NCBI GenBank assembly: GCA_024362935.1
Contig: JANCRA010000164.1
Location: forward strand, 558,001-622,000
Direction: 5' to 3'
DNA from: Setophaga petechia
Lineage: Eukaryota; Chordata; Aves; Passeriformes; Parulidae
DNA length: 64,000 bases
In this document: piece after piece, positions 1-64,000 of the stretch
How the letters are laid out: every line of letters starts with the position of its first letter
How positions within the stretch are numbered: position 1 is the first letter of the stretch
Notes under the pieces: generated by a model
Told to the model about the DNA's origin: nothing
Seen by the model: the letters and a program-made list of their open reading frames with translations, nothing else
Database searches by the model: none
Translations under genes and position numbers: made by a program

Positions 1-2
1 AA

Positions 3-1890
3 GTGACAATTCCTGTCCCCACTGGTCTGCAGCTGGCTGAGGCACTCCGGCCACTCTTGGACAGTGTAAGACTGTACCCTCTGTCATGGTGCTGTGTGCT
101 GCCAGGAAACTTTGTGCCCTGTGGATTTTCAGGCCCTGGCCCAGGTGGGCCTGGAATAGCCAGTGCTGAGGTCTTGCCCACTTCCTTTCCACAAGGACAC
201 CAGCCATGTGCACCTTCTCTCCATTTGCCTCTTTCGAGAGATGATAGTCTACCTAAAGAAAGAGGGAAAAAATTCCCTGAAGATATGTGTGTGCCAGAGT
301 CTGCTTCCACTCTTCTACCACCTGTAGGATGAGAACCAGCGTGTGGCAAAGGTGAGGATTCCAAGCTGCCTCCTGCCCTAGTGACTGGCAGACTGCAGCT
401 CTCCAGTCTCCTCCTGGCTTTGCCTGCAGGGACATAGATCCTTGCCCCAGGCTGTGGTACCATCTCCTGGTCTCTGCTGCTCTTTAGGCTTCTCTGGAAA
501 CCCTGCTTCAAGCCACCAAGTTTCTGAAGAAGAGGAAGTTCAAGAGACGTCTGGAGAAGGACAAGCTGTGGAGATGTAGTGAGTGCCTGGTAGGGATGGT
601 TCCAAAACCCAAAACACAGCCTGAACAAACCCTCTACCTGCAGTACCCAAGGCCTGTGGGGCTGGGAGCTGTGCCCCTGCCCACTCCTGCACTCATTGCC
701 ACCAGCCTGCATCCCGCATGCTGCTTCTTACTGTCGGCCTCCCAGCTCACAAACTCCTTTCCAGATTCCTTCCCCCACAATCCAGGGGGCCAATGGAGCC
801 CTGGCCCAGTTGTTCTTTGGCAGCAGACTGGCATCAAGGTTCACTATGGAGTAGCCAGCCCTCTGCTCCCTTCAGACTCTGGCACCATCCAGCTGCTGTC
901 TGAGCAGGAGAGCCCAGTCCTGGGCACAGGTGCAAGCTGGTCAAGGCACAGAGTCTGTACCAAGCCTTCCCTTCCTGCCCTTGCACTGTCTCCAGCTGGC
1001 AGAGGACAGAGAAACAACAGACGAGTGCTGGCACCAGTCCCTGGCACACCTGCAGGGCTCTCAGGGGTCCATGCGAGAGATCGCCATCAAGTTCCTCGGT
1101 GAGCCACAGCCCCAAGGGCGCTCCTGTACCCCTGCAGCTTTGCCCCAGCTCTGGCTGCTGTGCTGGCAACAGGATTTAGCCCAGTGCCTTTAGAGCCCTG
1201 GCTCCCTGGTCAGGGCCACAGTCCCTTGGGGCCGCTGCCACCCTCTGTCACCCTGGGGTTTCACACTCTGGGAAGGTCCTGGGCTCAACCCTGCCAGGGG
1301 AGGAGGGCGTGTGGCTGGGCTGGCACCACTGGTGTGGGGGAGCTGAGTCACTGGGACCATAACAGGCTCTGTGTTCCCAGGCCTCATTGGGCAGCGCATG
1401 AGGGAACGACGGCAGGAAGAGTTCCAGATCATCTGTGATGGTGAGTGGGGTGTCAGCTGGGGCTGAGCAGGGAGGAGTAGAGAGCCAGGAAGCTTAATTT
1501 CCTGCCCCATCTTGTAAGACGTCTGTTCCCTGCTCGGATGAAGTGCAGTGCAGGCAGAGCAGAGAAGGATTTAAGGGGCATATGGGATATTTGTAGCCAG
1601 CACCTTCTGGCTGATTCCATTAGCTCCTGCTCTCTCCTGGCCATGAGAAGAGCTGGATGGGAAGGCCCTCCTGGGTATGTCAGGAAGGCTCCTGGGGACT
1701 CAGCAGATGCGGGGTCTGGCCTTGTCTGTTCTTCTGTGTTCCAGCCCTTCTAGGCATGACAAATGACATCAGCCCCTCTGTCTCAAGCCTGGCAGATCAA
1801 ACACTGCACAGCCTAAGAACTGTACAAGGAAATGGATTGCCTGGCCCATGGCAGCTGCTACAAGACCAGCTGTGCAGGGTGTGTAGGTGA
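3..1890 (+). pseudogene. Maestro heat-like repeat (MROH) gene, 3' exons with in-frame stop
   Basis: Six exon-like blocks fit the C-terminal part of bird MROH proteins, a HEAT-repeat family of poorly known function. Blocks are 3-65 (LAEALRPLLDS), 241-351 (SLLPLFYHL, then DENQRVAK), 488-589 (TLLQATKFLKKRKF), 996-1098 (LAEDRETTDECWHQSLAHL), 1381-1440 (GQRMRERRQEEFQIICD) and 1745-1890 (MTNDISPSVSSLA, ending in TGA). All have AG acceptors and GT donors, and the phases agree throughout (0,0,0,1,1). The break is TAG at 325-327, where the family has a sense codon between HL and DENQ; CAG to TAG would explain it. The first block is also shorter than the family across its join to the second. Upstream exons lie outside the window. 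Family assignment is by remembered motif pattern. A rare alternative splice that skips the stop cannot be excluded. Confidence 0.72.
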
Positions 1891-2526
1891 TAACCTCCCC
1901 TCTGGGTCTGTGGCTGGTCATGCTTTGCGAGCTGTGAGCAGAGCTGATCCCAGCAGCTCTGTCTGCTGGGACCACCTCAGCCTGCAGCAAGGCCAAGTGG
2001 CTCCTGGCCTCTCCTGACCCACAGCACAGCTTTCTTTCTTCCCAGCATGGAAATATAAAAACTGTATGATCACATCACACACAGGGCCGGGAGCTTTTTA
2101 TTTTGGCTGCAAGTGTCCACAGGGCATTGGGGAAGAGGAGAAAAAGAGTGTTTTGCAGCAAGCAACCCGGCTACTCAGGCAGGATGGTAGGAAAAGTGTC
2201 TGGAAGCTGCTTTTTAGGACTTTGGTTGTTCTGCTGAAGCTTCTGACAGAGCTGATGGGCAGATCCCAGAGCTGTGGAGAGTTCCTTGGAAATTTGTCCT
2301 TGGATATGTCTACGAATGCTCTCCCAGCCATGAACTGCCATCTGTGTCCTGTCCATATGTTACTGCCTTGACTGTTGAATGTCTGAGGTGCCTCTTGAGG
2401 CTGCTATGGAACTCCTTCAGCAAGGAATTGATTGTGATACAACATCCCTTTCTGCCTATATTTGGGCACTGACAGAGGCTGGAGCACTCTGGCTCAAGCT
2501 TGGGCTCTCGCCAAGCAAGATTGCTA
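1891..2526. other. Intergenic, nothing recognised
   Basis: No gene, repeat or LTR boundary is recognised between the MROH stop and the RING frame. The leader of a RING-containing copy could begin here, but no splice-consistent exon is visible. Confidence 0.4.
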
Positions 2527-2754
2527 ATGAGAGCAGCTCATGGTCCTCAGCTCTTCCCTCTGCTGGGACAGACAGACGTGGCCATGGGGACAGAATGGAG
2601 CTGCCCCATCTGCCAGGTCACTAAGAAGGATGTGAATTTTTCTCTGCCCTGTCACCACTGGTTCTGCCTGGACTGCATCCTGCAGTGGGCAAAGAGAAAT
2701 CCAGCATGCCCACTCTGCAGAAGAATGATAGAGGCTGTCAGGTTTTCTGAGTAG
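2527..2754 (+). pseudogene. TOPORS-like RING-finger fragment
   Basis: A short frame from ATG 2527 encodes about 75 residues with a complete C3HC4 RING: CPIC, then C-H-H-W-F-C, then C at two-residue spacing, then CPLC. Such domains bind two zinc ions and recruit E2 enzymes for ubiquitin transfer. The spacing and the tail RRMIEAVRFS resemble the TOPORS-like RING proteins that are multiplied in songbirds. A TAG at 2752-2754 ends the frame, but the same frame goes on as DEQDYIQFAI with family-like character to about 2835, so the copy is probably truncated. A second ATG at 2584 lies just before the RING. There are no introns, so this may be a retrocopy. A short expressed RING peptide remains possible. 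Confidence 0.6.
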
Positions 2755-3560
2755 GATGAACAGGACTACATACAATTTGCCATCAGCTGTCCCAAACAAC
2801 TGCTAGAGTCCAGCAGAGAGAGAGCCTGGCCACCTTGCTGAAAACAGCCCCTAAGACCCTGTGATGGCTGCTCCATCTTCCCCACAGGGAACGCTGTCCT
2901 CAGCTGAGCAGGGGGCTGCAGGACCAGAGCCTGTGGATGGCCTCCTGCCCAAGGTGTGGCCGAATTTTTCAAAGAACAATGTCATCTACTGGACCAAAGG
3001 TGGCCCTGGCTGCACCAGAAACTGGAGGAAATGTGCCAGCACTAGAGATGGCTGCTTAAGGAATTCATAGAGCAGCATCCTGCACGCCCTCTGTGCCTAT
3101 GGTCAAGTTGCCAAAATCTTGGTGCCAGTACTGCAGCTGCTAGCATTGTCCATGGTAAAGAAGCAAAAAGGACCTTTGCATAATCTCCGCAGATGTTTTA
3201 TTCAGCTGTGCAGGGAGATGTTCAGGTCCCAGCACCCACACACAGAGGGTCTCACTTTGTCTCCACAGGGGCCTGGGGGCTGACCCTGATCTCGGGACAG
3301 TGCAAAGATGAGGGGGCCAATCAGGGAATAGGGAAGGTGTGGCTCAGGAATACAGGAACAGACATAGGAACAGGGGAAGGAGCCAATGGGGTCTAACAGC
3401 TTTTTGAGGGAAGCTTCTTGTGTCTCCCTAGACCAGGGAATGCTCCCCCAGGGTCATCACAATTCCCAGTGGTTTATATTATTAGGAAAGCTTCTCTGAA
3501 GGATCAACTGAATCAACACAAAATGACAAAAACTGCAGCAGCGTTGGCCAAGTGGTCAAG
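2755..3560. other. Intergenic, nothing recognised beyond the RING tail
   Basis: The first 80 bases carry the read-on of the RING frame. The rest shows no gene or repeat I can name. Confidence 0.4.
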
Positions 3561-4246
3561 TGTCCGGCAGGCTCAGAGTAGCCAACACCCAAGCTGCATG
3601 CTGTGGGTCCCCTTGGCGGCTAAAGGCCCTGGGCTGACCTCACGACGGATGGCTGCCACTGCGAGAAGGACGAGGAAGGAGCCAGGACACTCACTGGGGT
3701 GAAGGCAGGTTTATTGCTAAACCAGGATGACGTCCAGGGAAACAAATCCAGAGGGAGAGCACAGGGTGAGAGGGAAGGGAAGGTCCCAGTGAGTGACCCA
3801 GAGGGAGGGGCGAAACAAGATTATATAAGGAGGGAGGTTACAAAGGGAGGAGCTGATGTGGAACCAATCGGGGAACACATGGGAGTAGGCTACACATAAT
3901 TGACAGGGTACGGGAACGAATTGAAATAAAGTGAGGGAGGGGCCCCCGGGACCACAGCCAATCCCTGCCCCCAGAACGGAGAACTCTCTGGAAACTGGGA
4001 AGGGGCAGGGAGTGATTGACTGGACCTGGGGAGGGGGATAAGCATACATAAAAGGGGAAAAGGGGAGGAGGAATTACATAACCTATATAACGGACAAGGA
4101 GAGTGGCGGGAGTAACCAAGGAAACGAAAAGATTGGCAGGTCACTGGCGGGAAGGAACAGGAGGATCGAACCATTATAGAAACATAGGGGGGAGGCAGTA
4201 CAACATAGGGGAGCTATACAACAAACTAAACTAATACACTACAACA
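3561..4246 (-). mobile_element. Solo LTR-like element, reverse orientation
   Basis: Read on the reverse strand the block starts TGTTGTAGTG and ends CCGGACA, giving TG...CA ends. It carries a TATATAA box (plus-strand 3822-3828) and, about 110 bp downstream, an AATAAA polyadenylation signal (plus-strand TTTATT near 3710), followed by a U5-like tail. This order is that of a retroviral LTR. No internal retroviral sequence adjoins it. The ends are approximate and no clear target-site duplication was found. Confidence 0.55.
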
Positions 4247-6524
4247 AAAAACAATCAAAAGCGCTCATAAGACAATTGTACAAAATGCAAACAATTCTGA
4301 GTTCCCCATCTGCCATCAGATTTCTTGGAGTGTCTTAGATCTGGCAGGAGGGATGCAGGGTTTTCTTAGCACAGTTTATCAGGAAACTGAGTCATACATA
4401 CTGAACCTCTGGTCCGTGGCCTCCTCACTGTCACTGTGCAGCAAGGAGGCCCAGAGGCTGCTGTGCTCAGGTCCTGTCAGGGATGAAAACAGCGGCTTTG
4501 TGGCCAGTGCCAGCTCCAGCTGCAGCAGCTCACAAGAGGAGACTTCTTCCAGAAGCTCTGTTGGCTCCAGTGTGGAAGACCAACAGAGCTCACTGGAAGC
4601 CAGCCTCCATTGCAGCCACCCCCCAGCTGTGCCCATCATCACTGCAGAGCTATTCTGCAGGAAAGCTTTTACAGACCAATCAGTTTGGATGTAATTAAAA
4701 TGCCAGTACATTTCATCTAGCCATTTTGGTATTAGAACAAAACCACATGACTGCAAAGCCTTTTAAAAAATATTTTAAAATAAATTTTCAAATCAACAGT
4801 CTGAGTAGGACTCAGAATAAAAGCTCTACCAAACTTCAACTCTGTTGGAAGATTCCCTTGTCACCCTGTGAATCAACTCTACATTCAGACGATTAAAAGT
4901 CCCAGTTATGCTGGTTTTGGTATGGTTAGGAATTGGGGAAGGGTCTTCTTCCTTCTCAACTCCATGCTGCAGTGCCCTTGGGATGTGGCCTGCTGGCTGT
5001 TGTTTGTGCAGCCCTGGTGTTTCTACATGAGGCAGAAAGTGCAATTGCATTTCCAGCCAAAAGCCCATGAGGAGTGGGGCAGCCAGAGCTGTGGCAGACA
5101 CAGGCCAGCAGCTGTGCCGCCAGAGGGTTTTGGTTCCTGCCCAGTGCACCTGGTGCATCTCTGCCGTGAGTGCCTCCCCTGCCCAGGTGCCCTTGGAGAG
5201 CAGGTGCAGGGTTCTGCAAGGGCTATGGAACAGGGTGGGGATGTCTGCTGGCAACAGAGTGCAGCGGAGAGCAAACAGTCCAGGATGTTCCTGGAGTGTG
5301 TGACAGAGAACTTGTGACACAGCTGGGGACTGAGCCAGGGAGGGAAGGCACTGCTGGAGCTGCTGTGTGTGAAGAGAGAAGGGCTGGTGGGTGACGGGAG
5401 GGTTGGAGGTGGCCTTGGGCTCAGTGATCACAAAATGCTTCTGTTTGATTCCCAGAGAAGGAAGGAGAGATGTTGGGGAAGTGTTGACCTGCAACAAATT
5501 GTGAATTTGTTAAGTTTTAACAGGCAGTGCTTAGTCGTACCTTCCCTCACACCAGTGACTGATGTGTGCAAGTGGATATCTTAGCCTTGAGAATAAAGAC
5601 AGTGGGCCTACTGAGGAGGTAGCTGCAATGCATTCAAGGAGAAGAAGGCTCTTAACCATGGAAGGAGAATTTGAGGAATGGGATGTTCATCACATGACCA
5701 CCAGATTTCCTCAAGAGACCCCTACTACACTAAATGCCAGTAATTTTGGGGAAGTGATTTAAACATGTCAAATACTTTGTGAAAATGTTTAGCCTGTGAG
5801 TTTGAGCAAAGTCATGAATAAAAGTAATGAAAGGAATGTCTTAGTTCCATGGATACCAACACGTGGGTGTGCATGTTTCAGGGCAGTGATTCCCCATGCA
5901 CCCAGCACTGAAATAAAGTAATGCCTCTTTTCTCACACTGAGCTGGCAGTGTGGATCAGGCCCTGCTTGGTAACTTTCATTTCGGTCATTTCTATTGAAG
6001 CATAAAGAATGGTTGAAATGAAATCTTTTCCAGCTGTTTCCATCTTGTTTAACTTTTGTGGGACCAAGGCTCTGTGCTGCAGGTGACCTGGGTGTGTGCA
6101 GAGCAGTGCAGCCCCAGACAGCCCTTGGTTTGCCCACAAGCTGTCATGCCTTGTTCCCAGGGGTGCCCAGCTGTGGCAGGAGAAGGAGCCCGCAGCGCAG
6201 TGGGCACCGTGCCCTGCCCAGCCGGGGCTCTCTGGCACAGAGCAGCAGCAGCAGCGCCAGCACCGTTCAACCCGCTCCTGCCTTGGCTGCCCCTGGCACA
6301 CAGGAGCCTCTGGAAATCAGCACCGCCAGTGGCGTTCCCAGCTCGGAGCAGCTGCTGCTGGGGGCAGATGCTGCCAGTTTGACTGCTGCCAAAGGGGAAG
6401 GAAGGCAGAGATGTACAGGCACCGGAGCCCTGGGCATGTCCAATAAAGGGGCAAATATGTGGGGAGATTTGTTAGGAAGCATTTCAGCTGTGATGCCAAC
6501 TGTGGCTTCTCTCCTGGTTCTGTG
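4247..6524. other. Intergenic; no supported gene
   Basis: Several AATAAA signals occur (for example near 4780, 4816, 5591 and 5911). A serine-rich open stretch at 4353-4694 on the plus strand has no recognisable domain. The segment at 6060-6470 is GC-rich and rich in CAG/CAGC and resembles in style the segment at 36.1-36.6 kb beyond the olfactory receptor. I see no gene that can be defended. Confidence 0.4.
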
Positions 6525-6951
6525 TGTTCTAGATGAGTAATGCAATGGTTGGCTCTGACAATTAAGCAGTAGATGTTATGTGGATGTTCAAATGTGTAGT
6601 GATGATACTGTAAAATATCCTCCCATAGTCCTCTTTCCCTTCCCCCTTGTAACAGCCTTGGGAGTCAGGGCATTTGGGGAGGGCTGGTTTGGGACCAACA
6701 GGCAGGGTGTAACAACACCTGACCTCCAGTCAAAGTGCAAGAAAGTAATCTCCACCAATGGACAGCAGAGAAAGAGTTGAGTGACAAAACTTTTGCAGGA
6801 TCTAAGGGTATTAAAGGCAGAGCATCCTTTTTGTAGATGACCACATGACTGCTAGTCATGGAGATTCCCAATGCTGCAATTTTTCCTTATTCAGTCCTTT
6901 CTTAAGATTTAATAAACCTTTAAAAAGTTAAAGGAAGGGTAGTTTCTCACA
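6525..6951 (+). mobile_element. Solo LTR of the ERV-A family with 4-bp target duplication
   Basis: The block starts TGTTCTAGATGAGTAATGC and ends TTTCTCACA. It aligns along its length with the ERV-A LTRs at 23734 and 30988, sharing for example AACACCTGACCTCCA and the TTTATTAAA/AATAAA-type end region. TGTG lies directly on both sides (6521-6524 and 6952-6955), a 4-bp duplication as left by gammaretrovirus-type integrases. It is therefore a solo LTR left by recombination between the two LTRs of a former provirus. Confidence 0.85.
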
Positions 6952-7420
6952 TGTGCAATGCTGTGGGCCATTTTCTTGGTCTGGTTTCCTTTGCTTGTGT
7001 CCCGTCTGAGTGCTCAGCTGGAGTACAGGCTGTAGGTGCTTGGGGCACTCTTGGAGTTCCTCTTGGATCCCCAGAACAACAGGGTTTGGCCCATGAAGGG
7101 AATTTGTGCTGCTTTGTGTCAGAGGAGAACTTCCCAGGCTCTTTTGTGTTTGCTGTAGGGAAGGTTGGTTATTGCTCTGCATAAATTCCCAGACCAACAT
7201 GGAGCGTTTCCTTTGTGATGTCAGGGCATGGTTGCCACCTGGTCACAGTGACATCAGAAGGTTGCCTTGGTGCACGGAAGGCCTGAGTGTCAGAGCAGCC
7301 CTAGGCCTTGCTCAGTTGAGGAGAACTTTCCTGGTTGGCACCTTTGTCAGCGGGGAGCTGCCCACTGACAAGAGCTCTGTGTTTTCTCGTGTTGTGGTGA
7401 ACTCCCACAGCACTGCTACC
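6952..7420. other. Upstream region of the small two-exon gene
   Basis: No repeat or coding region is recognised. If the ATG at 7421 is real, this segment holds its promoter and 5' untranslated region. A CATAAATT motif lies near 7181. Confidence 0.3.
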
Positions 7421-8462
7421 ATGTTTCACCATCTGGCCACGGCAGCTTTTGCTGCCTATGGCATTACTTTTTCTGCCTACTACATGACACACTTCTACCG
7501 TAAGTAGAGGTTTCCCCTCTGCTTAGGTTAGGGTGTATCCTAACCTGGCTTTTGCATGCCTTCCTGCTCTTTCTTGGTGGCTGAGTTTTTGATTTTGAAA
7601 CAGAAAGAGCATTAGGATGCCACTGGTTTGGTAAAGCTCCTGTCAAGGCGTTCAGCTAAAAGGGGGTGTCTGTAGCCACAGGGGCAGCATTTGCAGGGGA
7701 AGCTGCAGGGGTTCTGTTCCCTCCACGGGAGAATCTGCAGCAGCAGAGTCTGTCATTCCCTCAGTTTGATGGGACAAGCAAGACACCTTAGGAAATGTAG
7801 ACTGGCAGACCTTCAGGGAATGCCTTCTAAAAACTCTGCAGTTGTTCCCAGAATTCAAGGAAAGCTTCTTTCTGTCTAAGTTTTGTCATGAAGGGATTTG
7901 ACTGTCTATCTTGACCTTTTACTGAGTGCTAAAATAGTTACTCCCTTGGAAAGGAAGTGCAAACTCTAAAGCAGTGAGTGTCTGCTCCTGAACCCTAGAG
8001 GTGCTGCTGTGCTCTTCCACAATAGAACTGCCACAGCTCAGGGGGATTTTGGGAAGCTTTTCTGGGCAACTGTTTCCTGCAAGTTAATGAGAACTAGTGC
8101 ATGTTACTGATTGAAACACCTCAAGGAGAGGATATTAAAAGCTGTTTTATGTGTTTGGTAGAAGAGGAGCATTGAGTGTTAAAGAACAATTTGCATTTTC
8201 TTGATCATGTTTGTATTCATATACTGGCTAAACAGGCCAAAGTGTCAGCAAAGGAAAGAATATGGTTCTGATGGCTTGCTGGCTGTGTGAATGAAATGTG
8301 TCTCCTGGAAAGATGTTGTGAAACAGAAAATCATCTCTGTTTGGGTTAACTTGTTCTGTGGGATTCATCAGCCCAGGCAGTTTTCTGACAGCATCTGGTT
8401 CATTTTCCCTTCCCACTACAGGTCACTTGAAGCGTGTATTCAGCAGTGCGGAAGATCCTGAG
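7421..8462 (+). CDS. Two exons of a small putative membrane protein (unrecognised)
   Basis: Exon 1, 7421-7499, starts at an ATG in a good context (CTACCATGT) and encodes 26 residues, MFHHLATAAFAAYGITFSAY and on, mostly hydrophobic like a membrane segment or signal anchor. It ends at a consensus donor, C|GTAAGT. Exon 2, 8422-8462, follows a pyrimidine-rich acceptor (CCCACTACAG), restores an Arg codon across the join, adds HLKRVFSSAEDPE and ends at GAG|GTGAGT. The phases fit. A hydrophobic N terminus followed by a basic, then acidic segment suggests a small inner-membrane or ER protein. No later exon or stop could be placed, so the model is partial. I do not recognise the family. Confidence 0.45.
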
Positions 8463-8829
8463 GTGAGTGAGAAAGGAACATTTCATATTTGTGGTGTTTA
8501 AGAATTGTAGAGGAAGATGTGAGCTTGGCCAGTAGCAGTAGACTGTAGAGGGCCAGCTAGGAAGGCCAAAAGAAAATCCATTTTCATGCCTGCTAAAACA
8601 ATAACAAAGGCAGAGATAGATATTTTAAAATTTCCATCTCAGAGCTTTGAAGAACTAAAAACCTAGTTTTGCAAAGAGAACAATGCTTGCTGACAGCAGA
8701 TAGGGAAATTTAACCCAGAGCAATTTCCTAGACAGTTCAATTAGATCATTTTAATATAAACAGAGTGACTAAGAATCCTCTTCCTATCAAACTGTATGAT
8801 ACCTACTTGGAACATGAGGTGGTAGACAA
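8463..8829. other. Intron or intergenic, nothing recognised
   Basis: AT-rich single-copy-looking sequence after the second small exon; no coding or repeat signal identified. Confidence 0.3.
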
Positions 8830-9225
8830 GGAAGGCCATCTTGCAATGGTGCCTGCTGGATCTGCAGTGCAATGGGCACCGTTGTGGCTGGGGAGCTGCG
8901 TGGGCCAAAAGGACGCAGGGCTGGCGGCCTTGAGCAGCTGCAGATGAGGCAGCGTGTGGCCAGGGGGCCAAGCAGGCCGAGGGCACGGTGGCCTGTGCCA
9001 GCAGCAGGGGGGCAGCAGGAGCAGGGCAGGGAGCGTGGCCCTGTGCTGGGCAGCGCTGCGGCCACAGCTGGAGTGCTGTGTGCAGCTGTGGGGCCTGGGA
9101 AGCACAAAGCCATGGAGGGGCTGCAGCGTGTGCACACAAGGAGAGGGGAGCTGGGCAAGGGGGTGCAGCACAAGGCCAGGGAGGAGGTGCTGAGGGAGCT
9201 TTGGCCTGGACAACGGGAGCCTCGT
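8830..9225 (+). mobile_element. CR1 LINE fragment
   Basis: The strand carries the 3' half typical of avian CR1: a GCAGCTGTGGGGCCTGGGA-type stretch, then GAGGGGCTGCAGCGTGTGC, then GTGCTGAGGGAGCT. These correspond to the CR1 reverse-transcriptase tail and the start of the 3' region. Both ends are truncated and no 8-bp CR1 tail is present. Confidence 0.7.
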
Positions 9226-10703
9226 GAGGGACCTTCAGTGAGACTTCCATCGATCCCTGCATGACAGTGCTCAGCACAAGGGCTGTTTCCCCGCCAAACA
9301 TCCCCTCACTGCATCCAAGGGCTTTAGACACTGGAGTGGCTGACACTTCCGTCTTGTGGTTTGTGGGTTTCCAAGGAGGAGAAGCCCTGCTCATTTTCTC
9401 TTTTTCCAGCAAGCAGGGATGCTTCTGCACAATCTTTTCTGCCCTTATCAAGCTCTGGAAGTCATTCTGCACCCTTTTTGGACCTTGATGCAGATGGAGC
9501 TTTTGTGTTTCCAGGCCTTGATGCATGGCCTTAAAGATCTCTTTGAGTTGAATAGTACCTGAGACTTTCTGCAGCCCAGGGAATGGGAGTGTGTTATGTT
9601 TGGGAATTGAGCAGGAAATCAATGCTTTGCATTCCAGCTGTTCCTCAGAGATGACAGGAGCTGGGAGGGGCTGGGCTGCATTTCTTATTCCAGCCACTTC
9701 AGCACCGTCAGTGTGGTTGAGTCTAAGAGAACTTGCCCGAGCACAGATGCGCAGAGTGCAGTTCCCAGTGCAATGCTCTGGGTCTGATCCCTTTCCATAA
9801 GGTCCTACACGCTCCAGATTCCCCAAGAGTGTGCTTTTTTGAGCAACAGCAGAGAAATCCCAGGATAACTGCTGATTGGAACACTGGCTACCAAGTTTTG
9901 ATGTGTGTAGCAACAGAAAGGACAGTAAAGGGAGATTATAGTAGTGAGATCTATCTGTCTATCTTCCTACCTATTTAACATTTATATAGTTGAATCTTCT
10001 TGGCTCTGGTCCAAGGCAGTGGAGGTGCAAAGGTCACCTAAAGCATCCCTTTCAGGAGAGGAATAGAGACATGTTCCCTCGACCAATTCTGAGCAGGCAG
10101 AGATGTTTCCCCCTCCAGAGATGGTGGTTTTTTCCCCTCAGAGTTGTTTTCCTCCTCTGGCCTCTTCTGCCCTTTAGGCCGCAGTTAATTCTTTAAATTT
10201 CTGCCTGTCCTAGAGAGGTGGAACAATTCCATGTTTAGGTGGTGTTTGGTGACTCTGGTCATACATGCCAAGCATTACATGACACATGGTTTCCTTCACT
10301 GGCATCCCCAGGGCTGTGTAAGTGCATTCGTTAATGGGGCCTTAGGAGAGTCTCTGTTACTGCTGGTCAGAATTCTCAGTTGACAAAAGAGGGAGAAGAA
10401 GCACCTTGATCCTCCTCCATATACTGAGGTGGCCATAGAGGTTCTCTGACTTCCATCTGAGGATCTTTCCATGCATCCTTTTCTCCTGAATGGCCTGGTT
10501 TTCTAACAAGAGTGTGGATGACACCAAGGAGGAATGCTGATGCAGTCCTGAAGAGAACGTGAACTCCAGAAGTGTCTCACACAAGGAGTGAGCTCGCCCA
10601 GGAAGCCACCTGCAGAGCCAGGATGGAGCGGTGGGACCGGGCGGGGTGCCAGTCACTACTGAAAGACAAACAGGACATGGCAAAAGCTGAGGGAGGCTGT
10701 CGC
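9226..10703. other. Intergenic, nothing recognised
   Basis: Mixed unique-looking sequence. Open stretches here have no domain, splice or codon signal I can support. Confidence 0.35.
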
Positions 10704-11061
10704 TGTAGGACACGAAAGAACACAAGCACACCCGCTCTCAAGGTGAAAGGAAAAAAGGGACGTTTATTTTTCTGACTCCAATATTTATAGTTTTACAAAG
10801 GTGACAGGTGATTGGAGGGTGACACTGACACCTCTCCAATGACACTGGTTAAACCAACAGTCCATCAACTCTCTCCTCCTCCATCAAAGGAATGCAAACT
10901 AAGTTATTTACAAGAAAGTGCGTGAGAAAATTCCCTACAAGAATGTCAACATCAGAAGGCTTAGAAAATCTTAAAAAAACAGGGTCACATCTCACCCGTT
11001 TCTTTTTAAAAAAGAAAAAAAGGAAAAGAAAATGAACAATGTGAAAAAGGAAACATGAACA
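10704..11061 (-). mobile_element. 3' LTR of ERV-D remnant
   Basis: Read on the reverse strand it starts TGTTCATGTTTCC and ends CGTGTCCTACA (TG...CA). An ACTATAAATATT TATA-like box is followed within 30 bp by AATAAA, which gives a short R region. It follows the integrase frame of ERV-D directly, as a 3' LTR would. The matching 5' LTR is missing. Confidence 0.65.
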
Positions 11062-11065
11062 ATGT

Positions 11066-12991
11066 TCAGTGTCCATTTGCAGAGGAATCATCGGAGTGAT
11101 CACTCTCATCATCTGCATCCGAGTCATCACTCAATGATTCACCTGCCTGATGCCTTTCAGGTTGGTCACAGTTTCTATCCGGCTCATCGGCTGGATTCTG
11201 CCTCTGCGGTCGCAGGTCAGGGCGAACACATTTCGAAGGTACCCAGCGTACCCCAGTATCTGTGGATACACAAGCATACCCGCGCCCCGAAGCGATAAGG
11301 TCATAGGGACCTTCCCACTGTTTGGTGACTAAATTCCACACCCAAACCTTCGCTGATGTGCCTCGTCTGCAGCCTGCAACGAGAGATGGTGATTCAAAAT
11401 GACAGGGTTTATTTGAGTTCTGTGGCACAGTGAGATGATTAATTGTGCACAAAGCTTTTGCCAACCGACTGTGCGGGTTTTCACCCTACATTCTCTGTTT
11501 TTGTTTTTGAAGAACCTGCTTCAGAGTACCATGAGCACGTTCCACAATAGCCTGACCAGTGGGAGAATGAGGGATACCAAACTTGTGCGAGACACCCCAC
11601 AACTGCAGGAACTGCCGCACCTTTTGCGATGCGTAAGCAGGACCATTGTCGGTTTTCACAGCAGAAGGTATGCCCAGAACAGCAAAGGCCTGCCTCCAGT
11701 GGGCGAGGACATCACGGGCCTTCTCCCCAGTGTGAGCTGAAGCCCACATCGCAGAGGAGAACGTGTCCAGCGTGACATGCACATACTTGAACCGACCAAA
11801 CTCAGCAATCAGGGTGACATTGGTCTGCCAAAGCTCCAAGGCCCTAAGGCCCCTGGGGTTTACCCCCGCTGGCAAAGGCGGAGCAAGTGCATGGCAGTCA
11901 TCACATGACTCAACAATGTCACGAGCCTTAGTTGGCGTCAGCTGAAACTGCTTCTGCAGGGTATGTGCATTTTGGTGGAAAAACCCATGCGATGCCTTGG
12001 CCTGCGCGAGTGTATCAGGCTGAGGCGCCACCCACACTGGGTTAGCCAACTTGTCAGCCCTCACGTTACCTTCCACGATAAAGCCTGGCAAATCGGTGTG
12101 ACTCCTCACGTGCAGAACATAGAATGGATGAACCCGGGCCTGAATGGCACAACACAAGGTCTTCAGTAAATGAAACAAGGCAGGATTACTGACCTCCTTC
12201 AAAACCGAATGACCCAACTGCTGTGCGATATCAGCCACATAGGCGGAATCCGTGACCACGTTGAAAGGTTCCTGGGAAAATTTCTCAAATGCCATGACAG
12301 CAGCCCTCAATTCAACCAATTGGGCTGACCCATCCTCATGGCCTTCCAGAACCTGCCACTCAGATCCGTCCCTCCAGGTAACAATGGCCTTTCCTGTTTT
12401 CCCTGAACCGTCAGTAAAGACGGTGGGTCCTTGCACAGGTTCCTGACTTTTTTTGAGCCGCAAAGAAATTTGTGTGGATTTCGCCATATGCAGTAGCCTA
12501 TGGCTGGGCAGATGATAAATGATCTTCCCTGAAAAATTTTCCAGAGCACTCTGCAGGGACACACTGTTTGCAAAGCTCCAATCAAAATCCTCCCGTTGCA
12601 CTGGGAGTATGATCTTTGCAGGATCCGCACCCATCAATTGCAAACACCATTGCTGGCATTTGATTATCAAACGAACAATCAGCTCAAACAATGCAGTTGC
12701 CGTCTTCTGCGGCTGATGGGGCAGGAAGACCCATTCCAGAATGTGCAAGGAATCAGACCATTTGTCACTCCATTGGCCAATGATGCCCGTGGGATACGAA
12801 CCTGGAGTGGTGATGAACACAGTGACATCAATGGAGGGGTCAATGCGATAAACTTGGCAAGCCGAAACAGCTCGCTGAACCACCTCCAACGCCTCACGTG
12901 CCTCAGGGGTCAGTGTGTGAAGTGACTTTAAATCAGAGTCTCCTTTCAACAAATCATACAGAGGAGACAGCTGTGCATCAGTTAGTCCCAA
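11066..12991 (-). pseudogene. pol: ERV-D pol remnant: RT thumb, RNase H, integrase (alpha/beta-like)
   Basis: The reverse-strand frame opens inside the RT connection (LGLTDAQLSPLYDLLKGD). It continues through RNase H (TVFTDGSG, VTDSAYVA, RADKLAN), the integrase zinc domain (H-x-N-A-H then C-D-D-C), the core (KTDNGPAYAS, GQAIVERAHGTLK) and the C-terminal DNA-binding domain (GPYDLIASGRGYA). The layout is that of alpha/betaretrovirus pol. Two defects are visible. An in-frame TAG at 11486-11488 cuts off the integrase C-terminal domain, which continues in the same frame to 11066. The first catalytic Asp of the integrase core is Asn (WQTNVT). Protease, gag and most of RT are gone, and the upstream edge meets an unrelated LTR. 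Confidence 0.85.
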
Positions 12992-13397
12992 TGTTAGCGT
13001 TCAAAAACACATAATCAAGGAGTGATTATATGCGGGGCTTTTTATTAAGAGCTCAGGGAATTGGGGTATTACAACCCAAATCTAATTCCGACCATACATT
13101 CAAGGTGAACGTTTTTTATACTCTATCGTTACATAACTTTCATGTTAATTATTAAACTTACATTGTTCTATTGTATACATAGATTTCAGCTAAACATAGC
13201 CCCCGTTAAATTTCCAACATAGTTTCTCATGATTCTTCCTATGGTTATATAATAATTATACTTAATTACTAAACAATCATCCCATCTAACAATAATATCA
13301 TTTATCATACTGCTTACGCAGGTGCAGTGATCTGAGAAAACACAAAGCCTAGCATTTTAGAGTTCTATCTTTAACATTTTCCAGGGTTCCACTATCA
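12992..13397 (-). mobile_element. LTR of the ERV-B family, reverse, abutting ERV-D pol
   Basis: On the reverse strand this reads TGATAGTGGAACC to GAACGCTAACA, the same ends and body as the ERV-B LTRs at 40438 and 46787 but with extra sequence (406 bp against 351-352). It has the shared TATAAA-type box and AATAAAAAG signal. Its 3' end touches the ERV-D pol frame with no spacer. The 4 bp on either side (CCAA, CTGA) do not match. Confidence 0.8.
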
Positions 13398-13785
13398 CTG
13401 AGAGAGGAACAGAGCAGGGAAAGAGAGGCAGGAGAGAAAGGAGGACACAAACACAGCTGAGAAGGTGGCACTCTGAAACAGAACTGGAACTGACTGATAA
13501 TGAATGGGACAGAAAGAAATAATTTTTTAACTCTATTTCCTATCAAAACACATTTTCCTCCCTTTCTCACAAACCTCTTCTCACTGTCATTCAGCAGGGC
13601 TGTCAGAAAGGTTTTGTTCTGAGTGAGTGTTCCAGGCTGCAGCCACAAGGAAACAGAGAATGGGGATTTTCCTGCTCCTGGGGAGTTTGACATCCTCAGC
13701 TGAGGAGAGGAGGAGGCACCAGAAGAAAAGGGCAGCTGGGCTTCATCCTCCCACAGAAAGAAGGGAGGGGAAATTCTCCTGTCGT
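13398..13785. other. Spacer before the polypurine array
   Basis: No gene recognised. Purine content rises toward the array. A short frame into the array (from about 13627) lacks an ATG start. Confidence 0.35.
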
Positions 13786-16700
13786 GTTGATGAGGGGGAC
13801 GAAGATGAGGAGCATGAGAAGGATGAGGAGAAGGAGGATGAGGAGGAGGAGCCTGGGGATGATGAGGAGGAGAAGGACGACGAAGTCAAGTAAGAGGAGG
13901 AGGAGGGACACGAAGAGGAGGAGGACAAGGATGAGGAAGATGAGGAGGACGAGGTGGACGAGAAGGAGGGGGAGGATGAGGAGGACAAGAATGTAGATGA
14001 GGTGGCGGAGGAGGAGGATGAGGAGAAAGAGGAGGAGGAGGTGAACGAGGAAGAGGAGGAAGACAAGGACATGGAGGAAGAAGATTATGATGACGACCAG
14101 GAGGAAGAGGAGGAGGAGGAGGTGGATGAGGAGAAAGAGGATGCAGAGGAGGAGGACCAGGAGGTGGAGGAGAAGGAGGAGGGGGACAATGACAACGACC
14201 AGGACGAGGAGGAGGAGGAGGAGGTGGAGGAGGCGAAGGAGGATGCGAAGGAGGAGGATCAAGAGGTGGAGGACATAGAGGAGGATGACGAGGTCATGGA
14301 GGAGGACAAGGAGGAGGAAGAGGATGAGGAGGCAGAGGAGGAGGAGAACGAGGAGGAGGAGAAGGACGAGGATGTGGAGGAGGAGGAGGGGGATGACGAC
14401 AATGACCAGGAAGACGAAGATGAGGAGGACGAGGAGGTGGAGGAGGAAGCGGGTGAGGAAAACGAGGACACGGACGAATAGGAGGATGCAGAGGAGGAGG
14501 GGAGGAGGTGGAGGAGGATGAGGAGGACGTGAAGGAGGAAATCGTGGAGGAGGCGGAGAAGGACGAGGAAGTGGAGGAGGAGGATGAGGAGGAGGAGGAT
14601 GAGGAGGAGGAGGACAAGAAGGTGGAGGACAAGGAGGTAGATGAGGAAGAGGAGGAGAAGGAGGATGTGGACGTGGAGGAGGAGGAGAACAAGGAGGAGG
14701 AGGGCGAGAACGAGGAGGAAGACGAGGAGGAGGTGGTCAACATGGACGAGGAGAAAGAGGAGAAGGAGGAGGACGAGGAGGAGGATGAGGAGGACATGGA
14801 GGAGGAGGAGGCCAAGGAGGAGATCCTGGAGGAGGAGGAGGACGAGGAGGAGGATGTGCACGAGGAGAAGGTGGATGAGGAGGAGGAGGATGATGACATG
14901 GAGGAAGATGAGGAGGAAGAGGATGAGGACATGGAGGAGAAAGAGGACATGGAGGAGGAAAAGGACAAGGAGGAGGAGGATGAGGAGGATGAGGACCACA
15001 TTGAGGTAGACGAGGAGGTGGAAGAGGAGGACAAGGAAGAGGATGTGGAAGAGGAGGAAGAGAAGGAGGAAGAGGATGAGGACTTGGAGGAGGGGGAGGA
15101 GCAGGAGGATGAGGATAAGGAGGACATGGAGGAGGAGGATGGGGAGGATGAGGAGGAGGAGGAGGAGAAGGAGGTGGATGACGACAAGCATGGTGAGGTG
15201 ATAGATGAGGAAGATGAGGAGGAGGACAAGGACATGTTGGAGGACGAGGATAAGGAAGAGGGCGAGGATGAGGAGGAAGACGAGGAGGACAAGGAGGAGG
15301 GAGAGGAGGAAGAGGAGGTCAACAAGGACAAGGAGGCGGAGGAGGACGAGTAGGCGGAGGCAGAGAAGGATGAGGACATGCATGAGAAGGAGGTGGAGGA
15401 GGAGCACGAGGAGGCAGAGGAGGAGGAGGATGAGGTTGTGGAGGAGAAGGAGAACAAGGAGGAGGAGGGTGAGGATGAGGAGGAAGATGAGGTGGAGGAT
15501 GACGAGAAGGAGGATGACGAGGAGGAGGAGAAGGAAGAGAACGAGGATATGGAGGTGGAAGACGAGGAGGAGGTGGAGGTGAAGGAAGAGGGTGATGATG
15601 TGGAGGAGGAGGATGAGGAGGCAAATGAGGAAGAGGATGAGGTGGACAAAGAGAACGATGCAGAGGAGGAGGATGAGATGGAGGACAAGGAGGAGGATGA
15701 GGAGGACGTGGAGGAGGAGGAGGCAAAGGAGGAGATTCTGGAGAAGGAGGAGGATAAGGAGGAGGACATGCACAAGGAGGAGGGGGAGGAGGAACATGAG
15801 GAGGTGGAGGAGGAGGAGGAGGACAAGGAGGAGGGAGAGAAGGAAGAGGACATTGACAAGGATGAGGAGGAGGAGGAGGACATGGAGGTTAAGGACGAGT
15901 GGGACGAGGAGGAGGCTGAGGTGGAGAAGGATGAGGACATGGAGGAGGGGGAGGGGGAACTGGACGAGGATGAGGTGGATGAGGAGGATGAAGAGGAGGA
16001 GGAGGTCGACAAGGACGAGGAGGAGAAGGAGAGGGAGGAGGACAAGAACATAGAGGAGGTGGAAGTGGATGAGGAGGAGGTCAATGATGAGTAGGAGGAG
16101 GCAGAGAACGACGAGGAAGAGGAGAACAAGGAGGAGGATGAGGAGGACAAGGAGGTGAATGAGGAGGAGGAGGAGGAGGAGAAGAAGGAGGAGGCAGAGG
16201 AGAAGGAAGAGGAGAAGGACACAGAGGAGGAGGATGAGGAGATGCAGGACAAGGAGGAGGATAAGGAGGACATGGAGGAGGCGGACGTGGATGAGGAGGA
16301 GGACAAGGAGGTGAAGGACAATGAGGAGGAGGAGGAGGTGAATGAGTAGGATGTGGAGCAGGCGGAGGAAGAGGGCAAGGGCGAGGAGGAGGAGGAGGAT
16401 GAGGTAAACAAGGAGGATGCAGAGGAGGAGGACGAGAAGGTGGAGGAGGAGGAAAAGTAGCATGAGAACAAGGAGGAGGAGGAGGAGGGTGAGGATGAGG
16501 AGGAAGATGAGGAGGACGAGGAGGAGGAGGAGAAGGAGGAGGGGGTCGACAAGGACGAGGAGAAGGTGGAGAAAGAGGAGGACGAGGACATGGAGGTGGG
16601 GGATGAGGAGGCAGAGGCAAAGGAAGAGGATGTGGAGGAGGAGGAGGACAAGAAGGACGAGGATGAGGACATGGAGGAGGAGGAGGTGGACGAGGAGGAG

Positions 16701-18178
16701 GATGCGGAGAAGGAGGATGAGGAGGTGGAGGACGAGAATGTGGAGGAGAAAGAGGATGAGGACGTGGAGGAGGACAAGGAGGATGTGGAGGAGGATGAGG
16801 ACGAGCAGGAGGGGGAGGGGGAGCTGGATGAGGATGAGGTGGATGAGGAGAAGAAGGAGGATGACAGCGAGTAGGAGGAGGTGGAGAACGACGAGGAGAA
16901 GGAGAACAAGGAGGAGGAGGAGGAGGCAAATGAGAAGGAGGATGAGGAGAAGGAAGAGGATGAGGAGGAGAAGGATGACAAAAAGGAGGAGACAGAGGAG
17001 AAGGAAGAGGAGGAGGACACAGAGGAGGAGGATGAGGAGATGGAGAGCAAGGAGGAGAATGAGGAGGACATGGAGGAGGAGGAGGAGGCAGAGGAGGAGG
17101 ACAAGGAGGAGGAGGTGGAGGAGAAGGACAAGGAGGAGGACATGGATGAGGAGGACGTGGACGAGGAGGACATGAACAAGGAGGAAGACATGGAAGAGGA
17201 GAATGTGGACGAGGATGAGGAGGTGGAGGAGGAGGATGAGGAGGAGGTGGATGAGGAGGAGTTGGATGAGTAGGATGTGGAGGTGGACGAGGAAGAGGAG
17301 GAGGGCGAGGACAAGGAGAACAAGGAGGAGGAGGACGAACAGGAGGAGGCTGACAAGGATGAGGAGGAGAAGGAAGAGGAAGAGGACATGGAGGAGGAGG
17401 AGGAGGAGGCAAATGAGGAAGAGGAGGAGGAGGATAAGGAGGGCAAGGATGAGAAAGACAGGGATGAGGAGGAGGAGAAATAGGAGGATGAGGAGGTGGA
17501 GGAGGAGTAGGACAAGGAGGAGGATGAGGATGATGAGGACATAGAGGTATACGAGCAGGTGGAGGAGGAGGACTAGGAGGAGGAGGACGAGGACGAGGAT
17601 GTGGAGGACAAGGAGGTGGAGGAGCAGGACAAGGAGGAGAAGGAGGTAGACGAGGAGGACAAGGAGGAGGGGGAGGAGGAAGAGGAGTAGGATGAGGATG
17701 AGGACGAGGACAAGGGAGAGGAGGAAGAGGAGGTTGACAATGATGATGAGGAGGAAGTGGACAAGGACATGGACGTCGAAGACAAGGAGGACAAGGAGGA
17801 CGTCAGTGAGGAGGAGGACACTGAAGGGGAGGACGAGGAGGACATGGAGGAGGAGCAGGAGGAGGACGACAGGGGTGGAAGAGGGCAAGGAGGAGGAGGA
17901 GCATGAGGAGGACGTGGAGGTAGACGAGGAGGCTGAGAAGGAGGGCGAGGATGAGCCAGACGTGAACGAGGAGGAGGAAGCCAAGAGGGAGGAGGAGGAC
18001 GAGGATGAGGGGGAGGACGAGGAAGAAGAAGAGGAAAAGGACATGGATGAGGACATGGAGGAGGTGGAGGAGGAGGTGGCCACGGACGAGGAGGAGGATG
18101 AGGATGAGGAGGAGGAGGAAGAGGACAATGAGTGGAATGAGGAGGAGGAACAGGAGCAGGAGCAGGAGCAGGAGCGGG
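13786..18178. repeat. 4.4-kb GAG/GAN polypurine array
   Basis: About 4.4 kb of nearly unbroken GAG, GAC, GAT, AAG and GTG triplets. The plus strand is almost all G and A, the minus strand C and T. Period is 3, with higher-order variants around GAGGAN and AAGGAGGAGGAN. Read as protein it gives Glu/Asp runs in one frame and Arg/Met in another. TAG stops recur (for example 14479, 15351, 16092, 17271, 17480, 17573), so no single acidic protein spans it. The very long reverse-strand frame exists only because CTC/CTT triplets cannot form stops. It ends abruptly in a CpG-rich block. Such tracts can form triplex (H-DNA) and stall replication, which is inference here. Array length may be affected by assembly. 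Confidence 0.9.
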
Positions 18179-18640
18179 AGAATCCCGGCGCTCGCTGCGC
18201 CCGCACGCTGAGCCTGCAGCCCCCCCGGCCCGGGAGCATCGCCCCCAGCCCCGAGCCGCAGGTGAGGGCGGAGGCCGAGCTCGCCCCGGCTCCAGCCAGG
18301 GCTCTCCGGGAGGATTTTTTGGAGAGCGTTCGGAGCCGGCAGATCCCGGACTCGAGCCCCGGATATCTCCGGGCTCCCTTAGAGGAGCTTTTCCGGGGGG
18401 AGCGGAGCCGCGATCGCCCCTCGGGAGGGTCCCGGGGGGTCCACGTGGGGATGGCCCGGTACCGACGGGGCGGGACATTGGTTTTGGGGATCCCCGTGAG
18501 AGCCGGGGCTGTGGAACGGGGGACCCCCGGGGCGGGGAGAGGGAAAGGGGCGGTACCGGAGCTGGGGGACCCCCGGCAGCCCGGAGATGAGGCTGGGACG
18601 GGACCCCCTGACCCTGACCGGGGCGTGTCCTGGGGTGACT
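18179..18640 (+). promoter_or_regulatory. CpG-rich block, possible first exon and promoter of the zinc-finger gene
   Basis: Base composition changes sharply to GC- and CpG-rich (GGCGCTCGCTGCGCCCG and on). A consensus donor lies at GAGCCGCAG|GTGAGG, 18261/18262. This fits a noncoding first exon and CpG promoter serving the zinc-finger exons at 20.1 kb. The link is inference; no transcript is seen. Confidence 0.4.
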
Positions 18641-20080
18641 TCATGATGCTCGTACCCCATCGGTCTGTTTAGCCCAGAAATGAGTTCTGCACCTTTAAGG
18701 CTGGTTCTGAGAGCGAAGGGGAGGAGGAAGAAGCAGCAGTTTGTTTGCAGGAACTGCACTCACTCCTCCGCATTCCGGCTCCTGGACTGTTGCGATGGCT
18801 TAAGGAGCTGGAACAGAGGCCTGACAAAGCTAAGAGGAATAAAGTGGATTTTTATTTAAGTGCCTTCAAAGGCCACACTCTGGCCACAGTTGTGGCTCTG
18901 CCTGGATGGCTCCAAGACAGGACCGAAAGAGAGTCACAAGATCTCACATTTTTATAAGGTTTTAGTCTATTTGCCTATAGAAGTTAACTGTCCAATTAAT
19001 AGCTTCCAGTTATGAAGTTTCATCCTCCTTGTTTGCTTGCCTGCTCTCCTCTTTTCATAAACAAGGTGTTTATGCTTTGGGCCTGAAGTTTGAAGAGATT
19101 GTCCTTGAAGCTCCAGCTGGAACAGGATTGTTTTGTCTTCACTACCCTGTGAAAACATCCCAGTAATGCTTAATATAAAACTAAAAGCTGCACACCAAAA
19201 CAGAACAGAAAAACTTAAAACCCAAGGTATCAGTTGTCTGTAGTTGGACCAACAGCAGGACAGAACTCTCCTTTGGTTTTACTTAGATTTTATCTCGCTG
19301 AGGCAGAGAAGTTCCCGGACTGTGGTTTTTCTTTTTCTTTGGAGCTGTTTAAACTACTCTGGACTGAACACCCAGAACACAACTGGCAGCTCTCACTTGT
19401 GGCCCAACAGGCTGAGCCTGGGCCATGGCATTTCCGGTGATGGAGGGACTGATAAGAGACTGATAGGAGACTGATAGGAGACTGATAAGAGACTGAGTGA
19501 GCCAAGCTACAGCCCATGGAGGGACATTCTGAGTTTGTCATCTCTTTTGGAGCGGCATGAGGTTTTATTGTTTAGTATTGTTCATTTTGTTGTACTGATG
19601 AATGCTTTGCCTGTTAAATAAACACTTTTTTGCCCTTTTCTCCGAGGAAATCTTTTCCCAAACTGGTTAGGGGAGCAACCGCTTGAATTTGCTTTTTAGA
19701 GAAAACCCCTTTGGAGGTTTTCTCCCAAATTTGCCCTAATCCAGGACAGGGTGGTTGGAAGAGACAGGACCCCCAAGTGGCTGGAGTGGGGGACCCTGAA
19801 ATCCCCCAGCATCCCTAAGCAGGACCCTGAAGAGGGGGGATCCCCAGGACCCATGGGATCCCCAGCACCCTGAGATGGGGGACCACCAGAACCCCAGAGG
19901 GATGAGACTGGAAATGGGACACTCCTGGTGGCTTTTTTAATTCACTGTTGATTTTTGGAAGTTTTTATGGACACCAGATGACTTCTGGAGATGGATTTGG
20001 TTGGGAGGAATTCCCAATGCAAGGCATTCACACCTTGTTTTTTCCCAAACCAGGATTTCCCATTCCCAAACCTTGGCTGA
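18641..20080. other. Presumed intron or 5' flank of the zinc-finger gene; small 11-bp repeat
   Basis: No coding sequence is recognised. At 19447-19497 an 11-bp unit (GACTGATARGA) is repeated about 4.5 times. Near 19680-19745 lies an AGAGAAAACCCCTTTGGAGG stretch of the type I associate with flanks of bird zinc-finger copies. Confidence 0.4.
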
Positions 20081-20989
20081 ATGGAGGAGGAGGCTGCGAG
20101 GAAGAGGAAGATGCCCCTGGACACCCAGGCAGGTGAGGAGGAAGTCAGTGCCCCTTTCCCCCTCTCTCCTGATCCATCTCCCAGCCCAGCACAGCCCCCA
20201 GCTGCAGGACAACCCTAATGCCAACCCCGTCCTGCTGGGGATGCACTGGGGGGATCTCCTTCCCCTTCCCTCTGGCACGGAGACAAATCCCATCCTGTCC
20301 TTGTCCTTCCTCCCCCAGACAAGGAGCTGAGGATGGAGACCAGAGAGGACAAATCCCCACAGCAGAACCTCATGGAAGAGGCTGTTTTGAGTGGCTCCAC
20401 AGTGCAGGAATCCAATGGGGAGGAAAAGCCCCAGAGATCCCACAGGAGGAGAGGCTCCAACCCCAGCCCAGGGTGCTCTGAGGAGGAAAGACCCACCCTG
20501 AGCCAGGAAAGTGGACAGAGCTTCAGCCAGAGCTCAGAGCTGGTGGCCCAGGAGCAGCTTCATGATGGGGAGAAGCCCCACAAGTGCTTGGAGTGTGGGA
20601 AGAGCTTCAGGAAGAGATTCAACCTGATCTGCCACCTGAGGATCCACACTGGGGAACGACCCTATGAGTGCTTGGAATGTGGGATGTGCTTCAGCCACAG
20701 GTCCGACCTGGTTGTCCACCAGAGGTTCCACACCGGGGAGAGGCCCTACGAGTGTCCCGAGTGTCAGAAGAGGTTTCACACCAGCTCCCATCTCCTTGTA
20801 CATAAACGAATTCACACTGAGGAGAGGCCCTTCCGCTGCCCCGACTGCGGGATGGGCTTCAGGCACAGCTCCACCCTCGTCACCCCCCGGCGCATCCACA
20901 CCGGGGAGAGGCCCCACGAGTGTCCCCAGGGTGGGAAGAGCTTCTCAGGCCGCTCGTTCTTTACCCGACACCAACGGAGGCACCGGTAA
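20081..20989 (+). CDS. C2H2 zinc-finger protein, two coding exons, last fingers degenerate
   Basis: Exon 1 (20081-20132) encodes [17 protein letters not shown] and ends at CAG|GTGAGG. Exon 2 (20319-20989) follows CCCCCAG and completes a 240-residue protein ending in TAA. The acidic/basic leader, [16 protein letters not shown] linker and tandem C2H2 fingers are typical of a large bird family of nuclear DNA-binding zinc-finger proteins. Fingers 1-3 (starting [30 protein letters not shown]) keep C2H2 and TGERPYE-type linkers. Finger 4 ([10 protein letters not shown]) has Pro in place of the first His. Finger 5 ([10 protein letters not shown]) has Gly in place of the second Cys. After the stop, ESPECSKSF at about 21006-21035 is the remnant of another finger, so the stop is probably an acquired truncation. 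A functional three-finger protein is possible; so is early decay. Confidence 0.75.
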
Positions 20990-23733
20990 GCGAAGCCCTG
21001 TGAGAGCCCCGAGTGCAGCAAGAGCTTCGTGCACTGCTCCAGCTCCATCCCCATCAGAGGACCCACACTGGTCAGAGCCCTGGTGACCCACATTCCCTTT
21101 AAAATACAGTGGGAAGTGGTTTGTGTTCCTTTTTCTTTGCCTCTCATTATCTTTTGATTTATCTCACTCCCTTCAAAACACAGAAAAACAGGATAAAAAT
21201 CAACAAATTCCTCAAAGGTATCTAAAGCCTCACTTTTTACTTGTGTTTTGGGGGAATCTTGGATTCTGGGAGATATCTGGGAGGATATGGGGAAGGGTTG
21301 GGGGATATTTGGTTTAGTTGTCTTTATTTCTTGGCACTCCAAAAGATGAGAGGGATTGATCTGTCAGCTCAAAACTGCTCAACGCCAGTGAATACTACTT
21401 AATCCCACCCTAGAATTCCTCGATTCCACAGCCCCTCAGGGTGAAATGGGCTTGGAAGGAGATTGGGCAAAGTGGGCTTCAAATCAGGAGGGGTGAGATG
21501 AGCATTGGATGGGGCAGAATGGGTGGGATGGGGTTTGGGAGGTGTGAAATGAGGGAAATAAGGCTTGGGAAGGGGGTCATGATGTCCAGGAGTAGTGGGG
21601 TGGGTTGGAGTTGGGATTGGGGTGGTGGGCTGGGGTCTGGAATGAGACAGCCAAAGTTTGGGGATGATAAAGGGAGGGGGAGCCTGTTACTGAGTGAGTT
21701 CTTGAATAATCCACATTCCTGAAGAGATTTTGAGGTATCTCATGTGTCTGAGGCAGTTTTGGGGCACTCCCCAGCTCTTGGGGGTTTCCTGAGAGCAGCT
21801 CCATGGAGCCCCATTGCCAGGGGTGGGTGCCTTGGGCAGGAGCTCAGAGCTGTAGCCAGAGTCCATTGCCTCGGTGCTGGAGAGCAGAGAAATGATGAAC
21901 GCCCCCAGACATCTCCAGTGTGTGTTTGGAGGCAGGGAGAGTTCTGCATAGGTGAGGTGGTCACTGCCCCACCCCAGCCCCTGCAGCCTCTGGCCCAGCC
22001 CCAAAGTGTCTGCCAAGCCCCTGGCACCCCAAAAACCCCACCTGAGAGAGGGACCAGAGCAGGTCAGGCTGTGACAGGGGTGTGACATTGGCACATTCCA
22101 TGGCCCTGAAGCTCACAGCAGCTGAGATCCAAGGCTGACTGTGGATCTCTCTCTCCCTCCCTCTCTTCTCCTGACTTCCTCTTCTCAAAATCTGGATAAC
22201 TTGATGTTGGACAGGTTAGAGTTTGCTCAGTCAGTGTTTTGTCAAGTGATTTACTGTAATTCCACGTTGTTTCACATTTTCCAAGTACCTCATTCTCTCA
22301 AGTCTGCAACTAAAAGTTTGTTCTCCACCCTCCTGAGAAGTTTTTCTCCCCTTGGCCATGTGTCCTGCAGGCTGTGCCCCCTGTGCGTGCTGCCCCTCTG
22401 CCCTGGCCGGCTGCACTCGCCCATCTCGCTGTGCCCAGCATTTCCCACCCAGCATTTCTGTGCCCCCCTGGGCTCCCTGCACCCAGCGCTGCCGGCTCCT
22501 GGCACACAGAGCCAGGGCAGGAGCCCACCCTGCCAAGGGGCTCTGGAGCAGGGCGGGGGCTGCGATGGCTCCTGAGCTCAGCAGCTGCTCCTGGCACGGT
22601 TCCATGGAGACCGAGCCCAGCAATGCTGCTGAGCATTGTCCCTGCTGAGGGTCACACACTGCCGGGGCACATTCCCTGCCTGCAGGATTCGGGCCCGACC
22701 CAAGCACTGCACTGATGGCTCCAGCATTGCTTTCCAGCAAAAACAGGGGAAGGCAAACTGTGTGCAGCTCATGGCATTTTAGAGTGTCTAAAACTCGTTA
22801 AGTCATCGATCTTAGAGGTGAGATGCATTTGGAACTCAAGGCGTGGAGAAGTAGTGCAAGATGGAAAAGGGGAGCATAGAAATAAAAAGAGGGAAGGATT
22901 TCAGATGGTTTCTTTCCATTTTCATTTCACTTCTAGAAAGCTGATTCAGCTTTCCAGAAATCTTCTCCACAGTCCTGTCTGCTCTTTTCAAGAACCTTTC
23001 CTGGAGAATGAGGTCGAGCTCCTTTCACAAGATGTGCCACCAACTGCAGCTTCTCCTGGCTTTCCACACTGTGCCTGCAGCAGGACTCTTGCAGCAAAGC
23101 AGGACAAAGGTTTGGAGAACTTGAGAGCTTGTCCTTTCTTTTCCTGGTGGTCTGGGGAGTTTGGTGAGTGCCATTGGTGAAGTTTTCCTTGTGACTGTTC
23201 CAACCTTGGAAAACAGGAGGTGGTACCAGGACTTGTGGGGAATGCAACCGTGACTGAATTCAGAGAAAGAATCTCCAGAGCCTGCAGCCAGAAGTGGAGA
23301 GTTGTGTGATAATCATTCGCACATCTCCATAGACAGCTGGAAAGTGATCTAGAACCTAAAAATTGGTTGTCACAGGCAGTTTCTTTCTGTTTTCAGTTTG
23401 GATGATTCTACATCTCTCACGCTGGTATAAATTAAGAGCACAGACAGTTCATGATAAGCAGCAGAACAAGCTGCACCTCCCAGGGTAGAAGACTGAAAGA
23501 ATCTGGAAAGGAGAAATGCAGGGAATGACTTGGTGAACCTTACCTGTAAGAAGGGTAATTTTTTCTAAGAATTTTAAATTCATTTCCTCTGCTTTTCTCC
23601 TTCTTAATAAGGCCATTTCCATCCCAGATTCCTCATGAAATGAGAAGCCTGAGCTTGTGGAAGTGCCTGAAAGATGTCCTGCTCCTCTGCAGGGACAGTC
23701 AGGGTGAAACAGGAAGCAGTTTTGAAATAATTG
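20990..23733. other. Intergenic; zinc-finger remnant then nothing recognised
   Basis: 20990-21100 holds the degraded continuation of the zinc-finger array. 21430-21700 is G-rich with repeated TGGGATGGGG-like words. 22330-22720 is GC-rich. No gene is supported. Confidence 0.4.
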
Positions 23734-24157
23734 TGTGATGGATGAGTAATGCAATGGTTGAGTCTCACAATTAAAAGGCAGATATTATGGATATGTTAAG
23801 ACAAGTTTTATAGATTTATAGTTATATTTTGCCCTACTTGTGTTCTTATCACGGGGTTTCCTGGTAGTTGGATTATTTGGGAGAGTTGGCTTGTTACTGT
23901 GGCAACACCTGACCTCCAATCAAGATGTAAGGAAGTGATCTTCACCACTGGAGAGGGAGGAAAGAATTGATTAAAAAGATTTTGAGAGGGGCTAAAGGGT
24001 TAAAAGGTGAAACATCCATTGTGTGGACGAGCACATGGTGAGAAAAATTCTTTTGCTCCCAGTGCCGTAATATTTTCTCTGTTCAGTCTTCTGTTGTATT
24101 TTTGATAAGGTTTTAATAATCCTTTTAAATTTTTGGAAGTGAGTATCATTTCTCACA
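23734..24157 (+). repeat. 5' LTR of ERV-A
   Basis: 424 bp, TGTGATGGATGAG to TTTCTCACA, homologous to the 3' LTR and to the solo LTR at 6525. Confidence 0.85.
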
Positions 24158-24159
24158 AA

Positions 24160-24177
24160 TGGGAACTCATCTGGGAA
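24160..24177 (+). promoter_or_regulatory. Primer binding site of ERV-A (tRNA-Pro-like)
   Basis: TGGGAACTCATCTGGGAA begins two bases after the LTR. It resembles the tRNA-Pro complement common in gammaretroviruses, with a few substitutions. Confidence 0.55.
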
Positions 24178-24817
24178 ATACACCTGGTGGCCTTAGGAGT
24201 TTTCAAAAGGGGCATCCCCCCACCACAGACTGGGCGGAGTCTATTGGACTCTCCCAGTTCCAGCAGTGATTGCAGGTTGGAAGCCCAAAGGTATCAGGGG
24301 ACTGGATAAAGAAAAGAGGGGAAGGGGGGGTGAGCACCATCCCCATAACTATTTTTGGCCAGATTGTGACTCCGTAATTTCGTTGTATGAAAGTGACCTT
24401 CACATTAGTAATATACTGATCCATCCTGGTCCCTTGAAGCGTCAGGATATTGGGCGGTAGAAAGGAAAAAGGAACAGTGGGACGCATGTGGGGGGAGGAA
24501 AGTGGGGATCCCATAGACAAGGACCCCATGGCCGGTGGGACATGTGGGATTGAAGGGTTTGTGGGGACTTGGGAGCAGGGTTCACCCATCGGGGAAACCG
24601 TGTTTGTGCCAGACGGGGACCCGTGGCGGGATTCCTGGCCGGCACACACCAAGGGAGCCGGTGAGCTCCACATGGCGCGGCGGCTCGCACGGTGCTCAGA
24701 GCGGGGGCAGCCTTTGGGGCGCAGCCAGAGCTGTAATTTCCAGGGCCAGCCAAAGCCGGGCTGGATAAGGGGTGACCGTTGACGGTTTGCTGCAGGGGGT
24801 CACCCAGGAGCCGGTGC

Positions 24818-25215
24818 AGCAGTTTGTGGGCTGCCGAGCCAAGGGGGTCGGGGCAGTCTGTCCAAGCCAAGTCGGGTCAGGGCAGACCCGAAGGGGTCGG
24901 GTTGGGCCAGCTGCTGAGCCGAACGAAATCGGGGCAGGCGGAGCTGCTGAGGCTGAACCGAGTCAGGCCAGGGGCAGGACCACAGCCACTGAGCTGGACT
25001 GGGGCAGGTGGAGCCTCCGAGTTGAATTGGGGTGGTAGGAGCCACCAAAGCCGAACCAAGATGAGTCAGAAGCGGGATGGAAGCCACTGAGTTGAATCAA
25101 GGTGGGCAGAGCAACCAAAGCTGAGCCAGGTTGGGCCAGGGGTGGGACTGCAGCTGCCGAGGCAAATTGGGCCAGGGGCAGGCCATAGCCGAGCTGAGCC
25201 AGGCGGGACAGGGAG
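24818..25215 (+). repeat. Degenerate tandem repeat in the ERV-A leader
   Basis: Several diverged copies of a ~45-50 bp unit containing CTGAGCCGAACCRAGTC and GGCCAGGGGCRGG lie between the PBS and gag. This extends the leader to about 1.3 kb. A splice donor-like GTAAGT follows near 25302. Confidence 0.5.
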
Positions 25216-25517
25216 CAGAGTGCGCCCGTGGGACCAGAGCATTGAACCAAGGGGGAGGGGAAGGGCAGGGACCAATCCGGTAATGCAGAAGCCCCTGGAT
25301 CGTAAGTTTTTTTTTTATTTTTACTTGTCAAAAGAGAAGTACAGTTTTTTGGGTTTTTTCTCTCTCTTCCCTTTACTTCTCTTTCCTCCTTTCTTTGTTC
25401 CTTTTTTTCCCAGCCCCCCTTTCCTTTTCCCTTCTGAGAGAGGCAGGCTCTGTCCGGAGGGCCTGTGGTTGGAAAGGTGGGCTCTGTCAGAGGAGGGCCT
25501 GTGATCAGCTGGTCAGG

Positions 25518-26993
25518 ATGGGACTGTGGGCAAACAGGAAATCCCCAAGAGGAGAAGTAGAAATTGAAGAGGTACCAATAGGTATACCCCCAGATGGCCC
25601 ACTGGGAAGGAAACTAGCCCGGTGGAAATATGATCCAAATACCAGAGGTAAGGATAAGCTCAAAATTATTCAGTATTGCATGGTAGAATGGACCAGAAGG
25701 GAAATTAGAAACAATCATGTATACTGGCTGAGATATGGGTCAGACAAAGGATGGATGTGTCCGGCATTAAACATCCATGTAAGAGCTAAGAAACCATTCA
25801 ATCAGGAAGAGACTGACTGTGCTGCCTGCTGGGAGGGGGAAACCTCACCCTCAAAGGTGAGCATGTTTAAGGTATCAGCAAATAAAGAATGGGACCCATT
25901 AGAACACTTACCCCCTCCAACAGCACCATGCACTCCCCTACCCCCCAGTGTGGTCCTAGTCAAAACACCAGAAACAGGGTGGCACAATGAGAGGAAAGCA
26001 GATCAGGGGATGAGAACCAAGCAGCAGGATTATATCCTCTGAGGGAAGTACCCCTGTGTGGGGTGCAGGGAGGAATTAGATTTGTAATCGTACCTCTCAG
26101 TTCTTCTGACATGAGAATGTTCAAGAAATAATTGAAAGGATTACTAGAGAATCTCAATGGATTAGCAGAGCAATTAGACCTGTTTTTATTTATAAAATAA
26201 TTATACATGGGAAGAGATGCAATCAATAATGACTATGTTGCTCACACCAGAAGAAAGATCATCCGAGTGGCTGACATATGGATATGGGGAAGGGAGCATG
26301 TGAAAGAACCTCCTGGGGACCTGAAAATGCCCATATTGCACCCCACCTGGGACCACAACAGTATGGGGGAGGATACATGGAAGACATGGAAGAATACAGA
26401 ACATTGATTACAAAAGGTATCAAAGAGGCAGCTCCACATAACCAAAATGCCAGTAAGGCTTTCAGTGAGCAGCAAAAGAGGGAAGAAACCCCCACAGAGT
26501 GGTTAGAAATGTTGAGAAAAAATATAAGGCAGTATTCAGGAGTTGACCCTGACACGGTGGCAAGACAGATCTTACTAAAGATAAATTCCATCACTCACGC
26601 CTGGCCAGATGTATGGAGAAAGTTAGAGAAGTTAGATGGCTGGCAAGAAAAGAGGTTAACAAAATCTTTTAAGGGAAGCACAGAAGGTGTATGTAAAAAG
26701 GGATGAAGAGAAGGCCAAGGCAAAAGCCAAGATAATGGCAACACCATTAGGGAAGGAAACCAGCGTGTAAAGAACAGCCCAGGTAAAGGAGGGAGATTCT
26801 GAGTACGGGAAGATAGATGGAGGGGAGATGCAGCTCCTTGGGACTGGGCACAAAAAGGAGAGTTTGGGAAACAGAGGAACATAGGACCAGTCTGCTTTTA
26901 CTGTAATGAGAATGGGCATATTAGAAGGAATTGCCCCCAGAAGGAAAAGGACCTGAGGATCTATGAGACTGAGGAAAAGATTAGGGGTGTCAA
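25518..26993 (+). pseudogene. gag: ERV-A gag remnant
   Basis: ATG at 25518 opens a 174-codon matrix-like frame (to 26042) that includes LKIIQYCMVEWTRREI. Capsid sequence follows in broken frames; 26278-26706 contains EETPTEWLEMLRKNIRQYSG, which looks like the major homology region. A single zinc knuckle (C-F-Y-C then G-H then C, 26892-26934) marks nucleocapsid, as in gammaretroviruses. Stops and shifts near 26042, 26200-26280 and 26706 break the polyprotein. Confidence 0.75.
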
Positions 26994-27029
26994 GGGCTCA
27001 ACCTCCTGGGGACAGAATAACATCAGGAG

Positions 27030-30000
27030 CCCTTGATAACCTTAAAAATAGATCCCCAGGAGGAAGAATTTGAACTCTTAGTAGACACGGGGGCTGAAAG
27101 AGCTTGTGTTTGTAGAATACCAAAGGGGTGCAAATAATGTCAAGATATTGTGCAAGTAGTAGGTGCTAAAGGGGAAGGGTTCCAAGTCTCAGTTATAAAG
27201 GAAGTAAAGTCTGAAGGGGCAAATAAAGTAGGAATTGGGGATGTTCTATTACTTCCAGAAGCAGGATGCAATCTATTAGGGCAAGATTTACAGGTGCAGT
27301 TAAGCATTGGAGTGCTCCCAGAGGAAGGAAAAATTGTGGTTAAGCTTCTCCAATTAAGGAAAGAGGATGAGGGCAAAATTAATGAGATGGTATGGGCAAA
27401 ACTGAAAAAGTGAGGTAAATTGAAGATGAAACCTATAGTAATAAAATTAATTGATGACATCTATTCAGGGAGACGAGGACTGCAGCCGGTGATCCAGGAC
27501 CTGCTTGAGGACGGGACCTTAGAATGATGTATGTCCCCCCATAATACACCCATATTACCAGTAAAGAAGTCAGATGGGACTTACAGGCTTGTCCAAGATT
27601 TGAGAGAAGTGAACAAAAGAACAGTGAATCTGTACCCAGTAGTGCCTAACCCCTATACACTACTGAGTAATATTCCACCAGCACACCAGTGGTTCAGTGT
27701 GATAGACATAAAAGATGCTTTTTGGGTGTGTCCACTGGCAGGGGAAAGTGGGATATATTTACCCTTGAATGGGAGGACCCCAAATCCAGGAGGAAGCAAC
27801 AGCTTTGGTGGTCTGGGTTACCCCAAGGGTTTTCTGAATCCCCAAACCTGTTTGGTCAAGCCCTAGGAGAAGCACTACAACTCTTCTACATCAAATCTGA
27901 GATAAATCTCATCCAATATGAAAATTATTTGCTTCTCTCGGGACAGGAAGAAAAAGAAGTTTGGGAATCCACCATAGTATTGTTAAGTTTTCTGAGTGAC
28001 CAAAGACTTTGAGTATCAAAAGGGAAACTCCAATTTTAGAGAGAGAAGTAAAATTCCTAGGACATATGATTTGTCAAGGGAGCTTGCAGCTGAACCGTGA
28101 TAGAATTATGGGGATTGTCTCACTCCCACGGCCAAAAACTAAGAGGGAAGTCAGAAGGTTTTTAGGCTTGTTGGGATATTGTAGGCTATGGATTGAAGGA
28201 TACATGCAGGCCATCCAGTTCTTGTATGAAAAGTTAGTTGAAGAAGAGATTAGGTGGGAAAAAGATGATGAACAAAAGTTTGAAGCTTTAAGCAAAAATT
28301 AGTGCACCAGCACTGAGTCTTCCTGCCTTAGACAACGCCTTCTGTTTGTAGATATAGAAAAAGGGGTAACACATGGAGTGTTAGCCCAGGACTGGGGAGG
28401 ATCCAGGAAACCAATGGCCTATTTCTCAAAGCTGCTAGACCCTGTCAGCCAGGAGTGACCAACCTGCATTCAGGCTGTGGCAGTGACTGCCCTACTCATA
28501 GCATAAAGCAGAAAATTAACCTTTTGGGGGAAAATTGAAAATATACATCCCAAACTCAGTAAGGAGTACCCTGAGCCAAAAGGCTGAGAAATGGCTCACT
28601 GATTCCTGAGTGCTAAACTATGAAGCCATCTTAATAGATAATGATTTAGAGCTAATTGTGAGTAACCAACTCAACCCTGCCCTGTTTTTGTATGGAGAAC
28701 CAGATGAGGCACTAATACATAATTGCCTAGAGGTTATGAACTATCAAACTAAAGGAAGAGAGGACATTGATGGATCTTCACAGGTAATAAAGGGGCACAG
28801 GGTATTGGGGTACGCTATAGTGCATGAAGGGTTGGCAGCCATAGAAAAGAGAAAGTTACCTTCCAACTGGTCAGCCCAAGGTGTGAGTTGAATGCCCTTA
28901 AACGAGCTCTGGAAATATTAGCACAGAAAAGAGGAACAATATATACAGGACTCAAAATGCACTTTTGGAGTAGTGCATACCTTTGGAAAAATTTGAGAAG
29001 AGAGGGGGCTATTAAATTCAAAGGCAAAGGGACTGATTCACAAAAAATTTCTTTTAGAAGAGTTAGAAACCTTACAATTACCGGAGGAAGTAGCGGTGGT
29101 ATATATTGAAAGACATCAAAAACAGGAGCAAGGGAACAATTTAGCCAATTTAAAAGCTAAAAATGCAACCGAATCAGAGACAAAAAAACTAATAATAGTA
29201 TTAATACCCATGAGAGAAAGGCAGAAAGTCCCTGTATTCAGTGGGACTAAAGAGGAAGAACTCCTTAAAATAGGAGCCAAGAAAGATAATAAAGGGAAAT
29301 GGAGATTAGCAGATGGGAGGCAAATGTTAAATAAACCTCTTGCCAAGAAAATGCTAGAAGGCACACATGGAACAGCACATTGGGGTACACAAGTGCTAAG
29401 TGATCAATTTCTAATGGATTAGGGATGCATAGGAATTTTCAGAATAGCTAAGCAAGTAACTGAATGGTATGTGATACATCAACAAGTGAATAAGAAAATC
29501 ATGAGGAAAACACCCAGAGGAGGGTGAGAACTGCCTTATGGCCCTTCCAAAACATCCAAGTAGACTTTACTGAGCTTCCCCAGGTACAACGGTGGACATT
29601 TTTCCTAGTGATAGTAGATCACGTGACTCATTGGGTAGAGGTGGAACCCACTGTGAAAGCCAATGTTGTGAGTAAAATACTTCTAGAATCAATCATTCCC
29701 CGATATGGGATGGCAAACAGGATTGATTCAGACCAGAGAACTAATTTCACATTGAAGATATTGCAGAATGTTGGTCAGGCCCTGGGAGTAAAATGGGAAT
29801 TACACACTCCATGGTATCCACAGGGTTCCAGTGGAGTTGAGAGAATGAATCAAACTCTTAAAAGAGCTCTAGTTAAGCTAATGGTTGAAACCCAAATGTC
29901 ATGGATAAAATGTCTCCCTTTGGCCTTATTAAGAATAGAACCCAACCCCAGTCAGATCTGGGGGTGTCCCCCTATGAAATGATGTTTGGGTTTCCCTTCC

Positions 30001-30408
30001 TGACCTCACCCCAGAAGGTTGCCACCTATGAGGAAGGGGAAGCCAATGCCAAGAAATAAGTGATGTCTATAGCACAAACCTTAGAAGGGCTAAGACATAA
30101 AGGGGCAATTCCTCAAACTACCACCCTGGATTTCAGAATCCATAATATTAATCCTGGGAGGTGGGTGATGATTAAGTCATGGTGAGATCAGCCTCTGACT
30201 CCTCAGTGGGAAGGTCTCTTTCAGGTACTGCTCACCACAGAATCGGCCGTGCGAACTGCAGAGCGGGGATGGACTCATGGCAACAGAGCCAAAGGCCCAG
30301 TAGAAGAACCCAAAGAGTGGACTATAACATCCAGGCTGGGTGAAACAAGATTAAATTTCAAGCAGAGACTGAAAGACAACCAGGAAAACAAGAAGACACC
30401 CAAAAAGT
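27030..30408 (+). pseudogene. pol: ERV-A pro-pol remnant
   Basis: Protease is recognised by LLVDTGAE (27084-27095 for DTGA) and LLGQDL. RT runs from about 27531 (PVKKSDGTYRLVQDLREVN, later GLPQGFSESPNLFG) in several frames. Where the polymerase YVDD is expected the sequence gives LIQYENYLLL (about 27917), so both catalytic Asp residues are lost. RNase H and connection follow with many stops. Integrase begins near 29355 (H-G-T-A-H); its zinc Cys pair is mutated (VIHQQ). The core at 29524-29982 keeps VDFTEL, DSDQRTNF and VERMNQTLK, that is, D, D and E. A degraded C-terminal domain runs to about 30408. The whole is inactive. Confidence 0.82.
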
Positions 30409-30987
30409 AGAGTCAAGGTTCCACCAACCAGCTCGAGAACTCTTCCTGTATTAATGCATGAGAATTACCAGCATTAGTGGAGGAGAAGTACACAAGGGAC
30501 TGTAAAAGGCAATGGGGCAGCTTCTTTAAGGAAATAAGACAAAGGAAGGAGGGCAAGACCGGGTTGGCCCCTTTGTTTGCTACAAAGAAAGCTCCATAAC
30601 CCTGCTGTGGGTAGCAACCCCATAGGCATGGTAAGGTAGGGACAAAAGGCCATACCAGACCTCTGTAATTCCTCAGTTGTCTTTTAATTGAACAGGAACT
30701 GGAGGGCAGGACTGAGTTGGCCTCTGTACTCACCCCTAAGATACACCGACTATGGGTATCAACCACACAGGCACGGTAGATGGGAATCAAAGCCACACTG
30801 GACCTTTGTGATGCCCTTTTGTCCATTCCAAATAAATGTGTCTAAAGAAAACCTGAGATTTTTTTCTCCTGTTCCCACTGTCCATGCCCACATCAACAGA
30901 TGCTGGTATGACTCATTCAAGAGAGAGAGAAAATGTTTGACTTAATTGTTCAAGCAAAATGACTTATAGAAAAAGAAAAGGGAGGTT

Positions 30988-31410
30988 TGTTATAGATGAT
31001 TAATCCTATATTTGACTCTCACAATTAAGGGGTGAATATTAAATATACGTTAATAGAAGTTTTGTAGATGTACAGTTATCCTTCCCCTCCCCTTGCATTG
31101 TTATCACAGGATGGCCTCAGTGGTTGGGGCATTTGGGAGGGTCGGCTTGTTCCTATGGCAGCACCTGACCTCCAATCAAGGTGTAAGACAGTGATCTCCA
31201 CCACTGGACAGTGAAGAAGTAGTCAATTAACAAGACTTTGGGAGGGGCTAGAGGTGTAAAAGACAGAACATCCAATTTGTAGATGAGCACATGGTGACTG
31301 AACCCTTTGCTCCTGGCACTGTATGGTTTTCTTTATTCAGTCTTCTGTTGTATTTTGATAATGTCTTATTAAAGCATTTATATTTTTGAAACTAAAAATC
31401 GTTTCTCCCA
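30988..31410 (+). repeat. 3' LTR of ERV-A
   Basis: 423 bp, TGTTATAGATGATTAATCC to GTTTCTCCCA, preceded by a polypurine tract (AAAAGAAAAGGGAGG, 30971-30985). It is strongly diverged from the 5' copy. Confidence 0.83.
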
Positions 31411-31689
31411 TGAGGTTGGGGAATGTGGGGCGAGGTTGTCCACACTGGGTCAGCTCCAAAGTACAATTCTCTGACCTGGCCAGACCTCCTAAGACCCTGG
31501 ATCAATATCAATCACAGAATGCTGTAATCACCTCTTGTACAGTAAGAACAGCAATAAAGGCACCCTTTAAAATAGGAATACACATCTCTTAAAAGCTCAT
31601 GGAAATATTTCTCCACAACTGTAAAAAGAAATCTGCCTAATGAACTGGACCAGACAAGAGGGAAATCAAGGCAAAGCCATGGTTTGATA

Positions 31690-32345
31690 GGACGTGCTTG
31701 ATCCTATGCATTTGGAGCTGAGCCCTGGAACCTCAGGGCCTGAGAGGAGATTGCACAAACCTTTCCAGGAGTCAAAGTCAGACAAAAACCCCAAAGTGTA
31801 TTGAGGCATGAATGGGTCCCACTGAGGTCCATCCCCAATATAGGCTCCTCATGGACTCCTTGGAGGAGAGAATTGGAGGCCAGGATTACACAAAAAAAAC
31901 CTCACAGAGATTCAGAGTGGAAAGGAAATTCCAAAGTACTTTAAAAACCCTGAGTATCTTGAAGCATTAATGAGCCCCACTGAGTGTCAGTACAAAGCTC
32001 TCAAGGGACTCATTAAAGCAGATAATTGGGGCCATGATTGCACAAACCTCTCACAGAGTCTGTATCAAAAGGGAAACACCAAGTACCTTAAAATAACTGA
32101 AGTACCTTGAAGCATTAATGAGCCCACTGAGTGTTGTTACTGACAAAGCCTCTCCAGGGACTAATTACAGCAGATAATTGGAGGCCATGATTGCACAAAC
32201 CTCTCAGAGACTCCAAGGCAAAAGCCAAAGCCAAAGTCCTTTGAAAAAGCTGCAGTCCCTGCAGGGAGCATTCAGGAGCCCCCAGGGCCATTGCTGAGCA
32301 AGGCTCCCCAGGGACTCCTTCCAGCAGATCCTTGAGGCCACTGGG
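31690..32345 (+). repeat. ~152-bp tandem repeat, 4-5 copies
   Basis: The words GCATTAATGAGCCC(C)ACTGAG, GGGACT, AGATAATTGGAGGCCA and ATTGCACAAACCTCTC recur in order. Marker starts lie near 31805, 31962, 32110 and 32269, a step of 148-159 bp. Later copies are purer, and the last grades into GC-rich sequence. No coding potential. Confidence 0.75.
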
Positions 32346-34946
32346 ATGTGGGCTAGGGGGGATGCTGAGGGCAGGACAAGGGGCTGACAGTGCCCAGCCT
32401 GGCTGGGGCTGTGCCAGGAGGCCCCAGGGCCTCAGCACAAGGTGTCTCCTCCCAGCCCTTGGTGGCACAGACCCTGCTGTGCCCCAGGGCACCAAGACTT
32501 GGCTTCTCTTTGTCCCCACCTGTCCTCACGGCCTCCAGTTCTCTGCTCTGCCTGGGGCCTGGGGACACTTTCTCAGTCGTGTCCCTCACTGGGATCCATT
32601 AAAAGTGCAAGGAACTTTGGAGTTGGATTGTGACTTGGAGTTCTGAAGAGGTTTCTTGAGGTCCCTCTCAGGGACTGATGTTCAGGGCCTGAGCACAAAG
32701 CCCCAGAGGCTCATTCAAGTCCTTGTGCTGTGTCTGTGCTGCTGAGCTGGGCTGGGCTCCTGGCACACAGGCAGCTCCTGGTAACCAAGCAGGGCTTCAA
32801 AAGCACATTTCTCTTGATGAGCAGCTCTTCTGCCAGCCCAGCAGGGCTGGGGCACTGCCTGCAGCCAGCCCGGGCACAGCACAGAGGCACAGAGAGCTTC
32901 AATCAGTCAGGGCTGGGAAGGTGCTGAGAAGTGCCTGGGGCACAATCACTGCCAGCCCTTGGCACAGGAACCTCTGGCTGCAGGACAATGCAGCTGCAGC
33001 TCCTGCAGTGATCTCCTCAAGCTGGAACATCCCAATGCCTACAGACCTTGTGAGTAAAATTCTGAGTATTTCTGTTTCAGCGGAGGTGAAATGCTCCTGA
33101 AGCTTGGACATGCTGAGGGCTTCTGATCAGTTGTGGAGTATTTCGCATACAAGGATTTTGATTAAAACAAGAAAATTTCCTAAGACTTTGTATTCAGTTT
33201 CCTACTACTGGAGAATGGAAGGGAGGAGTGTGGCTGCATTTCTCCTCACAGAGAAAAGCAAGGCACAGCATCTCGAGGATATTTTCTGGGAATTGAAGTG
33301 AGGAACATCAGAGAAAGGAAAATCAATTCCTATCTCAATTCATGTTCGTCTTGTTGTGCACAAGTGGAATGCATTTTGGAAGATAGTTTACCTGAAGGGA
33401 ATTAGTATTAGATTCTGGTGTGAGTGTTTTGATTCATTGACCAATTGAATTCACATATGTGTGTTGGGACTGTTGCTGACAGTCACACGACACTATTCAG
33501 TAGAGTGGAGTGCTTGTAGAGATTCAGTGTAATATAGTATAGAAGAATATAGTATAATAAAGTAATTAATTTGCCTTCTGATATCAATAGAGTCCTCCTT
33601 GTCATTCTTCCCTTTGTCGGGGCTGTCTTGATTTTACCATAGATGGGTGATAAATATTAAAGTCTAAATATGAAATATTAATTAGGAATTTTGAAAAGTG
33701 CCTAAAACATCCACACTGTTAGTAATATGTTCACAGGTGACCCCTAATGTGCTTTCAGCCACCCTCCCCATGGACAGCAGCAGCATCACGTTTGCTGGAC
33801 CAATCAAGTTTAGTCTGAACTGTCCTTTCTCCAAGCTGCAAACAGAACCTGCCCCCAGCCACTGCCCTGCAAACAGGCAGGGTTCTGTCAGGCCAAGGAG
33901 AGTGCACAGAGATTTGGGGTCTGTGAGTGCTGGCAGGGAGAAGATCAGGCAATGATAGAAAACAAACCCCAGCAATGCTGTGGCAGGGAGAGTTTAGAGA
34001 TGCCCACAGGATCCCTCCAGTGCAGCCCCTCCCTCTGAACAAGCCCCCTCCCTCCTGTGCCCCAGCCAAGCCTCTGCCCTCAGGGCCGGGGCTCCAAGGC
34101 GTGCAGCCCCTCCTGTGCAGGCAGAGCTGCAGCAGAGCCGTGGGGCAGCTCTGCAGCCCCGGGCCCAGTTCCCTCTGCAGAGCACAGGGCTGGGAGCAGC
34201 TGCCCGGCCCTGGAGGCTCTGGCAGGGGCACAGCTGGCTCAGGGTGACGCTGTCCCCAGTGCCCGGCTCTGGGCAATGCTGTCAGTGCAGCCAGGGAAGG
34301 AGCTGCATCTCCCTCAATCCAATGCCATCATAAGGACACATGGAAGTCTCTCTGAGATTTCAGTCCAAGCTGGGAGTTTCAATCCAGGGTGCAAACCTGT
34401 CCTAGAGCATCTCTGAGTTTTAAGATTGATGGGGAAAGGCAGAGGTGTTGTGACACTGAAAATGCTGGTGGGTTGGTGAAATGAGCAATGTGAGTCCTTG
34501 GCTACAAATGTGGAGATGGGCTGAGGTGGATCCATCTGGTCTCAGCTGTACCTGGTGACATTTTAGGGGAAGCATGGGAGGGTGATCACCCTCCACCTGA
34601 CAAAGCTTAAAGCCCAAAGAATCTCTGAACAAGTCATAATGACAGACCATCTCTCCTCACTCTCTACCCATCATCTTGCCCCAGGAAAATTACACTGTTT
34701 TCTCTGAGTGCAGCAGAAATGCTGAGAGTTTGATATCCAAAACTACCAGCAGGGAGCTGGGGGGAGCTCAAAAAGAAAACCTCAGAACTCTTGAACACAG
34801 CAGTATGTTAATTTATATTTAAAATAATCCATGCATGTTACAGAGGAGGGTGTGTAGGAAATGGCTTTGATTTTGCTTACAGTTATCTCCTCTAACTCTG
34901 CACTGTCCTTTCTCCATGAACAGGTCCCCAAGTCCAGCCCCAGCAA
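32346..34946. other. 5' flank of the olfactory receptor; no other gene seen
   Basis: Contains several GC-rich and CTGCAG-rich stretches. An acceptor-like CCATGAACAG|GT lies at 34914-34923, just before the receptor ATG, as usual for an olfactory receptor with noncoding upstream exons. No further gene or named repeat is supported. Confidence 0.4.
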
Positions 34947-35879
34947 ATGTCCAACAGCAGCTCCATAAGGCACTTCCTCCTGCTGGCATTGGCAGACACG
35001 CGGCAGCTGCAGCTCCTGCACTTCTGCCTCTTGCTGGGCATCTCCCTGGCTGCCCTCCTGGGCAACGGCCTCATCATCAGCGCCGTAGCCTGCGGCCACC
35101 ACCTGCACACGCCCATGTTCTTCTTCCTGCTCAACCTGGCCCTCAGCGACCTGGGCTCCATCTGCACCACTGTCCCCAAAGCCATGCACAATTCCCTCTG
35201 GGACACCAGGGACATCTCCTACACAGGATGTGCTGCACAGGTGTTTCTGATTTTTTTCTTGCTTGGAACAGAGCTTTCCCTGCTGACCATCATGTGCTAT
35301 GACCGCTACGTGTCCATCTGCAAACCCCTGCACTACGGGACCCTCCTGGGCAGCAGAGCTTGTGCCCACATGGCAGCAGCTGCCTGGGCCAGTGCCTTTC
35401 TTTATTCATTGCTGCACACAGCCAATACATTTTCCCTGCCCCTGTGCCATGGCAATGTCCTGGGCCAGTTCTTCTGTGAAATCCCACAGATCCTCAAGCT
35501 TTCCTGCTCCAAATCCTATATCAAGGAGCTGGGGCTTCTGGCTGTTAGTGTGTGTTTAACTTTTGGTTGCTTTGTGTTCATTGTTTTCTCCTATGTGCAG
35601 ATCTTCAGGGCTGTGCTGAGGATCCCCTCTGAGCAGGGACGGCACAAAGCCTTTTCCACCTGCCTCCCTCACCTGGCTGTGGTCTCACTATTCCTCAGCA
35701 CTGCAGTGTTTTCTCACCTGAAGCCCCCCTCCATGTCCTCCCCATCCCTGGATCTGGCCCTGTCAGTTCTGTACTCGGTGGTGCCTCCAACTCTGAACCC
35801 CTTCATCTACAGCCTGAGGAACCAGGAGCTCAAGGCTGCAGTGTGGAGATTGTTGACTGGACGGTTTCAGGAACATTAA
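34947..35879 (+). CDS. Olfactory receptor, OR14-like, intact
   Basis: A single-exon frame of 310 residues from ATG 34947 to TAA encodes a seven-transmembrane G-protein-coupled odorant receptor. Class motifs occur in order: N-glycosylation site near the N terminus (NSSS), GNGLII in TM1, LHTPMFFFLLNLALSDL in TM2, MCYDRYVSICKPLHY after TM3, KAFSTCLPHLAVV in TM6 and NPFIYSLRNQE in TM7, plus conserved extracellular cysteines (CHGN, FFCEIP). Length is standard. It is expected in the olfactory sensory neuron membrane, coupling to G-olf. The subfamily call (bird-expanded OR14 group) rests on overall pattern. It sits between ERV-A and ERV-B with no other receptor in the window. Confidence 0.92.
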   Translation: MSNSSSIRHFLLLALADTRQLQLLHFCLLLGISLAALLGNGLIISAVACGHHLHTPMFFFLLNLALSDLGSICTTVPKAMHNSLWDTRDISYTGCAAQVFLIFFLLGTELSLLTIMCYDRYVSICKPLHYGTLLGSRACAHMAAAAWASAFLYSLLHTANTFSLPLCHGNVLGQFFCEIPQILKLSCSKSYIKELGLLAVSVCLTFGCFVFIVFSYVQIFRAVLRIPSEQGRHKAFSTCLPHLAVVSLFLSTAVFSHLKPPSMSSPSLDLALSVLYSVVPPTLNPFIYSLRNQELKAAVWRLLTGRFQEH

Positions 35880-37164
35880 ACTGCTGGCCAATTTGTGTAA
35901 TAAAAGTTATCTTCAACTTGTAATAACAGAAATCTTTATTTGTTGTTCTCGTTTTTGAGGTTTTCTTTTTCTTTTACTTTTCTCATATTGTCCATAAAGT
36001 AATTTCATTGTTTCTACCATTTCTCATTTTGTTTCTGTCCGCCTTCCCTGTGGCCTCAGAGTTTCTCAATGAGGGGCTGTGCTGTCGGTGGCTTTAAAGG
36101 AAATAAAGGGTGTCCCATCAGAGTTTTCTGAAGAGATGCCTTTTTGTTGCCTTCTCTGGAGCTGCAGCAGCAATGTCTGTGTGCAGAGCTGTGCTGGCCC
36201 AGCAGCTGTGGCCAGCAGCAGCAGCACTTGGTGTTGCCAGTGCTGCTGCCGTGGCCCTGCCCCGCTGCCCTGCTGGCCCTGGTGTTGCTGCAGGGCCTGA
36301 GTGCTCTCGGGGCCGGGCACAGCCCTGGGGGTGGCAGTGCTGAGGCTGCAGCAGGGACAGGCCATGGGCACTGCTGGGGCAGCGCTGACGCCTCAGGCCA
36401 GGCCCTGGGGGCTCCAGGCTCCTTGCCCAGGCTCTCTCAAGAACACGGCCAGGCCAATGCTCAGCACAGAAAACCCCCGTCAGCAGCCCCAGGCTGGCCG
36501 TGGGCAGGCTGGGGGCAAACAGCATGGCTGGGGCTCTGCAAGGGCCCTGGGGCAGACGGGAAGGAGCAGCAGAGCAGGGGCTGATCCATCCCCAGTGCAC
36601 TGCACAGCCCAGGGCAGCGTCCCAGAGCGTCCTGATGGAGCTGCCAACAACATCCCCCCTCTGCAGCCCTGGCCTCTCCCCCAGCTCACACAGCTGCCCC
36701 ATCCTTGCAGGCACAGACACGGCAGCACTGGCTCAGCAGCCCCTGTTTGCATTGCACACAGCAGGCGGGAGCACCCCCATGCTGGTGCTGTGGGGACATG
36801 AACCTGAGGCAGCACAAATGCCATCAGCCCCTGGGGCCAGCAAGGGCTGGGGGACACCACGGAAAGCACTCAGCTTTGTCCTGGCCTCTGCACTCAGCCA
36901 GAAAGTTTGTTCCCTTCAGCTGGGAGTTTCCTGTCCCACTGCAGACGCTGTTGCTCAGAGCCAGGGCTGCCTGGCAGCCACCCCCAAACTGCCCTCAGCA
37001 TTTCCTTGGCTTCACCTTTGCTTTCTTTACTCTTTCATGGCACAAATGTCTTCCTATTACAAACTCCTGTTTCCTGCCCTGCACTCATCCCCATCCCTTT
37101 CCTCTCTGGCCCCACTCCCCATTGCAGTTCCTGACTTGGCACCATGGGAACGTGTCTTAGCTAC
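35880..37164. other. 3' flank of the olfactory receptor, GC-rich
   Basis: AATAAAAG-type signal at about 35900. 36140-36600 is CAGCAGC- and CCCAGG-rich, the style often seen downstream of bird receptor copies. Open stretches here are compositional only. Confidence 0.4.
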
Positions 37165-37425
37165 TTGCCCACCTGGGCACACTGGTGGCTCATGTCCAGC
37201 CTGCTGTCCATCAGTCCCTGCAGGTCCCTTTCTTCCTGGCTGCTCTCCAGCCACTCTGTCCCCAGCCTGTAGGGCTGCAGGGGTTGTTGTGGCCAAATTG
37301 CAGGACCCGGCACTTGGACTTGTTAAACCTCACCTTGTTGGATTTGGGCCCTGGATCCAGCCTGTCCAGGGCCCTGTGCAGAGCCCTCCTACCCTCCAGC
37401 AGATCAACACTCCCAGAAAACTTGG
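37165..37425 (-). mobile_element. CR1 LINE fragment (RT C-terminal part)
   Basis: The reverse strand encodes [20 protein letters not shown] and [11 protein letters not shown], the end of the CR1 reverse-transcriptase domain. Both sides are truncated; the lower-numbered end runs out near 37165 and the other meets the minisatellite. Confidence 0.75.
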
Positions 37426-38053
37426 TGTCACTGTGGTTCCTTGAGGCCCCAGAGGTTCCTAATGGTCTCCATGTTTCCATGAGACCTCCCAGTGTCGCAA
37501 TGTCCCTTTGGTTCCATGGGACCCCTTGGTGTCACAAAGTCCTTTGGATCCTTGGGCCCTGCAGTTTCACAATGGCCCTTGGTCCCCCAAGGCCCTGCAG
37601 TGTCACAGTGGATCCTTGGTTCCATGAGGTCTGGCAGTGCAGTAATGCTCTCCTTGCTTCCACAGTGTCACAATGGCCCCTTGGTGCCAAGGGCCAGCAC
37701 AGTGTCAAACATGTTTCCTTCATTCCAGGAGTCCCTGAGGAGCAGCCCTGGCCCCTTGGTTCCGTGGGGCCCTGCAGTGTCACAATGGCCCCATCATGAC
37801 ACCAGGTCCTGCTCTGTCCCAATGCTCTGCATGGTTCCACAAGGCCCTGCAGGGTCACAGTGGCCTCTGTGGTTCCAGCAGGACCCAGACTGTCACCATG
37901 GACTCCTTGCTTCCATTCAGACCCACAGTGTCACAGTGGCCCCTTGGCTCCGTGGTACCATGTCATACACACTGTCACCATGGTCCTCTTAGTGTCACCA
38001 GGCCCTGCAGTGTCACAATGGCCCCTTGCTTCCCCAGGGCCCTGCAGTGTCAC
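37426..38053 (+). repeat. 37-bp minisatellite, array 1
   Basis: About 16 diverged copies of a 36-38 bp unit with the words GTGTCACAATGG, CCCCTTGGTTCC and ATGRGGCCCTGCA. The same unit occurs in opposite orientation at 62877-63430. The array starts at one CR1 piece and ends at the 3' terminus of another. Confidence 0.8.
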
Positions 38054-38640
38054 AATCATCAGAGAATCAACCAGTCTGGAAAAGACCTTGGAGAGCATCA
38101 AGTCCAACCTGGGACCCAACACCACCTTGTCACCCAGGCCATGGCACTGAGTGTCACATCCAGTCTTACCTGAAACACCTCCAGGGATGGTGACTCACCC
38201 ACCTCCCTGGGCAGCCCATTCCAATGCCCAACCAGCCTTTGTGTGAAGAATATTTCCTAATGTACAGCCCAAACATCCCCTGGTGCAGCTGAAGGCTGTG
38301 TCCTCTTGTCCTGTCCCTGTTCCCAGGGAGAAGAGCCTGACCCCCACCTGGCTGCACCCTCCTGTCAGGGACTTGTAGAGAGTGATGAGGTCTCCCCTGA
38401 GCCTCCTCTTCTCCAGGATAAACAACCCCAGCTCCCTCAGACACTCCTCACAGGACTTGTGTTCCAGACACCTCCCAAGCCTTGTTGCCCTTCTCTGGAC
38501 ACGCTCCAGCCCCTCCATGTCCTTCCTAAATTGGGGGCCCAGAACTGGATGCAGCACTCGAGGTGCTGCCCAAACCAGTGCCCAGCACAGGGGAAGAATC
38601 ACTGCCTTGCTCCTGCTGGCCACACCATTCCTGATCCATA
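38054..38640 (-). mobile_element. CR1 LINE 3' end
   Basis: The reverse strand gives the CR1 C-terminal coding end (SCEECLRELGLFILEKRRLR, GDLITLYKSL, GCSQVGVRLFS) and 3' region (GGTTGGACTTGATGCTC), ending in TGATTCTCTGATGATT, the ATTCTRTG-type CR1 tail, at about 38054. This is a separate insertion from the CR1 at 37165: a reverse-strand element would have its RT part at higher, not lower, coordinates. Confidence 0.85.
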
Positions 38641-39429
38641 GGAATGCCAGGGGTTGGATGAGGGAAATGGTGGGGAGGGGGTAGGGACAGAGACTGATTG
38701 ATTGTCAGCCATAAAGCATCTTGATTTTCATATTTATTCCAACTGCAGGAGAAGGTACCTGGATTCAATGTCAGTTGGAGATTGCACTTATCAATGTATC
38801 AACAGGAATAGAAAACCTAAATAGGACCTAAACAATCTTTTCTCAGTGTCTTTTTAAATGTAATGCATTCACTTAGAACACACTACTGAAATCTGTCGAA
38901 TTAACCACAAAGGATTTGGAAATTAAAATCAAATTATTCCCAGAGGCTTGGCTTGTTCAGGTGTTCTGAATGTTAATGAGCCCTGGGACACTGAATTCCT
39001 GCACTGAAGAGCTGAAGGCTGAACAAGCCTCTGCAGCAGGAAAATTCAGCAGCAGCCTCCAAGGTGCTGAGGATGTCAGCAGCCCCCACTGAGGCCATCC
39101 CTGCCCAGAGAGCGTGGGGGAATGGGCAGACAAGGAGAGCGTCCCTGGGGCTGGGGCAGCACAACTCAGAGGCATCAGCGGCTCCAGCTGGGCAATGGAG
39201 TGTGGGATGTGGCTGGGAAAGCCCTGCCTGGGCTGGGCCAAGCAGGACAGACAAGCCCTGACCCCCATCACCCAAACAATTCTCTCAAGGAGACATTTAA
39301 AAGGAATTACAATTGTTTGTGTACTCTGAGTGGGACTCACTGGAGAAATACTAACAAGAGATTCTCAAGACCTCAAAAGCAAAAAAGAAGCCCTTTACTG
39401 GGAACTTTAGAAAATCAGAGAATTTATGG
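38641..39429. other. Intergenic, nothing recognised
   Basis: No gene or named repeat is supported. Confidence 0.35.
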
Positions 39430-40400
39430 CAAGAAGTTTAATATGATATTGTAGTGGTTTTGGTTTGTTAATTTAAGATTTTTCTAATCTTTATATTTCT
39501 TAATTTATATATTGATGAGTGTGGTGGGTTTTAGTGTTGGTTAATTAATTATGTAATTATTTTGCTGAGAGATGGGATTAGGAGAAAGGTAAAGTAGGCT
39601 TTAAATTTTAAGAGAGTATAAAGAAAATTTTATTAAAAATAAAAAACAAAAAGTATGTAAGAATTAAAATAAGCTTTTTTACAACTTTTTTTTTCTTTAC
39701 AACTTTTTTTTTACTGATAATGTATAGAATGTAAATTTAAAATTTCTAGTTAGTTTACTCTTTTTAGAATAGTCTTTATTTAGTTTACTTAGGGAGAGAA
39801 GTTTTTCTTGTTAAGGTTATGGAGTTTTTTTACAAGAGGAAAAAATAGTTTTTGTGCTTTTAATTTTGTCATGGATCAGTTGTCTGGGGAACTTTGTTAT
39901 TGTGAAGTTGGTTTTATTGCTACAGGCTTTTTTACAGCTTGTTGATGGGGCATGTCAATTTATGGGGTATTGTTTTAAAGATGAGTTATTTAAAGGTAAA
40001 AGTTTTTATTATTTACTTTTAAAATTATTTTTATCTCTGGGAAGAGAGATCTTCTCTTGGGGATACTGGATTACTTTTTTTTTCCCTGTTTAAACTTTAT
40101 ATGAAATTACAGGTTTTTTTAAAATTTGTTTATTTTAGTATGAAGGTTTTTGTTTGATATTATTTTGAATATTTAATTTTTAAAATAGTTTTATGTGTTA
40201 TAAAGAAAAAGAGTTTTTTCTTTATATTTTATAAGAGGATTTTAGTTCTAAGATAAAAGGTTTTTTTCTTCTTTTTTTCTTTTTTTTGGAATTTAATTTC
40301 TTCTTGACTGATTTTGATGGTTTTCTGTTGGTTGTTATATGCCTAGATTTTGTTTTTTCTTTTACTTAAGGGAGGATTGAAGTATTGAAAGGGTTAACAC
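39430..40400. other. Strongly AT-rich block
   Basis: Roughly 970 bp dominated by T and A with T-rich runs on the plus strand (TTTTTTCTTTACAACTTTTTT and similar). It contrasts with both flanks and lies directly before the ERV-B 5' LTR. It could be a decayed retroelement or an AT-rich inserted segment; no coding region is credible. Confidence 0.5.
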
Positions 40401-40437
40401 CTGACCCACTGGTAACTTGTGGTGGAAGTTGTGGTTG

Positions 40438-40789
40438 TGATAGTGGAACACTGGAAAATGTCAAAGATAGAACTCTAAGATGTTAGGCTTTGTACTTTTC
40501 TCAGAACACTGCACCGGCGTAAGCAGTATGATAAATGATGTAATTGTTAGATGTGATGATTGTTTAGTAATTAAGTATAATTATTATACCGTAAGAATAT
40601 ACGTATACAATAGAACAATGTAAGTTTAATAATTAACATGGAAGTTATGTAACGATAGAGTATAAAACACCTTCACCTCGAATGTATGGTCGGAATTAGA
40701 TTTGGGTTGCAATACCCCGATTCCCAGAGCTCTTAATAAAAAGCACTGCATATAATCACTCCGTGGTTATGTGTTTTTGAACGCTAACA
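40438..40789 (+). repeat. 5' LTR of ERV-B
   Basis: TGATAGTGGAACAC to GAACGCTAACA, with TATAAAACAC box and AATAAAAAG signal. Confidence 0.9.
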
Positions 40790-40792
40790 TTT

Positions 40793-40810
40793 TGGCGACC
40801 CAGATGGGTC
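40793..40810 (+). promoter_or_regulatory. Primer binding site and leader of ERV-B
   Basis: TGGCGACCCAGATGGGTC begins three bases after the LTR. The first bases fit a tRNA-Arg-type primer, but the tRNA is uncertain. A strong splice donor follows at AAG|GTAAGG, 40929/40930. Confidence 0.55.
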
Positions 40811-41095
40811 CCTGTGAGTGCTGCTGAGTGAGTTCGCGACTCGATCACGCTCCAGCCAGCACCGAGGGATTCTCGGGGAGCCCGTCGGCCGCAACCGCTC
40901 CTGCCGCTCACAACGTCCCCGGGAGAAAGGTAAGGTGCTTTTATCCTGGTCCGGGTGCCTGCCAATAAGATGCGGCAAAAGCTGCGCTTGGTTGGGCTAA
41001 AGGAATTCCTGGTGGTACAAGCCTAGGCGCCGTTCCATAACACAATCGCGAAAGCGTTGCGGGTTCGGCAATCTGGTATATCTGGTATATCTGGA

Positions 41096-42537
41096 ATGGA
41101 GAAACTTAAAGGGATTTTGGGCAGTAACACCCCTATCCCGCAAACTTCTCCTTTGGGGTGCTTATTAGCACATTGGAAACAGGGTAATTTTGGGAACGAA
41201 TTACGTAAAACTAAGTTGATTGATTATTGTAATACATGGTGGCCAGAATATGCCCTGGAAAACGGAAAAAAAAAAAAAATAAAAATAAAAACGGTACTCT
41301 GCAATATAACACTATTTCACAGTTAATATTGTTTTGTAAACAAGAAGGAAAATGGGATGAAATTCCATATGTTGATTTGTTTTTCTATTTGCGGGGAAAG
41401 CCAGAATGGCAGGATGAATGTGGATTATTGGTGGTTAAAACATCTGCAAATAATAAGTGTGGTGTTTATGAGGAACGTTGTTTAGAATACTTGGTGTTGA
41501 AAGAAAGCTTGAGTAGGGAAAATTATACAGATATTGATTTACAGGTAGCTCCAATAAGAACAAGAGCACCTAACCCTATCCCACCTGTTTCATCTGTCCC
41601 TATCCCACTGCCTGCTCCTAACCCACCTAGCCCTGAACCTGTCTCATCTAGTACACCCTTCCCTCTTTATCCTCCTCTCCCACCATCACCTGATCCCTCT
41701 TCCTCAGAAGATGAGCAAAATCTAACTGTGGTAGAAAGGAGAGAGAGAGAGTCAACGACCCCGGTAGCCCACAGAACCAGGAGTCAGTCTAACCTTGCCC
41801 CAGTTATGGATAGAAAAGACATGGGCTGACAAAAACGGACTGTAATTGCCCCCTTACGGCAAGGTGTAGGAATAGAAGGGCCAGTATTTGTAAAAGTGCC
41901 TTTTACTCTGGCAGATTTAGTTGTTTGGAAACAAACAGCCGGAACTTATAGAGAAAATCCTGATAAAATGGCACAAGTGGTAAAAATGGTTATAAAAACT
42001 CAAAATCCTGACTGGGATGATATACAAGTAATATTAGATACTCTGATAGATTCGACTGAGAAAGAGATGGTACTTAAAGCAGCCAAAGAGAAGGCAAGAG
42101 AAGATATCAGAAATGGGCTAGTAACAGGGAATTTAGATGTGAATTTCCCAACTGAGGATCCAAATTGGGACCCTAATTTATTTGGTGATATGAGGAGATT
42201 ACGGAAATATCAAGAGTGGATCCAAATAGAAGTTCAGAAGGCTGTGCCCAAAACTATAAATTGGTCTAAACTGTATGAGGTTCGGCAGGAAAAGAAAGAA
42301 TCTCCCACTGCATTTTTGGAGAGGCTTAAGGAGGTAGCAAGAAAATATACAGATCTCCAAATGGACACAGAACAAGCAAAGGTTCAGCTTGCTCTCATAT
42401 TCTTGGGCCAATCACAGGATGACATTCGTAGAAAATTGCAAAAATTAGAAGGGGAAGACCTAAGGAATTTAGATAAGCTACTTGAAGACTTCCACAAGGC
42501 TACAAGAATTCGCCGACCCTGTTCGGAAAGTAACTAG
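41096..42537 (+). pseudogene. gag: ERV-B gag (matrix, proline-rich, capsid), broken
   Basis: ATG 41096 starts a matrix domain (LAHWKQGNFGNELRKTKLID). A run of about 14 A near 41266-41280 shifts the frame, and matrix continues in another frame with YLRGKPEWQDECG. A proline-rich segment follows (PAPNPPSPEP, about 41620). A TGA at 41827-41829 interrupts it, and capsid resumes (PFTLADLVVWKQTAGTYREN) through KKESPTAFLERLKEVARKYT, the major homology region, ending near 42537. Nucleocapsid is absent because of the deletion. The type is clearly gammaretroviral. Confidence 0.82.
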
Positions 42538-45095
42538 CAAAGGAACTGGAGATTTGGACGGAAAATGGGCAAGTACCAAGAGATCAATACTTATTCTTGC
42601 AATATGTTGATGATATACTAATAGCTACAGAAGAAAAGGCAACCTGTATAAAGGTAACCATTGAGATTTTAAATTCACTGGGAATGGGAGGTTACAAAGT
42701 ATCCAGAGGAAAGGCACAAATTGCTCAACAGACTGTGATTTACCTGGGATGTGAAATTTCACAAGGGCAACGAAAACTAGGTACTAATCGTATCCAAGCT
42801 ATTTGTGCTATTCCAGAGCCCCAGAATTTACATGAGCTGCGAGTCTTCCTCGGGATGGCAGGATGGTGTCGCCTGTGGATCATGGACTATGGACTGATTG
42901 CAAAACCCCTGTACGAAGCCCAGAAGACGCAGCCATTCACCTGGGGCAAGCCACAGAAAGAAGCCTTCCTAAAATTAAAGGAAGCACTGACAACTGCTCC
43001 AGCATTAGGGTTACCTGATCTGTCTAAAGATTTTCAGCTGTTTGTACATGAAAGGCTACGCCTAGCACTAGGAGTCCTCACCCAACGTCTGGGAAGCTGG
43101 AAAAGGCCGGTGGGCTATTTTTCCAAACAACTTGACAATGTAAGTGCCGGGTGGCCTTCATGTCTACGGGCAGTCGCAGCTACTGTGATACGGATACAAG
43201 AAGCCAGGAAGCTCACTATGGGAAGGCACATCGATGTCTATGTACCACACATGGTAACCACTGTCTTAGAGCAGAAGGGAAGCTATTGGCTATCTCCCAG
43301 CAGGATGATGAAATTCCAGGTAGTCCTGACTGAGCAGGATGATGTCACATTAAAAACAACTAACCTCTTGAATCCAGCTCTGTTCCTAGGTACCACAGCT
43401 GAAGAAGGCCCATTAGAGCACAACTGTGCAGAGGTAATAGAGTACACCTATTTAGCAAGAGAAGACCTGAGAGATGTCCCACTAGAGCAACCGAAGTAGG
43501 AGCTGTTTACAGATGGGAGCAGCTTCGTGGAAAACGAAACCAGATACGCTGGATATGCAGTAACAACAGTCAATACAGTAGTGGAGGCAAAAGCATTACC
43601 ACCAAATACATCTGCCCAGAAGGCAGAACTGGTTGCTTTAACCAGGGCACTAGAATTAAGTGAAGGAAAGAGGGTAAATATCTGGACTGACTCAAAATAT
43701 GCTTTTGGAGTGGTGCATGTACATGGGCCTCTGTGGAAAGAAAGGGGACTATTGTCTTCTCAGGGTACACACATTAAACATCAGGATGCAGTCTTGCAAC
43801 TGATAAAGGCAGTACAAAAACCTGAACAAGTAGCAATCATACACTGCAAAGCACACCAATCAGGAAACTCCAAAATCTGTGAAGGAAATCGAAAGGCAGA
43901 CTGGGCAGCCCGACAGGTTGCTTGAAATGTGCAAACAACAATGGCATTGATACCTTTAAAGCTTAATGTGTCCCAACTCAATTTGCCTCCAAATCCAAAA
44001 TATTCAGAAGATGATGAGAGACTGGCACGTTTGCTAAATGCACAAAAGAATTCAGAGGGATGGTATGTGACTGCACAAGGACAAATAGTGGTACCCCCCT
44101 TGATAATGAGAGAAGTTCTACAGATTAAACATAACGAATGTCACTGGGGAGCAGAAGCAGTGGTAAAATTGCTAAAGCAGAGTTTAATTTCAGTACGGAT
44201 CTTAACAATGGCAAAATCAGTAATGTCAAAATGTGATATCTGCTTGAAAAACAACCCAGTGGCTAGGCCACAGGCACAACTAGGAAGAATTCAGATAGGA
44301 ATAGAGCCAGGAGACTATTGGCAGGTAGATTTTGTAGAACTGCCAAGGACTCGAGGATACAAATACCTGTTAGTGGGAGTTGACACTTTCTCTGGGTGGC
44401 CAGAAGCCCTTCCCTGTCACACGAACCAAACAAAGAAAACAGTTAAGTGGTTACTACAAGAGATTATTCCCAGATTTGGGGTACCTCTAGGAGTATCATC
44501 AGATAGGGGGCCCCATTTCATAGCTACAGTAGTAAGAGAGGTAAGTAGATTGCTGGGGATAACTTGGGACCTCCACACACCGTGGAGACCCCAGTCAAGT
44601 GGACAGGTAGAGAGGATGAATCAGACACTAAAAAGGCAAATCAGTAAGATATGCCAAGAAGCCAAATTGCAGTGGCCCCAAGCCTTGCCAATAGCATTGT
44701 TGAAGATTCAGATAAAGCCTAAGAGTGAGATGTCAGTCAGTCCTTAAGAGATATTGTATGAGAAACCATATGAATCTCCTGAGCCTAACCCTAATGTACA
44801 CGTCACAGGAAAGCAGCAAGTGTATAACTATGTTCTGTCTCTCGGGAAAACTTTAGCTCAGCTCCAGAGCATCCTCGTGTGGAACAGACCACTGACTCTC
44901 GAGAATCCGGTTCATAACATACATCCAGGAGACGAGGTGTACATCAAAAACTGGAACGAAGAACCTCTGAAAGAAAAGTGGAATGGACCCCATCAGGTAC
45001 TACTGACCACCTTCACAGCAGTCAAAGTAGCCAGCGTAGACCCCTAGATTCACTATACCCGGGTGAAGAAAGTCCATCCCAAATCACAGACTGTG
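42489..45095 (+). pseudogene. pol: ERV-B pol: distal RT, RNase H, integrase
   Basis: RT resumes abruptly at LPQGYKNSPTLFG (42489 on), overlapping the last gag codons in another frame, and includes QYVDDILIA. Protease and the RT fingers are missing. In-frame stops lie at 42531 (TAA), 43497 (TAG, just before RNase H ELFTDGSSF), 43923 (TGA), 44745 (TAA) and 45045 (TAG), all in one reading frame. RNase H has D-G-S-S, W-T-D-S and E. Integrase has its zinc motif (HNECH then CDIC) and core D, D, E (VDFVELP, SSDRGPHF, VERMNQTLK), then KWNGPHQVLL of the C-terminal domain. Apart from the stops the frame is well preserved, fitting the modest age. Confidence 0.87.
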
Positions 45096-45099
45096 TAAA

Positions 45100-46480
45100 C
45101 TATAGAACTAACAAAGCTACAGATAAGATGTGTTTAATTACTTTAAGAATGCTTGTATTAATATTATAGTCATTAATGCCTTTGAGATGTAGAATGCAAA
45201 ATGATCAACAAACTACTCTTCATTCTAAAATGAGGAGAGAAGTACAAACAAAAACACAAGTGATAAATGTTCCTAATGCAGTTCAGGCTGAGAATATAAT
45301 GATTAGATTAGTCAAAGATTTTGCCAAAATGCAAAAGACCAGTAAAATAACTGCCTGTCTGCCAATACCAAAAACAGCAAAAGATCCAGTAAATTAGAAA
45401 ATCATAACATCAAAATTACCTGAAATACAAGAGTACAAAACAATTACATGTAAACAAGTCATAAAAAATGTTACAAGAATCACTCTAGTGTAAAAGTGTG
45501 AAGCCAAAGATCAGAAAAATCAGATAGAGCCTTAAGAGAGTGCGTAGTCTGTGAGTATTCTTCAAAGATTCCAGTATATAGCAAACACCTCTTAGTGTAT
45601 TAAGTGAAAACGCCCCGAGAATAAAACAGATCCAGCAATAACAAACACTGCCACTAGTAGCAGAACGAAAACAGACAAAGTAAGTTAATGAGCATACAAT
45701 AAAACTTATGACTGCACTTCAGATGATGCAGAGATAAAACAGATGCCACCCCTGACAATAACCCTACAAATTAGTTGTGCTTGCAGAGAGATTAAACATA
45801 AACAAAGCAGAGTGAATTACAAAGCAGTTATAGGATGTACCAGAATTACAATCCGAGGTCCAGGATAATTTGTATGGGCAGCAAGTGATGGTACCTAGAC
45901 AACACATCTACCTGGAGATGAGAAAGTAAAAAAGATTACTTTAAGCCTTCCAACCTTATGTCCAATTTAGAAAAAGTCCCCATTTAACAGAAAACATGAA
46001 CTTCTACAGATAAAAACAAGACGAGAAGTTCTAGACAATGAAGATCCAGATGACACTTAACAAAAACCCTCTAGTGGAGTGAAATTTAAGTGAGTCCTAG
46101 AGTCATTGCTTAGTCCTATAGCAAATTATAAGAGTAGAGAGATGCTGTACAAACTTACAAGTCAAGTAAGTAGACTGGCAAGAGTCACCCGAGAAAAATT
46201 TAAAGAATTAAACATACAATTACAAGCCACCACAAAAATAACTTTACAAAATCGATTAGCCTTAGATTTGTTACTTCTGAAAGAGCATAGAGTATGTAGA
46301 TTTTTAAAAAGACAGGTTGATCATTGCTGCGTTCATATCCCAAATGTAACTGCAAAGGTAGAATATGACATCAGTAAGTTAAAACAAATAGAGCATGAAA
46401 CACAAGAAGAACAAAAAGATTTGACTACAAGCTCGTTAGGAAAAATCTTTACAAGATTAAAATAAAATGTGAATTCATAG
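45100..46480 (+). pseudogene. env: ERV-B env remnant
   Basis: Surface-unit sequence is not readable in any frame. The transmembrane subunit is partly preserved at 46106-46465: a heptad region, then LQNRLALDLLLLKEHRVC and a following CC pair, resembling the immunosuppressive-like and disulfide-loop segment of gamma-type Env. Fusion peptide and membrane anchor are not recognisable. Confidence 0.6.
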
Positions 46481-46786
46481 ATTAAATCTATCATTGAGAA
46501 TGTGATAATCTTACTAATCATATTCTTAACAATTTAGTTAGTTTACAGCATCTTAAAGAGAGAGATACAGAAGAAAACATCCTAGAACCAGAAGATAATA
46601 AAAGCACTAACACGAGATCCGCGTCCACCATCCTCTAGTTCTCCAGTTCGTGATAACATCCACAACAATGTTTACATCAACCCTGAATTTGAAGAATTGA
46701 GTATAAATTGAAGAATAAAAAAGACTGTATCAAGTGAAAACATTTACACCTATAGTGAAGTGAAAATGCTTTCAAAGGGGGGAGAA

Positions 46787-47137
46787 TGATAGTGGAACAC
46801 TAGAAAATGTCAAAGATAGAACTCTAAGATGTTAGGCTTTGTGCTTTTCTCAGAACACTGCACCTGAATAAGCAGTATGATAAATGATATAATTGTTGGA
46901 TGTGATGATTGTTTAATAATTAAGTATAATTATTATACCGTAAGAATCTACGTATACAATAGAACAATGTAAGTTTAATAATTAACATGAAAGTTATGTA
47001 ACGATAGAGTATAAAACACGTTCACCTCAAATGTATGGTTGGAATTAGATTTAGGTTGTATACCCCAATTCTCAGAGCTCTTAATAAAAAGCACCGCATA
47101 TAATCACTCCGTGATTATGTGTTTTTGAACGCTAACA
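46787..47137 (+). repeat. 3' LTR of ERV-B
   Basis: Preceded by a polypurine tract (AAAGGGGGGAGAA, 46774-46786). It ends GAACGCTAACA, directly at the edge of the segmental duplication. Confidence 0.9.
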
Positions 47138-47716
47138 CTCTGGCACAGACAAGAAGTCCATCTTTCTCACTTTATAACGCAGAGTAATACACAGGACAGC
47201 TCACAAGGTTCATGAGGCAAAGGAAAAGAATCCACTGATGTGTTGTTGGAATAGAATTTTGAAACAAAAGAGACCAAAGACCCATGATGGGCTGGACTGC
47301 TTCAGTTTCTCTTCGGCTTTAATTGAAGTCAAAAGATTTCCTTCCTAAAGTGACTGGAAGTCCTACACTGCAAGCCCTTTCAAGTGTGCCTTTTCCTAGT
47401 TGTATCTTTGTCTAAGAATACCACATTTGGTTCATCTCATGAAAGGTACAAACTGCACAAATGCTGCTCTGAATTGCTGTGACATCTGGGCTGAAGCTGG
47501 ATTTAGTTGTGATTCTGGTCAGGATCCCCTTAGGCTCAGGTGTGTCGTGATATGAACTGATGCAGTAAGCTTGACTTAAGAGTGGCACGGGCTAAAGGAT
47601 TCAGTCTTTGAATGCTTCTGAATATTTCACCTCCCTGTCTGCTGCTTTTCTGGGCACAGCTGCAGGTCCAGGGTCTGGAGGCAAAGCCCAGTGTGCAAAT
47701 TCCTGTCGCCATTCCT
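47138..47716. repeat. Segmental duplication, copy 1
   Basis: About 580 bp nearly identical to 61049-61633 in direct orientation, from CACAGACAAGAAGTCC through CAAGCTTGACTTAAG-like sequence to GTGTGCAAATTCCTGT. A few substitutions and a 3-bp indel (TTGGTTCATC against the copy-2 version) separate the copies. Similarity fades after 47716. Its left edge is the ERV-B 3' LTR end. Confidence 0.9.
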
Positions 47717-47934
47717 GCCTTTGTGCAGGACACAGGTAGAACGTGCATTCTGTTACAAGGTGTTTGCGCAGGGGTGGGCGCCCTGGGGATTGGTCAACAA
47801 GGAAAAATATGGATTTTGACAGCCCCTGGACATTGAGAAACAAAGACCAATGAAACCGAGCCCTGCCACTGCCTGCACTCGCCTCAGGCCCCTCCGTTCC
47901 CGCCTCCTGCCCTGAGGGCCGTGGGGGCGGGACG

Positions 47935-48370
47935 GCATCCTGAGGGCGGCTCCGCAGTGGTGTGGGCAGGGCCCGGATCCTGTGGGCGGCTCCTGGATCG
48001 TGTGGGCAGGGCCCGGATCGTGTGGGCGGCTCCTGGATCGTGTGGGCAGAGCCTGGATCCTGTGGGCGGCTCCTGGATCCTGAGAGCATTGCCCGTATCG
48101 TCTGGGCCGAGTTTGGATCCTGACGGGAGCTCCTGGATCCTATGGGCAGAGCCTGGGGCGTGTGGGCCGCGCCTGTATCCCCGTGGGTATCCCCAGGATG
48201 CTGTGGGCAGTGCCCAGATTGACCAGGCAGCACCCAGATCCTGCGGGCAGCTTTTGGATCGCGTGGGCAACACCTGGATCCTGCGGGCAGCTTTTGGATC
48301 GTGTGGGCAGCACTCGGATCCTGAGGGCAGCAACGGGAACGTGTGGGCAGCACCTAGATCCTGAGGGCGG
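47935..48370. repeat. 21-bp GC-rich minisatellite
   Basis: About 20 copies of a ~21-bp unit such as GGCTCCTGGATCGTGTGGGC and its GGCAGGGCCCGGATC variant. The length is a multiple of 3, so open frames run through it on both strands, but they are repeat translations rather than genes. Confidence 0.85.
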
Positions 48371-50043
48371 CCCCGTCTCCCTCCCAAACACACCCACTAT
48401 CCCCAGTTCTGGAACATGGTGACTTTTCATATCTATACAACTGGTGAGAAACCACATAACGGCGTGTGATTGTGTAAACTTCAAATTCCTGCCAGAGGAG
48501 ATGAATGGCAAAAGCATCACGCACCTTCCCTCAGCCCAGGCCAGGGCCGACACCACCCACAGCCCTGGGGCAGTTCATGTCCGCTTCCTGAGGGAATGTT
48601 TCCTTTCAGTTCCTCACACTTCAAGTCAGAAGAAAGGCTGAGTGGAAGTAGCACATAAGGGATACATGTTTACTTCCTCCAGATGAGCTCACTGCTCCCT
48701 ACGCACAGGGGAAGTACCCCCAAGCACAGGACCTGATGTGTGTTTTTAAAAGCTCGAGCCCCGGCACATCTTTATGGCCCTGCTTGAGGTGAAACTGTTG
48801 CCAGGATCCTCCAGTAATGCTACCAAACATGAGAATAGCAATCAGGGAGCACAGGTACAAACACACATCTGCCCTTTATCTGCCAGGTTTAGTTGGCTGT
48901 GCTCAGTCCTGGAGAATCAAGGTTGGGAGTTGCCTAAAGCTCCTCAAGAAGCTGACAGATTTTTGCCCTCACTAAAACAGTGCCTGCTCTGTTCAGATGA
49001 TATTGAAGGACTGTGACTTTGAAATTAAATGCAGAACTATTTGCCTTGCTTAATGGCTTGGACAGCCTTGCAGTTCTTGGGAAGTTCAATGCTGATTCCC
49101 TCAAAGAACAAACCATTTTTTAGCGAAAATACCTGGGTTTTTTTTTACCAAAATATAAGAGTCTCAGGGCCTCTGCACTCCCTTTAGGTGATCCACAATT
49201 CAAGTTGTTCATCCCTTTTGGCCCAGTGAAAGGACTGTCATGAAATTTAATCTTTGACATTGAATCTCACGGCTACCTGCAAGGAAGTCCTGGAGAACTC
49301 ATCATTAGGGGACCATGTGGTCATTTGAGATACTTCAGAACATGAAGATCGATGATTCCAAAGTTGTGCATTTCTCAGTCTAGGAAGAAAGGTGCTAAAA
49401 AGAGAAAAATGGACACAAAAGAATGGGGTCCTGCATCCAACAAATGTATTGTGCCACAAGGCACAAGGGCTTGGTGTGCCCTCATCCCTCCCAGCACAGG
49501 CAGCGCCTTTCCCCTCTGCCCCACACCACACACACTGCACCCTCCTGGGGACCAAAAGGCTTTGGGCTCCAGGATTTCCCCCCCAAATCAATGACTACAG
49601 GGCAGTGAAAAGAACAAGCACTTCCAATTTATTGAATCTGTCCTTTTATTTCAAGAAAAGCGCCCATCAAAGCAATTCTAACTTAGCAAAGGCTACAATT
49701 CAACAAACTAAGGAACATATTCCTGACATAGTGTAGAAAAATACCATCTATCAACACCAAAAATAGCCTCCTAAGACTTTTCCTCAAAGATTTCTTCTCC
49801 TTCCTAAGACTTTTCTTACATCTACTTCAAGACTTTAGAATTCCTAACATTAATCCCTTGGCTTCGTTCTGTCACTTCCTATGGTGAACCCCAATGTGTA
49901 ATTTATTAATGAAAGACGAATAGAAGGCATGAGATGGCCTTCATCCTACTGGCAGGGAGCACGACAAATTTCTACCTTGTATTTCATACAAAGAATGAAC
50001 TTTATTAACACTCCTGTTTATTCTCCTCATCTGCCTGGTATAG
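48371..50043. other. Intergenic, insertion site of ERV-C at its end
   Basis: No gene is supported. The last five bases (TATAG, 50039-50043) are the left target-site duplication of ERV-C. Confidence 0.45.
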
Positions 50044-50387
50044 TGTGGAGGGACAGGCGCTCGGAAGATAACGGGTTGTTACGGAAAGCTGCAAGAAGAA
50101 GCCTCTCTTCCCTCCTCCCAGAGATAAGGATCACCCTCGGAATGTAGCCAAGGAATGTAACCCCCCTAACATAGGAGGTACCAGTACCACCCTGTACTAA
50201 CCCCCAGCCCCTTTTTACGTAGGAAACCCCCCAAACTATAAAACCCTTAGAGAAGAGACAATAAAGCCTATTTGACCGTCCACCATATTGGTGCAAGCGT
50301 CGTCTATAGCCCGAGCAGGCCAGGGTGGAGGCCGCCGTGCTGTGCTTTGGAACCAGGTCGCCTTGCCTTCGGAACCAGAAGGCAACA
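50044..50387 (+). promoter_or_regulatory. 5' LTR of ERV-C (promoter)
   Basis: TGTGGAGGGACAGG to GAAGGCAACA. TATAAAA at 50237-50243 and AATAAA at 50260-50265 lie only about 20 bp apart, so the polyadenylation signal is at or before the start of a short R region, as in alpharetroviruses. Confidence 0.92.
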
Positions 50388-50390
50388 AAG

Positions 50391-50409
50391 TGGTGCCGAG
50401 AACCCGGGA
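50391..50409 (+). promoter_or_regulatory. Primer binding site of ERV-C (tRNA-Phe-like)
   Basis: TGGTGCCGAGAACCCGGGA follows the LTR after three bases. It matches the complement of the tRNA-Phe 3' end with one extra G. Confidence 0.65.
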
Positions 50410-50516
50410 ACGAAAAGCCCCGGGATCGGGATTTCTCCTGGACAGAGGACAGCGGTCACAGCGGCAGGACCGTCTGCGACACGGAGGGGGACGCCCCTCG
50501 GACCGGCCAGATCTCC

Positions 50517-53018
50517 ATGGAAGCTTTGGCAAAGGTCGTTGATTCAGTATGTATACAGTGGGGAATTAAATGCGAGCCCAGGTACTTATCTCTCGCTTTG
50601 CAGAGACTCCTGGAGCTGGGGACGATTGAACGTCCGGTAGAAATATTGCATGCAGATATGTGGCAGAAGTGTACCGTGGCTCTGGCAGAGGACACAAAAA
50701 ACACGGGCAGTGGGAAATTTCTTAAGGCGTGGGGAAAGGTAGAGGCAGCTCTACGCCAAGCTTTAGAGAATCAGGAGGTTTGGGCTGCCGCCCGGCCGCA
50801 TCTGATGGTTACACCGAAGGTGGGGGTGGCAGCGGAAACCCAAACCCCCCCCGCGGGCAGTGCGGGCGGGAGCGTGGGCACGCAGGGACCGGGCACCCCC
50901 CAATCCTTCCCGGACCCTGAGCCAGATCCCCCAGAACCTCCCGGAGATCCCCCAAAAATCCCGGAGCACATCTTGACCCTCCCGGGGGAACAGCTGGGTC
51001 CCAAAACCCCCCCGATATCCCCCGAGAAACCGGAGTCTTCTCTGTTTGTTTGTCCCCCGCCGCCTCCGGATTCGGTACACCCCGCAGAGACGCGCGCGCG
51101 GTGTTTCTGGGGCGAACTGACATCCGCAGCCCACGGCGTGGAGGCTGCAGTCAGCGCTGAAACAGGGGCGGCAGAAAACCGGCCGCCATTCAAAAATGGC
51201 GCCGCCGGACAGGGAGGGGGGCGGGGCCCGCGTGTCCGCGGCGGGAAATGCCTGGAGGGGGAGATTGCCGCAAGTACGCCTGCGCAGGAGTCCGGCGCTG
51301 GTCAGTACTGGGAGTGGACACACACAGACACGCAGGCGCAGGGAGGAACGGGGGGGCAGGCATTCGCCCGGGGGCTGCCCCCACCGCCGCCACCGTATAA
51401 GGGAGAAATCCCTCCCTGTGAGGGGCAGGGCGAGCCCAGGGAGTGGGAACAACCCCACCTCCAAGAGGCGGGGCGACGCCGCCTCTGGGGGGAGGAGCGG
51501 CACAGCCTCCAAGGGGAGGGACGGCGCCGCCTCCGAGGGGAAGGGCGACACCGCCCCCGAGGGGAGGGGCGGGGCCGAAGCCGAACAAAACGGCGAGGGA
51601 GACAGGAAGTGCGCTTTCAGTCCACTTCCGACCTTGATAGAAGCAACACCTCCTCAGACTGTTCCACAGACCTTACCGAGTCGGGCAGCGATTCGGAAAG
51701 GGAGCACACAGATACACAGCAGTTTCGCATGAAACCAAACAAATCTTTAAACAAGGTTAAGAACCAATCATATGAACTCAAGAGCCAATCATACGAACTC
51801 ACTGATTGGGGCAAAATAAAAATTGATTGTGCGGAATGGGCATCCGTGGCAGCTGTACATGCCTTTCCAGTGAGAATCACAGGAGCCCAAGGCAACCAAC
51901 AGAGAACATACACACCAGTAAATTCTAAAGATGTTCAAGCAATACTTAAAGCTGTTGCAGAAAAAGGAATTAACTCCAGAGTAGTATCCACGTTAGTGGA
52001 TGCAGTTTTTAATAATGATGATTTGCTGCCTTGTGATATAGTACAAATTACACGTATGCTTTTTGACGGGGCAGGTTTAATTGTTTTTAAACAAGACTGG
52101 ACCGATAACTGTGCCTCTGCCCTGGCTCAGACAGGGGGTGAGGGGCAACCACTGCACGGCTCGAGTTTATCCCGGCTACTGGGAAAACATGATGACGTAG
52201 CCACACCCCAAACACAGGCTGCACTGCTCAGAGCTGAGGAAGTCAGGGCAAGTTGCCGAGCCGCCAGGGAGGCGATTCGTTCAACTTGTAGGGTTGTGGA
52301 CAAGCCAGCACCCTGGTCCACCATAAAACAAGGGGAAAGTGAAGGATTTACACAATTCGTAGACAGGCTACAGGCGGCTGTGGACACCTCCACCCTGCCT
52401 CCTCAGGCGAAGGGCCCGGTGGTTGCTGACTGCCTTAGGCAACAATGTAATACAGTCACCAAGGACATTTTACGCTCCCTACCGGCCGGTGCCAGCCTGG
52501 CAGACATGATTAAACACGTAGTGAAAGAAGAGCAGCTGAGTCCCATACAAGCAGCTGTTCACACCCTAACCAGTGCACTGGCTTGCTTTAAATGTGGACA
52601 AGCGGGGCACGTGGCAGCGACATGTACCCAGCCGACACAGCCCACCCGTTCGGCTCCCCCATCCCAGCAAAACACGAGAGGGACTTGCTGGAGTTGTGGG
52701 AAAAAGGGGCACTTTGCTAGAGACTGCAGGTCCCGCCCACGGGGAAACGGGAGAGGGAGGGGGCGCCCGGGCCACACGCAGCCTCCTCCCGCTTTGAATG
52801 TGAGACGGCCCGTCCAGGTGAACCCCCAGTGGGGGGGAGGATACATTCTGCTCCCGCAGGAGACAGTCAATACAGCACCCCCCACACCGATACAGTTGCA
52901 GGGCTCTGCAACACCACAGATAATACCCCCACACACCTCAGTGCCACAAGCCACGCAAGCGCCACAGAGCCAGCAGGGGACGCCCCAAACCGGGATCCCT
53001 GGGTGGCCCTGGTCATGA
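50517..53018 (+). CDS. gag: ERV-C Gag polyprotein
   Basis: 833 residues from ATG 50517 to TGA, no internal stop. The matrix start (MEALAKVV) is alpharetrovirus-like. Residues ~90-420 are rich in Pro, Gly, Arg and Glu, with a PPPY late-domain motif ending at about residue 294 (51387-51398) that would recruit the budding machinery. A run of ~10-residue R/G/E repeats follows (51460-51590). Capsid is recognised by WASVAAVHAFPVRIT and the major homology region near residue 605 (EGFTQFVDRL). Nucleocapsid has two CCHC zinc knuckles (52584-52625 and 52686-52727) for RNA packaging. Earlier in-frame sequence from the LTR lacks an ATG, so 50517 is the natural start. A -1 slippery site lies near the 3' end. 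Confidence 0.92.
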   Translation: MEALAKVVDSVCIQWGIKCEPRYLSLALQRLLELGTIERPVEILHADMWQKCTVALAEDTKNTGSGKFLKAWGKVEAALRQALENQEVWAAARPHLMVTPKVGVAAETQTPPAGSAGGSVGTQGPGTPQSFPDPEPDPPEPPGDPPKIPEHILTLPGEQLGPKTPPISPEKPESSLFVCPPPPPDSVHPAETRARCFWGELTSAAHGVEAAVSAETGAAENRPPFKNGAAGQGGGRGPRVRGGKCLEGEIAASTPAQESGAGQYWEWTHTDTQAQGGTGGQAFARGLPPPPPPYKGEIPPCEGQGEPREWEQPHLQEAGRRRLWGEERHSLQGEGRRRLRGEGRHRPRGEGRGRSRTKRRGRQEVRFQSTSDLDRSNTSSDCSTDLTESGSDSEREHTDTQQFRMKPNKSLNKVKNQSYELKSQSYELTDWGKIKIDCAEWASVAAVHAFPVRITGAQGNQQRTYTPVNSKDVQAILKAVAEKGINSRVVSTLVDAVFNNDDLLPCDIVQITRMLFDGAGLIVFKQDWTDNCASALAQTGGEGQPLHGSSLSRLLGKHDDVATPQTQAALLRAEEVRASCRAAREAIRSTCRVVDKPAPWSTIKQGESEGFTQFVDRLQAAVDTSTLPPQAKGPVVADCLRQQCNTVTKDILRSLPAGASLADMIKHVVKEEQLSPIQAAVHTLTSALACFKCGQAGHVAATCTQPTQPTRSAPPSQQNTRGTCWSCGKKGHFARDCRSRPRGNGRGRGRPGHTQPPPALNVRRPVQVNPQWGGGYILLPQETVNTAPPTPIQLQGSATPQIIPPHTSVPQATQAPQSQQGTPQTGIPGWPWS
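52832..52838 (+). promoter_or_regulatory. Candidate gag/pro -1 frameshift site
   Basis: G GGG GGA in the gag frame has the X XXY YYZ phasing for a -1 slip and lies inside the gag/pro overlap. The -1 frame is open from here to the protease. A downstream stem or pseudoknot was not modelled. Confidence 0.55.
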
Positions 53019-53365
53019 AAATAGGGAAAGAACCCCCGAAAGTGTGGGGAACATGCCGCCTATACGGGAGCCATGACCACCACACCGTGGGGCTCCAGTT
53101 CTGGGCGGACACAGGGTCGGATTGTACAATAATCCCCCAATCATACTGGCCCAGACACTGGCAAATCACAGAAGTCCCCCCGGTGAACGGAGTGGGGGGG
53201 CAAACCCGGGCGTGGAAAAGCACCCAGCTGGTGGCTGTAACACTCCACACGAACAAGGGACCAGAACAGACCGTAGCAATTTACCCCTACATTTTGCAAA
53301 ACTCTCCACCCCTGATAGGGAGAGATGTCCTCGCTATGCTCGGAGTCAGGATTTCAAATTTATAG
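52838..53365 (+). CDS. pro: ERV-C protease (pro), by -1 frameshift
   Basis: A ~176-codon frame in -1 relative to gag. A Ser/Thr-rich linker leads to a retroviral aspartic protease with the active-site segment FWADTGSDC (DTGS at 53108-53119) and LIGRDVLAML near the C terminus. It acts as a dimer to cleave Gag and Gag-Pol in maturing particles. No dUTPase domain is present, unlike many betaretroviruses. It ends at TAG 53363-53365, directly after the pol slippery site. Confidence 0.88.
   Translation, partial: RIHSAPAGDSQYSTPHTDTVAGLCNTTDNTPTHLSATSHASATEPAGDAPNRDPWVALVMKIGKEPPKVWGTCRLYGSHDHHTVGLQFWADTGSDCTIIPQSYWPRHWQITEVPPVNGVGGQTRAWKSTQLVAVTLHTNKGPEQTVAIYPYILQNSPPLIGRDVLAMLGVRISNL
53356..53362 (+). 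promoter_or_regulatory. pro/pol -1 frameshift site
   Basis: A AAT TTA followed at once by the TAG of pro, correctly phased. The same heptamer and stop arrangement is used at the alpharetrovirus pol junction. A slip continues into the open pol frame. Confidence 0.85.
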
Positions 53366-56004
53366 TAGAGGCCACTGCCGTGCACCCTTTGCTGCCAATC
53401 AAATTAACCTGGAAATCATCAGATGTCATATGGCAGGAGCAGTGGCCTTTGTCAGAGAACAGAGTGGCAGCTTTACTAGAATTGGTTGATCGGGAACTGA
53501 AAAAGGGTCATATCGAACCCTCGATTAGCCCATGGAACACCCCTGTTTTTGTAATTCCCAAAAGGTCTGGAGAGGGTTTTCGCCTCATCCACGACCTGAG
53601 AGAGGTGAACAAGACAGTTGGACCCATGGGTCCTGTACAAACACTGTTACCTGCAAACTCAGCCATCCCTGAAGGACAGCCATGCGCAGTGCTGGACATC
53701 AAGGACTGTTTTTTCTCCATACCCTTGCACCCTGAAGACAGGGAACGATTTGCCTTCTCCGTGGTGTTTCCTAACGGCGCACGACCCAATCTCCGCTTTC
53801 AATGGAAGGTACTTCCACAAGGATTTGTCCACAGCCCCAGCATCTGCCAAATCACCGTGGACAAAGCGCTGACGCCAGTTCGGAACGCCTACCCCTCTGC
53901 AACCATCATTCAATACATGGATGACATCCTAGCTGCAGCCCCATCAGCGAGTGAAGTAGAACACCTGATATCTGCGATCACAGCAACCCTCCAAGCAAAC
54001 GGCTTCGAGATCGCCACTGCAAAGATCAAGAAAGGACCCTGCGTGACCTTCCTGGGTGTAGGAATCACAGATTCATACGTGACTCCTCCCAAGGTGAAGG
54101 TCCACCGAGACATTAAGACATTACATGACGTGCAGCGCTTGGTTGGATCGCTGCAATGGGTTCGCAACGTCATCCTGATCCCTCCTGAAGTCATGGAACC
54201 ATTGTATGAACTGCTGAAAGGAAAGCACTCCTGGGAACCAAAGAAACTGACACCACAGGCAGCGAACTCCCTGGATTTCATTGAACAGCAGATATCCACT
54301 GGCACGCTAGCCAGGTGGAACCCAGCGATGCCTTTGGACCTATATGTACACTTTACCCCGAAGGGGGGAGTGGGGGCGCTGGCCCAAGGACCCCCCGAGA
54401 AGTCTCGACCGATCCAATGGGTGGTCCTTGGAAGGCCTGCCCGTGCATTCTCCCCGGGAATCGAATGCATCGCCAACCTCATCAGGAAAGGCAGGAGACT
54501 CGCACTGAGACACCTAGGAACAGAACCAAAGAGAATTTATCTTCCCTTTCGCAAGCAGCCAACCACGGAGGCAACCACAATTTCAGAGTATTTAGCCCTT
54601 GCTCTCTCCGGCTTCGGAGGAGAGATCTCCTACTCCTCCAAACCACCTTGGACCCAGCTGCTGACCATCATCGACATAGACATACCACCAAAGGTCAAGG
54701 ACCGACCTCAGCCAGGACCAACAGTTTTCACGGATGCTTCTTCCACAACTTCAACTGCAACAGCAGTGTGGCAGACAGGAGAGCAGTGGCACTGTGTCAA
54801 AGCGTGTGACCCCACACTGTCAGTGCAGCAGCTGGAAGCAGCAGCAGTAGTTCTGGCATGCGGACTTTTCCGAGATGAGCACCTCAACATTGTAACGGAC
54901 TCTATATTCGTGGCAAGGCTCTGCCTAGCCATGACAGGACCAGGTGTGTCAACATCAACAGCAGCTCTGATGCTGGAAGAAGCACTGTCTTCACGGAAGG
55001 GCACCATATCCGTCATTCACATAAACAGTCACAACCCAGTCAAAGGTTACTTCCAGATAGGTAACGACAAAGCAGACGCCGCAGCGAAAGGCGTGTGGAC
55101 ATTGCAAGAAGCTCGTCAACTGCATGAGTCACTCCACATCGGGGCCAAAGCACTGGCAAAGAGATGCGGGATCTCAAGAGCGGACGCAAAACACGTGGTA
55201 GCTACGTGTCCTCACTGCCAGAAGTCGCCTTTGTGGACCAGTGGGGTCAACCCGAGAGGCCTCAAGCCTTCAGAGATCTGGCAGTCGGACTTTACCGTGT
55301 GCCAGCTGCTGAAACCCCGAGAGTGGCTTGCAGTGACAGTGGACACTTTCAGCGGAATGATCATAGCCACGCAGCATCCCAAAACTGACTCCAAAGCCAC
55401 AATTCAGCACTGGCTGACAGCCATGGCATGGCTTGGCATTCCCAAACAAATTAAAACCGACAACGGTTCCAATTTTACTTCCAAACTGGTGCAAGAATTC
55501 GCCTCGAAATGGGGCATCACTTTAGTACAAGGTATTCCTTACAACAGTACCGGACAAGCTATAGTTGAGAGAGCAAATCAGACCCTGAAAAATAGAATAG
55601 AGGTGTTGGCAAAAGCAGAAGGCTTTGCCAATTCCATTCCCTCAGGGGACCAGGCACGTATACTAGCAACTGCTTTGCTAGCACTGAATCAATTCCCCAG
55701 GGGGGAAGAGGCAAACAGTCCCATTCAGAAACACTGGGCCTCCAGAGTCTTAGAGGAGGGCCCACAGGTTGTGATCAGAAATGAGCTGGGGGAATGGGAA
55801 CAGGGCTGGAAATTGATACTCACGGGGCGAGGGTACGCAGCTGTCAAAAAGGACGGCAAAATTAGGTGGTGTCCGCTCAAATCTGTAAAGCCTGACCTGT
55901 GCAGTGAGCAGGATGAGACTGATGTGAATTGTGAGTTTCTGTTTACAGGACATGATCATAGGACGCCCTCGGGATGCGTACTCTCCCCTTCCAGAGGAAA
56001 GTGA
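53362..56004 (+). CDS. pol: ERV-C Pol: RT, RNase H, integrase
   Basis: 880 codons entered by -1 frameshift, no internal stop. RT begins near AVHPLLPIKLTW and includes LPQGFVHSPS and the polymerase site YMDD (53914-53925, about residue 185). RNase H has FTDASS (Asp at 54733), LEAAAVVLACG, VTDS and NDKADA. Integrase has the zinc domain HESLH...CPHC (55123-55218) and catalytic Asp 55288, Asp 55459 and Glu 55567, with 35 residues between the last two. The C-terminal domain includes LTGRGYAAVKKDGKIRWCPL. Every catalytic residue I can check is present. The end overlaps the env start by about 50 bases. The integrase and RNase H resemble those of ERV-D in this window. Confidence 0.94.
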   Translation: MVEATAVHPLLPIKLTWKSSDVIWQEQWPLSENRVAALLELVDRELKKGHIEPSISPWNTPVFVIPKRSGEGFRLIHDLREVNKTVGPMGPVQTLLPANSAIPEGQPCAVLDIKDCFFSIPLHPEDRERFAFSVVFPNGARPNLRFQWKVLPQGFVHSPSICQITVDKALTPVRNAYPSATIIQYMDDILAAAPSASEVEHLISAITATLQANGFEIATAKIKKGPCVTFLGVGITDSYVTPPKVKVHRDIKTLHDVQRLVGSLQWVRNVILIPPEVMEPLYELLKGKHSWEPKKLTPQAANSLDFIEQQISTGTLARWNPAMPLDLYVHFTPKGGVGALAQGPPEKSRPIQWVVLGRPARAFSPGIECIANLIRKGRRLALRHLGTEPKRIYLPFRKQPTTEATTISEYLALALSGFGGEISYSSKPPWTQLLTIIDIDIPPKVKDRPQPGPTVFTDASSTTSTATAVWQTGEQWHCVKACDPTLSVQQLEAAAVVLACGLFRDEHLNIVTDSIFVARLCLAMTGPGVSTSTAALMLEEALSSRKGTISVIHINSHNPVKGYFQIGNDKADAAAKGVWTLQEARQLHESLHIGAKALAKRCGISRADAKHVVATCPHCQKSPLWTSGVNPRGLKPSEIWQSDFTVCQLLKPREWLAVTVDTFSGMIIATQHPKTDSKATIQHWLTAMAWLGIPKQIKTDNGSNFTSKLVQEFASKWGITLVQGIPYNSTGQAIVERANQTLKNRIEVLAKAEGFANSIPSGDQARILATALLALNQFPRGEEANSPIQKHWASRVLEEGPQVVIRNELGEWEQGWKLILTGRGYAAVKKDGKIRWCPLKSVKPDLCSEQDETDVNCEFLFTGHDHRTPSGCVLSPSRGK
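55939..55948 (+). promoter_or_regulatory. env splice acceptor
   Basis: TTTCTGTTTACAG ends at 55948, four bases before the env ATG at 55952, with a good pyrimidine tract. A donor could be AAG|GT at 50534/50535, after six gag codons, the position used by alpharetroviruses. Donor and acceptor are both in phase 0 with the env frame. Confidence 0.6.
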
Positions 56005-57874
56005 CAGACCACCAAACCGTCAGACAGCGCCTGAGAAACCCCCAAGAGTGAGACCCAAGCAGCAACAGTGCTTCTGTGTGATACTGCTGCTGGGGCTTGT
56101 CACCAGAGGGCAAGCCAGCTCAGAACACTACCCCCATCAGCCCTTCAGGTGGGTCATGCAACATCTCACCGACAATAAGATACTCAAAGACATCACCACA
56201 CCGAACACCCCATCTTTCGTGCTTCGCGTTACAGATCTGTTTCCAGGACAACCAAAGGTAGACCCCCATTCTCCACACGCCACACACATGTACCTATCTT
56301 ACTGGTGCCCAGCTTCAAACCCAGGAAAGAGCTACTGTAACCAACCGGGGTGGGGACATTGTGGGCACTGGGGCTGTGAAACAATAGTCACGGACGCCAG
56401 GCCATCAGGGCCCGGATGGGACCCTCAAGAGCCCGACAAGTTCCTACAATTCACCTGGGCACCTGCAAGATGCAAAACACCAGTCTTCCTTCACGGAAAT
56501 TACTATCGGAACCGCCATAAAATCCCCAGAATTCGAAAATGCACTCATTACAACATGACAGTTTTACAGCCAAATCACCCTAGCTGGGCAGTGGGCAAAG
56601 CGTGGACAGTGGTCCTTCAAGGGTCAAAGCAATGGGTGAACGTACGAATTACCAGGCTTTTACCATCAGCACCCCGAGCAGTTGGACCCAACAAAGTGAT
56701 AAAAAGCACGCAGAAAGGGAGGAACGTAACCTACCCTAAACCCCTACCCACAAGGGACACAAAGGTCCCAACCGGCGATGAGGAAGCCTTCCAGATAGGC
56801 CACTCAGCCGTGTCAGATTCAGACCCGATCCTTCGTATGTTAGATGCTACCTTCCTATCCCTGAACGAATCTAACCCTAACCTAACTGACTCCTGTTGGC
56901 TTTGTTATGATATTAAACCCCCTTTTTATGAAGGAGTCGCTTTAGATACCCCCTTTAGTTATTCCACAGCCGATGCCCCCCACCAGTGCAGGTGGGACAC
57001 ACCCCGAAAGGGAATCACCCTGAGCCAAGTCACAGGTCGAGGCAAATGCTTTGGCAATGCAACCCTAGCTAAGCGGAGAGGAGACGTCTGTACCGAAATA
57101 GTCAAGCCTGACAGGAAAAATAATAAGTGGGTAGTCCCCTCCGCATCTGCTATGTGGGTTTGTCAGAAATCTGGGGTGAGTCCCTGTGTGTTCCTTGCCA
57201 AATTCAGTGATTCTAACGACTTCTGTGTCCAAGTTCTGATCGTTCCTAGGGTCCTGTATCACTCAGATGAAGAGGTGTATCACCTTTTCGAAGACCCCAG
57301 CCGGCTCCACAAAAGAGAAATATTAACAGGTATAACTATAGCGATGCTACTCGGCTTGGGAGCTGCTGGAACAGCAACAGGTGTCTCGGCCCTAGCGACT
57401 CAGCACCAAGGACTGTCCCAGCTGCAGATGACGATTGATGAGGACCTGCAGAGGATCGAGAAATCCATATCCTTTCTGGAGAAGTCAGTCTCCTCACTTT
57501 CAGAAGTGGTCCTGCAGAACAGGCGAGGTCTAGACCTCCTGTTCATGCAGCAGGGAGGCCTGTGCGCTGCCCTGAAAGAGGAGTGCTGCTTCTATGCAGA
57601 CCACACAGGAGTTGTCAGAGACTCCACGGCAGAGCTCCGAAACAGACTGGCTCAGAGACAAAAAGAGAGGGAAGCCCAGCAGGGCTGGTTCGAATCCTGG
57701 TTCAATCGATCACCATGGCTAACCACCCTGATTTCTACCCTAGCAGGTCCGCTGGCAATGTTGCTTTTAGCTGTTACCTTCGGACCGTGCCTGCTGAACA
57801 AGCTAGTCTCATTCGTCCGGAGTCGCTTGGAACGGACTGACATCTTTTTCGTAGGACGGCAACAGATGCTGTGA
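55952..57874 (+). CDS. env: ERV-C envelope glycoprotein, gamma-type
   Basis: 640 residues from ATG 55952, no internal stop. A long polar leader precedes a hydrophobic signal core at about residues 41-50. The surface unit has many Cys, N-glycosylation sites and a CWLC motif (residues ~315-318) of the CXXC type that forms a disulfide with the transmembrane unit. A dibasic Lys-Arg cleavage site is at about residue 455, followed by a hydrophobic Gly/Ala-rich fusion peptide. The transmembrane subunit has a heptad region, LQNRRGLDLLF and a CX6CC motif (57563-57589), then a membrane anchor at about 588-614 and a short tail. CXXC plus CX6CC defines covalently linked gamma-type Env. Combined with an alpha/beta-like pol it implies recombination. 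Confidence 0.92.
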   Translation: MIIGRPRDAYSPLPEESDRPPNRQTAPEKPPRVRPKQQQCFCVILLLGLVTRGQASSEHYPHQPFRWVMQHLTDNKILKDITTPNTPSFVLRVTDLFPGQPKVDPHSPHATHMYLSYWCPASNPGKSYCNQPGWGHCGHWGCETIVTDARPSGPGWDPQEPDKFLQFTWAPARCKTPVFLHGNYYRNRHKIPRIRKCTHYNMTVLQPNHPSWAVGKAWTVVLQGSKQWVNVRITRLLPSAPRAVGPNKVIKSTQKGRNVTYPKPLPTRDTKVPTGDEEAFQIGHSAVSDSDPILRMLDATFLSLNESNPNLTDSCWLCYDIKPPFYEGVALDTPFSYSTADAPHQCRWDTPRKGITLSQVTGRGKCFGNATLAKRRGDVCTEIVKPDRKNNKWVVPSASAMWVCQKSGVSPCVFLAKFSDSNDFCVQVLIVPRVLYHSDEEVYHLFEDPSRLHKREILTGITIAMLLGLGAAGTATGVSALATQHQGLSQLQMTIDEDLQRIEKSISFLEKSVSSLSEVVLQNRRGLDLLFMQQGGLCAALKEECCFYADHTGVVRDSTAELRNRLAQRQKEREAQQGWFESWFNRSPWLTTLISTLAGPLAMLLLAVTFGPCLLNKLVSFVRSRLERTDIFFVGRQQML

Positions 57875-58048
57875 ACTCATCAGGGAACACTGCCGGTCAC
57901 GAGAAAACTCGCCTGGCAGAAATTTACTCAGGATTCCCAAAACCCCTTTTTCCTTGTTAGACCCCAACCTTCTACCTCATTTAGTGCCTATATATATATA
58001 TATATGCATGTAACTACCTCACTCATTTGTGGGAGAGAGGGGGGGAGA
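57875..58048 (+). other. ERV-C 3' untranslated region with polypurine tract
   Basis: A (TA)n run lies at about 57990-58004. The polypurine tract GGGAGAGAGGGGGGGAGA, 58031-58048, primes plus-strand synthesis and ends exactly at the LTR. Confidence 0.8.
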
Positions 58049-58392
58049 TGTGGAGGGACAGGCGCTCGGAAGATAACGGGTTGTTACGGAAAGCTGCAAG
58101 AAGAAGCCTCTCTTCCCTCCTCCCAGAGATAAGGATCACCCTCGGAATGTAGCCAAGGAATGTAACCCCCCTAACATAGGAGGTACCAGTACCACCCTGT
58201 ACTAACCCCCAGCCCCTTTTTACGTAGGAAACCCCCCAAACTATAAAACCCTTAGAGAAGAGACAATAAAGCCTATTTGACCGTCCACCATATTGGTGCA
58301 AGCGTCGTCTATAGCCCGAGCAGGCCAGGGTGGAGGCCGCCGTGCTGTGCTTTGGAACCAGGTCGCCTTGCCTTCGGAACCAGAAGGCAACA
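58049..58392 (+). repeat. 3' LTR of ERV-C
   Basis: 344 bp, no difference from the 5' LTR found by eye. Followed by the TATAG target duplication. Confidence 0.95.
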
Positions 58393-58560
58393 TATAGACA
58401 TGGGCAGACATGGGAGGGAGCGTGAGGAACTCGCCTCTTCCGCACTGCTCCAGCTCAGCTGTCTTCTGGCGACACTCCAGACAGTCCTGGGTCCCTTGGA
58501 GCCAGAGCCCTCCTCGGTTGGTGACAGTGACAGGCATGGGTCAGCTACTGCCCCCACAAA

Positions 58561-58706
58561 AGTTAACCCTAACACTTACCCTGACCCTAAGCCAAACTGT
58601 TACATGAACCCTAAATCTAAACCTAACCCTACGCCTAACCCTAACCTTAAAACTAACCCTAACACTAAACCTAAGGCTAAGCCTAAGCCTAACCCTAACC
58701 GTGGCC
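58561..58706 (+). repeat. Interstitial telomere-like repeat
   Basis: About 145 bp of degenerate CCCTAA hexamers (AACCCTAACACTTACCCTGA, later CCTAACCCTACGCCTAACCC) with variants such as CTAAGC and CTAAAC. It lies ~170 bp beyond ERV-C. The C-rich strand is on plus, so an original chromosome end would lie to the left. Confidence 0.85.
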
Positions 58707-58739
58707 CACTGGGAGCTTCCAGCAGTCCTGGGGAGGGGC

Positions 58740-59186
58740 TGTGGGGACAGCGCTCTGGAACCACGCCTGGAGTCGAGGCCTCTGCCCCGCTGTGAGGGGC
58801 TCTGCTAGGCAGGGCTGGGCCTTGGCCTGTGGCTGTTCACAGCTGAAGGTGGCCGTGCTACAGCCAGGCCTTGCGTGGCCTCACAGGGGCCTCTATTCCC
58901 CTGTGTCCCTGCTCTGCTCTTGCTGTTGTTCATCTTGGGACATCTCTTCAGGGGTGTCCCCTTCCCAGTCTGCCTGCAGAAGGAGGCAGAGCTTCCACTC
59001 ACGTGCTGGCAGTGGCAGGACATCCTCCAGTGCTGCTCCTGGGCCCTGCCCATAGAGAGCTTCCAGCAGGGTGGGCCAGTGGCTGCTGGAGGAGCGGGGA
59101 CTGTGCGGGGCTGATGCCCTGCTCTGTGGCCCTGCCGCGGGGGCTCTGGCTGCCGTCACTGGCTCCATGCCCTGATGCCAGGGTTT
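58740..59186 (-). pseudogene. Duplicated module of the neighbouring unrecognised gene, downstream of its stop
   Basis: The reverse strand encodes LLEALYGQGPGAALEDVL and a Q/E-rich end, matching the gene's own PLEALGGQGAGAALGAV segment. On DNA, 58740-59380 aligns with about 60005-60590 at an offset near 1.2 kb, and the shared part crosses the stop. The copy beyond the stop is not in a continuous frame with the gene. Confidence 0.65.
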
Positions 59187-60836
59187 CTATGTCCCCAGCT
59201 GGCGGCTGTGCCGCCGGATGACAGCTGCCAGCCAGCTGCAGATGGCACGGGAGGCGCGCCACAGCGAGCCCAGCAGAGCCCGACCGAGGGCCCAGGGGCT
59301 GTGCGGGGCCGCTGCCCGGCTCTCTGCTGCCGCCGCCTGCGCGCCAGGGCCAGCACAAGCTGCCACCTCTTGTGGCAAGGCAGTGCCACGCACAGGGGGC
59401 TCCCTGTGCTCAGGAGCTCCGGCCAGGGCAGCAGCTGCTGGCTGGGCGTGCCTGGGACCTGCCAGGGCTTGAGATGTGCTGGGCAGGTCCACAGCCGCCT
59501 CTTCTTCCAGCGGCCTGTGGGGCAGCCCCAGGAGCTGTGGGTAGCGGGGATTCACCCAGATGGTGCAGATAGTGATGGCACTGCCCTTCTCCTCTGACAG
59601 CTCCTCACTCTTCGTGTCTTCCCCTTTGGCCGCTGCCTGATCTGCGCTTTGGGGAGTAAGCTCTACGTGTCCTGTGCCTTTCCATGGCACCAGAGGTTTT
59701 GGTGCCTCCTCACAGGACACATAGACGCTCTCATCCCCGCTGCTGCTGCTGCCCTGGACATCCTCTGCCTGAGCTGCCGTTTGGGGAGTAAGCTCTACGT
59801 GTCCTGTGCCTTTCCACGGCACCAGAGGTTTTGGTGCCTCCTCACAGGACACATAGACGCTCTCATCCCCGCTGCTGCCCTGGACATCCTCTGAGCTGTC
59901 CCCCTCCTCGCTCAGCAGCCCTGCCAGGACGATCTTTGTTGCTGCTATTGCCCACTGCCTTCGAGCTTCCACCTGGTTTGGTGAGGGGCAGGGGGGCAGG
60001 AGACCCAGAACTGTTTCAGAGCTGGAGTCCTCTGCCCAGCTCTGAGAGGCTCTGCCGGCCAGAGCTGAGGCTTGGCCGGAGGCCGTGCACGGCGGAACGT
60101 TGCTGCGCTCCACCCCGGCCCCGCCTGGCCTCACAGGGGGCCTCACTTCTGCCCCTCTAGAGCTCTGCTCTGGGTCCTGCTCCCCCTGGGACAGCTCTCT
60201 GGGGCTGCTCGCTTCCCAGGCTTCCTCCTCACCATGTGGGGCTGCCGGGACAGCCCCCAGGGCTGCCCCTGCCCCCTGCCCACCCAGAGCTTCCAGCGGG
60301 GTGGGCGAGGGTGCGGGCGGGCAGCTGGGGCCGTGCGGGGAAGCCGCCCGGCTCTGTGCCCCTGCCGCCACTGCCTCCATGCCCTGCTGCAGGTGCCGCT
60401 GTGTCGCCGGCTGCCGGCTGCGCGGCCGGAGCACAGCCGCCACCCTGCTGAGGATGGCACGGGAGCCGTGGCGCAGCGAGCGCAGCACAGCCCGGCCGCG
60501 GGCCCTGGGGCTGTGCGGGGCCGCCTCCCGGCTCTCTGCTGCCGCCGCCTGCGCGCCAGGGCCAGCACAGGAGCCCCGCTGCTCCTCGGCCTCCTGAGGT
60601 GCTGCCCGTGACCCACAGCCCGATATCTGTACGGAGGCCGAGAAGGATGAGCATGAGGGGCCCCTCCGGGGTGGAAACCTCCCCTCGGGCGCAGCAGCTA
60701 GCTCGCTAATGGCAAGCCCGGCCTGGCCCCGAGGCAGCTGCGTGCATCCCCCATCCCTCACCCTCTCCCCCCGGCGAAACACCAGCCACTTCTTCTTGGG
60801 CTTCATGTCGGTGCTCGTCTCCTTGTCCGTGGACAT
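59187..60836 (-). CDS. Unrecognised 549-residue modular protein
   Basis: A single open frame from ATG 60836-60834 (context CCGAGATGT) to TAG 59189-59187. I recognise no family. The N terminus is basic (MKPKKKWLVFRRGERVRDGG). A ~56-residue Ala/Arg-rich module (AGPGAQAAAAES, APHSP, then a hydrophobic/basic helix-like segment) occurs at residues ~90-145 and again as the last ~56 residues. Between them a 40-44 residue acidic unit (GDESVYVSCEEAPKPLVPWK) is present twice in tandem. A segment QWAIAATKIVLAGLLSEE may be helical. No signal peptide, transmembrane segment or enzyme motif is evident. Composition is GC-rich on neighbouring frames, so other frames also look open, but this one has an ATG, a promoter-like TATA box 95 bp upstream and in-frame duplications. 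It could be a fast-evolving, lineage-restricted gene or a decaying family member. Confidence 0.6.
   Translation of the reverse strand: MSTDKETSTDMKPKKKWLVFRRGERVRDGGCTQLPRGQAGLAISELAAAPEGRFPPRRGPSCSSFSASVQISGCGSRAAPQEAEEQRGSCAGPGAQAAAAESREAAPHSPRARGRAVLRSLRHGSRAILSRVAAVLRPRSRQPATQRHLQQGMEAVAAGAQSRAASPHGPSCPPAPSPTPLEALGGQGAGAALGAVPAAPHGEEEAWEASSPRELSQGEQDPEQSSRGAEVRPPVRPGGAGVERSNVPPCTASGQASALAGRASQSWAEDSSSETVLGLLPPCPSPNQVEARRQWAIAATKIVLAGLLSEEGDSSEDVQGSSGDESVYVSCEEAPKPLVPWKGTGHVELTPQTAAQAEDVQGSSSSGDESVYVSCEEAPKPLVPWKGTGHVELTPQSADQAAAKGEDTKSEELSEEKGSAITICTIWVNPRYPQLLGLPHRPLEEEAAVDLPSTSQALAGPRHAQPAAAALAGAPEHREPPVRGTALPQEVAACAGPGAQAAAAESRAAAPHSPWALGRALLGSLWRASRAICSWLAAVIRRHSRQLGT
59648..59892 (-). 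repeat. In-frame 132-bp tandem duplication inside the unrecognised gene
   Basis: Two nearly identical blocks start at 59648 and 59780 (TTTGGGGAGTAAGCTCTACG), differing by one visible base and a short GCT-triplet indel. The step of 132 bp is 44 codons, so the frame is kept. Confidence 0.88.
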
Positions 60837-60930
60837 CTCGGAGACGCTCCGACACTGCCGTCCCTCGGGAAGATGCTGTCTCCTGATGGAGCTGCTCTCC
60901 CGAGAGTGGCACCCCCGGGCCTCCTTGCCC

Positions 60931-60941
60931 CTTTTTATACT
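60931..60941 (-). promoter_or_regulatory. TATA box of the unrecognised gene
   Basis: Reverse-strand GTATAAAAAGG lies 95-105 bp upstream of the ATG at 60836, a position that gives a start site near 60905 and a ~70-base leader. Confidence 0.55.
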
Positions 60942-61048
60942 GTCCTGGTCAGGGCGCGGCCCCAAACGTCACAACGGGATCTGCACACATGCAAGCCTCA
61001 CGTCACAAAGGGGAACAGTCTGCGTGGGCACACGAGTGTCCCCAGGGG

Positions 61049-61633
61049 CTCTGGGCACAGACAAGAAGTCCATCTTTCTCACTTTATAATGCAGAGTAAT
61101 ACACAGGACAGCTCACAAGGTTCATGAGGCAAAGGAAAAGAATCTGCTGATGCGTTGTTGGAATAGAATTTTGAAACAAAAGAGACCAAAGACCCATGAT
61201 GGGCTGGACTGCTTCAGTTTCTCTTCGGCTTTAATTGAAGTCAAAAGATTTCCTTCCTAAAGTGACTGGAAGTCCTACACTGCAAGCCCTTTCAAGTGTG
61301 CCTTTTCCTAGTTGTATCTTTGTCTAAGAATACCACATGTGGTTGTTCATCTCATGAAAGGTACAAACTGCACAAATGCTGCTCTGAATTGCTGTGACAT
61401 CTGGGCTGAAGCTGGATTTAGTTGTGATTTTGGTCAGGATCCCCTTAGGCTCAGGTGTGTCGTGATATGAACTGATGCAGTAAGCTTGACTTAAGGGCGG
61501 CACGGGCTAAAGGATTCAGTCTTTGAATGCTTCTGAATATTTCACCTCCCTGTCTGCTGCTTTTCTGGGCACAGCTGCAGGTCCAGGGTCTGGAGGCAAA
61601 GCCCAGTGTGCAAATTCCTGTTGCCATTCCTGT
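61049..61633. repeat. Segmental duplication, copy 2
   Basis: Direct copy of 47138-47716. Here the left side continues into the promoter region of the unrecognised gene rather than into an LTR, so this is probably the more original setting. Confidence 0.9.
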
Positions 61634-62234
61634 GGGACACTGGTAAAACCTGGTTGTTTCTGTTATAGGGTGGTTTCCCCAGGCTGGACTCCCTGGGCTT
61701 GGATTAGAAGGAAAAATGAGGAAGTTCCCAGGTCCTGGATGCCCTGGCCAGGTCTTGTGTTCTCTGGAGCACATTTTGGCACAAGCTAGAAACTTGTAAA
61801 ATGGAAGGGAGGGAGGGGGTGGCGGGGCGGGGGGAAGAGGGGGAAGGGAATGGGAGAGGAAGGGAGAGCCTTCAGTCCAACATTGCAACATTGCTGAGCA
61901 GGGCTTTGCACAGGAATATGATCCTGCTGCCAGGAGCTAGGAGAGCATGTGTGTGATAAATAGGTACTATTCGTGCTGATAAAATTGAAACAATAATCAA
62001 TATTGGTGCAGTAATTATATTAATTATTATATTAATTGGGAATAATAAAAATAGTTAAAAGTGGTAATGCCAAAGAAGAGAGGAAGAGGAGGGGCTCCAC
62101 CCCCTGGCAGATGTTCACAAGGACAGGAGGAAAGAAGCCGAAGATATAGTTGCTAAAAATGAGTAGAAAGGAAGCAAAACCTGGTTGGGTCCCAGAAAAT
62201 GCTAATTATAAGGGATTTATTGCCTTGATATGTA
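61634..62234. other. Intergenic, nothing recognised
   Basis: Weak further similarity to copy 1 continues for about 60 bp. A G-rich stretch (GGGAGGGAGGGGGTGGCGGG) lies near 61806. 61950-62060 is AT-rich. No gene is supported. Confidence 0.4.
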
Positions 62235-62690
62235 GATCTAGTGATATGTTAGTTTTGGCTTACATTGTACTGGCTTGGTGCGCATGTGTAACCCAAAGGT
62301 GAATTAAAGGACACAGAGGAAGACTATGAAATCTTCATCAGACGACCCCCAAAGACTTGTGCGACCACCAAACTGGGTGGTGGCGCATGCGTGGTAAAGG
62401 TGGTGATGAGGGTGGAGATACAAATATGACGAACTGAAAATAGGAGGAGATGGTATTAACCCATGGCATATAAGGGGGTAATTTTTACTTGGCAAGCTTG
62501 TACGTGAGGTGGCAAGGGTCCCAGAGCCCTGCACTCCATACCCCGCAGTTATCTTTTGCTTATGCGCTGTTATTTGAACCAAATTATCCCTTATTTATGT
62601 ATTTTCTAAACTATTTAATTAAAATTGCTGCTATCCCAAATATTGTTTGGTTTTTTTTATGAAGGGATAATTGGGCAAACATAACACACT
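62235..62690 (+). mobile_element. Candidate solo LTR
   Basis: A block starting TGTTAGTTTTGGC and ending near CAAACATAACA contains CATATAAGGG (about 62467) and, some 150 bp on, AATTAAA, in LTR-like order. There is no second copy in the window and no target duplication was found, so this is tentative. Confidence 0.3.
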
Positions 62691-62876
62691 GATACCTTCA
62701 ACTTCAAAATTTAGCAAAAGAACAGAGCGTAACAGTATTTCACCTAAATTATAACCTATGACTATGCAATTTAACAAAGAAATAACATTTAATCTTTAAC
62801 TTAGCTTATAGCTTATATTAAACGCAACAACTTAGCCAAAGAACAAGTCTTAGCAGCATTTAACTTAGCTTACAGC

Positions 62877-63430
62877 ATTGTGACACTGTCAGGCCTCATG
62901 GAACCAGTGAGACCATTGTGACCCTGGGTGTCCCCACAGAACCAAGAGGACCATCGTGAAACCAAGAGGCCTTTGTGACACTGCAGGGCTGCATGGAACC
63001 AAAGGTCCATTGTGACATTGCAGGACCTGATATCATCAGGGGTCCATTGTGACACTGGGAAACCAAAGGAGACCATTGTGACACTGCAGGGCTGCATGGA
63101 ACCTAGAGGCCATGGTAACATTGTGGAATCCCATCAAACCAAGGGTCCATTGTGACACTCTGGAGCCAAAGGACACCATTGTGACACTGCAAACCCCCAG
63201 GGTGCAAAAGTCCGTTGTGACATTGCAGGGCTCATGGAACAGAGGAGTCACATGACATTGTGGGGCCTGGGGAACCATGGAGACCATTGTGACACTTTGG
63301 GGCCTTCTGCAACCTTGGGGCCATTGTGATACTGTGGGACCTGATTGAACCAAGGGTGCATTGTGGCAATGCATGTCTTCCTGTAATCAAGGGGCCATTG
63401 TGACACTGTGGAGCCCCATAAAACCAAGGG
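62877..63430 (-). repeat. 37-bp minisatellite, array 2 (inverted relative to array 1)
   Basis: About 16 copies of a 36-38 bp unit beginning ATTGTGACACTGCAGGG and containing ATGGAACCAAAGG. The reverse complement matches array 1 at 37426-38053. Confidence 0.85.
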
Positions 63431-64000
63431 AACACAGAATACTTCTGGCTGGTTTGGGCTCCCATGGACTGCCTTACTAGCCCAGCTGACCTGTATGTTG
63501 AGGGTCTCTTCTCATCTGCTATCACAATACTGGGGCTCTGTGGTTTCCTTCCTATGGAAAAGAACTATCCTTCTCATCCAGGTGCCCATGGCTACATTTG
63601 GGGTTCCACCTCCAACATTCCCTGTTGTGACTGACTGGAGGAGATTGTTGGCTGAAAACATTCCATGTATGGGGTATGAAAGAGCAGGTCCAGCCTTGCC
63701 CTGCCCTGGAACCCCAGCCCTGCCCTGCCCTGAAAGCCCAATCCCCCCAGAGCCTCTATCCCAGCCCAGCAGTGGCTGCCAGTCCCTGGCACAGCACAGG
63801 CAATGCTCCACAGCCACCTCTGCAGCCCCCAGCCCAGCTCCTGAGGGACCAAATGAGCCCAAGTCTCACCTGGGGGGAGGGCCCAGGAAGACCAAGGGGT
63901 ATTGAAGGCTGACCACAAGGCAAGCACACATCCTACAATCGCTACATCTTCCTGGAATTTCCATTTGAACACTGCTGGAATCTAGGAGTTGGTAGTTGTG
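63431..64000. other. Intergenic, nothing recognised
   Basis: CCAGCCCTGCCCTGCCC-like C-rich runs near 63700-63760; no gene or named element is supported. Confidence 0.35.

What the first reader, a model, noticed from the sequence alone, without database searches (positions are those of the whole stretch)
50039..58397. Apparently intact, very young provirus with identical LTRs
The two 344-bp LTRs show no difference by eye, TATAG is duplicated on both sides, and gag, pro, pol and env are open with the key catalytic residues I checked. LTRs are identical at integration and drift apart later, so insertion is recent. A full set of open genes in a bird ERV of mosaic type is unusual and raises the possibility of present activity or polymorphism.
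Basis: partly seen in the sequence, partly recalled or inferred. Interest (0 to 1): 0.92.

Follow-up and report, generated by a model that had tools for sequence, protein, structure and literature searches.

The report
Young intact songbird retrovirus insertion
A retrovirus that inserted itself fairly recently into a songbird genome still has two identical ends and open genes; it belongs to a kind of bird retrovirus already described, so it is a good example, not a new kind.

Summary
The LTRs (50044-50387, 58049-58392) are identical at 344 of 344 positions and TATAG flanks both sides. gag, pro, pol and env are open with the expected domains and motifs. Env and Pol lack gaps against close relatives and match every column invariant among 19 relatives.

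It is a complete provirus: RSV-like CA, PR and IN, separate pro and pol frames, a gamma-type env, and a tRNA-Phe-like primer site. That is the anatomy reported for the songbird group TgERV-F. Nearest Env and Pol are songbird; Pol relatives at 75-77% occur in crane, ruff and eagle.

"Young" is right but loosely bounded: zero differences in so short an LTR allow up to about 1.9 million years at 2.3e-9 per site per year. Polymorphism or present activity does not follow. "Unusual" is not supported: two songbird assemblies hold hundreds of full-length ERVs, and relatives with long open env or pol are listed. Copies in the same genome could not be searched: the genome search did not complete in 10 tries. 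New member of a known kind.

The parts
50039..50043 (.). 5' copy of the target-site duplication, TATAG
50044..50387 (+). 5' LTR, 344 bases, TG...CA, TATAAA at 50237, AATAAA at 50260
   Evidence: 344 of 344 identical to the 3' LTR
50391..50409 (+). primer-binding site, tRNA-Phe-like (one base longer than the match to a vertebrate tRNA-Phe recalled from memory)
   Evidence: alignment score 37, reached by 0 of 2000 shuffles (best shuffle 25)
50517..53018 (+). gag, 833 codons: matrix-like N-terminus, PPPY at 51387, capsid, two CCHC zinc knuckles
   Evidence: capsid nearest to RSV chains
52721..53365 (+). pro frame, -1 relative to gag, DTGS at 53108; in-phase GGGGGGA at 52832 as candidate gag-pro slip site
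   Evidence: nearest to RSV/MAV proteases
53356..53365 (+). candidate pro-pol slip site AAATTTA, in phase, directly before the pro stop TAG
   Evidence: stability of the downstream fold not above shuffles
53077..56004 (+). pol frame, -1 relative to pro: RT (YMDD at 53914), RNase H, integrase
55952..57874 (+). env, gamma-type: CWLC at 56894, basic site RLHKR ending at 57316, hydrophobic N-terminus of TM directly after it, LQNRRGLD at 57512, CX6CC at 57563
58031..58048 (+). polypurine tract of 18 bases
58049..58392 (+). 3' LTR
58393..58397 (.). 3' copy of the target-site duplication, TATAG

Best explanation
A complete, recently inserted germline provirus of the TgERV-F type in a songbird. A retrovirus with alpharetrovirus-like gag, pro and pol and a gamma-type env of mammalian affinity was reverse-transcribed, probably from tRNA-Phe, and integrated at TATAG, giving two identical LTRs. 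Pro and Pol would be made by two successive -1 frameshifts and Env from a spliced message. Shown: LTR identity, target-site copies, open frames, motifs, phylogenetic neighbours. Inferred: frameshifting, splicing, expression, age in years, germline fixation or polymorphism.
For: LTRs 344/344 identical, TATAG both sides; four open frames with full domain sets; no gap against close relatives and no deviation at 77 (Env) and 103 (Pol) columns invariant in the 19 other rows. CA, PR and IN score best against RSV-type chains: IN 1.8e-96 against 5e-44 for the next retroviral group, CA 9.5e-27 for RSV p27 against 4.1e-10 for HERV-K, PR 6.4e-11 against 7.5e-5. Env matches TLV_coat at 9e-112 and MLV-type and syncytin TM. 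Env tree: with 5 Geospiza rows at 95/97; Pol tree: 9-row clade at 100/100 with songbirds, Grus, Calidris and Haliaeetus, split from SRV-1 and IAP. A review places a class II gag-pol with alpha and beta features plus a gamma-type env in several birds (PMC3758190, passages); another names TgERV-F of songbirds (PMC10536682, passages).
Against: The original TgERV-F paper (Henzy 2014) is not held, so membership rests on two reviews and on recall, not on comparison with its sequence. The best PDB match of the RT part is a betaretrovirus-like polymerase (7sr6), though I do not know that an alpharetrovirus RT is in that library. In the Pol tree the fork joining this clade to the alpharetrovirus rows is open. 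Downstream folds at the two candidate slip sites are not more stable than shuffles (53 of 200 and 29 of 200 as stable). The window's Pol differs from 17 of 392 columns invariant in 8 close relatives, Env from 5 of 276 in 9; effects unknown. The primer site is not a perfect tRNA-Phe match.
Confidence: 0.9

Rival explanations
1. The provirus is older than its LTRs suggest: gene conversion between the two LTRs, or an assembly that used one LTR for both, made them identical.
For: Neither process can be excluded from one assembled sequence; reads were not available.
Against: About 2448 non-overlapping codons carry no nonsense change or frameshift, CpG is less depleted in gag, pol, env and LTR (0.51-0.66) than in most of the window (median 0.19 over 28 tiles; a weak point, since an older pol fragment at 11165-12970 also has 0.54), and the target-site copies are intact.
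Confidence: 0.08
2. The locus is kept open by selection for a host use, such as an Env that blocks infection, and is not simply young.
For: Env is intact and conserved in the clade; Env-based blocks are known in chickens (PMC10536682, passages).
Against: All four genes, the LTRs and the primer site are intact together, which recent insertion explains without selection; no population or expression data here.
Confidence: 0.04
3. A true alpharetrovirus or betaretrovirus insertion, with only an unusual env.
For: RSV-like IN, CA, PR; separate pro frame as in betaretroviruses.
Against: No cysteine-flanked internal fusion peptide, pro not in the gag frame, no dUTPase domain found in pro; Pol only 46-47% identical to the alpharetrovirus anchor rows P0121 and P0122 and 35% or less to SRV-1 and IAP.
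Confidence: 0.03

Closest known systems
TgERV-F (Henzy et al. 2014; seen here only through reviews PMC3758190 and PMC10536682, passages)
   Same: Songbird host; class II gag-pol with alpha and beta features near alpharetroviruses; gamma-type env of mammalian affinity; relatives in several bird orders. That the F stands for tRNA-Phe is my recall and inference, and fits the primer site.
   Different: A separate copy in an unnamed host; not compared with the published sequence, which is not held.
[quoted passage not shown]
   Same: Same gene combination, reported in a set of at least 15 bird species (groups 1 and 2 together).
   Different: The paper itself was not seen; no direct comparison.
Songbird full-length ERVK-type elements and recent ERVK bursts (PMC11009239 section 8; PMC8310711 section 5; PMC10542752 passages)
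   Same: Recent, abundant, partly polymorphic LTR elements in songbirds; 655 (2.68%) of zebra finch ERVK solo-LTRs polymorphic.
   Different: Those reports count families or solo-LTRs, not this provirus.
Rous sarcoma virus / avian leukosis viruses (Alpharetrovirus)
   Same: Nearest solved CA, PR and IN; the slip heptamer AAATTTA before TAG is, from recall, the RSV gag-pol site.
   Different: Env type and pro frame.

Membership tests
[quoted passage not shown]
   YMDD; RSV-like CA, PR, IN; separate pro frame; Pol tree in a 13-row clade 100/100 with alpharetrovirus rows P0121/P0122, inner order open
TgERV-F-type avian recombinant | gamma-type env | tested here: met
   TLV_coat 9e-112; CX6CC, fusion-peptide-like stretch directly after the basic site; MLV-type TM chains best
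TgERV-F-type avian recombinant | tRNA-Phe primer site (recalled) | tested here: inconclusive
TgERV-F-type avian recombinant | clusters with the published TgERV-F sequence | not testable with these tools
   paper not held; zebra finch rows P0003, P0009 and P0103 are close but not labelled TgERV-F
Alpharetrovirus | avian gamma-type TM with internal, cysteine-flanked fusion peptide (PMC3758190) | tested here: not met
   hydrophobic stretch starts right after the basic site, no flanking cysteines
Alpharetrovirus | protease in the gag frame (recalled) | tested here: not met
   pro lies in a separate -1 frame
Betaretrovirus | dUTPase domain in pro (recalled) | tested here: not met
   only RVP found in the 178-codon ORF searched
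Gammaretrovirus | class I gag-pol | tested here: not met
   YMDD and RSV-like CA, PR, IN

The most novel reading that the evidence does not exclude
The lineage is still replicating in living songbirds, this insertion is absent from some individuals of the host species, and the copy is one source of new insertions.
Probability: 0.2. Interest if true: 0.55.

Novelty: new member of a known kind. Interest (0 to 1): 0.27.

Why it matters
It adds a well-preserved copy of a mosaic retrovirus group known from songbirds and gives a clean marker (the TATAG site) for asking whether such insertions still segregate. Env and Pol relatives in distant bird orders fit repeated crossing between hosts. It does not change what is known about the group.

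Tried and rejected
Own-genome copy search: the genome search gave no answer in 10 identical tries, so copy number, solo-LTRs and near-identical copies are unknown. Scan of viral contigs with Pol: 10 pattern matches, none confirmed as a relative. Rfam on the window: 0 matches. Folds at the frameshift regions: no excess stability. CpG content as an age signal: only weak, because an older pol fragment and other stretches of the window also score high. Nucleotide selection tests on env were not possible, since relatives came as proteins only. PMC9967133 was searched for TgERV and bird terms: 0 passages. A paper search for identical LTRs with songbird terms found 0 papers; this says nothing about absence in print. 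Host species was not identified; the songbird reading rests on Env and Pol neighbours.

Full report
Observation. A 344-base direct repeat with no difference lies at 50044-50387 and 58049-58392; TATAG precedes the first and follows the second. Between them lie, in order, a tRNA-Phe-like primer site (50391-50409), gag, pro, pol and env in open frames, and an 18-base purine tract ending at 58048. Pfam and motif checks find the expected domains. The LTR occurs nowhere else in the window; the other hits to its Pol in the window are remote fragments at 23-36% identity.

Anatomy. The gag ORF has 833 codons from its first ATG at 50517 with a capsid, two zinc knuckles and PPPY. pro is in a -1 frame relative to gag and pol in a -1 frame relative to pro. 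In-phase heptamers GGGGGGA (52832) and AAATTTA (53356, directly before the pro stop) are candidate slip sites; RNA folding downstream gives no extra support. Env carries a basic site RLHKR that is conserved in the alignment of relatives, followed directly by a hydrophobic stretch, then LQNRRGLD and CX6CC.

Integrity. In alignments of 20 rows each (19 of the 102 Env hits and 19 of the Pol hits, of which 120 of 194 were listed; chosen by me for coverage and spread), the window has no gap where at least 6 close relatives have a residue, and no deviation at 77 (Env) and 103 (Pol) columns invariant among the other rows. Against 9 close Env rows it departs at 5 of 276 invariant columns, and against 8 close Pol rows at 17 of 392. 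Gag could be compared only poorly: 11 hits, the best at 51% over 80%.

Relationship. Integrase, protease and capsid score best against RSV-type solved chains, RT best against a chain named only 'Polymerase' (7sr6, from recall HERV-K), and Env against MLV-type and syncytin TM. The Env tree puts the window with 5 Geospiza rows (95/97), next to Sylvia borin and Taeniopygia; the mammalian rows are far outside. The Pol tree has a 9-row clade at 100/100: window, Taeniopygia, Hirundo, Catharus, Grus, Calidris, Haliaeetus and two unnamed-source rows; P0122, an alpharetrovirus by its 632-bit match to RSV integrase, lies in the enclosing 13-row clade, and SRV-1 and IAP lie on the other side of a 100/99 branch. 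Pol identity of 75-77% to crane, ruff and eagle rows (75-79% by the local alignments) is high for hosts of different bird orders and fits crossing between hosts, as the review reports for TgERV-F (PMC10536682, passages).

Age. At 2.3e-9 per site per year (collared flycatcher value as used in PMC10542752, passages; the zebra finch value of 5.0e-9 per generation with about 2-3 years per generation in the abstract of PMC12047795 is similar) zero differences give a 95% upper bound of 1.9 My from the LTRs alone, and 1.3 My with the absence of nonsense changes added. With an assumed 0.1 indels per substitution it is 0.76 My. At 1.5e-9 the first two are 2.9 and 2.0 My, at 5e-9 0.87 and 0.61 My. The data fit an age of zero, but do not require one.

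How usual is it. Table 1 of PMC8310711 (section 5) lists 298 or 552 full-length ERVs on zebra finch autosomes and 396 or 558 in the bird-of-paradise Lycocorax, by two methods, with as many or more on the W. PMC11009239 (section 8) reports ERVK expression in zebra finch gonads and germ cells and 655 polymorphic solo-LTRs. PMC10542752 reports a recent ERVK burst in the blackcap (passages). Long open Env or Pol proteins of this clade are listed for Taeniopygia (Env 637, Pol 926 aa) and Serinus (Env 648 aa). A full text search for TgERV-F found 1 paper. The finding is a good, probably young specimen of a known kind; activity and polymorphism remain open because the host genome could not be searched and no reads or population data are available here.

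Noticed in passing
13792-18174: A 4.4-kb array of purine-rich GAGGAG-type repeats with GC skew near 0.78 and AT skew near 0.65 over 14-18 kb; the opposite strand has an open frame of 1461 codons with no Pfam match.
   Followed up: partly
58564-58700: Telomere-like TAACCC repeats, about 23 copies at 69% matches, some 170 bases downstream of the provirus.
   Followed up: no
11165-12991 (minus strand): A fragment of another ERV pol (RT thumb, RNase H, integrase), 32% identical to this Pol over 613 positions, with a 501-codon open frame.
   Followed up: partly
42489-44747: RT/RNase H and integrase fragments of another LTR element with RT_RNaseH_2 and Integrase_H2C2 matches.
   Followed up: no
34947-35879: An open olfactory-receptor reading frame of 310 codons.
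   Followed up: no
20333-20989: A C2H2 zinc-finger reading frame of 218 codons.
   Followed up: no
51458-51572: A 24-base tandem repeat of nearly 5 copies inside gag, between matrix and capsid.
   Followed up: no
protein hits P0104, P0105, P0108, P0109: Pol relatives of this clade turn up in unnamed-source contigs (P0104: 26 member sequences, P0105) and inside bird gene models under host names, e.g. a 'PHD finger protein 7-like' of Grus japonensis.
   Followed up: no
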